A DNA stretch of 53,239 bases from Arthrobacter mangrovi (GTDB taxonomy: Bacteria; Actinomycetota; Actinomycetes; Actinomycetales; Micrococcaceae). Made by a program: the position numbers and the translations under genes. The stretch is taken from the NCBI RefSeq assembly GCF_026011795.1, contig NZ_BRVS01000022.1, positions 1-53,239 on the forward strand, read 5' to 3'. The stretch's first letter is position 1. The number at the start of each line of letters is the position of its first letter. The notes beneath the pieces are model-generated. The model worked only from the letters and a program-made list of their open reading frames with translations. It did no database searches and was not told the DNA's origin. Below, piece after piece: positions 1-53,239 of this stretch.

Positions 1-130
1 TTTTTCATGGCCGCTTACAAATGACTAAGCGCACGGACGCCGCATGTTCTGGGTGGGGCGGAAGTGAAGTCGGAATGAGTTGTATGGCAATATTCGGCGC
101 CATCGTGTTTCGAGAAGGAAGGCGGAATCA

Positions 131-448
131 GTGAGCAGCAGGTTCGAGATTCACAGTGATGGGACAGGTGGCTACCGTCTTCTGCTCACCGACGAGCAGT
201 GTGGCCTCCTGTGCGCTGTCGGCTCGTTCCCCGACAAGCAGGCGGCAGCGAAAGCAGTCATGCAGGTTCGTGAAGCTGCTGCGACAGCCCACATCATCGA
301 TTTGAGTTCTGTACCGGGTGAAGCCGGGGCGCCGACGCTGGCGCCGGCCGAGGACGACCAACCCCGGGTCATACATGCAGTCTCTGCCAGGCAGAGGGTG
401 CGACGGGACAGCGGCGCGGAGCAGGCTCTGCTGCCAAGATCGGCATAA
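131..448 (+). CDS. DUF1508/YegP-like small protein
   Basis: Predicted protein of about 105 aa. Residues 4-55 follow the DUF1508 pattern: a FEIHSDGTGGYR strand, a stretch about a query or sample input, then an SFPDKQAAAKAV helix before a second helix. This fold is known from E. coli YegP as a small domain of unclear role. The rest of the chain (from about residue 65) is low-complexity and looks disordered. I chose the GTG at 131 because a purine-rich GAAGGAAGG lies 6-7 bases before it; an upstream ATG at 80 in the same frame would add 17 residues with no family similarity. It stands alone before glgX. Confidence 0.6.
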   Translation: MSSRFEIHSDGTGGYRLLLTDEQCGLLCAVGSFPDKQAAAKAVMQVREAAATAHIIDLSSVPGEAGAPTLAPAEDDQPRVIHAVSARQRVRRDSGAEQALLPRSA

Positions 449-528
449 ATCGTCGACTAGTGTAGGTGGCCCTCCGTTCCGATGCCGGGGGGCGTTAGTG
501 CGGAGGCCGGAAGGGGCGGACAGCAGCG

Positions 529-2736
529 GTGGAGGTCTGGGCAGGGAATGCGTATCCTCTGGGTGCCACGTATGACGGCAACGGCACGAACTTCGCTGTC
601 TTCAGCAGGGCCGCCACGCAGGTTTTCTTGTGCCTCTTTGACGACGACGGCGGCGAGACCCGGATCGCGTTGGAGGCGGTCGATGCCTATGTCTGGCACT
701 GCTATCTGCCTCATGTGCTGCCCGGGCAGCTGTACGGCTACCGCGTCGAAGGCCCGTACGACCCGGCCCAGGGACTGCGCTGCAACCCGCACAAGCTGCT
801 GCTTGATCCCTATGCGAAGGCCGTAACGGGCACGATCAGCTGGGATCAGGCCATGTTCTCCTACAATTTCGGTGATCCTGACTCGTTCAACGACCTTGAT
901 TCCGCGCCCTTCACTGCCAAGGGGGTGGTGATCAGCCCGTTCTTCGACTGGCAGGGCGACCGGCCCCCGAACATCCCGTACAACGACACCGTGATCTACG
1001 AGGCGCATGTCCGGGGACTGACCATGCTGCACCCGGAGGTGCCGGAGGAGGAGCGGGGCACCTTCGCCGGCGTGGCGCACCCCGCGGTCGTGGCGCACCT
1101 GCAGAAGCTGGGCGTCACCGCGATCGAGCTGATGCCGGTGCACCAGTTTGTCCATGACGGCACCCTGCAGGAAAGGGGTCTGTCGAACTATTGGGGCTAC
1201 AACACGATCGGCTTTTTCGCCCCGCACCACGCGTACGCCTCCACGCGCGAGCCCGGGCAGCAGGTCCAGGAATTCAAGGCCATGGTGCGCTCCCTGCACC
1301 AGGCGGGCATCGAGGTCATCCTGGACGTGGTGTACAACCACACCGCCGAGGGCAACCACCTCGGGCCCACACTGTCGTTCCGGGGCATCGACAACGAGGC
1401 CTACTACCGGCTGGTCGAGGAGGACCGGCGCTACTACATGGACTACACCGGCACCGGGAACACGGTCAATGTCCGTAACCCGCACTCGCTGCAGCTGCTC
1501 ATGGACTCGCTGCGCTACTGGGTAACCGAGATGCACGTGGACGGCTTCCGCTTTGACCTCGCGGCGACCTTGGCACGCGAGTTTTACGACGTGGACCGGC
1601 TTGCCAGCTTCTTCGACCTCGTGCAGCAGGACCCGGTCGTCTCGCAGGTGAAACTGATCGCCGAACCCTGGGACGTAGGTCCGGGCGGGTATCAGATCGG
1701 CAACTTCCCGCCGCTGTGGACGGAGTGGAACGGCAAATACCGGGACGCGGTGCGCGACTTCTGGCGTGGCGAACCGGGCACGCTGGGCGAATTCGCCTCC
1801 CGCCTGGCCGGGTCGGCAGACCTGTACGAGCATTCCGGCCGGCGTCCGGTGGCCTCGATCAACTTCGTCACCGCACACGACGGCTTCACCCTGCGCGACC
1901 TGGTCTCGTACAACGAGAAACACAACGAGGCGAACGGTGAGCACAACAACGACGGCGAGTCGCACAACCGCTCCTGGAACTGCGGCATCGAGGGCCCGAC
2001 CGCGGACGAGAAAGTCCTGGCACTGCGGGCACGCCAGCAGCGCAACTTCCTGGCCACACTGCTGCTGTCCCAGGGCGTGCCGATGCTGCTGCACGGGGAC
2101 GAGCTCGGCCGCACCCAGGAGGGCAACAACAACGCATACTGCCAGGACTCCGAACTGACCTGGGTACACTGGCAAGATACCGACCAGCCGCTGACTGAAT
2201 TCGCCGCCGCCGTGAGCAGACTGCGCCGCGAACATCCCACCTTCCGCCGGGGCAGGTTTTTCCAGGGCCGGCCGGTGCGCCGCTCCCAAGGCGAACGCCT
2301 CCCGGACATCGTCTGGCTGAACCTGGACGCCTCCCCCATGCTCCCGGAGGACTGGGACCGGGAACTGGCCCGGGCCATCGGCGTGTTCTATAACGGCGCC
2401 TGGATCGGTAAAGACAACCGCGGCCGGGCAATCACCGACGATAACTTCCTGCTCTACTTCAACTCCAACGAAAATCCTGTCGTGTTCACCCTGCCCCCGG
2501 CGGAATACGCCGCGCAATGGGAACAGGTGCTCGACACCGCGGGCCAGCGCGCGGACAGCCGGATCCTGGACGCAGACGGTGAAATCGACGTCACCGGCAA
2601 ATCCGTCCTGGTCCTACGGGCCCATACCCCGCCGCCCGAGGAACCGGACCACTCCGTGGCCGCGTCCCTTGCCATCCTCACCCGCAGCGCCCGCACCAGA
2701 ACCGTCGCCCGCACCGGCGGCACGCAACCATCCTGA
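529..2736 (+). CDS. glgX: Glycogen debranching enzyme GlgX
   Basis: Isoamylase-type debranching enzyme of family GH13, 735 aa, near the usual length of about 700. It hydrolyses alpha-1,6 branches of glycogen limit dextrins in the cytoplasm. An N-terminal CBM48-like domain (about 1-150) opens with the GNAYPLGATYDGNGTNFAVFS motif. The catalytic barrel shows the nucleophile region DGFRFDLA, the acid/base region IAEPWDVG and the TAHDGFTLRDLVSYNEKHN loop typical of GlgX. The start is taken as GTG 529, where the conserved N terminus begins, with GGAAGGGG upstream at 510-517. The trehalose genes treY and treZ that often sit with glgX in Actinobacteria are not in the window. It marks the end of ordinary chromosome before the cassette-like region. 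Confidence 0.95.
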   Translation: MEVWAGNAYPLGATYDGNGTNFAVFSRAATQVFLCLFDDDGGETRIALEAVDAYVWHCYLPHVLPGQLYGYRVEGPYDPAQGLRCNPHKLLLDPYAKAVTGTISWDQAMFSYNFGDPDSFNDLDSAPFTAKGVVISPFFDWQGDRPPNIPYNDTVIYEAHVRGLTMLHPEVPEEERGTFAGVAHPAVVAHLQKLGVTAIELMPVHQFVHDGTLQERGLSNYWGYNTIGFFAPHHAYASTREPGQQVQEFKAMVRSLHQAGIEVILDVVYNHTAEGNHLGPTLSFRGIDNEAYYRLVEEDRRYYMDYTGTGNTVNVRNPHSLQLLMDSLRYWVTEMHVDGFRFDLAATLAREFYDVDRLASFFDLVQQDPVVSQVKLIAEPWDVGPGGYQIGNFPPLWTEWNGKYRDAVRDFWRGEPGTLGEFASRLAGSADLYEHSGRRPVASINFVTAHDGFTLRDLVSYNEKHNEANGEHNNDGESHNRSWNCGIEGPTADEKVLALRARQQRNFLATLLLSQGVPMLLHGDELGRTQEGNNNAYCQDSELTWVHWQDTDQPLTEFAAAVSRLRREHPTFRRGRFFQGRPVRRSQGERLPDIVWLNLDASPMLPEDWDRELARAIGVFYNGAWIGKDNRGRAITDDNFLLYFNSNENPVVFTLPPAEYAAQWEQVLDTAGQRADSRILDADGEIDVTGKSVLVLRAHTPPPEEPDHSVAASLAILTRSARTRTVARTGGTQPS

Positions 2737-2774
2737 GCACGGACTCCCGCACCGTTGCACAAACGCTCGGAACC

Positions 2775-2791
2775 TATGCGCCGTTATCGGC
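2775..2791 (+). repeat. 17-bp cassette-border motif, copy 1
   Basis: Exact TATGCGCCGTTATCGGC, 39 bases after glgX. The motif contains GCCG and CGGC arms around TTAT, so it has dyad arms but a defined direction. It opens the first HhH unit. Confidence 0.7.
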
Positions 2792-2980
2792 ATTGGTCCC
2801 AGGGACCTTGTGTACCTGGGAGAAGGCCTGCGCCGAGCGGCATTCTAGTTAGGACCTGGCAGGAGGAGCCGCTGGCAATCGTTCGCCCGCTGCGGCGGCA
2901 TGCAGCCGGACCGAATGCCAGGGCCGTGGCCTCCGCCATTCCAAGAGGACTGTCCATTCGCAAAGTGGAACACTGAACGC

Positions 2981-3169
2981 ATGCAACCAGACCGTGGGCC
3001 CACGTTCGCTGGCATCAACGTAGGCCGGCCGGCCGCCGGTGCCCTCATTGATGCCGGCTACTCCTCCATATCCGACCTGCCCGAGGATCTGGAGGAGCTC
3101 AAGAGTCTTCACGGCATCGGCCCGAAGGCCATTCGGCTGCTCAGAACAGCCCGGGAGCAAGGAAGCTAA
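2981..3169 (+). CDS. Small helix-hairpin-helix protein, copy 1
   Basis: Predicted 62-aa protein with one helix-hairpin-helix motif, including ELKSLHGIGPKAIRLLRTA near the C terminus and a NVGRPAAGALIDAGYSSI segment before it. This two-part pattern is typical of small HhH proteins annotated as DNA-binding. The start is ATG 2981: no ribosome site is seen and a GAACAC box lies about 7 bases upstream, suggesting a leaderless mRNA; the second copy has the better box TAACACT. Almost the whole unit, including about 180 bases upstream, is duplicated at 26.04-26.53 kb. The two proteins differ by only one residue (S versus R before LHGIG). Both copies sit between copies of the 17-bp motif. Confidence 0.65.
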   Translation: MQPDRGPTFAGINVGRPAAGALIDAGYSSISDLPEDLEELKSLHGIGPKAIRLLRTAREQGS

Positions 3170-3228
3170 AACCGCCGGCTCAAGACGGCAGCTAGCGATG
3201 ACCGACAGACGCATGCCGAGTCACGACA

Positions 3229-3245
3229 TATGCGCCGTTATCGGC
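3229..3245 (+). repeat. 17-bp cassette-border motif, copy 2
   Basis: Exact TATGCGCCGTTATCGGC, closing the first HhH unit and opening the RES/antitoxin unit. The preceding bases (GAGTCACGACA) are shared with the copy at 26512, and the similarity between the two loci ends at the last base of the motif. Confidence 0.75.
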
Positions 3246-3275
3246 TTTTCGCGACCGCACACGTTGACCGTCAGG

Positions 3276-4040
3276 TCAGCGGCAGGAGGCCCCATAGAGG
3301 CTCAGTACATAGTCGAGGTCACCGTCGTGTGGCTGGATCTCGTCTTCGCTGATGATGTCTACCGGTTCGGGTCCAAGGCCGTCATCGGTGCGGCGCATCC
3401 AGTAGGCCCAGCAGGTGCCGCCGCCGAATTTTGAATGGAATTTCGCGCCGGCGGGGTAGCTTCCGTCGTCGAGGACCTGCTCACGGATCCATTGGGCAAT
3501 GAGTGTCGTCGCTTCCCTGTTCTCACCCGTTAGGGTTCCCAGGGTGATGCCGGCGATCCCGAGCTGTTCCTCGAATGCCTCGCCGAGGAATCTGTTGAGG
3601 GCGGCGACGGACTCGGCCGCGGTGAGATCAACCCAGGAGGCGAGGGTGTTCATGCGCAGCCGGTACATCAGCCGTCCGTCGCGCCAGCTCGCGGGCAGCC
3701 AGCCGGGCATCATGTTGCCGTTGCGGGCCCAGTCCTCCTCCACGAGCTTCTGGGCGTTCTCTTTTGTGATTCCGAACTGTTCGGCGGCGAAGGCGACGGC
3801 GGAGTTGAACTGGTCGCCGACGCGGGTGGGGGCGAGGGTTTCGGCGTAGGCTGTCCGCCGGTCGCCGGCCAGGTAGATTGTCGTGCCCGGAGTATCGAAG
3901 CGGGACCATCCGGAGCGGTTCGTCCCTGGCAGGTCCGGCCGGGGTCGGGGGTTCAGCGGTCCGTAGGAGCTCTTGGCGATCCGGTAGCCGGTCAAGCGGG
4001 TGTCGATGAGGGCCAGGCCGGTTTCGGTGCAGATTCGCAT
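3276..4040 (-). CDS. RES-domain toxin
   Basis: 254-aa RES-family protein. RES toxins (MbcT, ParT) degrade or modify NAD+ or related cofactors in the cytoplasm and are held in check by an Xre/MbcA/ParS-type antitoxin. Visible hallmarks are GYRIAKSSYGPLN near the N terminus (conserved Arg), IYLAGDRRTAYAETLA (conserved Glu) and a C-terminal serine-containing stretch around FHSKFGGGTCWAYW. I start it at ATG 4040 because this overlaps the antitoxin stop as TGATG, implying coupled translation; longer upstream reading would run through the antitoxin gene. The pair occupies a unit between the motifs at 3229 and 4574. It looks intact. Confidence 0.85.
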   Translation of the reverse strand: MRICTETGLALIDTRLTGYRIAKSSYGPLNPRPRPDLPGTNRSGWSRFDTPGTTIYLAGDRRTAYAETLAPTRVGDQFNSAVAFAAEQFGITKENAQKLVEEDWARNGNMMPGWLPASWRDGRLMYRLRMNTLASWVDLTAAESVAALNRFLGEAFEEQLGIAGITLGTLTGENREATTLIAQWIREQVLDDGSYPAGAKFHSKFGGGTCWAYWMRRTDDGLGPEPVDIISEDEIQPHDGDLDYVLSLYGASCR

Positions 4041-4423
4041 CAACCGGCGAACCGGTCTTCGGTCATGGCGACCGCCGCGTCCATCACTTCCTTGGAGCGC
4101 AATTCGCTGATGGCCTGGATGGGAGATACTTCGCCGAGCCACGGGTTGGCTCCGATGAACCAGAGACGGGCGACGTGCTCGCCTTCCACGCTGGAGACGG
4201 CCGTCCATGCACGGTGGGCCAGCTGCAGGCGCGCCTGGGCTTCGGGCTTCGGCTCAGGGCCGTCGGTACGGGCCCACTTGTAGCTGATCTTCGGATCCTT
4301 GCTGCCGGCGAGGGCCGCCACCAGGGTGGCGCCGAGGGAACTGTTGAGCTGGCGGACGATCTCGCGGATGCCCAGCCGCGCGGTGCCCGCGTGGGCTGCG
4401 CCAATGTCGATGGAAATACTCAT
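4040..4423 (-). CDS. Xre/MbcA/ParS-type antitoxin
   Basis: 127-aa partner of the RES toxin. The C-terminal part (about 75-127), with LWFIGANPWLGEVSPIQAISEL, matches the DUF2384 toxin-binding domain. The N-terminal half has the helical pattern of the Xre-like DNA-binding domain (IREIVRQLNSSLGATLVAALAG). It is expected to bind the toxin and repress the shared promoter. The start is ATG 4423 with GGAGAGGAG about 8 bases upstream; a TAGAGT box about 40 bases upstream is a possible -10. Its stop overlaps the toxin start by one base. Confidence 0.8.
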   Translation of the reverse strand: MSISIDIGAAHAGTARLGIREIVRQLNSSLGATLVAALAGSKDPKISYKWARTDGPEPKPEAQARLQLAHRAWTAVSSVEGEHVARLWFIGANPWLGEVSPIQAISELRSKEVMDAAVAMTEDRFAG

Positions 4424-4573
4424 GGGGTCGCTCCTCTCCTGCTCTGTCAGTCCACTCTATCCGTCCTGCCACAAGTAATCCACCAAAAAGCCACGCCTGG
4501 GGTCAAGACGGCGAAGGCTACGGATGAGCGGCCATGGAGCTGTCCGAGATCCAGGTCTTCCGCGCTCTCCTCT

Positions 4574-4590
4574 CATGTGCGCCGTTATCT
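4574..4590 (+). repeat. 17-bp cassette-border motif, copy 3
   Basis: TGTGCGCCGTTATCTGC, two mismatches to the consensus, closing the RES/antitoxin unit on its upstream side. Confidence 0.6.
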
Positions 4591-4722
4591 GCAGATGTCT
4601 GAGTCAAGCTGCCGGATCTGCTCCTGCTGCCGGTTCGGCCTCCCTGGGACCTCAAAAGGGGGAAGCCATCAAATCCGGGGAAGCATTTAGACTCAAGGCG
4701 TTGGGGAGGAAGCGATGGTTTT

Positions 4723-4944
4723 ATGGTGCTCAAATCGTACTGCCTGCCGGAGGCGTTCTTTCCTGAATACCTGGGCTCACTGTCCGTGGACGACCTGGTC
4801 CGCTTGTCGGCAGAGTTACAGGAACAGGCCTTCAGGGAGTGCAACAGCCGTGCGGGTTGGGCACGGCAGGAAACCCTGATGAGGCAGGCGCTGGTCGACC
4901 TCGTGCTCGCCTTCCGGCAAGAGGGTTGCGGGCGGGCTGGCTGA
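4723..4944 (+). CDS. Hypothetical small protein (73 aa)
   Basis: Unrecognised 73-aa protein, mostly helical by pattern (LSVDDLVRLSAELQEQAFREC, then ETLMRQALVDLVLAFRQEG). No membrane segment and no known motif. The ATG at 4723 follows AGGAAG at a loose distance (about 12 bases), so the start is tentative. It stands alone after the third border motif and may be the cargo of that unit. Codon use is consistent with a real gene but there is no stronger support. Confidence 0.4.
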   Translation: MVLKSYCLPEAFFPEYLGSLSVDDLVRLSAELQEQAFRECNSRAGWARQETLMRQALVDLVLAFRQEGCGRAG

Positions 4945-5272
4945 CTGTTGTTTCCCGCGGCAATGCTTGATAACCGGTTCCGGGACTTTCAGGCAGTCTC
5001 TTTGCCGGTAATGCTCTGTCCGTCCCCGTCAGGGGGCTTCCACCGTTCATGAAGCTTTGCTTCGGCACCGCGACGCCGGCGCATCTGATCGCGAGAGCCT
5101 TCGATCCTTCCGGACGGAGAAAATGCGCGTTCCTGCCTGCACGCAGCGTCCCACGAACAGCAGAGGGAAGGTGCGGACATTCACACGCGCGCGTAGCGAC
5201 CCGGATCCTCTGGCTTCGAGCCGATTATGCGCCGGGCGCTCCGTTCCAGGGCATGCGGCCTATAGTGGGGGG

Positions 5273-5698
5273 ATGCCGGACCTTAACAACTGGCCGACGG
5301 CGCGGTTGTTGTCCACTGCCGCGCGACTGGTCGAGCATGCCTGGGATGAACAGCTCGCATCCCTGGGCCTGACCCATGCCGGGAGGATTGCGTTGGAAGT
5401 TCTCGATGCCGGCGGTCCCATGGTGCAGGCTGCGGTCGCTGCCGGCGTGCGCGTGCAGGCGCAGACCATGGGGAAGACCTTATCGAGGCTGCAGGCTCAC
5501 GGGCACATCACGCGGGTGCCGAATCAGGCGGACAGGCGCTCCCACCGGGTGGCCGTTTCCGACCTCGGGAGAGCGGTGCTGGTTCGGGCCCGGGAGCTTG
5601 AGCTGACGTTGGCTCCCGGAGGGGACGCCGACGCGGTGGAATTGCGCGACAAGCTGGCGGCCGTCATTCGCCGGCTTGGGTCTGACCGCTGGGGGTAG
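5273..5698 (+). CDS. MarR-family transcriptional regulator
   Basis: 141-aa winged-helix regulator. The recognition region QAAVAAGVRVQAQTMGKTLS, the wing with NQADRRSHRVAVSDLGRAVL, and the flanking helices are typical of MarR proteins, which repress drug, oxidative-stress or catabolic genes as dimers. The start is ATG 5273; TATAGT at 5261-5266 ends six bases before it, which suggests a leaderless transcript. A longer in-frame reading upstream lacks family similarity. A second, decayed copy with the same upstream bases (TGCGCCGGGCGC to the start) lies at 11359. No obvious target gene is adjacent, so its regulon is unknown. Confidence 0.8.
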   Translation: MPDLNNWPTARLLSTAARLVEHAWDEQLASLGLTHAGRIALEVLDAGGPMVQAAVAAGVRVQAQTMGKTLSRLQAHGHITRVPNQADRRSHRVAVSDLGRAVLVRARELELTLAPGGDADAVELRDKLAAVIRRLGSDRWG

Positions 5699-6251
5699 AT
5701 AGAGGGGGACCCGGAGTGAGCGCGACGAATCGGGCTCCCAACCGGACAGATTCGCCGGCATCGGCGTGTTGGCTGCCCCTAGGCCTGGGGCACCGATGTA
5801 CCGGTCAAATATCTCCCCGAAGATCATCGCCTGCATCGGGTCCGATGACGACGATCATTACTGTCCCGGGTTTTGGTGGGTGCCGGCTGCCGTCAGCAAT
5901 GGAGGCGAACATCGCCGGGCCTGCGGCCGGCGCGCCGTAGGCCACGCTCAGCCCTGCGTGTCCGTGCCGGGGTTGGCTTCACGCCTGTGGCGGGGTGAGG
6001 AGAACCGGTCCTCTGCGCAGGTCTGGGGGACTTCCCGGCCAGGTCTGGGGGACTTCCCGGCTAGGGGAACTATTTCCTTGGTGCCATATCGCCGGGTCCC
6101 TATCAGGGCTAACGTAAGGAGTAGACCCTGCGCGTTTGAATTCGCCCCCGGCAGGGGCCGGTTCAGGATCGATTTGTTTCGTACGGTGCACCCGGCGCCG
6201 GTGGAAACACTACTAAGGCCTTCCAGCCAAAGGCGAAGGAAGGCAACAGCG
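5699..6251. other. Gene-free stretch with 22-bp tandem repeat
   Basis: I see no convincing gene between the MarR stop and the DevR-like start. The notable element is a 22-bp unit repeated twice in direct tandem at 6018-6061; its core GGGGGACTTCCCGG is a near palindrome. It lies about 190-235 bases before the response regulator gene and could be its operator. A good ribosome site, AAGGAAGG, is at 6236-6243. Confidence 0.5.
6018..6061 (+). promoter_or_regulatory. 22-bp tandem repeat, candidate operator
   Basis: Two perfect 22-bp copies (6018-6039 and 6040-6061), each containing GGGGGACTTCCCGG. The GGGACTT...CCC core recalls the GGGAC/GTCCC halves of DevR/DosR boxes. It sits upstream of a DevR-like gene, so autoregulation is possible but unproven. 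Confidence 0.4.
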
Positions 6252-7136
6252 ATGACTGGTGCAGGACTTCACGCAAAGCACCCTTTAACGGCCCGGGGCG
6301 TTTATCTGCTCGACGACCACGAGGTCGTGAGGCGGGGCCTGCGCCAGCTATTGGAATTCGATGATCGCCGTATCGCCGGGGAATCAGGGTCTGCGCGCGA
6401 AGCGGTCCGGCGGATCCCTGCCCTTCGCCCCGAGCTGGTCATCATCGGTGCCGATTTTCCGGACGGTGCCGGTGCGGACGTGTGCCGGGCCATCGCCGTG
6501 GCGGACGCGCGCATCAGGTGCGTGCTGATGACCGGGGACTGCGACGAACAGGTGCTGATCGATGCCATTCTGGCCGGGGCGTGGGGGTGCCTGTCCAAAG
6601 GAGATGACAATAGCGAACAACTCAGGCTGATCCGACGGGCCCTGGCAGGGCACACCGCGTACAGCGCCCGGTTCCGAACCGTAATCACGGCCCCGGTCTC
6701 CCCGTCTCGGCAGCAACGGCCGGATGAGGGACTCCTGACTCTGACTAAACGGGAAATGACCGTCGCCATCGGCCTCGGGAAAGGGCAGAGCAACCGCCAG
6801 ATCAGTCAGGAGATGTCTCTGGCGGAAAAGACCGTGAAGAACATGGTCTCGACCATCCTGCGGAAACTGGGCGCGGCGCGCAGAACGCAGGCCGCCGTGC
6901 TCGTCACCAGGGCACTGGATTACTCGGAAGACACCGCAAACCGTGGCTACCGGTCCAGCCGGTTCCCGGAACTGATCCCCGAGGTCACGGCCGCGCTGCT
7001 GAACTGCATCAGCGAAACCGGCACCGTGCCGCCAACGGACGAAGCGCGGACAGCAAACGCGGCCCGGCTTGCCGACGCCCTGACCCTGACCCGGACCGGG
7101 CCGACGGTCACCGGCCCTCGACCGGGCAGTACGTAG
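6252..7136 (+). CDS. DevR/NarL-like response regulator with atypical receiver
   Basis: 294-aa regulator with an N-terminal receiver (about 16-130) and a LuxR-type helix-turn-helix (about 162-218; LTKREMTVAIGLGKGQSNRQI then SLAEKTVKNMVSTILRKLG). The acidic pair DDHE (21-24) and the SKGD lysine are present. The segment that normally carries the phosphoacceptor reads VIIGADFPDG: the position four residues before the proline, Asp in DosR, is Gly66, with Asp68 two residues later. It may be phosphorylation-independent. The C terminus extends about 70 residues beyond the usual end. The start is ATG 6252, 8 bases after AAGGAAGG. No kinase is adjacent; a DevS-like kinase without its histidine lies at 46.4 kb. 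Confidence 0.8.
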   Translation: MTGAGLHAKHPLTARGVYLLDDHEVVRRGLRQLLEFDDRRIAGESGSAREAVRRIPALRPELVIIGADFPDGAGADVCRAIAVADARIRCVLMTGDCDEQVLIDAILAGAWGCLSKGDDNSEQLRLIRRALAGHTAYSARFRTVITAPVSPSRQQRPDEGLLTLTKREMTVAIGLGKGQSNRQISQEMSLAEKTVKNMVSTILRKLGAARRTQAAVLVTRALDYSEDTANRGYRSSRFPELIPEVTAALLNCISETGTVPPTDEARTANAARLADALTLTRTGPTVTGPRPGST

Positions 7137-7513
7137 GGGTTTTGTCGGATGGGTGCGAAGCGGAACCAGTGAAGTGTCACCAGGCCGCCTATACGGGCCT
7201 TGATCACCGGTGCCTGCGCTCCCGGCTGCGCCGTGCCATCATACTGCGGGCAGATGGCGGTGGCGTGCGGTGATCGGGTGCTTGGCGCGGGGTGTGTCAG
7301 TCTTGTTCACAGGCTCCTTGCGGCAATCGGCACCCGGCATACGGAAAGGCTCCCGGACAAACCCCCATAGCCGTCGTGCCCTTCCGGCAACCTGTCGGGC
7401 TGAGACCCGCGGCCCGACAGGCTTTGCTGCGCCCGGCCGCCAGCACCTTCCGGGCCGCTGTCGCGGTTTCGCCGGCGAACCGCCCGGGATGCCGGGCGGG
7501 CGTACGCTGAGAT
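7137..7513. other. Gene-free stretch with stem-loop
   Basis: No convincing gene. A perfect 10-bp stem, CCTGTCGGGC (7391-7400) with GCCCGACAGG (7412-7421), encloses an 11-base loop and could act as a terminator, though no clear T-run follows. TACGCT at 7503-7508 lies five bases before the next ATG and is a candidate -10 for a leaderless transcript. Confidence 0.4.
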
Positions 7514-8008
7514 ATGACGACTAATTATGTCCGGGGTGCTTCCATCACCAGCGCCGCGTCCCGTGTGGAAATCCAGGACATGCTCACCGACTACGGTGCC
7601 ACCGGATTCCGCTGCGGCTGGGAGGAGGGCAGGGTAGCCATCGCCTTCACCGCCGGTGAACGTCGGTTCCGATTCGTCCTCGCCCTTCCCGGTTCGGCAG
7701 ACCTAGCCGGTTCTGTCGGTGATCGGCTGCAGCCGCGCAGGCAGGGGACGGGCACTAAGTCTGTGGAGGAGCAGGCCCGCTGGTGCTGGCACAGACTGTC
7801 CCTGCTGATCCGTGCGAAGCTGGAGGCCGTAGCCTCGGGGATCGTCTCCTTCGATCAGGAGTTCCTGGCCTACATGGTCCTGCCCGGAGGGGGCACCGTT
7901 TTCCAGGACGCGGCACCGGCCATCGGCACCGCATACGCCACCGGGGTGCACACCGGACTTCTTAGGCAGGACGGCAGGCAGCCAGGGCTAGGCCCGGAAA
8001 ATCCATAA
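7514..8008 (+). CDS. Conserved hypothetical protein, phage/mobile-element type
   Basis: 164-aa protein, not matched to a known function. Its central part (EEQARWCWHRLSLLIRAKLEAV followed by an FDQEFLAYMVLPGGGTV segment) resembles a family I associate with phage, plasmid and genomic-island genes of Actinobacteria; this is recalled, not searched. The N-terminal half has a strand pattern (GVATGFRCGWEEG-like, then RVAIAFTAGERRFRFVLALP). No transmembrane segment. The ATG 7514 has no ribosome site but a TACGCT box just upstream, suggesting leaderless expression. It is followed 27 bases later by another small hypothetical gene, probably co-transcribed. Confidence 0.6.
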   Translation: MTTNYVRGASITSAASRVEIQDMLTDYGATGFRCGWEEGRVAIAFTAGERRFRFVLALPGSADLAGSVGDRLQPRRQGTGTKSVEEQARWCWHRLSLLIRAKLEAVASGIVSFDQEFLAYMVLPGGGTVFQDAAPAIGTAYATGVHTGLLRQDGRQPGLGPENP

Positions 8009-8035
8009 AGTCAATCACCAGGCAGGAGTACGGGC

Positions 8036-8272
8036 ATGAACGAGTCAGAGACATCACTGGTTATCAGGGCCGGGGCCGAGCTGCTCCGCGCCGCATCCTC
8101 CGATCCCCGGTCCAACGAAGGCTACCGTACGGTCAAAACCAATATCGCCATGGCCTTGGACAACATCGCGGCAGCGCTGAGCAACTTTGAGGCCGCCGGT
8201 GGAACCGTTAGCCGCTCAACCGGCTGGGTCCAGGACCTGAACCGGGTGGCCGATGACCTGAGGGACGGATAA
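8036..8272 (+). CDS. Hypothetical helical protein (78 aa)
   Basis: Unrecognised 78-aa protein, highly helical and acidic (SLVIRAGAELLRAASSD, then VKTNIAMALDNIAAALSNF). The ATG at 8036 is preceded by AGGCAGGAG at a suitable distance. It follows the phage-type hypothetical gene by 27 bases in the same direction. No membrane segment, no enzyme motif. Confidence 0.55.
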   Translation: MNESETSLVIRAGAELLRAASSDPRSNEGYRTVKTNIAMALDNIAAALSNFEAAGGTVSRSTGWVQDLNRVADDLRDG

Positions 8273-8345
8273 AGCCCGCATCGGCCTTTCCTCTTACTTC
8301 TCGATGCTGTACTTAGCCTTGCTGCTTTGACTCCGGAAGTTGACG

Positions 8346-8362
8346 TATGCGCCGTTATCGGT
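8346..8362 (+). repeat. 17-bp cassette-border motif, copy 4
   Basis: TATGCGCCGTTATCGGT, one mismatch at the last base. It separates the 7.5-8.3 kb gene pair from the unit holding the small membrane peptide and the aldo/keto reductase. Confidence 0.65.
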
Positions 8363-8514
8363 ACCTCTTCGACGGGGTCGTACCCGGATCGTCTGCCTGA
8401 GTCGTAGGCGCCGGGCGTGGCCGTCGGCTGTTGCCGGATTACCTCGTTAGCGCCAAACTGTATGGAAGTGCACGGATGAGGGCTGGGAGGCTCTCCTGAG
8501 CATTGGGGGAAATC

Positions 8515-8610
8515 ATGAGCACAGGACGTTGGGGTTTCGCCGCTATCGTGGCTCTCCTCTCCGTATTGTCATTGATCTTCGTAGGGATATGGCTGTCGAA
8601 CTTCGGCTGA
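8515..8610 (+). CDS. 31-aa single-pass membrane peptide
   Basis: Short reading frame encoding 31 aa: a polar start (MSTGRWG), an uninterrupted hydrophobic segment of about 20 residues (FAAIVALLSVLSLIFVGIWL) and the end SNFG. The ATG is 6 bases after GGGGGA, a good ribosome site. The pattern is that of a small membrane protein, possibly a regulator of a membrane complex or a type I toxin; no partner or antisense RNA could be identified. It was found by eye and rests on the combination of ribosome site, hydrophobic segment and stop. Confidence 0.5.
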   Translation: MSTGRWGFAAIVALLSVLSLIFVGIWLSNFG

Positions 8611-8895
8611 TTCACTGATCCTTGCGGTTCAGGGTAGTGCCAGCTGACCGCTCGCAGCTGCTCGCTGTGGCGGGGCTTCCTTTGCTCGATGATCTGATAG
8701 GCGGTTATTTGCCGAGGGCGTTCCAGTCTACGGCGACCAGGATAGCGGCGAAGCCGGCGAGTGGGACGGCCGTGCCCTCCAGCGGATAGCCGGGGCAAGT
8801 GGAGGACGCCCAGGTCTTTAGGTCAGCCACCTCCCAGAGCAGGGGAAATACCGGAAGCCCGTCTACAGCCGGGTAGTTTGGGCTGCGGCGTATGT

Positions 8896-9808
8896 TCAGC
8901 CGGCTGTCTTTGTTGCGGTTCCGGCCTGTTCGATGCGGTGCAGGAGGTCTGCAGGGAGCTTGATGGCCGTCGTTTCGAGGTTCGTCTGCAGGTGCTCCGG
9001 CCGCACAGTGCCGACCACGGCACTGGTGACGTGCGGGTTGTTGAGCACGTAGGCAAGGGCGACCTGGCTGGCCTTGAGCCCTTCGACGTCGTTGATGAAA
9101 CGGAATTTCCGGCCCTGGATGAACTTGTGCCGGTGGTTCTTCAGCGCGCGCAGCAGGTACCAGACGTCGCTTGGGGCGGAGATCTTGAAGATGTCGCGTG
9201 AGTAGAGGGTCTGTGCCAGCGGCGATTTGATCATGATGCCGGTCCCGGCCTTCCCCGCGGCCGCTATGATCGTTGCCAGCGAGCGGTCAACGAGGTTGTA
9301 CTCGACCATTAGGCAGTCGAAGATCCCCAGCTTTAGGGCGCGCTTCGCGCCGCCCGGCCCGGTGGATACGCCCAGCTCGCCGACCATGCCCTTGTCCTTG
9401 AGCTTGAGCAGGGTCTCGATCGCCGGGTCGGCAGGGCTGGGAAAGCCATGGAAATGCAGCAGCGGCAGATGGTCAAGGTGCAGCCGCCGCAAGCTCTCCC
9501 GCAGGCTGTGTTCGATCGAAGCCGGCGAAAAATCCTTCGTGTTCCGCCCTTTCGACCATACCGAGCCCACCTTGGTGGAAATGACCAGGTGCTTGGCGCG
9601 GCCGCGGAGGATCCGACCCAGCCGTTCTTCGGCGTGGCCACGGCTGTAATTGGGGCCGGTGTCGAAAAGGTTGATCCCGCCGTCGAGCGCCTGTTCCACC
9701 AGCCGCGCGGCCTGGCGGTCGTCGAAGGCCTTCATGCCCCAGTATCCGCCAGCGCCGAAGCTGATCTCGGATACTGACAGCCCTTTTTCCGAGCGTCCGC
9801 TGCTTCAT
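8896..9808 (-). pseudogene. Aldo/keto reductase with N-terminal frameshift
   Basis: NAD(P)H-dependent aldo/keto reductase. The catalytic tetrad can be placed: Asp and Tyr in NLFDTGPNYSRG, Lys in VISTKVG and His in LLHFHG. The natural start appears to be ATG 9808 (MKQRTLGK...), but after GGAAAAAGGGC the frame shifts, and the continuation SEISFGAGGYWGM lies in another frame. Family members usually read ...GKSGLSVSEISFG here, so two bases seem to be missing near 9785. Translation could restart at ATG 9735 and give 279 aa, losing the first beta-strand of the barrel. Probably inactive; a sequencing error is possible. It lies between border motifs 8346 and 10620. Confidence 0.7.
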
Positions 9809-10136
9809 TTCTCCCCCTCAGGCCACCACCGCGCATGACCGGCCCCAGTCAGGATATGGCACCCGCGGGTCCGCCGTCAGGAGGAACCCCACCCACAGTC
9901 CGTTGCCGTCTCGACCGCGCGGGCACTCCTCGGCGCGCCCCTCGACGCGGCCGGGCCAGAGCAAATACACCTACGCGGGCCGCTACATAAAGGTTCACCA
10001 GACGTAGGCGCCGGTAGCGGTTGCGGGGTGGTTCCGGTTTTGCGTTCAGGCGCTGGCTGCTGGAGGACCTATGGCTCTGATTTGCCGGACGGGGGCGGCG
10101 GCCGTGTGCCGGGCGGCGGCGGTTCAGCGCCGATAA
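9809..10136. other. Gene-free stretch
   Basis: No convincing coding region, repeat or RNA seen between the aldo/keto reductase start and the copC remnant. Confidence 0.4.
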
Positions 10137-10432
10137 TCGTTGCCTGGTGGTCAACCAGCCCATCAGCCCCGATGCTCCCGGCGGGGACTACACCGTCTCC
10201 TGGCGCGTGGTCTCCTACGACTCCCACCCCCGAGGGAAATTACGGGTTTACCGCGACGGCCGGCGGGGAAGGTCGGGCGCCCGCATCTGCCGATGCGGTG
10301 CGGGACACTGAATCTGTTGCCGCCGGCACGGCCTTCCCGACCGGGACGGTAGTTTTCACTGCTGCCGCCGTACTGGCGTGACGGTAGCGGTCATCGCCCT
10401 TGGCGTGCGCAGACTCGTCCGCAAAACGATCC
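10137..10432 (+). pseudogene. copC-like remnant (C-terminal part)
   Basis: Fragments of a CopC/YobA copper-resistance protein spread over several frames. The recognisable part reads GGDYTVSWRVVSYDSHP, then, after a shift, EGNYGFTATAGG, matching the family's GTYTVxWRVVSxDGHP...GxYxFTV core. A further shift near 10378 is needed to join the hydrophobic stretch TVVFTAAAVLA to TVAVIALGVRRLVRK, the usual C-terminal anchor and basic tail. There is no N-terminal signal sequence or copper-binding His segment upstream. Clearly decayed. A strong terminator follows it. Confidence 0.55.
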
Positions 10433-10444
10433 GGCTAACAGACA

Positions 10445-10472
10445 GGGGAACCGGCCAATCGGCCGGTTCCCC
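10445..10472 (+). terminator. Strong hairpin terminator
   Basis: Perfect 12-bp stem, GGGGAACCGGCC with GGCCGGTTCCCC, around an AATC loop, at the 3' end of the copC remnant. No long T-run, which is common in Actinobacteria. Confidence 0.7.
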
Positions 10473-10619
10473 CCTGGCATCAATGTACGCACCCGGCAGT
10501 GCCGGCAATCCCGGGAAGCAGCTGCATAATATGTGGCCGCTTCAAGTCCTTTACGGCTGCTGTCCGTGGAATGGAGAAGCCGGGTACCCGTCTCTGTATG
10601 TCAGGCAGACCTTGCGTCA

Positions 10620-10636
10620 TATGCGTCGTCATCGGC
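10620..10636 (+). repeat. 17-bp cassette-border motif, copy 5
   Basis: TATGCGTCGTCATCGGC, two mismatches, same orientation. It separates the copC remnant from the SRPBCC gene. A much weaker relative (TGTGCCGTTAGCCGC) is at 11270-11284, beyond the SRPBCC gene. Confidence 0.5.
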
Positions 10637-10747
10637 TGCCCCTGGGTTTGTCTGCAGAAGGCCGCCGCATATCGATGTCTTTGCGGGCGCAGTGACCGTC
10701 GTTTGGAGCTTCGCATCGATATAGAACCGGGGGTTATCCGGTTGAGT

Positions 10748-11200
10748 TCAGGAGGCTTCGGCGGCGGTTTTCAGGTCGGCGGCGAACCGGGTGAAGCTGT
10801 CATCGAAGTCCGGGATTTTGCCGGCGAAGAGCGGGAAGAGCGGGCCTCCGATGCGCTCGGTCATCCGAAACAGGGTGGTCCCCGGGCCGGCGGGGGAGAG
10901 GCTGAAGGTGCGCGTTCCCATGGCGTCGCCCCATACGAGGCGGGCGGGCGGCTCGCATTGCTTGATTCTGAGGGTGAAGGGGCGTTCGGGGGCCAGGGCG
11001 GAAACCAGCCGGATCCTGCCGCCTTGCCTGATCGCTCCGTCGAGGGACAGGACGGTCGAGTTCCACTGCGGGTAGGCCGCAGCGGTGGTGAGCAGGCTCC
11101 ATATGGTGGCCGGTTCCGCACTGATGGCGCGTTGGACGCTGGTGGTGCGGCTGAACGTGGTGCGGTGGGTGGTCGCGGTTCCCTCGTGCGCGGATGCCAT
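10748..11200 (-). CDS. SRPBCC / polyketide-cyclase-like protein
   Basis: 150-aa protein of the START-like SRPBCC superfamily, which binds hydrophobic small molecules in a helix-grip fold. Visible signs are the opening IWSLLTTAAAYPQWNSTV (helix and Trp of the family), a GGRIRL strand, LTRIKQCEPPARLVWGD-like strands and the long C-terminal helix FDDSFTRFAADLKTAAEA. The start is ATG 11200 with GAGGCAAG upstream. No partner enzyme is adjacent, so the ligand is unknown. It lies as a single gene between border motif 10620 and the weak motif at 11270, so it may be another cassette cargo. Confidence 0.75.
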   Translation of the reverse strand: MASAHEGTATTHRTTFSRTTSVQRAISAEPATIWSLLTTAAAYPQWNSTVLSLDGAIRQGGRIRLVSALAPERPFTLRIKQCEPPARLVWGDAMGTRTFSLSPAGPGTTLFRMTERIGGPLFPLFAGKIPDFDDSFTRFAADLKTAAEAS

Positions 11201-11358
11201 GCTTGCCTCAGACTTTCGATCAGATACTGGCCGGTCCATGCCAGCATACGGGCCGGTGGCGTCCACCAGATGTGCCGTTAGCCGCTCGAACCGTGCGGTT
11301 TCGAGCCCGGTCGTGCGCCGGGCGCCTCCGTTGCAGCGCATGCTGCCATAGTGGAGAG

Positions 11359-11779
11359 ATGCCGGACCTTAGCAACTGGCCGACGGCACGGTTGTTGTCC
11401 ACTGCCGCGCGAATGGTCGAGCATGCCTGAGATGAACAGCTCACATCCCTGGGCCTGATCCATGCCGGGAGAATTGCGTCGGAAGCTCTCGACGCCGGCG
11501 GTCCCATGGTGCAGGCTGCGGTCCCTGCCGGCGTGCGCGTGCACGCAGACCATGGGGAAGACCTTGTCGAGGCTGGAGGAGCACGGGCACATCACCCGGA
11601 TGCCGAATCAGGTGGACAGGCGCTCCCATCGGGTGGCCGTTTCCGACCTCGGGAGAGCGGTGCTGGTGCAGGCCCGGGAGCTTGAGCGGACGGTGGTGCC
11701 CGGAGGCGAGGGTCAGGCGGAGGGTATGCGCGACAGGCTGACAGTCGTCATCCGGCGGCTCGGCGCTGACTGCTGGGGC
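11359..11779 (+). pseudogene. Decayed second copy of the MarR regulator
   Basis: Close copy of the MarR gene at 5273, including the upstream bases (TGCGCCGGGCGC and the ATAGT box before the ATG). It is broken at least twice: the codon for Trp after VEHA has become TGA (near 11429), and two bases are missing in the GTGCAGGCGCAG region (near 11542), shifting the frame. The original stop is also lost, so the downstream frame reads on to 11911. A hairpin follows at 11832-11862. It is a useful record of recent duplication: divergence is modest, so the copy event is not ancient. Confidence 0.8.
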
Positions 11780-11831
11780 TGGCGGACGCCGGAGATGCGC
11801 ACCCGGCGCGGGAACCAGCCCCCTGTTCTTG

Positions 11832-11862
11832 ACGGGGAGGACTCAAGGTTCATCCTCCCCGT
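11832..11862 (+). terminator. Hairpin after MarR pseudogene
   Basis: 10-bp perfect stem ACGGGGAGGA / TCCTCCCCGT with an 11-base loop; probable terminator, without a T-run. Confidence 0.5.
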
Positions 11863-11982
11863 GAGACTCCATCACCCAGCGGGCAGCATCGCGGGAGCAC
11901 GGGAACCGTAATCGGCATCGATGGTGCCGGTCTGAATCCCGCGGGGCCAGCAGCCCGTTGCGCGCGCCTGCGCAGCTGCCTC

Positions 11983-12018
11983 TTGATGCAAACTACTTTG
12001 TAGTGCAAACTAGTTTGT
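11983..12018 (+). promoter_or_regulatory. Operator/promoter of the ABC exporter operon
   Basis: Two related boxes in tandem, CAAACTACTTTGTAGTG and CAAACTAGTTTGT; the second contains the perfect palindrome CAAACTAGTTTG. TTGATG at 11983 could be the -35, with the -10 inside the second palindrome, so a bound regulator would block transcription. The likely ligand is the winged-helix protein encoded in the same operon (12719). Confidence 0.6.
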
Positions 12019-12047
12019 GAAGACCCGAACAAGAGGTTGGAAGAGTC

Positions 12048-12716
12048 GTGACATCACCATCCCATGACCACTCCGTTTCCGGCGGCGAGCCCCAGGAGGC
12101 GCCGCTCGACCTGCACGCCGCTTTCCGTCTGGTCAACGATGCGGAAGCGAAGGCCCGGCAGGAGCTGTACGGCAACGAGGCGGTGATCTACGTGATATGG
12201 GGGACCGCCTGGCTGCTCGGCTATGGCACCCTGCACGGGTCCCGGTTTGGCTGGCTGCCGGTGGGCAGCGGGCAGGGGCTGGCGGTTCACGGAGGCTGCA
12301 TCCTGGCGGCCTTGGTTTCCACGGTGGTGCTCATCAGCCGCCGGAACCGGGTGATCCGCGGCCATTCGTCCTACCTCGGTGCCTTGTACGGGGGCGGGTG
12401 GGCGCTGGGTTTCCTGACCATGGGCTGCCTGGGCGCCGTCGTGGGGGCCATGACAGCGGATTTCTGGCTGCGCAGCATGGCTCTGAACGGGATCGCGATC
12501 CTGATCGTCGGGCTGATGTACCTGGCCGGCGGCGCGATGTTCAACGACCGGAACCAGGCCGTCCTGGGCGTCTGGTTCCTCGTGGTGAACGTCGTGTCGC
12601 TGCTGGCCGGGCCGCTGCACTTCTTGACCGTGCTGGCCGTCCTCGGTCCGCTTGGCTTCTTCGGCGCAGCGGTTGCAGGCAGCATCCGGCGCCGCAGTCC
12701 GAGGGCAGGTGCCTGA
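12048..12716 (+). CDS. Multi-pass membrane protein of ABC exporter operon
   Basis: 222-aa protein with about five or six membrane segments (for example VIYVIWGTAWLLGYGTLHG, GLAVHGGCILAALVSTVVLI, GALYGGGWALGFLTMG, then further hydrophobic stretches near the C terminus). An N-terminal cytoplasmic part of about 40 residues is hydrophilic. No known enzymatic motif. The GTG 12048 follows GGTTGGAAGAG at a suitable distance. It is the first gene of a four-gene operon with a regulator, an ABC ATPase and an ABC permease, and is probably an accessory part of the exporter or a sensor for it. Confidence 0.7.
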   Translation: MTSPSHDHSVSGGEPQEAPLDLHAAFRLVNDAEAKARQELYGNEAVIYVIWGTAWLLGYGTLHGSRFGWLPVGSGQGLAVHGGCILAALVSTVVLISRRNRVIRGHSSYLGALYGGGWALGFLTMGCLGAVVGAMTADFWLRSMALNGIAILIVGLMYLAGGAMFNDRNQAVLGVWFLVVNVVSLLAGPLHFLTVLAVLGPLGFFGAAVAGSIRRRSPRAGA

Positions 12717-12718
12717 CC

Positions 12719-13012
12719 GTGCCCGAACTCGACCCGGTAATCCATGCCGAGTCCCGGCTGCGCACCATCACGGTGCTGAACCAGGTGGGGGAGCGGGACA
12801 AGATCGCCTTCACCAAACTCCGCAAGATCCTCGAGATGACCGCCGGCAACCTCTCGACGCACCTGCGCAAGCTCGAGGACGCCGGCTACGTCGAGGTCAC
12901 CAAGACCATCGAAGGCCGGACGCCGGCCACCTACGTCGGGATCACGCCCAAGGGCCGTGCCGCCTACGCCGCCTACCGCGCCGCGCTGCAGGAACTGCTC
13001 GGCGGCGCCTGA
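12719..13012 (+). CDS. Winged-helix regulator (MarR/ArsR-like)
   Basis: 97-aa DNA-binding protein. The core reads IAFTKLRKILEMTAGNLSTHL (recognition helix) and LEDAGYVEVTKTIEGRTPATYVGITPKGRAAY (wing), typical of the short winged-helix family that controls neighbouring ABC or membrane-protein operons. The GTG 12719 starts two bases after the previous stop, and the conserved region begins within the first 25 residues. It most likely binds the AAACTA-type palindromes upstream of the operon. Confidence 0.8.
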   Translation: MPELDPVIHAESRLRTITVLNQVGERDKIAFTKLRKILEMTAGNLSTHLRKLEDAGYVEVTKTIEGRTPATYVGITPKGRAAYAAYRAALQELLGGA

Positions 13013-13038
13013 ACCGCATCTATCCAAGGAGCAAACAC

Positions 13039-13997
13039 ATGCCAGTCCCTGCACCAACCTTGGCAGCACCCGGTGAAAGTACGACGCCGGTACTCGCCGC
13101 GGCTACGGATGTCACCAAAAGCTTCGGCAGGGCCAAGGCCCTCAACGGGCTCAGCCTGTCCATCAACGCCGGCGAAGCGGTAGGCCTGCTGGGCCCGAAC
13201 GGCGCCGGAAAGTCCACGCTGATCAGCCTGCTCTGCGGACTCCGCCGGCCCGATGCCGGCTCGGTCGAGATGTTCGGGCGGAATCCGCTGGACCCGAAGT
13301 CCCGGCTGCAGCTGGGCATCACCCCGCAGGCCACCTCTGTCCCGCAGACCCTGAAGCTGCGCGAAACCGTGGACTTCGTCGCCGCCCACTACCCGGAACC
13401 GACCCCCACGGCCGAACTGCTGGTCCGCTTCGGCCTGGCAGACATGGCGGACAAACAATGCGGGGCCCTCTCCGGCGGACAGCAGCGCCGCCTGCTCGTT
13501 GCCCTGGCCCTGGTCGGGCGGCCGCGGCTGGTGGTCCTCGACGAGCCGACCACCGGCCTGGACGTCGACGCTCGGGAGACCTTGTGGCAGCAGCTGCGGG
13601 ACTACCGCAGCCAAGGCGGCACCCTGCTGATCACCAGCCACTACCTCGAAGAAATCCAGGCCCTGGCGAGCCGGGTCGTGGTCGTCGACCGCGGGACCGT
13701 CATCGCCGACGGCAGCGTGGACGATATCCGCAGCCACGTGGCCATCAGCAAGGTCACGTTAGAAGCCCGCTGCCGTCGTCGTCCTTCGACACTTGGCCGC
13801 ACACGGTCAGCACGTCCGCTTCGGGCGCCGGAACGACCACCGTGGTCACCCAGGACGCCGACGCGACGGTGCGCCGGCTGGTCGGCGACGGCATCGAATT
13901 CAGCGGCCTCGAAGTCCACGCCGCCACCCTCGAGGAAGCCTTCGTGGCACTCACCCGCCATCCGGAAACCTCCGAGACCGTGAAGGAACCAGCATGA
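13039..13997 (+). pseudogene. ABC exporter ATPase, frameshifted
   Basis: ATPase subunit of an ABC-2 type exporter: Walker A GPNGAGKST, signature LSGGQQRR, Walker B LVVLDEP, switch His in ITSHYLEE. The nucleotide-binding domain is complete to about residue 245. Near 13775 the frame breaks: after VTLEA the expected continuation (PLPSSSFDTWPHTVST and the rest, ending HPETSETVKEPA) is in the next frame. One C missing from a run of four would explain it, so a sequencing error is as likely as a real mutation. The continuing frame ends at 13997, overlapping the permease start by four bases (ATGA). SD-like AAGGAG precedes ATG 13039. Confidence 0.75.
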
Positions 13998-14860
13998 GCG
14001 CCCTGATCCGGCCCACTCCGGCCCGGCCCACACCTTCCGAACCCGGGGCCGCCCGACAGAAGCCCGACGCGGCTGCCACCGCCGCGCCGGCCCGGGCCGC
14101 GCTGGTCCTGGCGCACTCGAAGGCACAGATCCTCGAGCAGCTGCGGATCCCCGTCGCCGTCATCTCGTCCACCGTCTTTCCGACGCTCGCTCTGCTGTTC
14201 TTCGTCATCCCGCAGGAGTCCGTCACGGCCGACCCGCTGGCGTCGCTCACCGCGATCGCGCAGCTGGCGCTATTCGGCGTGATGAGCTCGTTCCTGTTCA
14301 ACTACGGGATCGGCATCGCCGAGGAGCGGGCCAACCCGTGGAGCAGCTACCTGCGCACGCTGCCCGTCGGGCCGGTGCCGCCGACTATTGCCCGGGCGCT
14401 GCCGGCCATGCTGTTCGCGTTCTTCGCGCTTCTGCCGGTGCTCGTGATCGGGGCGCTGCTGACCGCCGCGCCGGAGGCGTTCGGCGACGGCGGCCTGTCC
14501 TGGTGGCGGGTGCCGCTGGCCGTGCTGGTGTGGCTGGCCTGCGGGCTGCCGTTCCTGGCACTCGGGCTGTTCATCGGCTACCTGTGCACCTCCAAGGTGG
14601 CCGTGGCGGTGACCCAGGTGGTGTTCTTCCCGATGGCCTTCGCCGGCGGGATGATGCTGCCGCCGGCGGCCTTCCCGTACTGGCTCGACGTGTTCTCCCT
14701 GATCCTGCCGTCCCGGGCCGCGCGCGATGTCTCGGTGTTTGCCCTGAGCGGGGAGGGCCTGCACGCAGGTTCGGTCCTGTGCCTGATCGTGTGGACGGTA
14801 CTGCTGGGCGGGCTGGCGCTGTGGGCCAACCGGCGCGACCAGGGCCGCCACTTCCGGTAA
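13994..14860 (+). CDS. ABC-2 type exporter permease
   Basis: 288-aa membrane subunit with six predicted membrane segments (VAVISSTVFPTLALLFFVI; AIAQLALFGVMSSFLFNYG; MLFAFFALLPVLVIGALL; LAVLVWLACGLPFLALGLFIG; VTQVVFFPMAFAGGMMLPP; VLCLIVWTVLLGGLALW). The sixth-to-fifth segment arrangement and the MMLPPAAFPYWL motif match ABC-2 permeases. The ATG 13994 overlaps the end of the ATPase frame, showing that the two were translated together. The substrate is unknown; drug or lipid export is the usual role of such pairs. Confidence 0.85.
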   Translation: MSALIRPTPARPTPSEPGAARQKPDAAATAAPARAALVLAHSKAQILEQLRIPVAVISSTVFPTLALLFFVIPQESVTADPLASLTAIAQLALFGVMSSFLFNYGIGIAEERANPWSSYLRTLPVGPVPPTIARALPAMLFAFFALLPVLVIGALLTAAPEAFGDGGLSWWRVPLAVLVWLACGLPFLALGLFIGYLCTSKVAVAVTQVVFFPMAFAGGMMLPPAAFPYWLDVFSLILPSRAARDVSVFALSGEGLHAGSVLCLIVWTVLLGGLALWANRRDQGRHFR

Positions 14861-15055
14861 GTTCCGCCCGCCTGGCGTGGGCTGTTGCCGTGAGGGCAGC
14901 GGTGACTTGAGCGTCTGCCTGTTGCGTCTAGGGCGGGTGTTGCCGTTTGTGGAGGAACGGTGGAAGTTCCGGGTGGATTTTGTGGGATTTCTGTAGCGGT
15001 GGCCTGAATAACGTTTTACCCAACAGCAAGCCGCTCCTTCCGAAAGGGAAATCCC

Positions 15056-15601
15056 ATGACTAAGGCAACCACTTCCACCGCCCGCCGCAGCCGCATCCTG
15101 ATCCCGCTCGCCGGCCTGCTCGTCGCCGGCGCGGTCGCCGTCGGTTCGGGTGCCGACTTCGCCGCCAGCTCGGTCAATAGCGGCAACGCCTTCACGGCCG
15201 GCTCGCTCTCCCAGACCAACAGCAAGGCTGATAAGGCCGTGTTCAACATGAGCAACCTCAAGCCCGGCGATAGCGTCACCGGATCCGTGACCATCACCAA
15301 CTCCGGTTCCTTGCCGGCGTCCTTCACCCTGAAAGAGACGGCCACCAACGGCTTCACGGACCCCGCGCTGCTGACCCTGAAGGTCACCGATACCAAGAAC
15401 TCGTCCACGGTCTACTCGGGCGCGCTGGGAGCGCTGGGCACCAAGGACCTCGGCTCCTGGGCAGCGGGCGAAGCGCGCGACTTCGTCTTCACCGCGACGT
15501 TGTCCCCGGCCGCCGGTAACACCGAGCAGGGCAAGACCGCTACGGCCGAGTACACATGGGGCTCCACCCAGGCCGCGGGCCAGGCGTACACCCAGCCGTA
15601 A
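15056..15601 (+). CDS. TasA/CalY-like secreted fibre protein
   Basis: 181-aa secreted protein. An N-terminal signal (RILIPLAGLLVAGAVAVGSGADFAA) is followed by a TasA/camelysin-type beta-sandwich: FTAGSLSQTN, then KPGDSVTGSVTITNSGSLPASF. TasA forms biofilm fibres in Bacillus and needs the SipW signal peptidase; the next gene is SipW-like, which strongly supports this call. A good ribosome site, GAAAGGGAAA, precedes ATG 15056. It is shorter than Bacillus TasA (261 aa) but like many actinobacterial members. Followed by sipW, a strong terminator, an Ig-repeat protein and a two-component system. Confidence 0.8.
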   Translation: MTKATTSTARRSRILIPLAGLLVAGAVAVGSGADFAASSVNSGNAFTAGSLSQTNSKADKAVFNMSNLKPGDSVTGSVTITNSGSLPASFTLKETATNGFTDPALLTLKVTDTKNSSTVYSGALGALGTKDLGSWAAGEARDFVFTATLSPAAGNTEQGKTATAEYTWGSTQAAGQAYTQP

Positions 15602-15674
15602 CCACCACGGTCCGCCGCCGCGGTCCATCCCCCGTGGGCCGCGGCGGTCCACCCTCAACCCCGAAAGGCCTGAC

Positions 15675-16253
15675 ATGGCACGCACACAAGGCGCCTGGCG
15701 CCGGCGGCTCCTCGGCAGCGTCCTCAACCTGGCCGCCGTGCTGGGCATCGCCGCCGCCGCCGCCGTCCTGGTTCCCGGGCTGCTGGGCATCGAGCGCTAC
15801 GTCATCACGGGAACCTCGATGTCAGGCACCTTCGAGCGCGGTTCGCTGGCCTTCGAGGAACAGGTCCCGGTGGACCAGCTGCAGGTCGGCGATGTCATCA
15901 CCTACATGCCGCCGCCCGATTCAGGGATCAGCCACCTGGTCACGCACCGGATCGTCAGTATCGAAGCCTCGGCAGAGGGGCCGGTCTACCGGACTAAGGG
16001 CGACGCGAACAGTTCGCAGGACCCATGGGAGTTCCGGCTCGATGAGCCCACCCAGCCCCGGGTTGTGACCACCGTGCCGTACGCCGGCTATGTATTCATC
16101 GCCTTGGCCGACAAAAACCAGCGGATGCTCATGATCGGCGTCCCGGCCGGCGCCGTCGCCGCCCTCTTCCTGGTAGACCTTATCCGCGGGCTGCGGCCGA
16201 AGACGCTTGACGCAGACCAATTGGCCCCCGCGGGAGACCCCGGGCGGGCCTGA
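15675..16253 (+). CDS. SipW-type signal peptidase I
   Basis: 192-aa membrane peptidase of family S26B. The catalytic Ser lies in ITGTSMSGTFERG, and the general base is the His of HLVTHRIV; this Ser/His pair separates SipW-type enzymes from the usual Ser/Lys type. There is one N-terminal membrane segment (LNLAAVLGIAAAAAVLVPGLLG) and one near the C terminus (MIGVPAGAVAALFLVDLI). It should cleave the signal of the TasA-like protein encoded 73 bases upstream, and perhaps the large surface protein downstream. ATG 15675 follows GAAAGG at a normal distance. Confidence 0.85.
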   Translation: MARTQGAWRRRLLGSVLNLAAVLGIAAAAAVLVPGLLGIERYVITGTSMSGTFERGSLAFEEQVPVDQLQVGDVITYMPPPDSGISHLVTHRIVSIEASAEGPVYRTKGDANSSQDPWEFRLDEPTQPRVVTTVPYAGYVFIALADKNQRMLMIGVPAGAVAALFLVDLIRGLRPKTLDADQLAPAGDPGRA

Positions 16254-16278
16254 AACGCGGCCGGACCCGGCCGCATGG

Positions 16279-16333
16279 AAGTAACAGTGCCGAAGGCGCC
16301 GCGTTGGGGGCGGCGCCTTCGGCACTGTTACTT
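16279..16333 (+). terminator. Very strong stem-loop terminator
   Basis: Perfect 24-bp inverted repeat (16279-16302 and 16310-16333) around a 7-base loop, 25 bases after the sipW stop, ending in CTTT. It probably ends the tasA-sipW transcript. Confidence 0.85.
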
Positions 16334-16431
16334 TCCCGTGGACCTGCGTTGGACAGGCTGTGTACGGCCGCCGCCTAGCCTTGAAACCACCACCGTCCCC
16401 ACGCCGCCGCGACCAGGAGAAAGCCCCGGAA

Positions 16432-18237
16432 ATGAGAGCCCGTGCAGCACTGCTCGTCCTCGTGACCGCCGCCATGGCCGTCATCTGGGCCGGCATGCCG
16501 GGATTCTCCACCGCCGCCTACACCGCGAGCACCACGAACACCGGCTCCCGGGTGACCGCCGCCGCGGACTGGACGCCACCTGCCGTCGTGCTCACCGCCC
16601 CCGGCGCCTCGGTCAAGGACACCGTGACGCTCACGGCCGCCGCGACCGACGGCGAGACCGGCGTGAAGAACGCCGCCATCCAGTACCTGGCCGCCGACGG
16701 CTCCACCTGGGTGACGATCTGCACGGCCGCCGGGGCGCCCTACGCGTGCGCCTGGAACACCAGGACGCTCGCCGACGGCAGCTATGAGCTCAGGGCGACC
16801 GCGACCGACAACGCGGGCTACTCCGCCACGTCCCCTACCGTCCGCACCATCGTGGCGAACAACCTGCTGGTTGTCCTGGGCGACGTGGCCGACGCGGTCC
16901 GCGGCAGCACCGGCCTGTCCGCCGCCGTCTACAACGCCGGCCTGCTGGTGCCCGTGGTCCGGTTCGAGTACTCGCCCGCCGACACGAACAACTGGAAGAG
17001 CATCTGCACCAACCTGTCGGCCCCGTACTCCTGCTCCTGGAACACCGCCGCCCTGGCCAACGACTTCTATGATGTGCGGGCGGTGGCCGTCGCCGGGGGC
17101 ACCACCTACTACTCCGTTATCGCCGACGACGTGCTGGCGGACAACCAGGCCCCGGCCGTCACCATGACCGACCCCGGCACGCCGCTCAGCGGCACCCGCA
17201 CCTTCCAGGCCGCCGCCTCCGACGCCCACTCCGGCATCGCGAAGACCGTCATCCAGTCCGCGCCCGCCGGCTCAGGCACCTACAGGGACCTCTGCACCAT
17301 CAACACCGAGCCCTACTCCTGCCGCTTCGACACGAAATCCCTGACCGACGGCAACTACACCTTCCGGGCCGTCGCCACCGACCTGGCCGGCAACAGCACC
17401 GTATCCGCGCCCACTGCCAGCCGGGTGGTGGACAACACGGTCTCGGCGGTCTCGATGGACAACCCCGGGATCTACCTGACCGGCACCGTCACCCTGTCCG
17501 CTGCGGCCAGCTCCAACGCCGGCGTACGATCGGTCACCATCCAGCGCGCACCCGGCGGCACCACCACCTGGACCGATGTCTGCACCGACACCACCGCACC
17601 CTACAGCTGCAGCTGGAACAGCGCCACCGTGGCCAACGGGCTCTACGACTTCCGCGCGGTCCTGGTCGACGGCGCCGGGCAGACCACGATTTCCGCACCC
17701 ACTGCCGGGCACCAGGTGGACAACACCCCGCTGCGCGGTTACGACGTCCAGGCCGTCAACGCCGTGACCGTCGGCAAGCTCCAGCCCGGAGACTCACTGA
17801 CCTTCACCTACAACCAGCGCGTCAACCTGACCTCCCTCGCCGCGGGCTGGACCGGCAGCGCCCAGGCCATCACCGTCCGGCTGCGCGACGGCGCCCTGCT
17901 CGGACTCGGCACGACCGGCGACACCCTCGACGTCCAGTACGCCGGCGGAGCGGTCAACCTCGGATCCGTGAACCTAAAGCAGAACTTCGTCAAGGCCAGC
18001 AAGACCGTGACGTTCAACGCCACCATGACCGCGGGTACGACGACGGCGAACGGGCTCCAGGCGAGCACGGTCACCATCACCCTGGGTACGGTCGCCAGCA
18101 ACAGCAGCAGCCTGCGCACGGCATCAACGGCGGCGAGCATGGTCTGGACCCCGTCCAGCGCAGCCAGGGATCTCAACGGCGTAGCGGCCTCCACCGCGCC
18201 CGTCACCGAAGGAGGAACCCTTGACCGTGATTTCTAA
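16432..18237 (+). CDS. Secreted Ig-repeat surface protein
   Basis: 601-aa exported protein. The signal (RARAALLVLVTAAMAVIWAG) is followed by four Ig-like repeats of about 95 residues (roughly 45-140, 140-240, 240-335, 335-435). Each repeat carries a conserved Cys pair in a similar frame: ICTAAGAPYACAW, ICTNLSAPYSCSW, LCTINTEPYSCRF, VCTDTTAPYSCSW. This suggests one disulphide per domain. A C-terminal beta-rich domain (about 445-601) has no Cys. The AAYTAS stretch after the signal resembles the start of TasA/SipW substrates. ATG 16432 follows AGGAGA. A surface or biofilm adhesin made with the TasA fibre is the likely role. Confidence 0.75.
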   Translation: MRARAALLVLVTAAMAVIWAGMPGFSTAAYTASTTNTGSRVTAAADWTPPAVVLTAPGASVKDTVTLTAAATDGETGVKNAAIQYLAADGSTWVTICTAAGAPYACAWNTRTLADGSYELRATATDNAGYSATSPTVRTIVANNLLVVLGDVADAVRGSTGLSAAVYNAGLLVPVVRFEYSPADTNNWKSICTNLSAPYSCSWNTAALANDFYDVRAVAVAGGTTYYSVIADDVLADNQAPAVTMTDPGTPLSGTRTFQAAASDAHSGIAKTVIQSAPAGSGTYRDLCTINTEPYSCRFDTKSLTDGNYTFRAVATDLAGNSTVSAPTASRVVDNTVSAVSMDNPGIYLTGTVTLSAAASSNAGVRSVTIQRAPGGTTTWTDVCTDTTAPYSCSWNSATVANGLYDFRAVLVDGAGQTTISAPTAGHQVDNTPLRGYDVQAVNAVTVGKLQPGDSLTFTYNQRVNLTSLAAGWTGSAQAITVRLRDGALLGLGTTGDTLDVQYAGGAVNLGSVNLKQNFVKASKTVTFNATMTAGTTTANGLQASTVTITLGTVASNSSSLRTASTAASMVWTPSSAARDLNGVAASTAPVTEGGTLDRDF

Positions 18238-18619
18238 GCCCCGCAACACACTCCTGGGAGCCGCGGGCGTGGCGGCCCTGACCCTGTCGCTGATCCAGTT
18301 CGGCCAGGCTTTCGAGAGCTTCGGCCGCGCGGACCACATCGGCCTGGTGCTGGCCTTCTGCGGGGCCGCAGGGACCGCGGCTGCGGTGCGGCTCCTGATC
18401 ACCGGCTGCTTCGAGTCACGGCTGTTCACCGCGATCCTTGCGCTCTCCGCCCTGCTCGGGCAGATCCTGCGGGTGACCATGGGCTGGCCCGGCGACCCGG
18501 CCACCGGCTGGACCGTGTACGGAGTGCTGGCAGCCGTCCTTTCGTCCGCTGTTCTGGTTCTGGTCACGCTCGCCGGATACCGCTCCTTCATCAACCCGGA
18601 CGCCGGTACCATGTGTTAA
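18221..18619 (+). CDS. Small four-TM membrane protein
   Basis: 132-aa protein with four membrane segments (LLGAAGVAALTLSLIQFG; IGLVLAFCGAAGTAAAVRLL; LFTAILALSALLGQIL; VYGVLAAVLSSAVLVLVTLAG). Function unknown. A TTG start at 18221 is supported by an excellent AGGAGG site 6-11 bases upstream, and overlaps the end of the Ig-repeat gene by 17 bases. It ends just before the response regulator start. Its place between the surface protein and the two-component system suggests a sensor accessory or scaffold. Confidence 0.65.
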   Translation: MTVISKPRNTLLGAAGVAALTLSLIQFGQAFESFGRADHIGLVLAFCGAAGTAAAVRLLITGCFESRLFTAILALSALLGQILRVTMGWPGDPATGWTVYGVLAAVLSSAVLVLVTLAGYRSFINPDAGTMC

Positions 18620-19342
18620 ATGATTCACCATGTGCTGGTGGTTGAGGATGATGACGGTATAGCCCTGCCCCTCATCCGGACCCTTCAACGCGAAGGCTAT
18701 GACGTGGCACGGGAGTCCGAGGGACTGGCCGGTCTTAAGCGCGCACTGGCCGGCCCGGTCGACCTGGTCATCCTCGACCTCGGACTGCCGGACGTGGACG
18801 GCCTGGAAGTGTGCCGCCGGCTGCGCGAGGACGGCTACGGCGGCACCATCCTGATCCTCACGGCGCGCGCCGGTGAGCTGGACCGGGTCGTCGGACTCGA
18901 TGTCGGCGCCGACGACTACATGGCCAAGCCCTTCGGCCTCGCCGAGCTGCTGGCCCGGACCCGGGCACTGCTCCGCCGGACCCGCGTGACCGTGCCGGCC
19001 GCCGGAGCAGCCGATCCTGCCGCCTGGCCCGCCGCGGCGACGGCCGCCACCCCGCCATCTGTCCTGCACGTGGACATCCAGTCCCGCCGTGCACTCGTTG
19101 AAGGGCACGAAGTCCCGTTGACCGCCAAGGAATTCGACGTCCTGGCCCTGCTGAATTCCGAACCGGGCACCGTCTTCACCCGGGAGAGACTCATGGATAC
19201 CGTCTGGGACGAAAACTGGTTCGGATCCACCAAGACCCTCGACGTCACCATCGGCCGGCTCCGCCAGAAACTGGAAGAACACGGGGCCCCGGCCCGGGTA
19301 ACCACCGTCCGCGGTGTCGGCTTCCGGCTCGAAGCGACGTAA
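18620..19342 (+). CDS. OmpR-family response regulator
   Basis: 240-aa regulator. The receiver shows the acidic patch VVEDDDG, the phosphoacceptor in LVILDLGLPDVDG and Lys in YMAKPFG. A PhoB-type winged helix at about 150-240 includes LTAKEFDVLALLNSEPG and VTIGRLRQKLE. The linker is long and Ala/Pro-rich (VPAAGAADPAAWPAAATAA). ATG 18620 directly follows the previous stop, so it is co-translated with the small membrane protein. It pairs with the kinase encoded 4 bases downstream and probably controls the TasA / surface-protein locus. Confidence 0.9.
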   Translation: MIHHVLVVEDDDGIALPLIRTLQREGYDVARESEGLAGLKRALAGPVDLVILDLGLPDVDGLEVCRRLREDGYGGTILILTARAGELDRVVGLDVGADDYMAKPFGLAELLARTRALLRRTRVTVPAAGAADPAAWPAAATAATPPSVLHVDIQSRRALVEGHEVPLTAKEFDVLALLNSEPGTVFTRERLMDTVWDENWFGSTKTLDVTIGRLRQKLEEHGAPARVTTVRGVGFRLEAT

Positions 19343-19346
19343 GCCA

Positions 19347-20621
19347 ATGCGTGAACGCCTCGTAGCCGCCTTCGTCAGCCTGGCCGTCGCGCTGGTCGCC
19401 TTCTACGCCATCCCGCGCTCCTACGACATCGCCGCCGACATCCGCGCCGCCGAGAACCGCAAGATCGAACGCTCCATCGACCTGATGGCCCTGCTCCTAC
19501 CCGAACACGACGAATCGGGCACCATCACGGACGCGTACCTGGCCGGGCTGCTCAACCAGGAGGAACGGCTCGAATACACTGCCGCGGACGGCAGCCTCGT
19601 AGCCGCCGCCGGCGCGGCACTGCCCGAGCTGCCCTCGAACATCGTCATGAGCCGCACCCTGCCGGACGGATCGGCCATCACCCTCGCACGGTCCGGCGAC
19701 TTCGTGGAAGCCCGCGTCACCCGGGAACTGACCGACCTGGCCGTCCTCGGGCTGGGGCTCCTGGCGGTGGCCGTAGCGGCCGGCCTCGTCATGGCACGAT
19801 TCATGGCACGCCCCTTCCTGGAACTCGCCCGGCTGGCCAAAAGGCTGGGTTCGGGCGGCTTCGAAGACCGCATCCCAAGGTTCAGGGTCCCGGAGGCGGA
19901 CGGCATCGGCCGCGCCCTCCAGTCCAGCTCCCTCGCACTCAAGGACATGCTGCGCCGGGAACGCGAGTTCGCATCCAACGCCTCGCACCAGCTGCGCACC
20001 CCCCTCACCGCGCTGCGCCTGGAGATCGAAGACCTCACCCTGCGCAGGGACACCCCGCCCGGCATCGCGGAGGACCTAGGACGCGCCCTAAGGGAAGTGG
20101 ACCGGCTCAATCAAGCCGTCAGTGACCTGCTGGACCTGGCCCGCAACCAACGGATGGCCGCCGGAACCGGGACCGACCTCGCGGAAATCGCAGCCGGCGC
20201 CGTCACCCGCTGGCGGCCAGCCGCGGCCGGTCAGGGGCGCCTGCTCGAAGCCCGACTGCCCGATTCCCTTCCCGCCCCAGTACCCAAGGGCCCGGTGCAG
20301 CAGATCCTCGATGTCCTGATCGACAATGCCCTCAAACACGGCCAAGGCACCGTGACCGTCCGCGCCGCCGACGCCGGCACCCACCTCTCCCTCACCGTGG
20401 CCGACGCCGGCCCGCGGCCCGCCGGAGACATCTTCCACCGCCACGTGACCGACGGAACCGGAGAAGGCATCGGTCTGGCCCTGGCCGGCGAACTCGCCGA
20501 ATCCATCGGATGCCACCTTGGCCTGGCCACCGCCCGGAAGACCAGCTTCATCCTAAAGCTTCCGATCCCGGTCCCCGCCCGGACAGCATCCAGCGCAGGA
20601 CAAGAACTAACGATCTCCTAG
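19347..20621 (+). CDS. Sensor histidine kinase
   Basis: 424-aa membrane kinase. It has an N-terminal membrane segment (LVAAFVSLAVALVAFYAI), a short extracytoplasmic part, a second segment (LAVLGLGLLAVAVAAGLVMA), a HAMP-like region, and an H-box NASHQLRTPLTALRLE. The ATPase domain shows VLIDNALKHG (N-box), DAGPR and GEGIGLALAGELAES (G-box). All essential motifs are present. ATG 19347 is 4 bases after the response regulator stop. Cognate regulator: the adjacent OmpR-type protein. Confidence 0.9.
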   Translation: MRERLVAAFVSLAVALVAFYAIPRSYDIAADIRAAENRKIERSIDLMALLLPEHDESGTITDAYLAGLLNQEERLEYTAADGSLVAAAGAALPELPSNIVMSRTLPDGSAITLARSGDFVEARVTRELTDLAVLGLGLLAVAVAAGLVMARFMARPFLELARLAKRLGSGGFEDRIPRFRVPEADGIGRALQSSSLALKDMLRREREFASNASHQLRTPLTALRLEIEDLTLRRDTPPGIAEDLGRALREVDRLNQAVSDLLDLARNQRMAAGTGTDLAEIAAGAVTRWRPAAAGQGRLLEARLPDSLPAPVPKGPVQQILDVLIDNALKHGQGTVTVRAADAGTHLSLTVADAGPRPAGDIFHRHVTDGTGEGIGLALAGELAESIGCHLGLATARKTSFILKLPIPVPARTASSAGQELTIS

Positions 20622-20722
20622 ACACCCACCTTCCTGCAGCTGTCGCGGCGGGCCACGGTTCCCGGTGAACGGAAACGCGCGCTGAAAGCGAAACCTGAAG
20701 CCCCTCGATCAGAACGCCGACG

Positions 20723-20959
20723 GTGGACCCCCGCGACCGCTGGGCAGACGACTGTGCCGCCAGCGAGGAGTGGGAGCTGAGCGGCTCTGACCTCGATGAG
20801 GTCCTGGAGTGGATCCCGTTGCAATCCTGCGGACGCCCGCACAGCCTGTGGGCAGTGGCCCGATCACCGGGCAACGTCTGCCTTGTACGTCTTCCTGGCA
20901 TCGACCTTGATGCACAGCCCGGTAGGTGGCCGAGCTGGGCCAGCCGGGTATACCGGTGA
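20723..20959 (+). CDS. Possible small protein or fragment (78 aa)
   Basis: Weakly supported reading frame. The middle (EWELSGSDLDEVLEWIPLQS, then RPHSLWAVARSPGNVCLVRL) has the look of a real compact protein, with regular alternation and a plausible start and stop. The GTG 20723 has no clear ribosome site, so the true start is unsure or the gene has lost its 5' end. The surrounding 20.62-21.05 kb holds nothing else I can recognise. Confidence 0.35.
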   Translation: MDPRDRWADDCAASEEWELSGSDLDEVLEWIPLQSCGRPHSLWAVARSPGNVCLVRLPGIDLDAQPGRWPSWASRVYR

Positions 20960-21053
20960 GGATCGACCGAGGTGAGTGTCTGCGCTCTTCGTTGTCCTTA
21001 TCGGCGGAACGGAAGCCATAGCGATTCACGTAGTCGTGGATTAGCGTGATGCT

Positions 21054-22256
21054 GTGAAGAAACCTTTAGCCTCAGCCGCATTCGTCGGACTGATGTTGAT
21101 GTTGGTCGGGTGCGGTACGTCCGTGTCCGGAACGGAAGGAACAGACCCGGCTGCGGCTCCATCCACGCCGTCCCCGACGGTTTGTCCCGCCGGCGCCGGG
21201 GCTGCGCTGGCGCCGGAATCGGGGACGTTGTTCGGGGTGAACCTGGACTGGGCCAACCAGTCCCTGGCCGGCTATGCGGCGGACTTGGGCCAGAAACCCG
21301 CGGTCGCGGTGTCCTTCACGGACTTCCCTTACGATGGGGCGGACCGGGCGAATCTGCAGGCCGCGGTCGAGCAGGTCCGCGGCGACGGGCAGTCGCTGCT
21401 GCTGACGCTGGAGCCGCGGGACGGGCTGACGTCAGTGACGGACGGCGCTGTCGAGGACCTGGCTGCGGACCTGAAGGACTTTAACGACGCCGGTGTGCCG
21501 GTGATCGTGCGTTTTGCCCACGAGATGAACGGTTCCTGGTACGCCTGGTCCCAGCAGCCCAAGGCCTACATCAAGGCCTTCCGCAAGGTCGCGGACGCGG
21601 TCCACGAGGAAGCGCCGGGCTCATCGATGATGTGGGCACCCAACTATGGGGGCGGTTACCCCTTCAGCGGCGGCAAGCACGCCGCCAGGACCGGAACCGC
21701 CGACTTCCGGTTGCTGGACACCGACGGCGACGGCGTCCTGACCATGGCGGACGACCCCTACGCGCCGTACTATCCGGGGGACGCGGCCGTGGACTGGGTC
21801 GGCATGTCGCTCTACCACTGGGGCTCGGCCCACCCCTGGGGCGAGAACGAGGTACCGGAACCGGGCAAGTTCGCCGACCAGCTCACCGGCACCTATGACG
21901 GGCTCGGCGGTGACGACACACCCGTGCCTGACTTCTACGCCGAGTACGCGGAGGAGCGCGGCAAACCGCTGGCGATCCCGGAGACCGCGGCCCTGTATGT
22001 CGAGGACGGCGGCGGCGCTTCCGAAGCCGAGATCAAGCAAGCCTGGTGGGAACAGCTCTTCGCCGCCGAAACCGCCCGGGACTTCCCGCAGCTGCGGATG
22101 CTCAACTGGTTCGAATGGCACAAGCACGAAACCGAGATCGGCGGGGACGTGGATTGGCGGGCCGCCGGCGACCCCGGCATCCGCACCGCCTTCCGCGACG
22201 CCCTGCCGGCCTGGCTGCGCTTTGGGGCCGCGGGTGGCACCTGCCCGCAGGGCTGA
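21054..22256 (+). CDS. GH26-like glycoside hydrolase lipoprotein
   Basis: 400-aa secreted lipoprotein. The signal ends in a lipobox (LVGC, Cys about residue 20). The catalytic part (about 55-390) fits a GH26 (beta-mannanase-like) barrel: IVRFAHEMNGSWYAW carries the acid/base Glu and AIPETAAL the nucleophile Glu. An insert at about 220-240 has an EF-hand-like calcium loop, DTDGDGVLTMADD, as in dockerins. GTG 21054 is the likely start; the lipobox is well placed from it. It stands alone, plus strand, about 430 bases after the kinase. The substrate (mannan or another beta-glycan) is an inference from family. Confidence 0.75.
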   Translation: MKKPLASAAFVGLMLMLVGCGTSVSGTEGTDPAAAPSTPSPTVCPAGAGAALAPESGTLFGVNLDWANQSLAGYAADLGQKPAVAVSFTDFPYDGADRANLQAAVEQVRGDGQSLLLTLEPRDGLTSVTDGAVEDLAADLKDFNDAGVPVIVRFAHEMNGSWYAWSQQPKAYIKAFRKVADAVHEEAPGSSMMWAPNYGGGYPFSGGKHAARTGTADFRLLDTDGDGVLTMADDPYAPYYPGDAAVDWVGMSLYHWGSAHPWGENEVPEPGKFADQLTGTYDGLGGDDTPVPDFYAEYAEERGKPLAIPETAALYVEDGGGASEAEIKQAWWEQLFAAETARDFPQLRMLNWFEWHKHETEIGGDVDWRAAGDPGIRTAFRDALPAWLRFGAAGGTCPQG

Positions 22257-22724
22257 GCACTCCTTCGTGCGAGGCCCCGACCGCCCGGCCGACCTCCGCA
22301 GGCGGGTGTAAGGCTATCGGGGGATGGAGGCCAGGGTGGGAACCTCCCGCCGCCGGCAGTAGCAGCCGTCCGGCTAAGGCGTGCCATTCGGCGAACGGCG
22401 GTGCCCCGGAGCCTGGTGGGCACCGGTCCGGGGCACAGCCGCCGTCCCCCATGCCGGGGGAGTGTACGGGCGGATGGCGTTGGGGAACCATCCGCCCCAT
22501 CCTGGTGCGCCCAGTGTTTGGGATGAGCGATCCGGGAGACACCATCATTCTCGCAACCGCTGGGGGCCTGAGCCAGAGTCAATTGCGGGGGTCGGTGCAA
22601 TCCCCAAACGAGAGGATTGCAGGACCGGCCCGAACCATGCCGGCCGTGGCAGCGCCCGTCCTGTCCGAGGCACTGCCACGGCCGTGCGTACCGGGCGGGA
22701 TGACCGGCACCGCTCAGGCGTGAC
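22257..22724. other. Gene-free stretch with convergent terminators
   Basis: Between two convergent genes. It holds a 12-bp perfect stem (22641-22652 with 22673-22684, containing GCCGTGGCAG / CTGCCACGGC) that probably terminates the minus-strand VOC gene, and a shorter stem TGCAATCC / GGATTGCA near 22597-22622. No coding region seen. Confidence 0.5.
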
Positions 22725-23165
22725 CTATCGGGCCGCGTCGGCGTTCTGCTGCCCGGTGATGTTGACCATCCAGTTCACGCCGAAACGGTCGGTGAGCTGG
22801 CCGAAGTAATCGCCCCACGGGGCCTGTTCCAGCGGCACGGTGATGGCCGCGCCGTCGCTGAGGCCTTCCCAGTAGCCGCGCAGTGTGTCGTCATCGGCAG
22901 GGTTCTCCCCGTTGGAGCTGAGCGAGACCGTGCCGTTGGCGGGTGAGGGCATGCCGACCGGTGCGTCGGCAGCCATCAGATGGAAGCCGCGGTCCGTGAA
23001 GAGCGAGGAGTGCATGATGTTCGATGCGGTCGCCGGGTTCTCATCACCCATTCCTTCGGTATAGGTCATCTTGTTCAGCTCGCCGCCGAACACGGAGTGG
23101 TAGAACGCGACGGCCTCCGCCGCGTTGCCGGTGAACTGCAAGTAAGGGTTGAGTCCGAGTGCCAT
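22725..23165 (-). CDS. VOC-superfamily PhnB-like protein
   Basis: 146-aa protein of the PhnB / 3-demethylubiquinone methyltransferase-like branch of the VOC superfamily. Markers are NPYLQFTGNAAEAVAFYHSVFGGEL at the N terminus, HSSLFTDRGFHLMAADAP in the middle and APWGDYFGQLTDRFGVNWMVNI at the end. Function within the branch is not settled. The start is ATG 23165 with GGAAGGCAGG just upstream; longer reading has no family support. Terminated by the stem at 22641-22684. It appears intact, unlike the second VOC gene at 24.8 kb. Confidence 0.85.
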   Translation of the reverse strand: MALGLNPYLQFTGNAAEAVAFYHSVFGGELNKMTYTEGMGDENPATASNIMHSSLFTDRGFHLMAADAPVGMPSPANGTVSLSSNGENPADDDTLRGYWEGLSDGAAITVPLEQAPWGDYFGQLTDRFGVNWMVNITGQQNADAAR

Positions 23166-23644
23166 AGCCTGCCTTCCGGTGTGAGTGTCGGCCCGTACGG
23201 TGCCGGATCCAGTGTTGCGCATCCCGGCCCCCTCTCGGAAGGGCCGGCCATCACCGCAGGTTGGTCGGCAGGCGGCTGCGCGTCGCGTCATCAGGCAACG
23301 GCAGGTGACACCTTCCCGTACGGGGAAGAGATGAGCGGGCTCGGGTTCGATGAACGGCCACCATTGGCAACGGCACTTCTACGGACCCGGTTCACGCCCG
23401 GGGACGCTACCGGTCATGATCGGCTGTTGTCCGGTGCCGGTGCCGGTGGCCGGTGCCGGCGCCGGTCCAGGGATCGGAGGGCCGGTCCCTTCCAAGGATT
23501 CAGCGGCTCTGCCTGCAGGCAGTTGTCTGTGCCGCGAGTCGTCGCGCAATGCGGCGGTGTAAGGGGACTCAGGATTTTCCTAGGGCGAGCCGGTTAGCTT
23601 GGCATGCCGTGAAGCAGCGGGCGAAGTTGACGGGAAGAGTAGTT
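23166..23644. other. Gene-free stretch
   Basis: No convincing gene. A short low-complexity run of GGTGCCG/GGCGCCG units lies around 23431-23466. Confidence 0.4.
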
Positions 23645-24058
23645 GTGACCGGTGATACAGCAGCGGTCTGGAGCCGGGCGCTCCACCAACAACATGGCCG
23701 GCCTCGTACCGATGGCGACCGGGCCCTGCATGACCTGCTGGTCCTGGACAACCTGGCGCAAAGCAGCGGCCTGGTCCAGGCAGTTCGGACACTGAAAGCG
23801 TGGGAACTGGCAAGTGCGGTGGCGGGGTACCGCTGGTTTGGCCTGAACCGGCTGGCCGATGGCATCGAGTCCGTTGCCGCCGAAGCGGCAACCATAAAGT
23901 TCTACACCCCGGAGTCGCACCATCAGCAGACCCTGCTGGAAGAGCGGGCGGTGTCCCTCTTCTTCGGCATCGAAGGCAGTGATCTGCTGGAGGATGCTGT
24001 CGAAGCCTGTGTCGCCGAGCGTCCCGAAGCGTTTGCCGGAACCGGTCGCGCCACTTAA
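23645..24058 (+). CDS. Hypothetical protein, possibly DUF4375-like
   Basis: 137-aa protein of uncertain family. The helical middle, SSGLVQAVRTLKAWELASAV then YRWFGLNRLADGIESVAAEA, recalls DUF4375/DMP19-type proteins, where a GG(F/L)xxA helix is followed by an FG...LA helix, but this is a weak resemblance. The GTG 23645 is supported by GGGAAGAG 6 bases upstream; a longer frame continues upstream without support. It lies just before the second series of border motifs. Confidence 0.55.
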   Translation: MTGDTAAVWSRALHQQHGRPRTDGDRALHDLLVLDNLAQSSGLVQAVRTLKAWELASAVAGYRWFGLNRLADGIESVAAEAATIKFYTPESHHQQTLLEERAVSLFFGIEGSDLLEDAVEACVAERPEAFAGTGRAT

Positions 24059-24152
24059 CGCGTGCGTACGACGGTCATCCCGGCCCGTTATCCGGCCAGC
24101 CTCTGATCCTGGCAGGAGTAGGAGACCCGGGCCCGATTGCCCCTGACTGTCA

Positions 24153-24171
24153 TATGCGCCGTTGCTCAGCG
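24153..24171 (+). repeat. Degenerate cassette-border motif, copy 6
   Basis: TATGCGCCGTT matches the consensus, then diverges to GCTCAGCGG. Same orientation as the others. The flank before it (GACTGTCA) also fits. Confidence 0.4.
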
Positions 24172-24495
24172 GTCCAGCACCGCTGGTATCTGAACGAGAA
24201 TGTAGCCGCAGGATAACCGGACCCGGCATCGCCAGCGGGGGCGGAAGACGAAACCGGGCCCGGAGCGTGACCATTCATCCATCTGGGAGTGTCAGCAACC
24301 ACCTTCGGCCATACCAAGAGGATCGCGGAACACTATTGTAAAAACGTCGGCCCCCACATCGGGGAAAAGTCAATCTCCTTACTGTGGTGGTCTCCTTGCA
24401 CGCGTCGCATCAGACCGGACCAGAGCCCGGATGCATCACTCTGCAAGTCAGCCCCTGGAATCCGCGCCTCACAATGGGCCGAGTTCGAGCCGACG
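24172..24495. other. Unit without a recognised gene
   Basis: The 324 bases between the degenerate motif at 24153 and the next at 24496 contain no gene or RNA that I can recognise. It may be an empty or decayed cassette. Confidence 0.35.
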
Positions 24496-24515
24496 TATGC
24501 GCCGCCGTTATCGGC
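24496..24515 (+). repeat. Cassette-border motif, copy 7 (3-base insertion)
   Basis: TATGCGCCGCCGTTATCGGC, the consensus with CCG duplicated. It opens the first 6C-like RNA unit. Confidence 0.6.
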
Positions 24516-24597
24516 ATTTGCGCCTGTTGCGTGACAAGGCGATGAGTTGAAGGGGTGACGGATTTATCGTTCCTTGCATACGCATGTACTACCGTCT

Positions 24598-24723
24598 GAG
24601 CGCAGCGGCCATTCTTTCCCCCCAAGAGACCTGGCCGCAAAGCGGGCGTTCTTCCCGTGATACCCCCATCGCATTGCCCGCCGCGCCAGGCCCCCGCTCC
24701 GAGACTGGCAGGGGCCTTCCTCT
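24598..24723 (+). ncRNA. 6C-like small RNA, copy 1
   Basis: The sequence fits the 6C RNA plan known from Actinobacteria: two hairpins with C-rich loops, then a terminator. Hairpin 1 has the stem GCGGCCA / TGGCCGC with CCCCCC in the loop (about 24605-24637). Hairpin 2 has GCGGGC / GCCCGC with CCCCC in the loop (about 24642-24682). The terminator stem is GGCCCC / GGGGCC (24689-24716). A TACTAC box at 24587-24592 is a plausible -10, so transcription would begin near 24598. 6C RNA (B11 in mycobacteria) affects growth, envelope and replication genes through its C-rich loops. A similar copy is at 25917. The terminator here has a mismatch, so this copy may be the weaker one. Confidence 0.75.
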
Positions 24724-24775
24724 TGGTCCTCACATCGGCGCAGAGCAAGTGCTGCTAGAACCTGGGGAGCTAACG

Positions 24776-24793
24776 TATGCGCCCGTTATCGGC
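24776..24793 (+). repeat. Cassette-border motif, copy 8 (1-base insertion)
   Basis: TATGCGCCCGTTATCGGC, the consensus with one extra C. It closes the first 6C-like unit and opens the VOC-remnant unit. Confidence 0.6.
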
Positions 24794-24807
24794 CATCCCG
24801 CCGCAAC

Positions 24808-25240
24808 TCAATCGGGGCGCACCCCGGTAAGGCAGAACGGGTGCCCGACGGGGTCCAGCAGCACGCGCCACTGCTCGGGGGCCGGCTGGTGCTCAGCCAG
24901 GGTGGCTCCCAACGCGACCGCAGCTTCGGTTGCGACATCCAGTTCCTCCACGGCGACGTCGAGATGAAGCTGCTGGTGTTGAGGTCCATCTGGCCAGGAC
25001 GGCGGAACATAGTGGTCAACGCGGCATCAGGGTGAGCATGGGGCCTGCTCCTGCGAGGGCAATGACTCCGCGGTCTGGGGTGGCGAAGGCCTCCTCGAGC
25101 CCCAGAAGACCGGAATAGAAGGGGGCCTGATGCGGTATGGCCGGAAGCAGCCAGGAAAGGCGGCACCGCGTCCCGCCTAAATCTTGCCCCATGGGACTAA
25201 GGCCGGCGCGTTGGGTGACGTGATGGAGACCCGCGCTCAT
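24808..25240 (-). pseudogene. Broken VOC/glyoxalase-like gene
   Basis: Remains of a VOC-domain protein. The N-terminal part, MSAGLHHVT and later FYSGLLGLEEAFATPDRGV and IALAGAGPMLTLMP, is in one frame and ends at a TGA near 25018. The continuation VDHYVPPSWPDGPQHQQLHL then DVAVEELDVATEAAVALGAT and LLDPVGHPFCLTGV is in another, so one shift near 25025 breaks the gene. The stretch between HHVT and FYSGL also looks scrambled. The C-terminal HPFCLTG motif is typical. It is probably non-functional. It lies in the unit between the motifs at 24776 and 25823. Confidence 0.65.
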
Positions 25241-25290
25241 GACGTTGCGGGCGGGCGAGGAGTCCAATTTGCCGTGAACTCTCCCCGCCT

Positions 25291-25521
25291 TCAGCGTCGT
25301 CGCGAGAGGAGGGCGACTGCCCCGTCCCAGTCGTCAACGACAAGGCCGGACAGGATGATCTTTTCGTCGGCCTCGGAACGGTCGAAACCCACGGTTGCGG
25401 CTGCTGTCGTGGCCGCTGCGAGCCCCTCTGGCCGTCCGTGGTCCACTATGCACTCGAATTCGCTAGGCCTGGTTCCTCGGGCGTGCCGGACTATTGTCCG
25501 GAATGCGCTCTTGATCCCCAT
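25291..25521 (-). CDS. Hypothetical small protein (76 aa)
   Basis: Unrecognised 76-aa protein. The N terminus is basic (KSAFRTIVRHARGTRPS); the rest has alternating helical segments (EGLAAATTAAATVGFDR, then an acidic ADEKIILSGLVVDDWDGAVALL). The start is ATG 25521, six bases after a GGGGGG run; a longer frame upstream lacks support. It shares a unit with the broken VOC gene, and could be that unit's intact cargo. Confidence 0.5.
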   Translation of the reverse strand: MGIKSAFRTIVRHARGTRPSEFECIVDHGRPEGLAAATTAAATVGFDRSEADEKIILSGLVVDDWDGAVALLSRRR

Positions 25522-25822
25522 TTGATTCCCCCCAGGAAACTGCCACGCGATCCGCGGCAGAAACCCAAGTAAAACGCTTATCCTCCGGACTGTCAATGAG
25601 CCCCACCTTCAAGCTCGGGATGGTCTTCCTTACCCCGCCCTCCTTCGTCTGTCGGATCCCATCGCTGCCTGGATTCAGTTACCGGCTGAGTAATCGAGGC
25701 CGCGTCCGCAGCCGATTCTCCATCTGCTCTTATTTATCCATCACATACAAAGAGCCAGTTTCCACTGCCGCCCACACCTGAATCGAACGAGATGACAGTA
25801 CGGAACAACGACTCCCACGTCA

Positions 25823-25838
25823 TATGCGCCGTTATGGC
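25823..25838 (+). repeat. Cassette-border motif, copy 9 (1-base deletion)
   Basis: TATGCGCCGTTATGGC, the consensus with one C missing. It opens the second 6C-like unit. Confidence 0.6.
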
Positions 25839-25916
25839 ACCCGTGACGTTGGGTGGGAGGCGCTGGTTGCCGCTGCGGTGGTTCATGATTGCGTGCATAC
25901 GCATGTAATATCGTCT

Positions 25917-26034
25917 GAGCGCAGCGGCCACACTTCCCCCAAGACACCGGCCGCGAAGCGGGCGTCTTCCCGTGATCCCCCATCGCATTGCCCGCCGCGC
26001 CAGGCCCCCGCTCCGAGACTGGCGGGGGCCTTCT
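25917..26034 (+). ncRNA. 6C-like small RNA, copy 2
   Basis: Second copy of the 6C-like RNA. Hairpin 1: GCGGCC (25924-25929) with GGCCGC (25949-25954), loop with CCCCC. Hairpin 2: GCGGGC (25958-25963) with GCCCGC (25990-25995), loop with CCCCC. Terminator: perfect stem GGCCCCCGC / GCGGGGGCC followed by TTCTTCC (26003-26036). TAATAT at 25906-25911 is a good -10 box, with TTCATG 18 bases upstream as a possible -35. Compared with copy 1, stems are kept while loop bases differ, as expected for a functional RNA. This copy has the better promoter and terminator. Confidence 0.78.
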
Positions 26035-26041
26035 TCCTACA

Positions 26042-26058
26042 TAGGCGCTGTTATCGGG
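26042..26058 (+). repeat. Cassette-border motif, copy 10
   Basis: TAGGCGCTGTTATCGGG, three mismatches. It closes the second 6C-like unit and opens the second HhH unit, so two duplicated cargoes sit side by side. Confidence 0.5.
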
Positions 26059-26263
26059 GTTCGTTCCAGGGACCTTGTGAACCTAGCGGAGAAGGCCTGC
26101 GCTGGAGCGGAATCCTAGTTAGGCCTGGCAGGAGGAGCCTCTGGGAATCGTTTGCCCTCTGCGGCGGTACGCAGCCGGACCGAATGCCAGGACCGTGGGC
26201 CTCCGCCATTCCAAGGGTGTCCATTCACTTGGGGTCTTGCTGGCAAGGTGTAACACTGAACGC

Positions 26264-26452
26264 ATGCAACCAGACCGTGGGCCTACGTTCGCTGGCATCA
26301 ACGTAGGCCGGCCGGCCGCCGGTGCCCTCATTGATGCCGGCTACTCCTCCATATCCGACCTACCCGAGGATCTGGAGGAGCTTAAGCGTCTTCACGGCAT
26401 CGGTCCGAAGGCCATCCGGCTGCTCAGAACAGCCCGGGAGCAAGGAAGCTAA
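26264..26452 (+). CDS. Small helix-hairpin-helix protein, copy 2
   Basis: 62-aa HhH protein, identical to the copy at 2981 except for one residue (LKRLHGIGPKAIRLLRTA here). TAACACT at 26251-26257 ends six bases before the ATG and gives a convincing leaderless start; in copy 1 the same place reads GAACACT. The duplicated unit spans about 26050-26528, and differs upstream by small insertions and deletions. The near-perfect conservation of protein against a less conserved upstream region suggests that both are under selection or were copied recently. Confidence 0.7.
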   Translation: MQPDRGPTFAGINVGRPAAGALIDAGYSSISDLPEDLEELKRLHGIGPKAIRLLRTAREQGS

Positions 26453-26511
26453 GACCGCCGGCTCGAGACGGCAGCTAGCGATGACCGCCAGACACAGGCC
26501 GAGTCACGACA

Positions 26512-26528
26512 TATGCGCCGTTATCGGC
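26512..26528 (+). repeat. 17-bp cassette-border motif, copy 11
   Basis: Exact TATGCGCCGTTATCGGC, closing the second HhH unit. Similarity to the first HhH locus ends exactly here: TTTTCG follows at 3246 and GAATGG at 26529. It is also the last copy before the defence operon. Confidence 0.75.
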
Positions 26529-26639
26529 GAATGGATCGACCGATCGCTGCTGATCGGGCTTGTCAAGGCTTTTGGGCTCCCACCACCACTCTGACCGAAT
26601 AACGGGCGTTCCAACTACCGTCCACGAGGGGCTCAGTTA

Positions 26640-29600
26640 TCATGGCGTCCATTCGTAATGCCTGTTGGCTAGAATGTGGGCGCTTGTTTTTTGAGTCAGT
26701 TTTCGGAGCCCGTATGCGTTTAGAACCTCGCGGGGCAACGCGTCCTCTGGTACGCCTTGGGCGGCCAACCGATCCAGTAATGCCGACAGCTCGGATTCAG
26801 GCACGTCGAAGATAGTCCGGGGACCAAGTTCACGCAGTTTCACTGGTTCCTGGTCGGGCAGGTAGAGCGTCGACTTGACGATTCCCGGGACGCCATCGCT
26901 GATCCGACTGATTGATCGGGCTCGGAGAGCACGGCTGACAGCCTGATTGAAAAGCCTCTGGCTTTCTTTGCCTACCCGCTGACCTCCGGACGCCTGGACA
27001 TACCGTAGATACGCCTGGCGAGCGATAATCGGCCCTTCTGCCTGAATGATGTCGATCAGTCCGAATTGAACGGAGGAAAGGTTTGTTGCAGAAACGGCAG
27101 AGAGCGGTCTGGGCTGCCAGTAGTCGTAGGGCACTAATTTGAGGTAGCTTCGGGCAGCAAGCCGCAGGTCCGGCTGGTCGTTTTCTCCGTTGGCTTCTGC
27201 CAGATCTTCCTCGATGTCGGCAGATTCGGGCACATCTTCTACTTTGGTTAGTGAAGGTGGATACATTGCATTACCGCTGGAAGCCTTGTGGGCTTCTTCC
27301 AGATTTGCAATGTGGTTAGCAAGCGGTTCGGAGCCGTTGCTGGGGGCAGAAGCCGGAATATGTGCGGCTGGCTCTGGCTGCTTGTCATTTTGGCGATCCT
27401 CGGATTCGAGGGGCAGCTGCTGTATGGATGAGGAGGGCAGAGCGCCCCGGGGGAATGTTGCGGCCGAGCCGCTGCCGGGCAGTTCGGTGTCGTCCTCAGT
27501 TGCATCATCATCATCGCCGTCGGTGTCCACTTGGGTTATGACTTCCCGGACAATCGGTCCACGGGGGGACAGCATCCACTCGTCACCTGTAGGGATTGCC
27601 AAGGTGTCCAGATGTTCCCAGACGGACTGCATAGCGGCCTCCGGGTCACGGTAGTAGGCGGAGCCTCGGATGCGTTCGAAGGTCCAACCGGCGCGTTCGA
27701 GGACTTCCTGTCGGGAACGGTCCTTATGCCAGACATCCGGCCCATGCCACCTGTCGCCGTCGCACTCGATGGCAAGGCGTCCGTCCGGTCCGGAGACGAC
27801 AATATCGATCCGGTAGCGGCCAACCACGTGCTGTACCTCAATGGCTCTGTATCCGCGGTTCAGCAGCTGCCGGACAATCTGCCGTTCGAACTCGGAGTCG
27901 CATGCTTCGAGCAGATCCCTCCTGCGCGCTTCGGTCGCTCCTGCTGTCGAACAGTGCCGGATGAGGGCCGCACGGAGATCCCCGTTAGGCAGCAGGTCGG
28001 GATCAACAGAGGAGACAACCCATAGCTGGTTCTTCGCTCTCGAGGCCGCCACGTTGATCCGCCGCTGGTCCCGGACGCTGGTCATGGCACCAAAACGTGT
28101 CTTAGGCAGTGACGGATCGTGGGCCACAACGGTTGTAATGACGATGACGTCCCGCTCGTCGCCTTGGAAATTGGCGGCCTCACCACAGCGGATCCGGCGG
28201 GCTTCCATCTCTTCAGGGCCGAGCCGTTCGTAAAGTTTTTCCCAGACCAGTTTTGACTGGCTGGAACCGAGCAGGCTGACCACACCGAATGTCATGCCGT
28301 CATAGTCCGGGTCCTCGCACAGGTCGGCAATCAGATTAACGACCTGCTCAGCCTCAGGCTCGTTAATATCGCCCCGTCGGTACCCGTCGCGGACTCTCAG
28401 CAGCCCAAGGGCGCTCCATCCCTGCCGCGGAGGCTGGTCGCGCAGAGGAATAATGTTGCCGTTGTAGGAGTGCTGATTGGAAAATTCGATGATTTCCGGC
28501 AGGCACCGGAAATGCTCCGTCAGCATGACCGGTACTGCGAATTTCTGGACGGCCAGGTCGTACAGGCTGTTGTCCGGGTCGAACAGCGTTCGGTAATTCG
28601 GCACCTTGGCGAGGTAGCCATCCATGATGTCGAAGACTTGCTGGCGGTCGAGGCCGACATTCTCCGGGCTCGTCTGCTTATCGTCGCCGACCACGATGGC
28701 GGTCTTCGACAGCGAGAGCAGCGGCAACGCTTCGAAACCGATTTGGGAAGCCTCGTCGATGATCAGGACATCAAACGTGGGAACCAGTGCCGGCTGGAAA
28801 CTTGTCAGGGCACGGGATGTCGTCATAATCCACGCCGGTACGGCGCTGCTGGATTCGTCCAGGGCACGCCGCATTTCGCCGATCCAGCGCTGGGCGAACT
28901 TGCCGCCGGTCTTTCCGTAGCGTTTTGTCGCCTGGACGTAGCTCTGCAGCGCCTGACGTTCTTTTGAGCCGAGATTATCGGCGAGCCGGCGCCATGCCAT
29001 TTGGCTGACCAGGTCGGTGACAACCTTACGACGCTGGTGGGACAAGTCATCGATCCGGGACTGAAGCTGACCGGGGTCGGTCTTATTGGTAACTTCGCGA
29101 ACCCACGATTCAAGCCGCCGGAATTCCCATGCGATCGGAAAGTCCTGCGGATCTCCGGCAGCTTTGCTGTCACTCAGAACTTTCGCCGTCCAGACCGGAG
29201 CTTCGGTCGACAAATTGGCTCTGAGTTCGAGAAGCCGTTTGGAGGTCTCTTTGGCCTCATGAAGACGTAGGCACTCCTTACGAAGTTCATCCCAGGAAGT
29301 GAAATTTTCGGCAGCCAGGGCGTCGGCCAGTTGCTGGAAGAGCGGCGAAACACCGGCATCGGTGGCTGTTGAACGCAAGTTGTTCTGCAGGGCGCTGAGC
29401 CGTTCAATGGCGCTGGAAACAGCGTGAAAGTGTAGCCCTTCAGAGAGATGGTTTGCCGCCGTCGCCAGGCTTGCCGAGTCGACGTAGTGCAGTCGGCTGT
29501 ACCCCATCTGGTCAAGGGAAGTGATCAGCTTTTGAAGTGCGTCATGGTGCTGAAAAATCCGATCCAGTGTTGCCAGTTCGCCGGCGATATCATCCTCCGG

Positions 29601-31928
29601 CCGCGGTGACAGCTCCTGCGATGTGCCGGCAGGAGACTGGTTCCGCCACAGCGCGCGGATCCGATTGCGGATCAGTTCAAGGGACACGGCACGGATACAC
29701 AGTGATATGTCATCGGCAGTAGCCGGCACTCGGTTATCGACGGTAAATAATTCGACCGTCTTCTTGGCTTGCCGTGCGAAAAATCCCAGCCTGCCGTTCG
29801 CGACGAGCAGGGAGTGGGCCTCTTGAAGCCGGTGGAGGAGCCCTTCATCAATGAGGGCAGGCAGGGCGAGCGTATGTGAGAGCAATGGGCCGCGCAGCGT
29901 ATACGCTTCCTCGCGTAGCTGGGTAAGGCCGCGGTGATATGTACCCCATTCATGGGCGCGAAAGGCATCAGAGGCATGCTGAAGAACCGCTTCGTAGGGT
30001 GATTCTTCTATGCTCTGAAGCCAGTCAGCTGTCTGCGTTAGTTCAGACTTCAGAGCGGAAATCGCGCGAGGGTCCGCCGCCTCGAAAGTTTCCCAGTGCC
30101 CGAATGCAGACCGAACCTTACTTGCGCGACCCTGACCGGTTCGTATTTCGGCCACCAAAGACTGAAGTTCAGATCCTTGGGGGAGCTCGGCAGGCTCGGG
30201 CAGTGTCTGGACGGCGTGCTCGGCGGTCGCCAGACCTATCGATTCGAGAAGGGAAATGAGTTCATGAAGTTCCGCCGGTGTCAGCGGAGCAGGTACGGCA
30301 GGAGCAATGCGGTCCTCGATGTACCCGTATTTGCCTTGATTGAGCCGAAGCCATTCCGCGACCTGTTGCGGGGTTGGGTCCTGCCCTGCCTGCCAGCTCC
30401 CTTCGAAGACAACTGTTTCCGCTGCCCGGGCGTCGAGCATGTCATTGGTCGTGCTGGCAATGCCACGGTCTATGGCATCGAGTTCGGTACGGAGCCGCTG
30501 AATGTGTTCATCGGCATCATCCTTATCGAGGGTGCTGACATGTGCCTGAATGTTAGAAATTGACTTCTCAAGTTCTTTCCGGCTGTCTTCATCCGCTCCA
30601 AGAACAGAGACTGTGAGATCACGAATGCCTTCGGGCACCTTTTCAGCCAGCACCTTCAGCGCCTGTTCCTTCTCAGCGACCACGAGGACGCGTTTACCGT
30701 AGGCGACGAAGTGGCTGATCAGGTTGGCGATGGTGTGTGACTTTCCCGTTCCGGGAGGACCCTGCACGGTGACACCGGGATAGGTCTGTGCCAGCCGCAG
30801 AATGCGCTGCTGTTGTTCATTGGTGGCCAACGGCAGCATGAGAGGCTCAGAGGCGGCCGTGCTGCCCGAATTTGTGTCACTGGTTGACACAGCCGAGGAG
30901 TCGTTCGGAAGGGCAACGATGTCCTGCAGGGGTGCCGGAATGAGGCCCTCAGGGTCCAGATAGCTCCGGCGCATTTGTTCCAGGAACCCCTGCGAGTCCG
31001 CGACTTTGCGGCGCATGAACAAGGTCCAGGAGGCATCGGCCTGGAAGTGGGGCCCTGGCGTGGCCACATCGTCGACGACAACGGCATTGTCATCTATAAA
31101 GCGAGCCAGACGGGTAATGAGATCCTTAGCTTCCTCCTCCTCTGACCAGGGATCGAGCTCCAGTTCGTTCGATGCTGTCCGGGCGGCTGTAAAGGACGTT
31201 CGGTCATGGATATCAAGCCCGGCAAGATACATTGCCTCAATCTGGTGGGGACCTGCGACCCGTACAGAGATCTGCTGGGTGTCCGGGTTCAAGTCGATTT
31301 CAACAGGAAATGAAATCAGCGGATGATCAATGGAGTAGTCGTCTTTGATCCACCGACCACGGCCGAAGCCCCAGATGAGCTCCAGCGACTCCCGATCCAA
31401 CATCAGACTTTCCCGTTGTTCGAAGAGCTGGCGGTGCAGATGTTTGACCGCAGCGCCCGCGGTCCACGTTTTACTCCACGGTTCCCACACGGTGTCGATC
31501 CAGGTTTTGGCCTGCTCAAGCAGGTTGGCGCGACGCTGACGTTCTTCTTCGGTGATTTTGAGGGTGGGGAAATCCTCTCCGGCGTCTTCAGAGGCCTGGG
31601 AATCCTCTTTCGGCCATGGCGGAACAATTGAAGGCCTATCATCGGCTTTTACCGGGAGTCCGGCGTTGATCAGCTGCTGTAGGGGAGCCGGGATTTTGGG
31701 TGCTGGCGGCAAGTCGATGAAGTCGACGGTCAGCCAGGCTGAGTCAGAGCGGGGCAGGCTAACGGCATGGTGTACAGGGAGTTCTGGCTCGGTCACTCGG
31801 AACATCGAGAACTGAGCGATGTTCCTGACGGGCTTGTTGCGTTGTGCATCGTAGGCCTGCAGAAAATCGATCAGCTCAAGCACGTGGTCCCGAACATTAT
31901 CTGAACCGACGAAGCCGCTATCGGCCAT
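26640..31928 (-). CDS. Giant helicase-nuclease, Hhe-like defence protein
   Basis: 1762-aa protein. A superfamily 1 helicase core is split: Walker A GPPGTGKSHT at about residue 385, then a long helical insert, Walker B LIIDEAS at about 1053, and the C-terminal motifs GDDKQTSP, QGDERDVIVIT and NVAASRAKNQLWVV near 1300. A Vsr/DUF559-like nuclease follows (about 1350-1460; YRIDIVVSGPDGRLAIECDGDRWH, then DRSRQEVLERAGW). A DUF3320-like C-terminal domain ends the chain (about 1570-1762). The order helicase-Vsr-DUF3320 is that of Hhe anti-phage proteins; the N terminus does not show a DUF4011 I can recognise. Last gene of the minus-strand operon, 95 bases after the GmrSD-like gene. Confidence 0.8.
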   Translation of the reverse strand: MADSGFVGSDNVRDHVLELIDFLQAYDAQRNKPVRNIAQFSMFRVTEPELPVHHAVSLPRSDSAWLTVDFIDLPPAPKIPAPLQQLINAGLPVKADDRPSIVPPWPKEDSQASEDAGEDFPTLKITEEERQRRANLLEQAKTWIDTVWEPWSKTWTAGAAVKHLHRQLFEQRESLMLDRESLELIWGFGRGRWIKDDYSIDHPLISFPVEIDLNPDTQQISVRVAGPHQIEAMYLAGLDIHDRTSFTAARTASNELELDPWSEEEEAKDLITRLARFIDDNAVVVDDVATPGPHFQADASWTLFMRRKVADSQGFLEQMRRSYLDPEGLIPAPLQDIVALPNDSSAVSTSDTNSGSTAASEPLMLPLATNEQQQRILRLAQTYPGVTVQGPPGTGKSHTIANLISHFVAYGKRVLVVAEKEQALKVLAEKVPEGIRDLTVSVLGADEDSRKELEKSISNIQAHVSTLDKDDADEHIQRLRTELDAIDRGIASTTNDMLDARAAETVVFEGSWQAGQDPTPQQVAEWLRLNQGKYGYIEDRIAPAVPAPLTPAELHELISLLESIGLATAEHAVQTLPEPAELPQGSELQSLVAEIRTGQGRASKVRSAFGHWETFEAADPRAISALKSELTQTADWLQSIEESPYEAVLQHASDAFRAHEWGTYHRGLTQLREEAYTLRGPLLSHTLALPALIDEGLLHRLQEAHSLLVANGRLGFFARQAKKTVELFTVDNRVPATADDISLCIRAVSLELIRNRIRALWRNQSPAGTSQELSPRPEDDIAGELATLDRIFQHHDALQKLITSLDQMGYSRLHYVDSASLATAANHLSEGLHFHAVSSAIERLSALQNNLRSTATDAGVSPLFQQLADALAAENFTSWDELRKECLRLHEAKETSKRLLELRANLSTEAPVWTAKVLSDSKAAGDPQDFPIAWEFRRLESWVREVTNKTDPGQLQSRIDDLSHQRRKVVTDLVSQMAWRRLADNLGSKERQALQSYVQATKRYGKTGGKFAQRWIGEMRRALDESSSAVPAWIMTTSRALTSFQPALVPTFDVLIIDEASQIGFEALPLLSLSKTAIVVGDDKQTSPENVGLDRQQVFDIMDGYLAKVPNYRTLFDPDNSLYDLAVQKFAVPVMLTEHFRCLPEIIEFSNQHSYNGNIIPLRDQPPRQGWSALGLLRVRDGYRRGDINEPEAEQVVNLIADLCEDPDYDGMTFGVVSLLGSSQSKLVWEKLYERLGPEEMEARRIRCGEAANFQGDERDVIVITTVVAHDPSLPKTRFGAMTSVRDQRRINVAASRAKNQLWVVSSVDPDLLPNGDLRAALIRHCSTAGATEARRRDLLEACDSEFERQIVRQLLNRGYRAIEVQHVVGRYRIDIVVSGPDGRLAIECDGDRWHGPDVWHKDRSRQEVLERAGWTFERIRGSAYYRDPEAAMQSVWEHLDTLAIPTGDEWMLSPRGPIVREVITQVDTDGDDDDATEDDTELPGSGSAATFPRGALPSSSIQQLPLESEDRQNDKQPEPAAHIPASAPSNGSEPLANHIANLEEAHKASSGNAMYPPSLTKVEDVPESADIEEDLAEANGENDQPDLRLAARSYLKLVPYDYWQPRPLSAVSATNLSSVQFGLIDIIQAEGPIIARQAYLRYVQASGGQRVGKESQRLFNQAVSRALRARSISRISDGVPGIVKSTLYLPDQEPVKLRELGPRTIFDVPESELSALLDRLAAQGVPEDALPREVLNAYGLRKLTQKTSAHILANRHYEWTP

Positions 31929-32023
31929 CAGATCCCCCCCCCATAACCTGCTGCCTGACGACGTGTCCGGCGGCCTCTGTCCTTCACGGTGCTGAAAGCA
32001 CTAACCCATACTAATGACTTATC

Positions 32024-34177
32024 TCAAAGGGAGCCCGGGCCTGATGCGGGATGAATGCTAGTCGCTACTGGAGGCCTTGGCGTCCGCTGCAGCAGAGCGA
32101 GGATAGGTACCATGTCGCCGTCTACCTCTAGCTGCCAGAATTCGAGGCCTGGGATGTTGTCGGCGCCGGCATGATGGGCGGCGGCATCCAGGGAAGCGAA
32201 TTCGTGACCATCGATGATTGCGGCACCGTCCTCCGAGATTTCTGCCCGGATGCGGAGGGATTCATCCGCCGGGGTGAGGAAGTCTTCCGGTTTCAGGACT
32301 CCGGCCTCGATGAGGTCTGATACTTCGGCCGGTCCGGCAAAGCGGGAAGGAGTGACGACGGCGGGCTGCGGGGCAGTGATTGTGGCTGCTCGGCCTGTTT
32401 TAAGTTGCTCGTAGCCGGCACGGGTGACCTGAGCCATGAGAATCCGGCGTTCCTGCAGGAATTCGTCGAAACTCAGTGTTTCCCAGTCTTCCGGCAAGGC
32501 ATGCCAGAACATTTGCCGGCCCAACTCACTGCCGCTGAAATCACGCTCCCGGATTAGGGCCGGCCAGTATTCGCTGGGGGCACGGTCGGAGATCCAGAGG
32601 TTGGTGCTCCAGTCGGTTGGGGCGAAATTGGCGACCTGATTGATCTTTTTCAGGTCTTTGATCCCGACCACTTTCTCCAGGTACTTGCGCGGGTAGAGGT
32701 GATGTCCCTCGGTGCCTTTCGGCGCAGGCAGAGACGGATCCATCCATTGCTGAACCTTGTTGTTCAGCATGAACATATCGGCATCCAGGATGTTCAGTGC
32801 TGCCAGATAGGTCTGGTACGCCGGGGATAACGCTGCGGAGGAGGTGATCAGGGTATCCGGCATTCGCAGAGTCCAGAAATCGTCCGAGAGTTCCGCCGCG
32901 ATGATGGACTCCAGGGTCGAGACAAAGGCCGATTCATCACGGCTGTCCGGTGCAGTGAGGCGGTCCAGATCCTTTTGCAGCTGGGTCTCGGAACTGCCCG
33001 TGTACCGGCCGGAGAGCTGGGACATGAGCAGCCACCTGGCCATGAGGTTGCGTAGGACGGCCAAGTCGACGTTGAAGCGGGTTCGCCCGATGATCCACAG
33101 CGCGTAGCTGGAGAGGATGTTCATATCCGAGGTGATCATCTTGCGGGACTTGAAGCCGGCCACTGCAAGGCAGCGCATGAATTCGGTCCAGTGAAGTTCC
33201 TTGAGCACCAGGGGCAGGCCTGAACGCAGCTTGTTGAGTTCGACTTCCTGACGCTCGGCGTTGACGAAACCGGTGTGGCGGTCCTTGGCCTGTAGGGCGT
33301 TGTAGGCATCGCCCAGTTTGGCGCGATTCTGCCCGACGGCGACCAGCACACGCACCAGCTGGCCCGCGTCCACGGCCAGGTAGTTATTGACCGGGGTCCA
33401 GGCCACCGGCCGGTCGGCGATCTCGCTGGCCCGCTGCGGTGTCAGACGAGAGTCTCGGGCGAACGCTTCCAGCTGTTCTCGTCCTTCGGGCCAGAACACG
33501 CTTAGCCACGTGAGGATGAAATCGGCCGCCTTGAGGCTCACTCCTTCGGAGTTGATGCGCACGAAGATATCCGCAACCACCTTTTTGTCCGCCGAGGGCT
33601 GGATTTCCACGACGGTGAATTCGTAGCTGCGGAGCCGGTCCAATTTTCCGAGGCGGTCTTCAAGCAGCTCCTCGTGCTCCTCGTTGAGCTCTTCCTTGGC
33701 CTCTTCGTAGCGTTTTTTGAAGGCCTTTTTGATTTTGAACGGGTTGAGAAAGAACTCCGAGACGTTTGGGATCCAGTCGGCAGAGTTCTCGATGGCCCTG
33801 TTGGTGACTTCGAACTTTTCGGTGAAGGGGTTGAACGCTATGACCATGCTGCGTGAGTTGTAATCGGCATCGCGGACCGGTGAGCCCTTGAATACCGCGT
33901 AGAGACTGGTCAAGCGCTGCTGGCCGTCAATGATTTGATGTGAACCGGCGCGGTTCGTTGCCCCGGAAATGGCACGTGACGTGTCCTCCTGGGAGACATT
34001 CCAGAACATGAGCTCGCCCACCGGGTATCCGCGATACATCGAGTCGAGCAGGTCACGGATTTTTGCCTTCGGCCACACAAAGGGGCGCTGCAAGTCGGGC
34101 AGCTGAATAACTCCGCTGTGGACATTGTCCACCAGGCTCTGGACGTTCCAACCGACGGGTTTAAAAAGAGTGCTCAC
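32024..34177 (-). CDS. GmrSD-like (DUF262/HNH) nuclease with RAMA-like tail
   Basis: 717-aa protein. The DUF262 domain (about 1-260) has the LPDLQRPFVWP and IIDGQQRLTSLYA motifs; DGQQR is the nucleotide-binding signature of ParB-like DUF262. The DUF1524-type HNH part (about 470-570) shows EGHHLYPRKYLEK, INQVANFAPTDWSTN. Together these make a GmrSD (type IV restriction) protein, which cuts modified phage DNA. The last 100 residues, with VSDLIEAGVLKPEDFL, AAIIDGHEFASLDAAAHHAG and GLEFWQLEVDG, match a RAMA domain, thought to read methylated or modified DNA. It lies 117 bases after hsdR, same strand. Confidence 0.8.
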   Translation of the reverse strand: MSTLFKPVGWNVQSLVDNVHSGVIQLPDLQRPFVWPKAKIRDLLDSMYRGYPVGELMFWNVSQEDTSRAISGATNRAGSHQIIDGQQRLTSLYAVFKGSPVRDADYNSRSMVIAFNPFTEKFEVTNRAIENSADWIPNVSEFFLNPFKIKKAFKKRYEEAKEELNEEHEELLEDRLGKLDRLRSYEFTVVEIQPSADKKVVADIFVRINSEGVSLKAADFILTWLSVFWPEGREQLEAFARDSRLTPQRASEIADRPVAWTPVNNYLAVDAGQLVRVLVAVGQNRAKLGDAYNALQAKDRHTGFVNAERQEVELNKLRSGLPLVLKELHWTEFMRCLAVAGFKSRKMITSDMNILSSYALWIIGRTRFNVDLAVLRNLMARWLLMSQLSGRYTGSSETQLQKDLDRLTAPDSRDESAFVSTLESIIAAELSDDFWTLRMPDTLITSSAALSPAYQTYLAALNILDADMFMLNNKVQQWMDPSLPAPKGTEGHHLYPRKYLEKVVGIKDLKKINQVANFAPTDWSTNLWISDRAPSEYWPALIRERDFSGSELGRQMFWHALPEDWETLSFDEFLQERRILMAQVTRAGYEQLKTGRAATITAPQPAVVTPSRFAGPAEVSDLIEAGVLKPEDFLTPADESLRIRAEISEDGAAIIDGHEFASLDAAAHHAGADNIPGLEFWQLEVDGDMVPILALLQRTPRPPVATSIHPASGPGSL

Positions 34178-34294
34178 GCAGCGCCTCCTGTGCGGTGAAC
34201 GTCGGCTTGTGCCGGTGCGTTTTGCGCGACAAAAAGTGGGTTTCCAGAGTCTAAATTCAAGGGTCCGCCTGAGGCGACGCCACTATCGGGCTTA

Positions 34295-37200
34295 TTAGCT
34301 GGCATGTACCCCACGTCCTTCTGCAAACCGTGGTGCCATGGACTCCATCTGTTCCATGACCAGCTTGATGGCGGCGGGCTGCTTGTCCGGCGGGTACCCG
34401 AACCTGACCAGCAGCCGTTTAATGGAGGACCGCAGCTTCGCCCGTACATCGTCCCGCACGGTCCAATCGGTCCGTACATCCCGGCGCATGACGGAGACCA
34501 GTTCCCGGGCAATGTCGGCGAGCACGCCTTCGCCCTGGACCTCGACCGCGGATTCGTTCTGGGCCACGGCATCGTAGAACGCCAACTCGTCGTTGTTCAG
34601 AGGAGGCGAGAAGTGTTCACCACGGTTGCCCTCGGCTGCCACTTCCTTGGCCAGCTCTACCAGTTCGGCAATGACCTCGGCCGAGGTTAGCTGCTGGTTT
34701 GTGTACTTGTTCATCAGCTCGGTAATCCGATCCGAGAACGCCCGCTGACGTACCAGGTTGTTCCGGGTCGTTTTCGCTGATTCATCGGTGATCAGCTTCC
34801 GTAGGGCCTCGATCGCCAGCTGAGAGTTGCGGGCCTGCTTCGTCTTAGCGATGAACTCTGGTGTGAGGTCGTCCAGCGAAGGTTTGGGCATGCCGGCGGC
34901 GTTGTAGATGTCCAGGACCTCGCCGGTTTCCGTGGCGGTGGCGATCAACTCGTTGAGCATCCGTTGGATCTCGGCAGGAATGGGCTCGCCGCGTGACTGC
35001 CGCTCGTCGGCGTCGAACTTGGCCATCCAGACCCGGATCTCCTCGTATACCTGGATCTCCGGCCGCAATTCGGCCAGTGTCTCGGATCCGGAGGATAGGG
35101 CCCAGGCCCGTGACAGTTGGCCGGAGAACCGCCGATACTTTGAGGCCACGGTCTCCTCCCCGTCAGAGGATGGTTGGTTGCCGGGGGTGGCGGGGTTCCG
35201 CAGGTAGTTGACCGCTCCGGTGACCGCGTTGAGGAAGCCCTTGGGTCCGCCCTTCAGCCAGACCGATTTCCAGTCGTATCCGGCCAACAGCCCGCGCAGC
35301 GTCTCCACCAGGGTGACCGTCAACGCCACTGCTTCGTCGATGTTCTTGCCGACGGGCTTCTTTTCTTGGTCGGTGCGGGTGTATTCTTCCAGCGCCTTGG
35401 CAAGGTTCTCTGCCAGCGGTGCATAGGCGACCAGCAAGCCGTCTTCCTTGCCGCGGAAGGTGCGGTTCACCCGGGCCAAGGTCTGCATCAGCAGTGCACC
35501 CTTCAGCGGCCGGTCCAGATACAGAGTGTGTAGGGGAGGGGAGTCGTATCCCGTGAGCATCATGTCCTTGACAATCACGATCTCCAGCTCATCGTTGACG
35601 TCCTTGAGCCGCTCCTTGATCACCGCATTCTGGGAATCCCGTCTCACATGGTCGGACACCGGCGGTACATCGGAGGCGGTGCCGGAATAGACGACCTTGA
35701 TTTTGCCCTTGTCCAGCTGGTCCGAGTGCCAGCCCGGACGCAGCGCCGTGATGGCCGTGTACAGGTTGGCGCAGATCTCCCGGGTGCCGCCCACAATCAG
35801 TGCCTTGCCGGGTGCCTCGATGAACTTGCACATCTGCTCCCTGCGGTTCTCCCAGTGGGTCACCAGGTCCTCGGCCAGGGCCGCAATGCGCTTCGGTGCT
35901 CCGTAGACGGCATTGACGACGGCGACGCTCCTCTCGATGCGCGCCCGTTCCGTTTCGTCCAGCCCGACCGTGGCTTCGTCCGCGGCTTCGTCGATGACCT
36001 CCTGGGTTACGTCTTCCGCCAACCCGACCTTGATCAGCCGCGGCTCGAAATAGACAGGCACGGTGGCCCCGTCTTCCACGGCCCGGGAGAGGTCGTAGAT
36101 GTCTATATAGTCACCGAATACCTCGCGGGTGTTGCGGTCATCGAAAGAGATCGGAGTGCCGGTGAACGCGATCAGGGTGGTGTGCGGCAGCGCGTCGCGC
36201 AGGTGCCGGGCGTAGCCGTCCAGGTCGTCGTAGTGGCTGCGGTGCGCCTCATCGACCACCACGATGATGTTCCGTCGCTCGGACAGCAACGGATGGTCAA
36301 AGCCCGCGTCCTTCTCGTCCTTGCTGCGGCCGAACTTCTGCAATGTGGTGAAGTATATGCCGCCAGTGGTCCGGTTGCTCAGCTCCTCCCGCAGCTGGGA
36401 ACGCTTGCGGATCTGCTTCGGGTCCTCCGGCAGCAGCAGGCTGCGCGCGAACGTCTCGTACAGCTGTCCGTCCAGCTCGTTGCGGTCAGTGATCACCACC
36501 AGGGTGGGATTCTTCAGCTTTGGGTGCCGGCTGACAAGGTTGGCGTAAAGCTCCATCTCCATGGACTTCCCCGAGCCCTGGGTATGCCAGACGACGCCGG
36601 CCTTGCCGTTGCTCTCCACCGCCTGGACCGTGCTGCCGACCGCCTTGGTGACCGCGAAGTACTGGTGCGGCTTGGCGATCCGCTTGGCCAGCCCGCCGGA
36701 GCCCTGGTCGAAGGCCGTGAAGTTTCGCAGCAGCTGCAGGAACCGCTCCTGGTTGTACAGACCCAGCAACGCGGTCTCCAAACCCGTGGTGGGCTCACCG
36801 TCCTGCAGATCGCCTGGGCGAACGACGGTGCCGTCGTCGTCGACATTCCACGGCGAGAAATGGTTCAGCGGTGTGAACGGCGTGCCGTACTTAGCGAGAA
36901 TCCCGTCCGAGGCCAGCGTGAGCACGCAAAAGCGGAAAGCCATGGGGAACTCGCGCAGGTAGGTCTGCAGCTGGGCGTGTGCGGCGGCAACGTCCGCCGC
37001 CGCACTGCCGGCCTTCTTGAGCTCGACGATGCTAACCGGCATACCGTTGCAGTAGAGCACGATGTCGAACCGGCGCCGGTAATCGCCTTGGACGATGGTC
37101 ACTTGGTTGACGACCAGCCAGTCATTCTCGTCCGGATCCGCGCTGATCAGGCGGATGGTCGGATTTGACTCCGTGCCGTCCGAGTCGATGTAGGTTAGTC

Positions 37201-37501
37201 GGAATCCGTCCACTAGGTAGTGGTGAATTCGGTGGTTCTCAGTGACCGCATCATTAGATTTGGGCTGGGTGATCTCCGCCAAAGCCTGCTTCAGATACTG
37301 CGCCGGGACCGTGGGATTCAGCTTCTGCAGTGCCTCGAGCAGGCGTTGGCGGAGCAACAGCTCATCCCATGACTCCCGCATACCGGAACCCGGGGCGATG
37401 GCATCACCGGATGCCCGCTTCCACCCAAGAGGCTCGGCCAACTGGTCCAGGGCCAGGCCCTCCCACTCAGCCTCCGTGAAGCTCGTGACTGTCTGTGTCA
37501 T
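34295..37501 (-). CDS. hsdR: Type I restriction subunit HsdR
   Basis: 1068-aa motor and nuclease subunit. The N-terminal PD-(D/E)xK nuclease shows RFDIVLYCNGMPVSIVELKK. The translocase has Walker A HTQGSGKSMEM, DEAH box VVVDEAHRSHY, and TGTPISFDDRNT. A C-terminal helical domain follows (about 780-1068). Length and order are normal. It is expected to join HsdM and HsdS and cut unmodified DNA after translocation. It starts 146 bases after the end of hsdS, on the same strand. It appears intact, so the system may be active. Confidence 0.93.
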   Translation of the reverse strand: MTQTVTSFTEAEWEGLALDQLAEPLGWKRASGDAIAPGSGMRESWDELLLRQRLLEALQKLNPTVPAQYLKQALAEITQPKSNDAVTENHRIHHYLVDGFRLTYIDSDGTESNPTIRLISADPDENDWLVVNQVTIVQGDYRRRFDIVLYCNGMPVSIVELKKAGSAAADVAAAHAQLQTYLREFPMAFRFCVLTLASDGILAKYGTPFTPLNHFSPWNVDDDGTVVRPGDLQDGEPTTGLETALLGLYNQERFLQLLRNFTAFDQGSGGLAKRIAKPHQYFAVTKAVGSTVQAVESNGKAGVVWHTQGSGKSMEMELYANLVSRHPKLKNPTLVVITDRNELDGQLYETFARSLLLPEDPKQIRKRSQLREELSNRTTGGIYFTTLQKFGRSKDEKDAGFDHPLLSERRNIIVVVDEAHRSHYDDLDGYARHLRDALPHTTLIAFTGTPISFDDRNTREVFGDYIDIYDLSRAVEDGATVPVYFEPRLIKVGLAEDVTQEVIDEAADEATVGLDETERARIERSVAVVNAVYGAPKRIAALAEDLVTHWENRREQMCKFIEAPGKALIVGGTREICANLYTAITALRPGWHSDQLDKGKIKVVYSGTASDVPPVSDHVRRDSQNAVIKERLKDVNDELEIVIVKDMMLTGYDSPPLHTLYLDRPLKGALLMQTLARVNRTFRGKEDGLLVAYAPLAENLAKALEEYTRTDQEKKPVGKNIDEAVALTVTLVETLRGLLAGYDWKSVWLKGGPKGFLNAVTGAVNYLRNPATPGNQPSSDGEETVASKYRRFSGQLSRAWALSSGSETLAELRPEIQVYEEIRVWMAKFDADERQSRGEPIPAEIQRMLNELIATATETGEVLDIYNAAGMPKPSLDDLTPEFIAKTKQARNSQLAIEALRKLITDESAKTTRNNLVRQRAFSDRITELMNKYTNQQLTSAEVIAELVELAKEVAAEGNRGEHFSPPLNNDELAFYDAVAQNESAVEVQGEGVLADIARELVSVMRRDVRTDWTVRDDVRAKLRSSIKRLLVRFGYPPDKQPAAIKLVMEQMESMAPRFAEGRGVHAS

Positions 37502-37647
37502 TGCTGATGTCCTCCCCAGGGACTGAGTTCTGTTCTATGCACACTACTGCTGCATGGCTGCGCGCTTTCAAAGTTGTGAATCCACAACCTCGATGCTGTA
37601 CCAAATTCCAGCAACCTGTGTTGCAGAAAGTGGCCAACTAACCAGAA

Positions 37648-38763
37648 TCATGCGACGTCGTCGACCATTGTCTCCGCGTCCTTTACCCGTAGCTTGCCTG
37701 ACATCAGTTTTGGAAGCAGCGCATCGCGGGTGGCATCCAGTCTCATGTTTTCCTCAGTAAGGGAGTGGATATGTTCTCTCATAGGAGCAGCGAGTGATTC
37801 GAACTCGTTTCTGGCCTCCACTGGGAGTAACGGAACTAGTGCATCGGCAAAACGATCCGCACGTACGGCAGGATATGCGCTTCCTTCAGCGACGTTTTCC
37901 AAGTATGCAGTGAACTGGGGAAGTCTGGTTATTTCGTATAGATAGGCGAATCCGACTTTGACCGGAGAAAGAACAGCCAATCCTGTTGAACCGACCAGTA
38001 ACGGATCGTCGGAGAGGTTCAAGGCATGTGATCGCCGGTTGGGGCGCACCGTTGACCAGATTGTGTCACCCTTGCTCACCTTTCGGCGCGCACGAGAAGG
38101 CGCGTCATCCCAGGAAGAGATCTCGGGAAAGCTGTATGAGCCGACATCGACAGTAGATATGTCGATGTATCGCAGTAGGCCTCCGGGAACGGGTTTTTGC
38201 GTCTCTGCATTGACTCTCGCGATGGAACCTAAAGCCACTTCTTCGGAACCGTGCTGAGCTAATGTTGCAAACCTTGCTGCCAGAAGTTCATCGCTAATGC
38301 CTGCAAGCTTGGCGCTGGCGGCAATCTTCTCGTCGAGGGCCCCAAGTACTTCCGCAATCGCCCCCTGCTCGTGAATTGGTGGAACGGCTACGGGAACCCT
38401 AGCTATGTAATTTCGGTTCAGCATCGGCTGCACAGAACCGGAGTCAAAGCCAGCAAGATCGGTATTTTCGAATAGGTGATAGACCCAGCGCCGATTATTT
38501 CCCTTAAAGTCCTTCACGAACATTGTCGTGTTGTGGGGCCAAAAGTCGACATCAGACCATTTCGGCTTTCCGAGGTTCGTCGCCCTGCCGATGGTTACAC
38601 CGGGCCCCTCAACTGGCCCTTCGTCGTGGAACCCACCTGTCTCACCGGACGTAAGTACGGGATAGGGCCCTGGGCGGCGGGCATGGTGCGGCAGGTCGAA
38701 TCCCCGCTGGATTTCCACGACGTCCGCAAGGCATTTGGTTTGCCAGCCTTCAGGGATATTCAC
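37648..38763 (-). CDS. hsdS: Type I specificity subunit HsdS
   Basis: 371-aa specificity subunit with two target-recognition domains (about 5-150 and 180-330), each followed by a coiled conserved region: GAIAEVLGALDEKIAASAKLA and EENMRLDATRDALLPKLMSG. I start it at GTG 38763, whose GTGA overlaps the hsdM stop by four bases; a longer reading into hsdM is a shadow. Each domain should recognise one half of a bipartite DNA site; the sequence cannot be predicted by eye. Both domains look complete. Confidence 0.9.
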   Translation of the reverse strand: MNIPEGWQTKCLADVVEIQRGFDLPHHARRPGPYPVLTSGETGGFHDEGPVEGPGVTIGRATNLGKPKWSDVDFWPHNTTMFVKDFKGNNRRWVYHLFENTDLAGFDSGSVQPMLNRNYIARVPVAVPPIHEQGAIAEVLGALDEKIAASAKLAGISDELLAARFATLAQHGSEEVALGSIARVNAETQKPVPGGLLRYIDISTVDVGSYSFPEISSWDDAPSRARRKVSKGDTIWSTVRPNRRSHALNLSDDPLLVGSTGLAVLSPVKVGFAYLYEITRLPQFTAYLENVAEGSAYPAVRADRFADALVPLLPVEARNEFESLAAPMREHIHSLTEENMRLDATRDALLPKLMSGKLRVKDAETMVDDVA

Positions 38764-40376
38764 TGCATCCTTCCCAACTGCTCTCGCACAACCTTGGCCA
38801 GGCGCTCTGATTCCTCGAACTGCTCGAACAGCTCCTTGTTCAGCCGTGCGATCTTGTCTTCGATCGGCTCGCCGTCGTCCTGCGCTTCTGCGGTGCCGAC
38901 GTACCGGCCGGGTGTCAGCGAGTAGTCCGCAGCCTTGATCTCCGCCAGGGAGGCCGAGTAGCAGAAGCCGGGTTCGTCGTCGTACTTCAGCCCGGAGTGC
39001 CCCGCGGAAGCGGTGCCGCGCCATACGTGGTAGGTGTTCGCGATCTTCGCGATGTCCTCGTCGGAGAGGGCACGTTCGGCGCGGTCGATCATGTGGCCCA
39101 GGTGCCGGGCGTCGATGAAGAGCACCTGACCGGTCCGGTCCACGGAACCGCGCGCTCCAACTCCCTTGTCATTGGCGAAGAACCAAGTACAGACGGGGAT
39201 GCCGGTGCTGCGGAAGAGCTGGGTGGGCAGGGCCACCATGCAGGAGACCAGATCCGCCTCCACCAGCTGGGCACGGATTTCGCCTTCACCGCCGGAGTTG
39301 GAGGACATCGAGCCGTTGGCCATCACCACCCCGGCCGAACCGCCGGGGGCGAGCTTGGAGATGATGTGCTGGATCCAGGCGTAGTTAGCGTTGTTGGCCG
39401 GGGGCACGCCGTACTTCCAGCGCGGGTCGGACTCGGAGCGAGCCCAGTCCTTGATGTTGAAGGGCGGATTGGCCATGATGTAGTCCGCCTGCATGTCCGG
39501 ATGCTGGTCCCGGGCGAAGGTGTCGCCCCAGCGGGAGGCCAGGTTGCCGTTGAGGCCGTGGATGGCCAAGTTCATCTTGGCCATGCGCCAGGTGCGCTCG
39601 TTGAGCTCCTGCCCGTACACGGAAATATCCGAGCCCTCCTTGTGGTGGGCCTCCAAGAACTTCTCGGTCTGCACAAACATGCCGCCGGAACCGCAGCACG
39701 GGTCGTAGACGCGACCGCTGGTCGGCTCCAGCACCTCCACCAGGACGCGAACGACGCCGGCGGGCGTGTAAAACTCCCCGCCCCGCTTGCCCTCGGCACG
39801 GGCGAACTTCTCCAGGAAGTATTCGTAGACCTCACCCAGCAAGTCGCGGGCCTTCTTAGCGCCCTCGCCGGTGAAGCGGGCGGAGTTGAAGAGATCCAGC
39901 AGCTCGCCCAGTCGGCGCTGGTCCACATTGTCCCGGTTGTACAGGCGGGGCAGGGTTGCCGCCAGCGACGGGTTGGCGGTCATGAGCGCGTCCATGGCCT
40001 CATCGACGAGCTGGCCGATCGACTTGGCCGGCTCGCCGCCGATGGCGGGCAGTCCCTTGGCGTTCTCGGCCAGGTAGACCCAGCGGGCGGAGGCGGGCAC
40101 CCAGAAGACGCCGCGGCCGGTGTACTCGTCCACGTCGTCGATCAGCTGGGCGATCTGGTCCTCGTCCATCCCTTCGCCCGCCAGCTCGGCGTGGATCTGC
40201 TCGCGCCGCTCATCGAATGCGTCGGAGACGTACTTGAGGAACACCAGTCCCAGGATCACGTCCTTGTACTGGGACGCGTCCATGGAGCCGCGCAGCTTGT
40301 CCGCGGCCTTCCACAGGGTGTCCTTCAGTTCCTTCATGGTCGATGGCAGCGCATCCACCTTCTTCTTTGGAGGCAT
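38760..40376 (-). CDS. hsdM: Type I methyltransferase subunit HsdM
   Basis: 538-aa N6-adenine methyltransferase. The N-terminal helical domain (MKELKDTLWKAADKLRGSMD...) is the HsdM_N type; motif I is VYDPCCGSGGMFVQ and motif IV is YIMANPPFNIKDW, both intact. It modifies the site chosen by HsdS, protecting host DNA. The ATG 40376 overlaps the stop of the upstream gene by one base (TGATG), and its stop overlaps hsdS, so the three genes are translationally coupled. Confidence 0.95.
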   Translation of the reverse strand: MPPKKKVDALPSTMKELKDTLWKAADKLRGSMDASQYKDVILGLVFLKYVSDAFDERREQIHAELAGEGMDEDQIAQLIDDVDEYTGRGVFWVPASARWVYLAENAKGLPAIGGEPAKSIGQLVDEAMDALMTANPSLAATLPRLYNRDNVDQRRLGELLDLFNSARFTGEGAKKARDLLGEVYEYFLEKFARAEGKRGGEFYTPAGVVRVLVEVLEPTSGRVYDPCCGSGGMFVQTEKFLEAHHKEGSDISVYGQELNERTWRMAKMNLAIHGLNGNLASRWGDTFARDQHPDMQADYIMANPPFNIKDWARSESDPRWKYGVPPANNANYAWIQHIISKLAPGGSAGVVMANGSMSSNSGGEGEIRAQLVEADLVSCMVALPTQLFRSTGIPVCTWFFANDKGVGARGSVDRTGQVLFIDARHLGHMIDRAERALSDEDIAKIANTYHVWRGTASAGHSGLKYDDEPGFCYSASLAEIKAADYSLTPGRYVGTAEAQDDGEPIEDKIARLNKELFEQFEESERLAKVVREQLGRMQ

Positions 40377-42421
40377 CAGCCGGTTCCTTTCATTGACACG
40401 ATCTTCAGGCGGCTGCCGGTCGCGCCGTCCACGATCAGGGATTCAAGTTCGGTAAGTGCGTCCAGCCGGCGCCGGGCCTGCTCGCGCACTTCTCGTAGTT
40501 CATGCAGCGCCGCCTTTAACGGTGCTTGCGCGGTTTCGGGCAGGCGGCGGACGGGCCAGCGCTTCCACCGGCCGCCGTTGGATGGTGCAGCGTTGATGTC
40601 AGCGGCCAACACCTCGGCCAGCAGGCCGCCGGGATCGGTATCGCTGATCCGCAGCACCCGGACCGGAAAAGACACGACGGCGCCGCCCTTAGCGTCCACC
40701 CATGCTGCGGTCCGCTCCCCGGTACAGAACACGACGTCCCCGGGTTCGGTCCGGCGGGCGGCTGGATAGGTGGCGGCCAGCACCAGCTGGTCGATACGCC
40801 GGTCACCAGGCTCGGTCTGTCCGAGCAGTTCCGGGAGACCGAGGAGGCACACGCGTCCCGTTCCACGGCTCATCAGGAGTCTTTCATCTAAGCGGTTGCC
40901 CGGCAGGTATTTCAGGTTCCCGGCAGCGATCATCTCACCCACTGTGGACGGTGCGGGGTACACGTCCGAATTCGCAGCTTCTAGGTCCAGTTCCAGCCGT
41001 GTCGGTGCGGGTTCCTCATTGAGGGCGCCCACCAAGGCATCGATGCGTGCGGCGGCTTCGGAGCCGGACGCGGTGGCAGAAGGCGGTGTTGCCGTGTGCA
41101 GCAGGGATCCGCGGCCGGCCAGCAGGGTGCGGGTATAGACGAGCCGGGCGAAGCGGAACGAGTGCGCCCGCAAAACCGCGCGGCTACCCATGGAGGCGGC
41201 GAGGTCGCTGATCACGTCCTCGCGGACGTCCGCGGTCAGGTCCTGTCCAGACAGGTCCGCAACCATGGTCCAGCGCTCGGCGATGTCCACGTCCCGCTGC
41301 GACGGTCCCAGCACCCACAAAGCCTGGGCCTGCCGGGGCTTCATTTTCAGCAGCCCCTGCGGCAGCCGGACCGCGGCACGCAGGGTGCCCAGGCGCAGCA
41401 GGCCAGAGCGCAGATCATCGGCTTCCTGAGATGCCAGGGCATCGACCAGTACCCCGGCCGGGCCGATGATCACACCGCGCTGTTCATCGTTCATCTGCAG
41501 CATGATGTTCTCCACCGTGGTCAGGATCTGCACGGGGGACATGTCCCGGTGACCGGGCGGCGGGAACTGGGCCACATGCACCACCGGGCCGGTCAGGCCG
41601 AAACGTCCGGCCGCGTCCCCCTCCAGGTTCTTCCACTGCACTCCGTGGATCCGCAGCCTTCGCCGCAGCAGCCGGGAAACGTCGTCGTCGTTGGCTGTGG
41701 TCATGAAAGTCAGATGCGCGTCCTCGCCGGAGTACCGCACGATCTGCATAAGCAGGTCGCTGCCGCCAGCGGTGCCGTCAACGAACACCGGCACCTCCCG
41801 GTTCGGCTGGCTGGAACCCAGTTCGACGGCGGCGGCCGCCAACAGGTCGATCGCCTCTTGAGTGAATGCGGCGGCGGCCTGTTCCCGCTGGCCGTTGCGG
41901 AAGCGGTCCGCCATCAGCTTTTCGAACGCGGCCTCCGGGCTGTAGGCGGCATCGGCCAGCAGATCGGTGTAGGCGGCAATCCGGGGCAAGTCTTCTCCGA
42001 GAGCTTCGAGCTCAGAGTAGAGGAATCCGTCGTCCGGGTCGACGGCGTCCGCCTCATCCAGCAGATCGTCGGTGATCAGGCCGTGCAGCGGCCGGTCCAA
42101 CAATCTGCGGAGCGTGAGCAGAGCCGTGATGCCGGCTACATGCCGACCCGGGTGCCGGCGGAAACCGTCTAGAGCCGCGAAGGCGGCAATGTCCTCGGCA
42201 GCGTTCGGGTTGTTTCCGCGGCCGGTGGCGGCCAGCCAGTCCAAGAGCTCGGCGGCATCGAAGAGTTCCAAAGCGTTTTCAACGTCGGCGGGGGCAGGGA
42301 AAGGCGCGGCGGTGTCGCGGCTTCGGGTTCGCCACATGGACACGACCGGGCGCTGGACCCGGGTGAGCAGGGCGATGTCGGTAAGGGTGAGGCGCAGCTG
42401 AACGCGCGCTTGTGTCTGCAC
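40376..42421 (-). CDS. HTH-containing degenerate N6-methylase-like protein
   Basis: 681-aa protein, first gene of the operon. The start is GTG 42421, with GGAAGGGGG 5 bases upstream; longer reading enters the promoter. The N terminus has a helix-turn-helix (LTDIALLTRVQRPVVSMWRTR). The middle has the layout of an N6-adenine methylase, but key motifs are altered: motif I reads VFVDGTAGGSDLL, and the place of NPPF reads VAQFPPPG, without Asn. Methyl transfer therefore seems unlikely. The end (about 490-681) looks like a target-recognition domain and a helical tail, as in HsdS or PglX. Its stop overlaps hsdM. Possible roles: a regulator, or an alternative specificity partner. Confidence 0.7.
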   Translation of the reverse strand: MQTQARVQLRLTLTDIALLTRVQRPVVSMWRTRSRDTAAPFPAPADVENALELFDAAELLDWLAATGRGNNPNAAEDIAAFAALDGFRRHPGRHVAGITALLTLRRLLDRPLHGLITDDLLDEADAVDPDDGFLYSELEALGEDLPRIAAYTDLLADAAYSPEAAFEKLMADRFRNGQREQAAAAFTQEAIDLLAAAAVELGSSQPNREVPVFVDGTAGGSDLLMQIVRYSGEDAHLTFMTTANDDDVSRLLRRRLRIHGVQWKNLEGDAAGRFGLTGPVVHVAQFPPPGHRDMSPVQILTTVENIMLQMNDEQRGVIIGPAGVLVDALASQEADDLRSGLLRLGTLRAAVRLPQGLLKMKPRQAQALWVLGPSQRDVDIAERWTMVADLSGQDLTADVREDVISDLAASMGSRAVLRAHSFRFARLVYTRTLLAGRGSLLHTATPPSATASGSEAAARIDALVGALNEEPAPTRLELDLEAANSDVYPAPSTVGEMIAAGNLKYLPGNRLDERLLMSRGTGRVCLLGLPELLGQTEPGDRRIDQLVLAATYPAARRTEPGDVVFCTGERTAAWVDAKGGAVVSFPVRVLRISDTDPGGLLAEVLAADINAAPSNGGRWKRWPVRRLPETAQAPLKAALHELREVREQARRRLDALTELESLIVDGATGSRLKIVSMKGTG

Positions 42422-42702
42422 TGATCCCCCTTCCGCGCGTCGTCCATTCTCGCATTTCCCTGGGTGGTAACGGAGCCAGCCTAACTGTGAGCCGCAACGC
42501 TTCCGTTGCAATTTGCTGATAAGGGGGGTTATCGGGATATTTCGGAAAGTCTCACCGAACGGTTTGTATTGTCGTTCCTGCCCGGGCGGTTGAAGGGGGA
42601 GCAATCGTCCGGGCTCTTACACGGTGAACCGATCCACCACTTTTTGTCAGGACCAGTCGATAGGCTGAGACGGTGATGGTGTTGGGGAAAGGATTAAGGG
42701 GA
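42422..42702. promoter_or_regulatory. Divergent promoter region between defence operons
   Basis: 281 bases between the minus-strand restriction operon and the plus-strand TIR operon. A TAGGCT box at 42661-42666 may be the -10 of the TIR operon; no good -35 was found. GGTTATCGGG at 42524-42533 is reminiscent of the border motif's last half but is not a copy. The degenerate methylase with its HTH could bind here. Confidence 0.45.
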
Positions 42703-43074
42703 ATGACAGACAAGAAGATCGTTTTCGTTGCTTTCGCAATTGAGGATGAGCGGCAGCGGGATTTCCTGAAGGGGCAGTCGCTGTCCCCCCGAGCGCCCTA
42801 CGAGTTCATCGATATGTCGGTGAAGGAAGCGTACGACTCTGATTGGAAGGCTAAAGTCCGCACGCGAATCAAGCGATCGCACGGCGTGATAGTGCTAGTC
42901 AGCAGTAATTCACTCACATCTTCCGGCCAGAAGTGGGAGATCTCCTGCGCGAAAGAGGAAGGAAAGCCCATTCTCGGTATCTGGGCCTACTCCAACGACC
43001 GCACCTCCGTCGCCGGCGTTCGCACGGTCACCTGGAGTGACAAGAACATCAGCGACTTTATCGATTCCCTGTAG
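42703..43074 (+). CDS. ThsB-like TIR-domain protein
   Basis: 123-aa TIR-like protein of the ThsB/MTH538 type. The order fits: KIVFVAFAIEDE (first strand), a second segment YEFIDMSVKEAY, IKRSHGVIVLVSSNS, then GQKWEISCAKEEGKPILGIW. Glu79 in KWEIS is in the place of the catalytic Glu of ThsB. Such proteins sense phage and make NAD-derived cyclic nucleotides such as cADPR isomers. ATG 42703 is chosen from GGGAAAGGA about 9 bases upstream; an earlier GTG/ATG at 42673/42676 would add 9-10 residues. The caspase-like gene starts 6 bases after it. Confidence 0.8.
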   Translation: MTDKKIVFVAFAIEDERQRDFLKGQSLSPRAPYEFIDMSVKEAYDSDWKAKVRTRIKRSHGVIVLVSSNSLTSSGQKWEISCAKEEGKPILGIWAYSNDRTSVAGVRTVTWSDKNISDFIDSL

Positions 43075-43080
43075 AAGCAG

Positions 43081-44067
43081 ATGCGTAAAGCACTCATTGT
43101 CGGAATCGACTACTACGAGCACATTGGGGGTCTTCGCGGCTGCGTGAATGACGCCCACAGTGTGAACGCGGTCCTGGAGCGACAGGCAGACGGGACACTC
43201 AACTTTCCAAATCCACGGCTGCTGACCAGCACAGGTTCTGGAGCTGCTGTTAGGCGGTCGGAGCTAAAGGATGCCGTCCGAGAACTGTTTCGTGACGACG
43301 CTGAAGTAGCGCTGTTTTATTTCTCCGGGCACGGCTATCTCGAAGACACAGGCGGCTTCCTATGCTCCAGTGATGCCCGCACTGGCGACGATGGACTTTC
43401 TCTGAGCGAGGTGATGACTCTGGCCAATCAATCGCCAGCGACGAACAAGGTCATCATGCTTGACAGCTGTCATAGCGGTGCTGCGGCGACCGACCCTATC
43501 GATGCCCGGCAGGCAGAAATCCGGGACGGGGTCACGATCTTGGCCGCGTCAACGGCGGATCAGTACGCGATGGAGGAAGGCGGCTCGGGAGTTTTCACCA
43601 GCCTCCTCGTGGACGCGTTGAATGGGGCTGCAGCAAACCTGGTCGGGGACATCACTCCCGGTAGCGTCTATGCACACATCGACCAGTCGCTGGGGCCGTG
43701 GCAGCAACGGCCCGTCTTCAAGACGAATGTGAAGACCTTCGTATCGTTGCGGCGCGCGAAAGCCCCAGTCGCACTCACGGAGTTGCAGCAGCTCACATCG
43801 ATCTTCCCAGTTCCCGAGTACCAGCTTCCCCTTGATCCGTCCTACGAACCCGAACGATCCGCTGAACAAACGGCTGACCCATCAATCCCAGCACCGAATC
43901 CAGCGAGGAACGCGACGTTCAAGATCCTGCAAAACTACGTCAAGGTAAACCTAGTCCGCCCAGTGGATGCTCCGCATATGTACCATGCGGCCATGGGAAG
44001 CAAGGCATGCGAGCTCACCGTACTTGGCCAGCACTATTGGAATCTCGTCGACCAGAGGCTGATTTGA
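43081..44067 (+). CDS. Caspase-like protease (peptidase C14)
   Basis: 328-aa cysteine protease. The p20-like domain (1-210) starts [10 protein letters not shown]. The catalytic pair is visible: His84 in LFYFSGHGY and Cys130 in [10 protein letters not shown] linker rich in Pro (about 245-275) leads to a C-terminal helical domain, ending [17 protein letters not shown], of unknown role, perhaps signal binding or auto-inhibition. No membrane segment. It follows the TIR gene by 6 bases and overlaps the RyR-like gene by one, so the three are one unit. In type IV Thoeris a caspase-like protein is switched on by the TIR product and degrades cell proteins; the same is likely here. Confidence 0.85.
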
Positions 44068-44372
44068 TGATGCGGTCCGAATCCAACCTTGTCGATTTCT
44101 TACAAACCGAAGCGGCCCTTGAAGCGGTTGCTGCAGTTGAGCATGACCGGTGGGCGCACTGGCAGCGGTACCTGCATGCTCAGTGCATCGAAGGTCAGGA
44201 TGGCAGCCTTCTCATTCCGGCGACACTCGTAGACCGGTGGAGCAGGCAACTATCCACTCCGTACTCAGAACTGAGCGATAGTGAGAAGGACAGTGACCGC
44301 GAGCAAGCCCGCGAGTACCTCGCCGCTCTGATCCGAGTCCAGCAAAATAAGGCCCGGCATTACCCGGACTGA
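44067..44372 (+). CDS. Small RyR-like domain protein
   Basis: 101-aa protein made of one RyR-like (ryanodine receptor repeat) domain. The pattern is VAAVEHDRWAHWQRYLHAQC, then LIPATLVDRWSRQLSTPYSEL and SEKDSDREQAREYL, matching the family's (E)HxxW helix and PxxxLxxxEKxxDR helix. In bacteria RyR domains occur in conflict systems and phages and are proposed to bind nucleotide signals. ATG 44067 overlaps the caspase stop (TGATG); the next ATG 44070 is equally possible. As a free-standing partner of a TIR and a caspase-like protein, it could be the sensor, a sponge for the signal, or an activator of the protease. Confidence 0.75.
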   Translation: MMRSESNLVDFLQTEAALEAVAAVEHDRWAHWQRYLHAQCIEGQDGSLLIPATLVDRWSRQLSTPYSELSDSEKDSDREQAREYLAALIRVQQNKARHYPD

Positions 44373-44475
44373 GAGCTCTGCTCGCTATTGCATTGAACTG
44401 GATTTGGAACGGTGCTGGGGTAGCACAGCACCGGAGCGAAGATTAACCAGCAAATTGTCATAAGGATTCAGCGAA

Positions 44476-45188
44476 ATGCAGCAGGACAACGTTGCCTACT
44501 GGACCGTCGTTGCACAAATCGTTCCTGTGCTTGGTTTAGCAGCCGTCGTTGAAATCCGTCTTATTCGCTGGCACAAGCTCCTACCTCTCAGGCGATACGG
44601 TCTAGGCTTCTTTGCCTCGTCCGTGCTCTTGGCCTAGGTTATGCCGGCGTCACATCCTTGCAGGTGCTACTGGGAGAATCACAGGGCCTCGACTTCCCCT
44701 TCACGCGAAAGCTTGCCTTCTGGGCCATGTACTTCGGGCTTTTCGGTGTCATGGTTCTTCCAGCGACTCAGCTGTGGCTGGTGGTATTCGCCGATTTCTC
44801 ATGGAGAGGTGTGTTCCAGCTGCTGCGCCTGGGGGCCCGAAGGCGCAAGTCCCGCCAGCAGCATAAGAAACTCGCGCAGAATATCGCCACGCTAAGGGAT
44901 ATGAGAGCTGGGCTCCGACTGGAGATGGCGGAGCACGTCATTAGGAATCCGGACCGGACTTTCGTTGCCCGTGATGGTCGTGTATCCCTAGCCCCAGGCA
45001 ATCCCTATTCGGCTGGCGTGAAAGAACAGCTTGAGAAGCTAACCCAGACCATCGAGGGATGGGAACAGGAGTTGGAGAATTGGGAAAGGGACGCAGCCGC
45101 CGAGATGAGTGATTTCATTCGGGTGAGCGGGAGCGCTTCGAAGGAGACAACTAAGAAGCTTCGCCAATACCAAGCGGGCTGGAAGTAG
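44476..45188 (+). pseudogene. Multi-TM membrane protein, frameshifted
   Basis: A membrane protein split over two frames. The first (44476-44637) encodes YWTVVAQIVPVLGLAAVVEI and LGFFASSVLLA and stops at TAG; the second frame carries on with LGLGYAGVTSLQVLL, WAMYFGLFGVMVLPATQLWL and a hydrophilic tail with a coiled-coil stretch (KEQLEKLTQTIEGWEQELEN). Joined near 44625 they give about three membrane segments and a cytoplasmic domain of about 120 residues. AAGGA lies 9 bases before ATG 44476, so the start is good. It follows the RyR-like gene by 103 bases on the same strand. It may be a membrane effector of the system, broken by a recent shift or a sequence error. Confidence 0.6.
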
Positions 45189-45483
45189 TATTTGTCCCGG
45201 CCTACCCCAAACCGGACGCGGTGCAAAGCCGTGTCAAAGGCAGAGCGAGCCATATGGACAACAGACGACCATTTCCTCTTCAACCTTCACCTTCGATCGG
45301 CGAACAACATATTGTGTGACTCGCAACGGTAAATGGCGGTCTTTGTGCAGCGCTATTTGTCACCTCGCAGCCCGCAAGGGGATCGACTACCAGAAGGCCC
45401 TCTAACGCGCCCCCCTGCGATGAGGCTGCCCATCGACACCGGTGCCTGAGGTTTTTGGAAGCTCAGTTGTCTAAGATCTCGCC
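45189..45483. other. Gene-free stretch
   Basis: 295 bases with lower GC than the rest and no gene seen. Confidence 0.4.
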
Positions 45484-46023
45484 ATGAAGCAATGGGTCCG
45501 ACTGCATCCCCGGTGGGCAACGGCACTGGCGTTGCTTGTTGAGTGGTTGATCCTGGCGGTTGTCTTCCTGCTTTTCGGGCGTCCGTTACTAGACGCGAGC
45601 ATCGAATCAGGAATGTGGACCGCAGCTTCTGGCATAGTGTGGGCGTTCGAATCTCGGCGATCTCGCAGGACAGCAGCCCGCCTCGACGAGCATGGCCAAG
45701 TTCTGGCCTATGTGCGTTACCCCGACTCGCGTCCGGGCTCCCTCAGCGGAATCTGGAATATGGGCATCGCGACGCCTCAGGTTGGATGGATCGACTTTCA
45801 GCCCGCCGTGTATGACACCTTAGAACCATCGGGGCGCCCCATGAAGATCCAGGTTCTGGAGGTGCGTCCCGAGCGCCGGGCTATCAGCGGCAGGGAGCGG
45901 AAGTACGTCTCTGGCCTGGGGAACCAGGCTATGACTGTGGTGACAGAGACAGGCAGAGTGGAGATCGCGGGTGACCCTGATTCACTAGACAAGCTCGCCG
46001 ACGCAGCAAAGCGACGACCGTGA
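45484..46023 (+). CDS. Membrane protein with possible PH-like domain
   Basis: 179-aa protein. Two closely spaced N-terminal membrane segments (ATALALLVEWLILAVVFLLFG and a weaker one near 40-55) are followed by a cytoplasmic, strand-rich part (about 70-179): LAYVRYPDSRPGSLSGIW, VGWIDFQPAVYDTLE, KIQVLEVRPERR, AMTVVTETGRVEIAG. The strand spacing resembles PH-like domains of actinobacterial membrane proteins such as DUF2550, but I cannot confirm it. ATG 45484 has no clear ribosome site; the TAAGAT box at 45472-45477 ends six bases before it and suggests a leaderless transcript. It may be unrelated to the TIR operon. Confidence 0.6.
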   Translation: MKQWVRLHPRWATALALLVEWLILAVVFLLFGRPLLDASIESGMWTAASGIVWAFESRRSRRTAARLDEHGQVLAYVRYPDSRPGSLSGIWNMGIATPQVGWIDFQPAVYDTLEPSGRPMKIQVLEVRPERRAISGRERKYVSGLGNQAMTVVTETGRVEIAGDPDSLDKLADAAKRRP

Positions 46024-46407
46024 CTCCCGAGCACAAAGAGCACGGTCCGCCGTCGAGCTGGCTAACGTCCATGCGACCTCTCAGTCCATTTGTGCTGCTT
46101 GGATGCACGTTTAGGCCGCACGATGAAAAAAGCACGCAAGATGCCCTATCCGTGCCGTTGCTGAGTCTCGAAATACAACCGGTTATCAGGACTGGGCGCC
46201 GGCCGACTGGTGGTGTCGCGTAGCCGCGGTTACTTTGGGGCTAGGTTGTCTCATCAATGAGTCTCACGCTCCTATTCCCAGCTATAGCGGACCTGGGCCT
46301 TTGTTTGGACAGGCCGGACGGACGGGTGAACAGGCAGAACGCTGCCCGTCTCCCGGAGCCTCTGTCGACGGGTAGGCGTTTCACCCAGGGTGCGGGGCGG
46401 TGCGGGT
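46024..46407. other. Gene-free stretch
   Basis: 384 bases between convergent genes. No gene or strong hairpin recognised. Confidence 0.4.
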
Positions 46408-47967
46408 TTAGTCCCGTAAAGGGTCTTCGGCGGCGTCTGGCGTCCAGGGAATGGCCCATTCCAGTCGGGTGGTGTTGTCTGCGGTCTTCGTCATGTGCAG
46501 TGTGTGCCGGGCGGCGCCGGTTTGTGCGGCCAGGGCCGTGAGGCCGATCGCGGGTCCGTTGGTTTCGAGGCCGAGCCGCAGCAGGCGGTCCTGGAGTGCG
46601 GCAGATACACGCAGATCCGCGATGTCCCCGGTCTTGGCCGCGTGCGCGAGGGCGTGCCGGAGCACGGATAAAAGGTGATCGGCGGCGGGGCTGGCAGAGG
46701 CGGCGTCGAGGTCGCCGCTGAGGTCTACGGTGGTCCTGAGGCCGGAAGCAGGGGGCGTGTCGGATATGGTGCGCAGGATCTGCCGGCTGAGCGGTTCCGC
46801 GTCGGCGGGTTCGGGTGCCAGCGCGTAGATTGCAGCTCTAAGTTCGGTGATCGCGTGGTCGATCTCCGAGGTCAGGGCGCTGATCCGCTGACGGGCCTCG
46901 TCCTCGTTGGCGAATCGGCGCAGGCTCTGCAGGCCCAGGCCTGCCGCGAACAAGCGCTGGATGACCAGGTCGTTGAGTTCCCCGGCGAGCCGGTCGCGTT
47001 CGGCGCTTAGCGCGTGCGCCTCCCGCAGGCGTTCGGCGCGGGCCAGTTCCACGGTCAGGGCGGCCTGCTCGGAGAACGCGGCGGCCATGTCGAGGTCAAC
47101 CGGTGAGAAGTCTTCGGCCCCGGGGCTGCGGAACAGCAGGAGGAGTCCGGGTGGTTCCCCGGGAAGGTGTAGGGGGACGAGGGCGCACCTAGCCGATGCC
47201 GGGTGCGCGGGACCCAGCCAGTGCACGCTCGTGCCTAGGATGGGCCGGTCGGTTGCCGGAAAGCTATCTGCCGGTCTGTCTGCAGCCGGCAGATCTCTGC
47301 CGACGTAAAGCTCGCGGTTTGTCCCGGCTGCTGCCCGACAGCGCAGCCCGCCCCCGCTGGTAGGTGCCGCGGCCAGGACGAGCTCGGCGTGTCCGGCGTT
47401 CAGGGCCTGTTCGGTGATTAGCCGGAGAACGTCTCCTTCCCTTGGAAGCCGCCGGGGAAGTTCCATGATCGATGCCAGCCAGTGCCTGCGGCGCCAGGCG
47501 CTATCGATCGCGGCGCCGGCCAGTCCGGCCAGGTCGCCGGCCGATTCTTCAGCCTGGCTGCCAATGCCTGCTTCAGGATGCAAATCCGCCAGGTACAGGT
47601 AGGCGTAGAGGGCTCTGCGCGTCCGGACGGGCAGCCTGAGGATCCCGGCACCGCCGGCCGCCTGACCTGAAGCTGTGTTATCCCACGAAGCCACGAGATC
47701 TTCTGGCCGCAGGACCCCGGACCCGGCCGCTGCTCCGCCGGCAGCAGCGATGAAGCGGCCGGTGTCCCGGCCGTTGGCGGCACCAAAATCCAGCAACCCG
47801 TAGCCGGCTCCGGTCCGGCGGCAGGCGACCCGGACTAGTCGCTGCAGGATGGCGCGAAGGCTGAGCTCTTCGGCTCCGTCGGCGGCGGAATCAAGCAGGC
47901 CGGCGATCCGGGCACGGGCGTCAATCAGCCCGTCTGTACGATCGGTCACATCACCATGTTCGCCCAT
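46408..47967 (-). CDS. DevS-like GAF kinase without phosphoacceptor His
   Basis: About 519-523 aa. Two GAF-like domains (about 40-165 and 185-320) precede a HisKA_3-type dimerisation region, AERDRLAGELNDLVIQRLF. In DevS/DosT the same place reads LHDxVIQRLF; here the phosphoacceptor His is Asn (about residue 336). The ATPase part (about 400-500) also lacks a clear DxGxG box. The protein probably cannot autophosphorylate; it may act as a ligand sensor or partner. Starts: GTG 47979 or ATG 47967; no ribosome site decides. Convergent with the plus-strand genes. A DevR-like regulator lacking its normal Asp lies at 6.25 kb. Confidence 0.75.
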   Translation of the reverse strand: MGEHGDVTDRTDGLIDARARIAGLLDSAADGAEELSLRAILQRLVRVACRRTGAGYGLLDFGAANGRDTGRFIAAAGGAAAGSGVLRPEDLVASWDNTASGQAAGGAGILRLPVRTRRALYAYLYLADLHPEAGIGSQAEESAGDLAGLAGAAIDSAWRRRHWLASIMELPRRLPREGDVLRLITEQALNAGHAELVLAAAPTSGGGLRCRAAAGTNRELYVGRDLPAADRPADSFPATDRPILGTSVHWLGPAHPASARCALVPLHLPGEPPGLLLLFRSPGAEDFSPVDLDMAAAFSEQAALTVELARAERLREAHALSAERDRLAGELNDLVIQRLFAAGLGLQSLRRFANEDEARQRISALTSEIDHAITELRAAIYALAPEPADAEPLSRQILRTISDTPPASGLRTTVDLSGDLDAASASPAADHLLSVLRHALAHAAKTGDIADLRVSAALQDRLLRLGLETNGPAIGLTALAAQTGAARHTLHMTKTADNTTRLEWAIPWTPDAAEDPLRD

Positions 47968-48115
47968 CAAGGGCGTCACCGGAAAAGACGAGCCAGCCGG
48001 GGGACCTGCCGGTCCCGCGTTTTTATCCGGTCAGCGGATTGCATTACTGTCCCTGTCCCTGGTCGAGGGCTTTGCCTCGTCGCGGCGTCTGCCGTGGGTT
48101 GAGCGTGTTTTTGAG

Positions 48116-48688
48116 TTAGGGAGTTCGTTGGACAATCCGATACACCGTGCTGCGGGCAACCTTGAACAGTTCCGCGATCTCCGTGGTCGTGTGGTTGCCT
48201 CCCTTATATAGGGAGACAAGGTGGGCTTCCTGACTCTTGGAGAGCTTGGGCTGCTTACCGCGGAGCCGGCCTTTGGCCTTGGCGACCTGCATGCCTTCAC
48301 GCGTACGGGCGCGGATGAGGTCGGCTTCGAACTCGGCGACCATCGCCAGGACGTTAAAGAGGAGCCGGCCGACCGGATCCGAGGGGTCATGGACGGAGCC
48401 GCCGATGCTGAGCTTCACTTCCTTCTTCGTCAGCTCTTCGACAATGTCCCGGGCATCGGGGACAGAGCGGGCGAGCCGGTCAAGCTTCGTCACGACCAGG
48501 GTGTCGCCGTCGCGGACCGCGGCAATCGCCTCGCGCAATCCAGGGCGGGCGCGATTCGTTCCGGTCAGCCCGTGGTCGGTGTAGATCCGATCCTCGGGGA
48601 CACCGAGGGCAGCTAGCCCGTTGCGCTGGGCTGTGAGGTCCTGCTGATTAGTTGAAACCCGGGCGTATCCGACGAGGTGTGCAGTCAC
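48116..48688 (-). CDS. Serine recombinase (resolvase/invertase)
   Basis: 190-aa small serine recombinase. The nucleophile Ser is in GYARVSTNQQD; the Arg motif is KLDRLARSV; the E helix MVAEFEADLIRART leads to a C-terminal helix-turn-helix (TTTEIAELFKVARSTVYRIVQ). Resolvases of this size act on res sites next to their gene. It is adjacent to the IS30 element but belongs to another family; no Tn3-type transposase is in the window, so it is probably a remnant or a stand-alone resolvase. Upstream (48689-48823) are AT-richer bases that could hold a res site. Confidence 0.9.
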   Translation of the reverse strand: MTAHLVGYARVSTNQQDLTAQRNGLAALGVPEDRIYTDHGLTGTNRARPGLREAIAAVRDGDTLVVTKLDRLARSVPDARDIVEELTKKEVKLSIGGSVHDPSDPVGRLLFNVLAMVAEFEADLIRARTREGMQVAKAKGRLRGKQPKLSKSQEAHLVSLYKGGNHTTTEIAELFKVARSTVYRIVQRTP

Positions 48689-48823
48689 CCGACTGAGTGT
48701 AGCGGTTGGGGCACCTTAACCGGGCTTTTTAACGGGCGGGGTATATGCGAATCGACGAGCCCAGTAGTTGTATGGAATTTTCTTCGGCAGGGGAGCGGCG
48801 ATCGAGTATTGCGGTGAAGGACC

Positions 48824-50061
48824 GGTGAATTCATGCGGTCGTTGCAACGAGGGGCACTTCGGGGTCCAACAGTAGCCGCTGCATGGCTTGTGCGGGGCTG
48901 ATTCCGCCGAGAATCTTGCGGGGCCGGTCGTTCAGTTCGGCTGCAACTTCCAGCAGACGCTCCGGGGCGTGGACGGACAGGTCGGTCCCTTTGGGGAAGT
49001 ACTGCCGCAGCAAGCCGTTGGCGTTTTCGTTGGAGCCGCGTTGCCAAGGACTGTGCGGGTCACAGAAATAGATGTCCATCTTCGTAGCCAGGGTGATCTC
49101 CCGGTGCCTGGCCAGCTCGGTGCCCTGATCCCAGGTCAGGGACTTGCGCAGGTGTGTCGGGAGGGTGGCAATCACGGCCAGGAGCGCGTCGCGGACGGCC
49201 GGGGCGCCGTGGTCATCAGGGAGATGGACGAGCATCACGTAGCGGGTCTTGCGTTCGACCAAAGTGGCGATGGCCGACCGGCAGTTCGAGCCAAGAACTA
49301 GATCGCCCTCCCAATGCCCGGGCACGGCACGGTCAGCGACCTCGGCAGGGCGTTCACTGATCAGGACCATGTCAGGGATCTTTGATGGGCGTTTTCCGGT
49401 GCGTCCGCGCGGCCGCCTCACCGCGCGGCCGGTGCGCAGATGCTGGTGCAGGCCGGTGCGCAGCCCGCCGCGCCCCTGAACAAACAGGGCCTGGTAGATG
49501 GTTTCGTGGGAGACCCGCATCCGGCTCTGGTCGGGAAAATTTTCATCGAGGTGGAGACTGATCTGCTCCGGGCTCCATTTCACGCACAGTTTGGTCTGCA
49601 CCAGTAATGCCAGCTCGGGATAGTCAAACTTACTGGCCTTCGGCCGGCGTCCGCGGAACTCTGCCCGCTTCTGCGCGGCATAAGGAGCATAGGCATTACG
49701 GGTGCTGCCGTTTCGACGCAGCTCACGGCTTACGGTTGAAGCCGACCTCCCGATCCCGAGGGCAATCGAACGCACCGAGGCACCGGACAACCGCAGATCT
49801 GCGATCTGCAAGCGTTCATCCAATGACAGATACCGCCCGGAGGGTTTGAGGCGTCTCCGCGGTATTCGTCCGCCGGTTGCCAGGCGCCAACGCCGCCCTG
49901 TTTGTCTGTTCACACCCACAGCATCACACGCCGCAGTCAATGTGGAACCCCCGGCCATCAACACCCAAAACGCGGCCCGCATACCCGCCAAATCCCGTCG
50001 GGAAACCATACACAACACCTCACATCAAAACGCGGCGTTGCGACGACCCTTTGAACTCGCC
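48824..50061 (-). mobile_element. IS30-family insertion sequence
   Basis: About 1238 bp. Imperfect 26-bp terminal repeats at 48824-48849 and 50036-50061: the left end begins GGTGAATTCATGCGGTCG, the right end, read inward, GGCGAGTTCAAAGGGTCG. A single transposase gene fills it. A 2-3 bp target duplication is expected for the family; the flanks ACC and ACT do not match exactly, so the ends could be off by a base or two. No gene seems to be interrupted. Confidence 0.8.
48831..50018 (-). CDS. IS30-family transposase
   Basis: 395-aa DDE transposase, full length. The N-terminal HTH region includes YLSLDERLQIADLRLSGASV and ALGIGRSASTVSRELRRNG. The catalytic triad can be placed in GHWEGDLVLG (first Asp), LTWDQGTELA (second Asp) and QRGSNENANGLLRQYFPKGT (Glu). 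All motifs are present and no frameshift is seen, so the element may be active. The start is GTG/ATG near 50018 inside the right terminal repeat region. Confidence 0.92.
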   Translation of the reverse strand: MLCMVSRRDLAGMRAAFWVLMAGGSTLTAACDAVGVNRQTGRRWRLATGGRIPRRRLKPSGRYLSLDERLQIADLRLSGASVRSIALGIGRSASTVSRELRRNGSTRNAYAPYAAQKRAEFRGRRPKASKFDYPELALLVQTKLCVKWSPEQISLHLDENFPDQSRMRVSHETIYQALFVQGRGGLRTGLHQHLRTGRAVRRPRGRTGKRPSKIPDMVLISERPAEVADRAVPGHWEGDLVLGSNCRSAIATLVERKTRYVMLVHLPDDHGAPAVRDALLAVIATLPTHLRKSLTWDQGTELARHREITLATKMDIYFCDPHSPWQRGSNENANGLLRQYFPKGTDLSVHAPERLLEVAAELNDRPRKILGGISPAQAMQRLLLDPEVPLVATTA

Positions 50062-50168
50062 ACTGGCTTATGCGACTCGCAGGCGATCAACTCCCAACCT
50101 TGAGAAGGGATAGGTCTTGTTGTCTCCGGCCATGAACGCCGCTAACCTCCTTCCGCTACGGTCCCGCC

Positions 50169-50819
50169 TCAGCGACGGGCGGGGAGGATCGTCGTCGTGA
50201 CGGCCACGGCCTGCGGCGTGCGGGGGACGGAACTGAAGCCGAAGCCCACGGGCGGATCCACCGGCGCGAGGGGCCCGAGGCCGGCCCCGTTCCAGCTCAC
50301 CGTGGCGCGCTCGACGCTACGGATGGAGCGCACGCCATAGTACTCCCGACGTCCGCCTCCGGCGGTCCCGGCGGTGGCCACCCCCGGGAGCAGGATGCCC
50401 GCGGCGCGGTTCACTGCTGCCAGCCACGCCGGGTGGACGGCGATCCGGGCGGGGACCAGTTGCAGCATCCGGCCCAACGCTGTCACGGGGCCCAGGTCGG
50501 CGCGCAGCTCCAGCGGGCCTCCGGAAACGCGGAGGACCAGTGCGGCGGTCCCGGGTCCGTTCCCCGGTTCCGCGCTCCGTTCGCCGGCGGGGCTCAGGCT
50601 GGCGTCCAGCGGCGCCACCACCACGTCGTCGAAGCGGTAGGTCGCGGACACATAGTCGGCCACCGCCCGGTTGGGGGCGAGCAGTGTCCGCAGCCCGTCG
50701 CGGCCCTCGATCATGACGTCCGTGAAGGCGCCGAGCGGTGAGTCCATCCAGTGCCCGACCACCAGTCGGCGACCCGTGCTGGTGCCCAGACCCGCGATGA
50801 ACCCTGCAAAGCGTTCCAT
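50169..50819 (-). CDS. Conserved hypothetical protein (216 aa)
   Basis: 216-aa protein, no function recognised. The sequence is strand-rich, with an N-terminal part GRRLVVGHWMDSPLGAFTDV and VMIEGRDGLRTLLAPN, and a hydrophobic-basic C terminus. No membrane segment, no catalytic signature. The pattern suggests a soluble beta-rich fold like those of small-molecule binding or AttH-like proteins, but this is a guess. ATG 50819 is the only good start. Stop at 50169 lies beside the IS30 element. Confidence 0.6.
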   Translation of the reverse strand: MERFAGFIAGLGTSTGRRLVVGHWMDSPLGAFTDVMIEGRDGLRTLLAPNRAVADYVSATYRFDDVVVAPLDASLSPAGERSAEPGNGPGTAALVLRVSGGPLELRADLGPVTALGRMLQLVPARIAVHPAWLAAVNRAAGILLPGVATAGTAGGGRREYYGVRSIRSVERATVSWNGAGLGPLAPVDPPVGFGFSSVPRTPQAVAVTTTILPARR

Positions 50820-50851
50820 CCGGCTACCGTACGGCTCCGGTGGGCCCCTGC

Positions 50852-51049
50852 TCAGGCGATGGCCTCGAAGGTGAGGCCGTACGGCACGTTGTCGCTGAGT
50901 TCGACACTGAACTGTCCCGGGCCTGTCCTAGTGACGAGGATGCCGGGACCGCCTTGCTGACAGGCCAGATGCAGAAGTTCTTCGACGACGTCGTTAAGGA
51001 GTTTGTCTGCCTCCTCGGCGCTGGTTGCGCTGATGTGTTGCCGCGTCAT
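50852..51049 (-). CDS. Small protein with VPYGxTxE tail
   Basis: 65-aa protein: a helical N-terminal half (ATSAEEADKLLNDVVEELLHLA) and a strand-like C-terminal half with SVELSDNVPYGLTFEAIA. The start ATG 51049 is preceded by GGAAGGA about 9 bases upstream; ATG 51067 would add six residues. The C-terminal motif recurs in the protein at 51727-51999, so the two are probably paralogues. Function unknown. Confidence 0.55.
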   Translation of the reverse strand: MTRQHISATSAEEADKLLNDVVEELLHLACQQGGPGILVTRTGPGQFSVELSDNVPYGLTFEAIA

Positions 51050-51107
51050 GGGTCGTAGTCCTTCCATAGGGGGAGCTGGGAGGTGCTTGGCTGATCGGCT
51101 TGATCGT

Positions 51108-51317
51108 TCAGATCTCGTATCGGAAGATGAGGCACTCGTCGGTGGAGATCATTCTGCGTTCCCCGGTGCGCACTTCCCGGATCCAGACGATGTTAAGCTG
51201 CGGCATCGTGTCTTCGACGTATCCACTGCGGGGAACGTACCCGCTCCTGTGGACGTCGATGCGGTCCCCGGGGCGGAGGACGGCGGAGTCGAAAGCACTG
51301 CCGGTGCTGTCTGTCAT
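51108..51317 (-). CDS. Small basic-acidic hypothetical protein (69 aa)
   Basis: 69-aa protein, strand-rich: LRPGDRIDVHRSGYVP, then LNIVWIREVRTGERRMIS. The look is that of a small beta-barrel (SH3-like) protein, but no family is recognised. ATG 51317 has AAAGG about 13 bases upstream. It sits between the two VPYG proteins on the same strand. Confidence 0.5.
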   Translation of the reverse strand: MTDSTGSAFDSAVLRPGDRIDVHRSGYVPRSGYVEDTMPQLNIVWIREVRTGERRMISTDECLIFRYEI

Positions 51318-51726
51318 GGTGCCATTGCCTTTCTGTAGGCCGGTGCCGGCGAGGCGGGGTGGGTGTGGTGGTATCTGTCGGAGGCGCAGCCGTCAAAAGC
51401 AGAGGTGACAGGGGGCTTCGGGGCGACCCATGCGATCCAGGGCCCGGGGCAGGACGCCGTGGCCAAGGTCCTGCCCCGGTGGAACCCGTGCGGAAGTTTC
51501 CAGCGACGGAGCGGTTCGCGCGGCAGCGGCGGAGCCTGGCCGTCGGTATAAACGTTGCTGTGTCCGACGCTGGATCCGGACCCCTGTAGGGGGATAGGAA
51601 TCCGGATCCAGCGTGGCTGCCGGGTAGTGACCGGCGGAACGGTCGCCTGGGGAACACCTGCAGGGGTAATGGTGGCGGTGTCCGTGGCGGAGGCGCCCGT
51701 CTCCGACGGCGCCGAGTCAGGCGCCG
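51318..51726. other. Gene-free stretch with palindrome
   Basis: 409 bases with no convincing gene. It holds the nested palindrome at 51568-51613. Confidence 0.4.
51568..51613 (+). repeat. Nested palindrome
   Basis: Perfect 13-bp arms, CGCTGGATCCGGA (51568-51580) and TCCGGATCCAGCG (51601-51613), around 20 bases that themselves contain CCCCT/AGGGG. It could be a terminator or a protein-binding site. Confidence 0.6.
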
Positions 51727-51999
51727 TCAGGTCTCGGTAGGGTGCGGGGTGTGGCAGCGGGGTATTCCTAGGGGGGAAATTCCGGGCTTGTTCCGCTCAT
51801 AGGTCATGCCGTAGGGAACCTCAGGGCTTACGGCGACGGATAGGCAGCATGGCGGTGTCGGGTAATTCGTACGGTATCTTCCACCGGAAACGGCCGGGGA
51901 CCGGACTTCTTTATGGGCGGTCTGCAGCTGGTTCTGGAGGGCACTCCAGGCGCTACCGGCAGCTGCCTTGAGGGTGATTTTGCAACGGTGGTGTGTCAC
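51727..51999 (-). CDS. Possible paralogue with VPYGxTxE motif
   Basis: Predicted 90-aa protein of uncertain reality. The C-terminal half has LSVAVSPEVPYGMTYERNK, closely resembling SVELSDNVPYGLTFEAI of the gene at 50852; the N-terminal half is helical (KAAAGSAWSALQNQLQTAHKE). About 20 residues trail beyond the shared motif, perhaps after loss of the original stop. ATG 51999 has no clear ribosome site. Confidence 0.4.
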   Translation of the reverse strand: MTHHRCKITLKAAAGSAWSALQNQLQTAHKEVRSPAVSGGRYRTNYPTPPCCLSVAVSPEVPYGMTYERNKPGISPLGIPRCHTPHPTET

Positions 52000-52045
52000 G
52001 CAACGTCGTTTCTGGGTCAGGGGCTAGAGGCCGCGGTAGCAGGTG

Positions 52046-53239
<1,194 letters not shown>

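Follow-up and report, generated by a model that had tools for sequence, protein, structure and literature searches.

A TIR gene, a caspase gene and a RyR-like gene are packed into one operon

The window analyzed here is a 53,239-nucleotide stretch of Arthrobacter mangrovi DNA. Three tightly packed genes lie on its plus strand, with open reading frames and starts where the initial annotation, made from the sequence alone, had placed them. They encode a ThsB-like TIR protein of 123 aa (42703-43074), a caspase/metacaspase-type protease of 328 aa whose C-terminal domain is conserved (43081-44067), and a RyR-like protein of 101 aa (44067-44372). Six bases separate the TIR gene from the caspase gene, and the caspase gene overlaps the RyR-like gene by one base. 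An alternative in-frame GTG start for the TIR protein lies at 42673 on the plus strand, 30 bases upstream of the ATG. The operon is separated by a gap (42605-42702) from a divergent minus-strand ORF with a mechanical TTG start at 42604; a sigma-70 consensus scan of this gap found no promoter or site for the operon.

Divergent from the trio, the minus strand carries a large defence block (26640-42604). It is headed by a 742-aa protein that had no Pfam or PADLOC match, and it also encodes a helicase with an MTES_1575 nuclease (1762 aa), a GmrSD-type protein (717 aa), and HsdR, HsdS and HsdM, the last three identifying the restriction operon that had been proposed at this place. Downstream of the trio, two plus-strand ORFs (44658-45188, 176 aa, and 45484-46023, 179 aa) gave no Pfam or PADLOC match and fall outside the conserved trio. 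Further downstream, the minus strand (48116-50018) encodes a serine resolvase and a transposase with an integrase core, as matched in Pfam; we take the transposase to be IS30-like. The resolvase and the transposase suggest a mobile defence island.

The TIR protein scored 39.1 bits against Pfam ThsB_TIR (cut-off 21.2, E 1e-9), and its catalytic Glu79 (codon 42937-42939, plus strand) is identical in all 72 aligned TIR proteins. The protease scored 69.7 bits against Pfam Peptidase_C14 (cut-off 21.4, E 4e-19). Its His84 (codon 43330-43332) and Cys130 (codon 43468-43470), both on the plus strand, had been named beforehand, and they are invariant in the aligned caspases (42/42 and 51/51, respectively). 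Residues 1-325 also match the phage family phrog_18397 (1.1e-77). An AlphaFold2 model of the protease (pLDDT 92) was closest to MALT1 among the best 50 of 830 Foldseek matches, followed by caspases and metacaspases; a Geobacter protein was also among these 50, and none of them was named as TIR-linked.

The third protein counts as a distant RyR-domain relative by sequence

Profiles were needed to place the third protein, because single-sequence scans of PHROGs, NCBIfam and PADLOC returned nothing for it and Pfam returned a sub-threshold match only. On its own, the protein scored 21.0 bits against PF02026, under the cut-off of 27.4, and it went undetected when the genome that contains the window was searched with PF02026. 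Among its 35 aligned relatives, 25 match PF02026 at E <= 0.01 (best 2.1e-5). With a profile of 18 operon homologues, ryanodine-receptor entries were the top PDB matches (best E 8.8e-6), and ryanodine-receptor or bacterial RyR entries made up 15 of the 16 PDB matches listed at E <= 1. Comparison by hhalign of the RyR-like profile with PF02026 domains of other genomes gave probabilities of 92.8% and 93.8%, the latter with an E value of 1.8e-7; the target comprised 20 PF02026 domains taken from the 26 matches listed. The RyR-like assignment thus stands at profile level. The predicted structure has four helices (pLDDT 93); when it was compared by Foldseek with PDB and BFVD, nothing matched at E <= 0.001. 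We therefore count the protein as a distant RyR-domain relative by sequence, not by fold.

A phage protein of the same domain type offers a functional comparison. The accessible part of a 2026 preprint describes RyDEP (DyoEdafos gp78), an RyR-domain anti-Thoeris protein that is a homodimer; the genes tested in this part are phage genes only (PMC13232231). As described there, RyDEP hydrolyses 2'/3'cADPR through the catalytic residues His75 and Asp117, Trp78 stacks on the adenine, and His100 contacts the phosphates; the homologues H4 and H7 sequester the signal instead, and all three proteins defeat Thoeris (PMC13232231). Before RyDEP, according to the same portion of the text, no protein hydrolysing 2'cADPR or 3'cADPR was known (PMC13232231). 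It further places RyDEP in a cluster with sequences of mostly bacterial and viral origin (PMC13232231).

In an alignment with RyDEP, to which the window protein is 23% identical, His26 (codon 44142-44144), Trp29 (44151-44153) and Asp77 (44295-44297), all on the plus strand, align with His75, Trp78 and Asp117, respectively. All 46 aligned copies, from operons and viruses, agree in these three columns, which account for three of the seven invariant ones; the spacing from His to Trp varies among the copies. This alignment comprised the window, 16 genome loci, the phage locus L081, and 27 of 31 viral loci, which contributed 28 rows; the genome near copies L010, L012 and L054 and the viral loci L098, L099, L116 and L117 were excluded. 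The window protein thus resembles RyDEP as a small RyR-type-domain protein in which the His, the Asp and the adenine-stacking Trp are conserved in register. It differs in that the phosphate-contacting His100 is not kept (Arg60 in the window, in a variable column), and in that RyDEP is a phage evasion gene whereas the window gene sits inside a defence operon. The window protein may hydrolyse 2'/3'cADPR. Intact His and Asp are nevertheless no proof of catalysis: of eight phage homologues examined alongside RyDEP, six bound the signals but not one hydrolysed 2'/3'cADPR, as reported in the accessible part of the preprint (PMC13232231).

Viral relatives of the RyR-like protein mostly stand alone

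An annotated phage collection held RyR relatives in 10 records, namely nine Microcystis/cyanophage records and MT835687 (L081), the last with the full trio. IMG/VR yielded 31 loci with RyR relatives at 35-61% identity, the upper value holding over ~66 residues. Neither a TIR nor a caspase was present in the stretch fetched for 30 of these 31 loci; the remaining locus (L095) had both. Phage identity was checked at five loci: the RyR gene lies between terminase and portal genes in L092, ~1 kb from a tail sheath gene in L088, and near endolysin genes in L089 and L091, and in L087 the one neighbour examined belongs to a family without known function. In the opposite direction, a search for the caspase on viral contigs gave 32 loci, 18 of them with a nearby TIR, and an RyR gene was present only on the contig of L095. 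Two of the viral-contig caspases (L169 and L179), at 59 and 61% identity, have no RyR. We also noted one viral contig (L094) with two RyR-like genes, at 337-603 and 4986-5225, ~4.4 kb apart.

The RyR tree places viral copies among those of operons, within a single starred clade of 37 members (97/96). The tree could not be rooted (the RyDEP branch measures 10 changes per column), and with the copies mixed in this way it gives no direction between a phage and an operon origin of the gene.

The RyR-like gene is retained within one group of TIR-caspase loci

A scan of species genomes found 176 relatives of the caspase, the best 80 of which were examined. The three-gene order was conserved beside other TIR-caspase pairs: a same-strand RyR gene follows the caspase gene directly in 19 of the 80 loci, or in 19 of the 77 that extend at least 350 bases beyond the caspase. 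With the chosen start, the RyR start and the caspase stop have one base in common in 11 of these 19 loci. The other 61 loci have no adjacent RyR gene, three of them ending too early to tell. A same-strand TIR gene lies within 700 bases of the caspase in 71 of the 80.

A caspase tree was built from 79 rows (the 80 loci without L010, L012, L050 and L054, plus the window, L081 and L082). RyR carriers form one group on it (18/18 versus 0/61 outside), a single change is needed, and no RyR loss is seen within the carrier clade. The branch has a support of 65, and the group spans Actinomycetota and alpha-, beta- and gamma-Proteobacteria. All 18 RyR-linked TIR proteins fall within one starred 21-row TIR clade (SH-aLRT 100), which fits one signal class. 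The TIR proteins of three loci without RyR (L053, L061 and L065) also lie inside this clade.

The window's order was covered by 297 genomes, four with RyR and eight with the caspase (E <= 1e-30). The four RyR genomes are those with the four closest caspases (E 2.5e-154 or better), and each carries the full trio; the other four have distant caspases only and no RyR. Of 396 genomes of the phylum, four have RyR, two of which had been counted before. In the third, RyR adjoins a caspase remnant (residues 254-328 only). In the fourth, the 6.4-kb contig with the RyR gene has no TIR or caspase, and by eye it looks phage-derived.

On plasmids, 39 records matched the caspase (E <= 1e-60) and 22 matched RyR (E <= 1e-3). 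Twenty of the 22 RyR matches share a locus with a caspase; in 18 of them, at most 100 bases separate the RyR match from that of the caspase, and the other two are in loci with other gene orders. Every plasmid caspase with at least 64% identity, ten in all, is accompanied by RyR. Of the 39 caspase records, 19 are without RyR, and one of these 19 is a partial caspase at 63.3%. One record (L139) gave a weak RyR match only and no caspase or TIR match. Chance adjacency of the three genes was ruled out by the order-wide and plasmid counts, since the trio recurs in other genomes and on plasmids.

The two other gene orders are TIR-TIR divergent from RyR-caspase-metallophosphoesterase (L136) and TIR-caspase-subtilase-CHAT-TIR-RyR (L137, a Sphingomonas plasmid, 1598-6216). 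With two TIR proteins, three predicted proteases (caspase, subtilase and CHAT) and RyR, L137 is a possible multi-protease TIR system. When five RyR-bearing caspases, chosen for having RyR, were added to the caspase tree, L136 and L137 fell far from the main group and starred branches forced at least two changes. Two gains of RyR are the simplest story, the count of changes being blind to gain versus loss.

We noted two loci (L129 and the plasmid locus L138) in which the caspase is reduced to its C-terminal end, a remnant retained beside an RyR gene that is still open. Few pairs of loci were informative for dN/dS. In L004/L005, the ratio was 0.14 for RyR, 0.03 for the caspase and 0.13 for the TIR protein; in L001/L002, it was 0.30 for RyR; the near-identical L008/L010 showed zero amino-acid change in RyR at a dS of 0.065; the remaining pairs were saturated or identical. 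These values are signs of purifying selection on RyR. Between the window and L001, RyR is less conserved (64%) than its partners (79% and 83%).

The RyR-like protein may be a host brake on TIR signalling

The trio is very probably a functional unit. A TIR-caspase system, type IV Thoeris, reportedly goes back to Rousset et al. in 2025. According to the accessible parts of two papers, type IV Thoeris is such a TIR-caspase system (PMC12847820, PMC13373217), in which the TIR protein makes N7-cADPR, which activates the caspase-like protease (PMC12847820). The window shares with it an adjacent TIR protein and caspase-like protease in one operon, and an intact catalytic Glu and His/Cys dyad. It differs by its third, RyR-like gene, and the published ThsA/ThsB pair was compared by description only. 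By analogy with these relatives in print, a TIR signal would act on the caspase here too, and RyR proteins would bind or cut cADPR isomers; the TIR product may likewise be N7-cADPR activating the protease.

Our main reading, to which we give a probability of about 0.5, is that the trio is a type IV Thoeris-like TIR-caspase variant in which the RyR protein acts as a host brake by binding, and perhaps degrading, what the TIR protein makes. The TIR protein would sense infection and turn NAD+ into an ADP-ribose-derived signal; this signal would activate the caspase-like protease, which would degrade cell proteins and so stop the phage. The RyR-domain protein would bind the same signal and sequester or slowly hydrolyse it. 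It would thereby set a threshold against accidental firing, and it could also switch the response off, much like the ring nucleases and Csx15 sponges of type III CRISPR.

As the operon copy has the same pocket residues as RyDEP, it most simply binds the product of its own TIR protein; if it does, the effect should be inhibitory, making the protein a brake or terminator. We infer both the binding and the net braking effect for the window. N7-cADPR, by its name, presumably does not contain the ribose-ribose bond at which RyDEP acts. Accordingly, either another isomer is made here, or RyR only sequesters, or its chemistry is different. The TIR-caspase pathway would not generally depend on such a brake, given that no RyR is seen in the 61 genome loci and the 19 plasmid records above or in the three loci whose TIR proteins group with RyR-linked ones.

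The initial annotation had proposed that the RyR-like protein senses, stores or relays the TIR product to the protease; roles in degradation and braking are not considered in it. Storage, in the sense of sequestration, fits best; phage RyR proteins bind TIR-made nucleotides in the accessible part of the preprint (PMC13232231). Relay fits least. A receptor that binds the TIR product and must join the caspase for activation would accord with the overlap of its gene with that of the caspase and with its retention in the clade, and RyR domains do bind adenine nucleotides in the accessible account (PMC13232231). The same caspase family, however, occurs without an adjacent RyR in 61 of 80 loci. Its C-terminal domain, which we assume to be the site for the signal, is also conserved either way: of 30 positions from residue 226 onward that are at least 80% conserved in the RyR-less group, 28 have the same commonest residue in the RyR-bearing group. 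The exceptions are position 265, filled in few rows, and position 301 (Tyr to Trp), and a single column in the whole protein, position 95, separates the two groups. Moreover, the characterised phage RyR proteins inhibit Thoeris, as far as the available portion of the preprint goes (PMC13232231). An obligatory relay is thus less likely, and we regard it as improbable.

Equally unlikely in our estimate is an antitoxin-like brake, in which the RyR protein would silence the TIR protein or the caspase by direct contact rather than via a nucleotide. A small protein, encoded last in the operon by a gene that overlaps that of a toxic effector and shows no losses in the clade, would suit such a role. 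Direct contact leaves unexplained, however, why three of the seven invariant columns are ligand-site residues of RyDEP, and why viral relatives with the same residues occur without TIR or caspase.

Since RyDEP is a homodimer, a host copy might poison phage RyR sponges through mixed dimers, or it might sense them. The mixing of viral copies, up to 61% identical over ~66 residues, with operon copies on the tree would accord with this counter-counter-defence, but a dimer poison has no need of conserved pocket residues, and we consider the idea highly improbable. It is just as doubtful that RyR is a passenger, brought next to its target as an anti-Thoeris gene of a phage or plasmid and kept there by linkage: relatives on viral contigs, TIR-caspase-RyR loci on plasmids and persistence beside two decayed caspases would fit, but 18/18 retention across phyla, the signs of purifying selection and a link to RyR at two places far apart on the caspase tree argue against it.

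Returning to the host brake, we tentatively propose, at slightly under even odds, that with the RyR gene the cell encodes its own means of terminating TIR immune signals. Its product, a homologue of RyDEP, would soak up or hydrolyse a signal of the cADPR type, and the gene would be common to defence and counter-defence. There is a parallel in type III CRISPR, where, in the accessible part of the source, some members of the Csx15/ring nuclease group cut the signal and some only sequester it, and ring nucleases are encoded by viruses and plasmids too (PMC13148439). The likeness is one of logic only, with one family both cutting and sequestering a signal; the fold there is CARF and the ligand is cyclic tetra-adenylate.

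An RyR gene beside TIR and caspase genes is potentially a new regulatory principle. It makes testable whether bacteria can switch off TIR signals with a protein of their own, and whether genes pass between phage sponges and host regulators. A further, long-standing question that it touches on is whether RyR domains respond to cADPR; if our reading is true, a ryanodine-receptor domain would be tied to TIR-made nucleotides within a bacterial immune operon. In a literature search of titles and abstract beginnings, PMC13232231 alone joined RyR-domain proteins and TIR signals, and the system may have been described before; the terms "ryanodine", "RyR" and "R12" do not occur in PMC9503650.

Lastly, we noted two tandem TIR genes ahead of the caspase gene in eight RyR-less loci (L026, L029, L033, L040, L043, L044, L045 and L055), and likewise in some other loci. 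These are perhaps two sensors or a TIR heterodimer.
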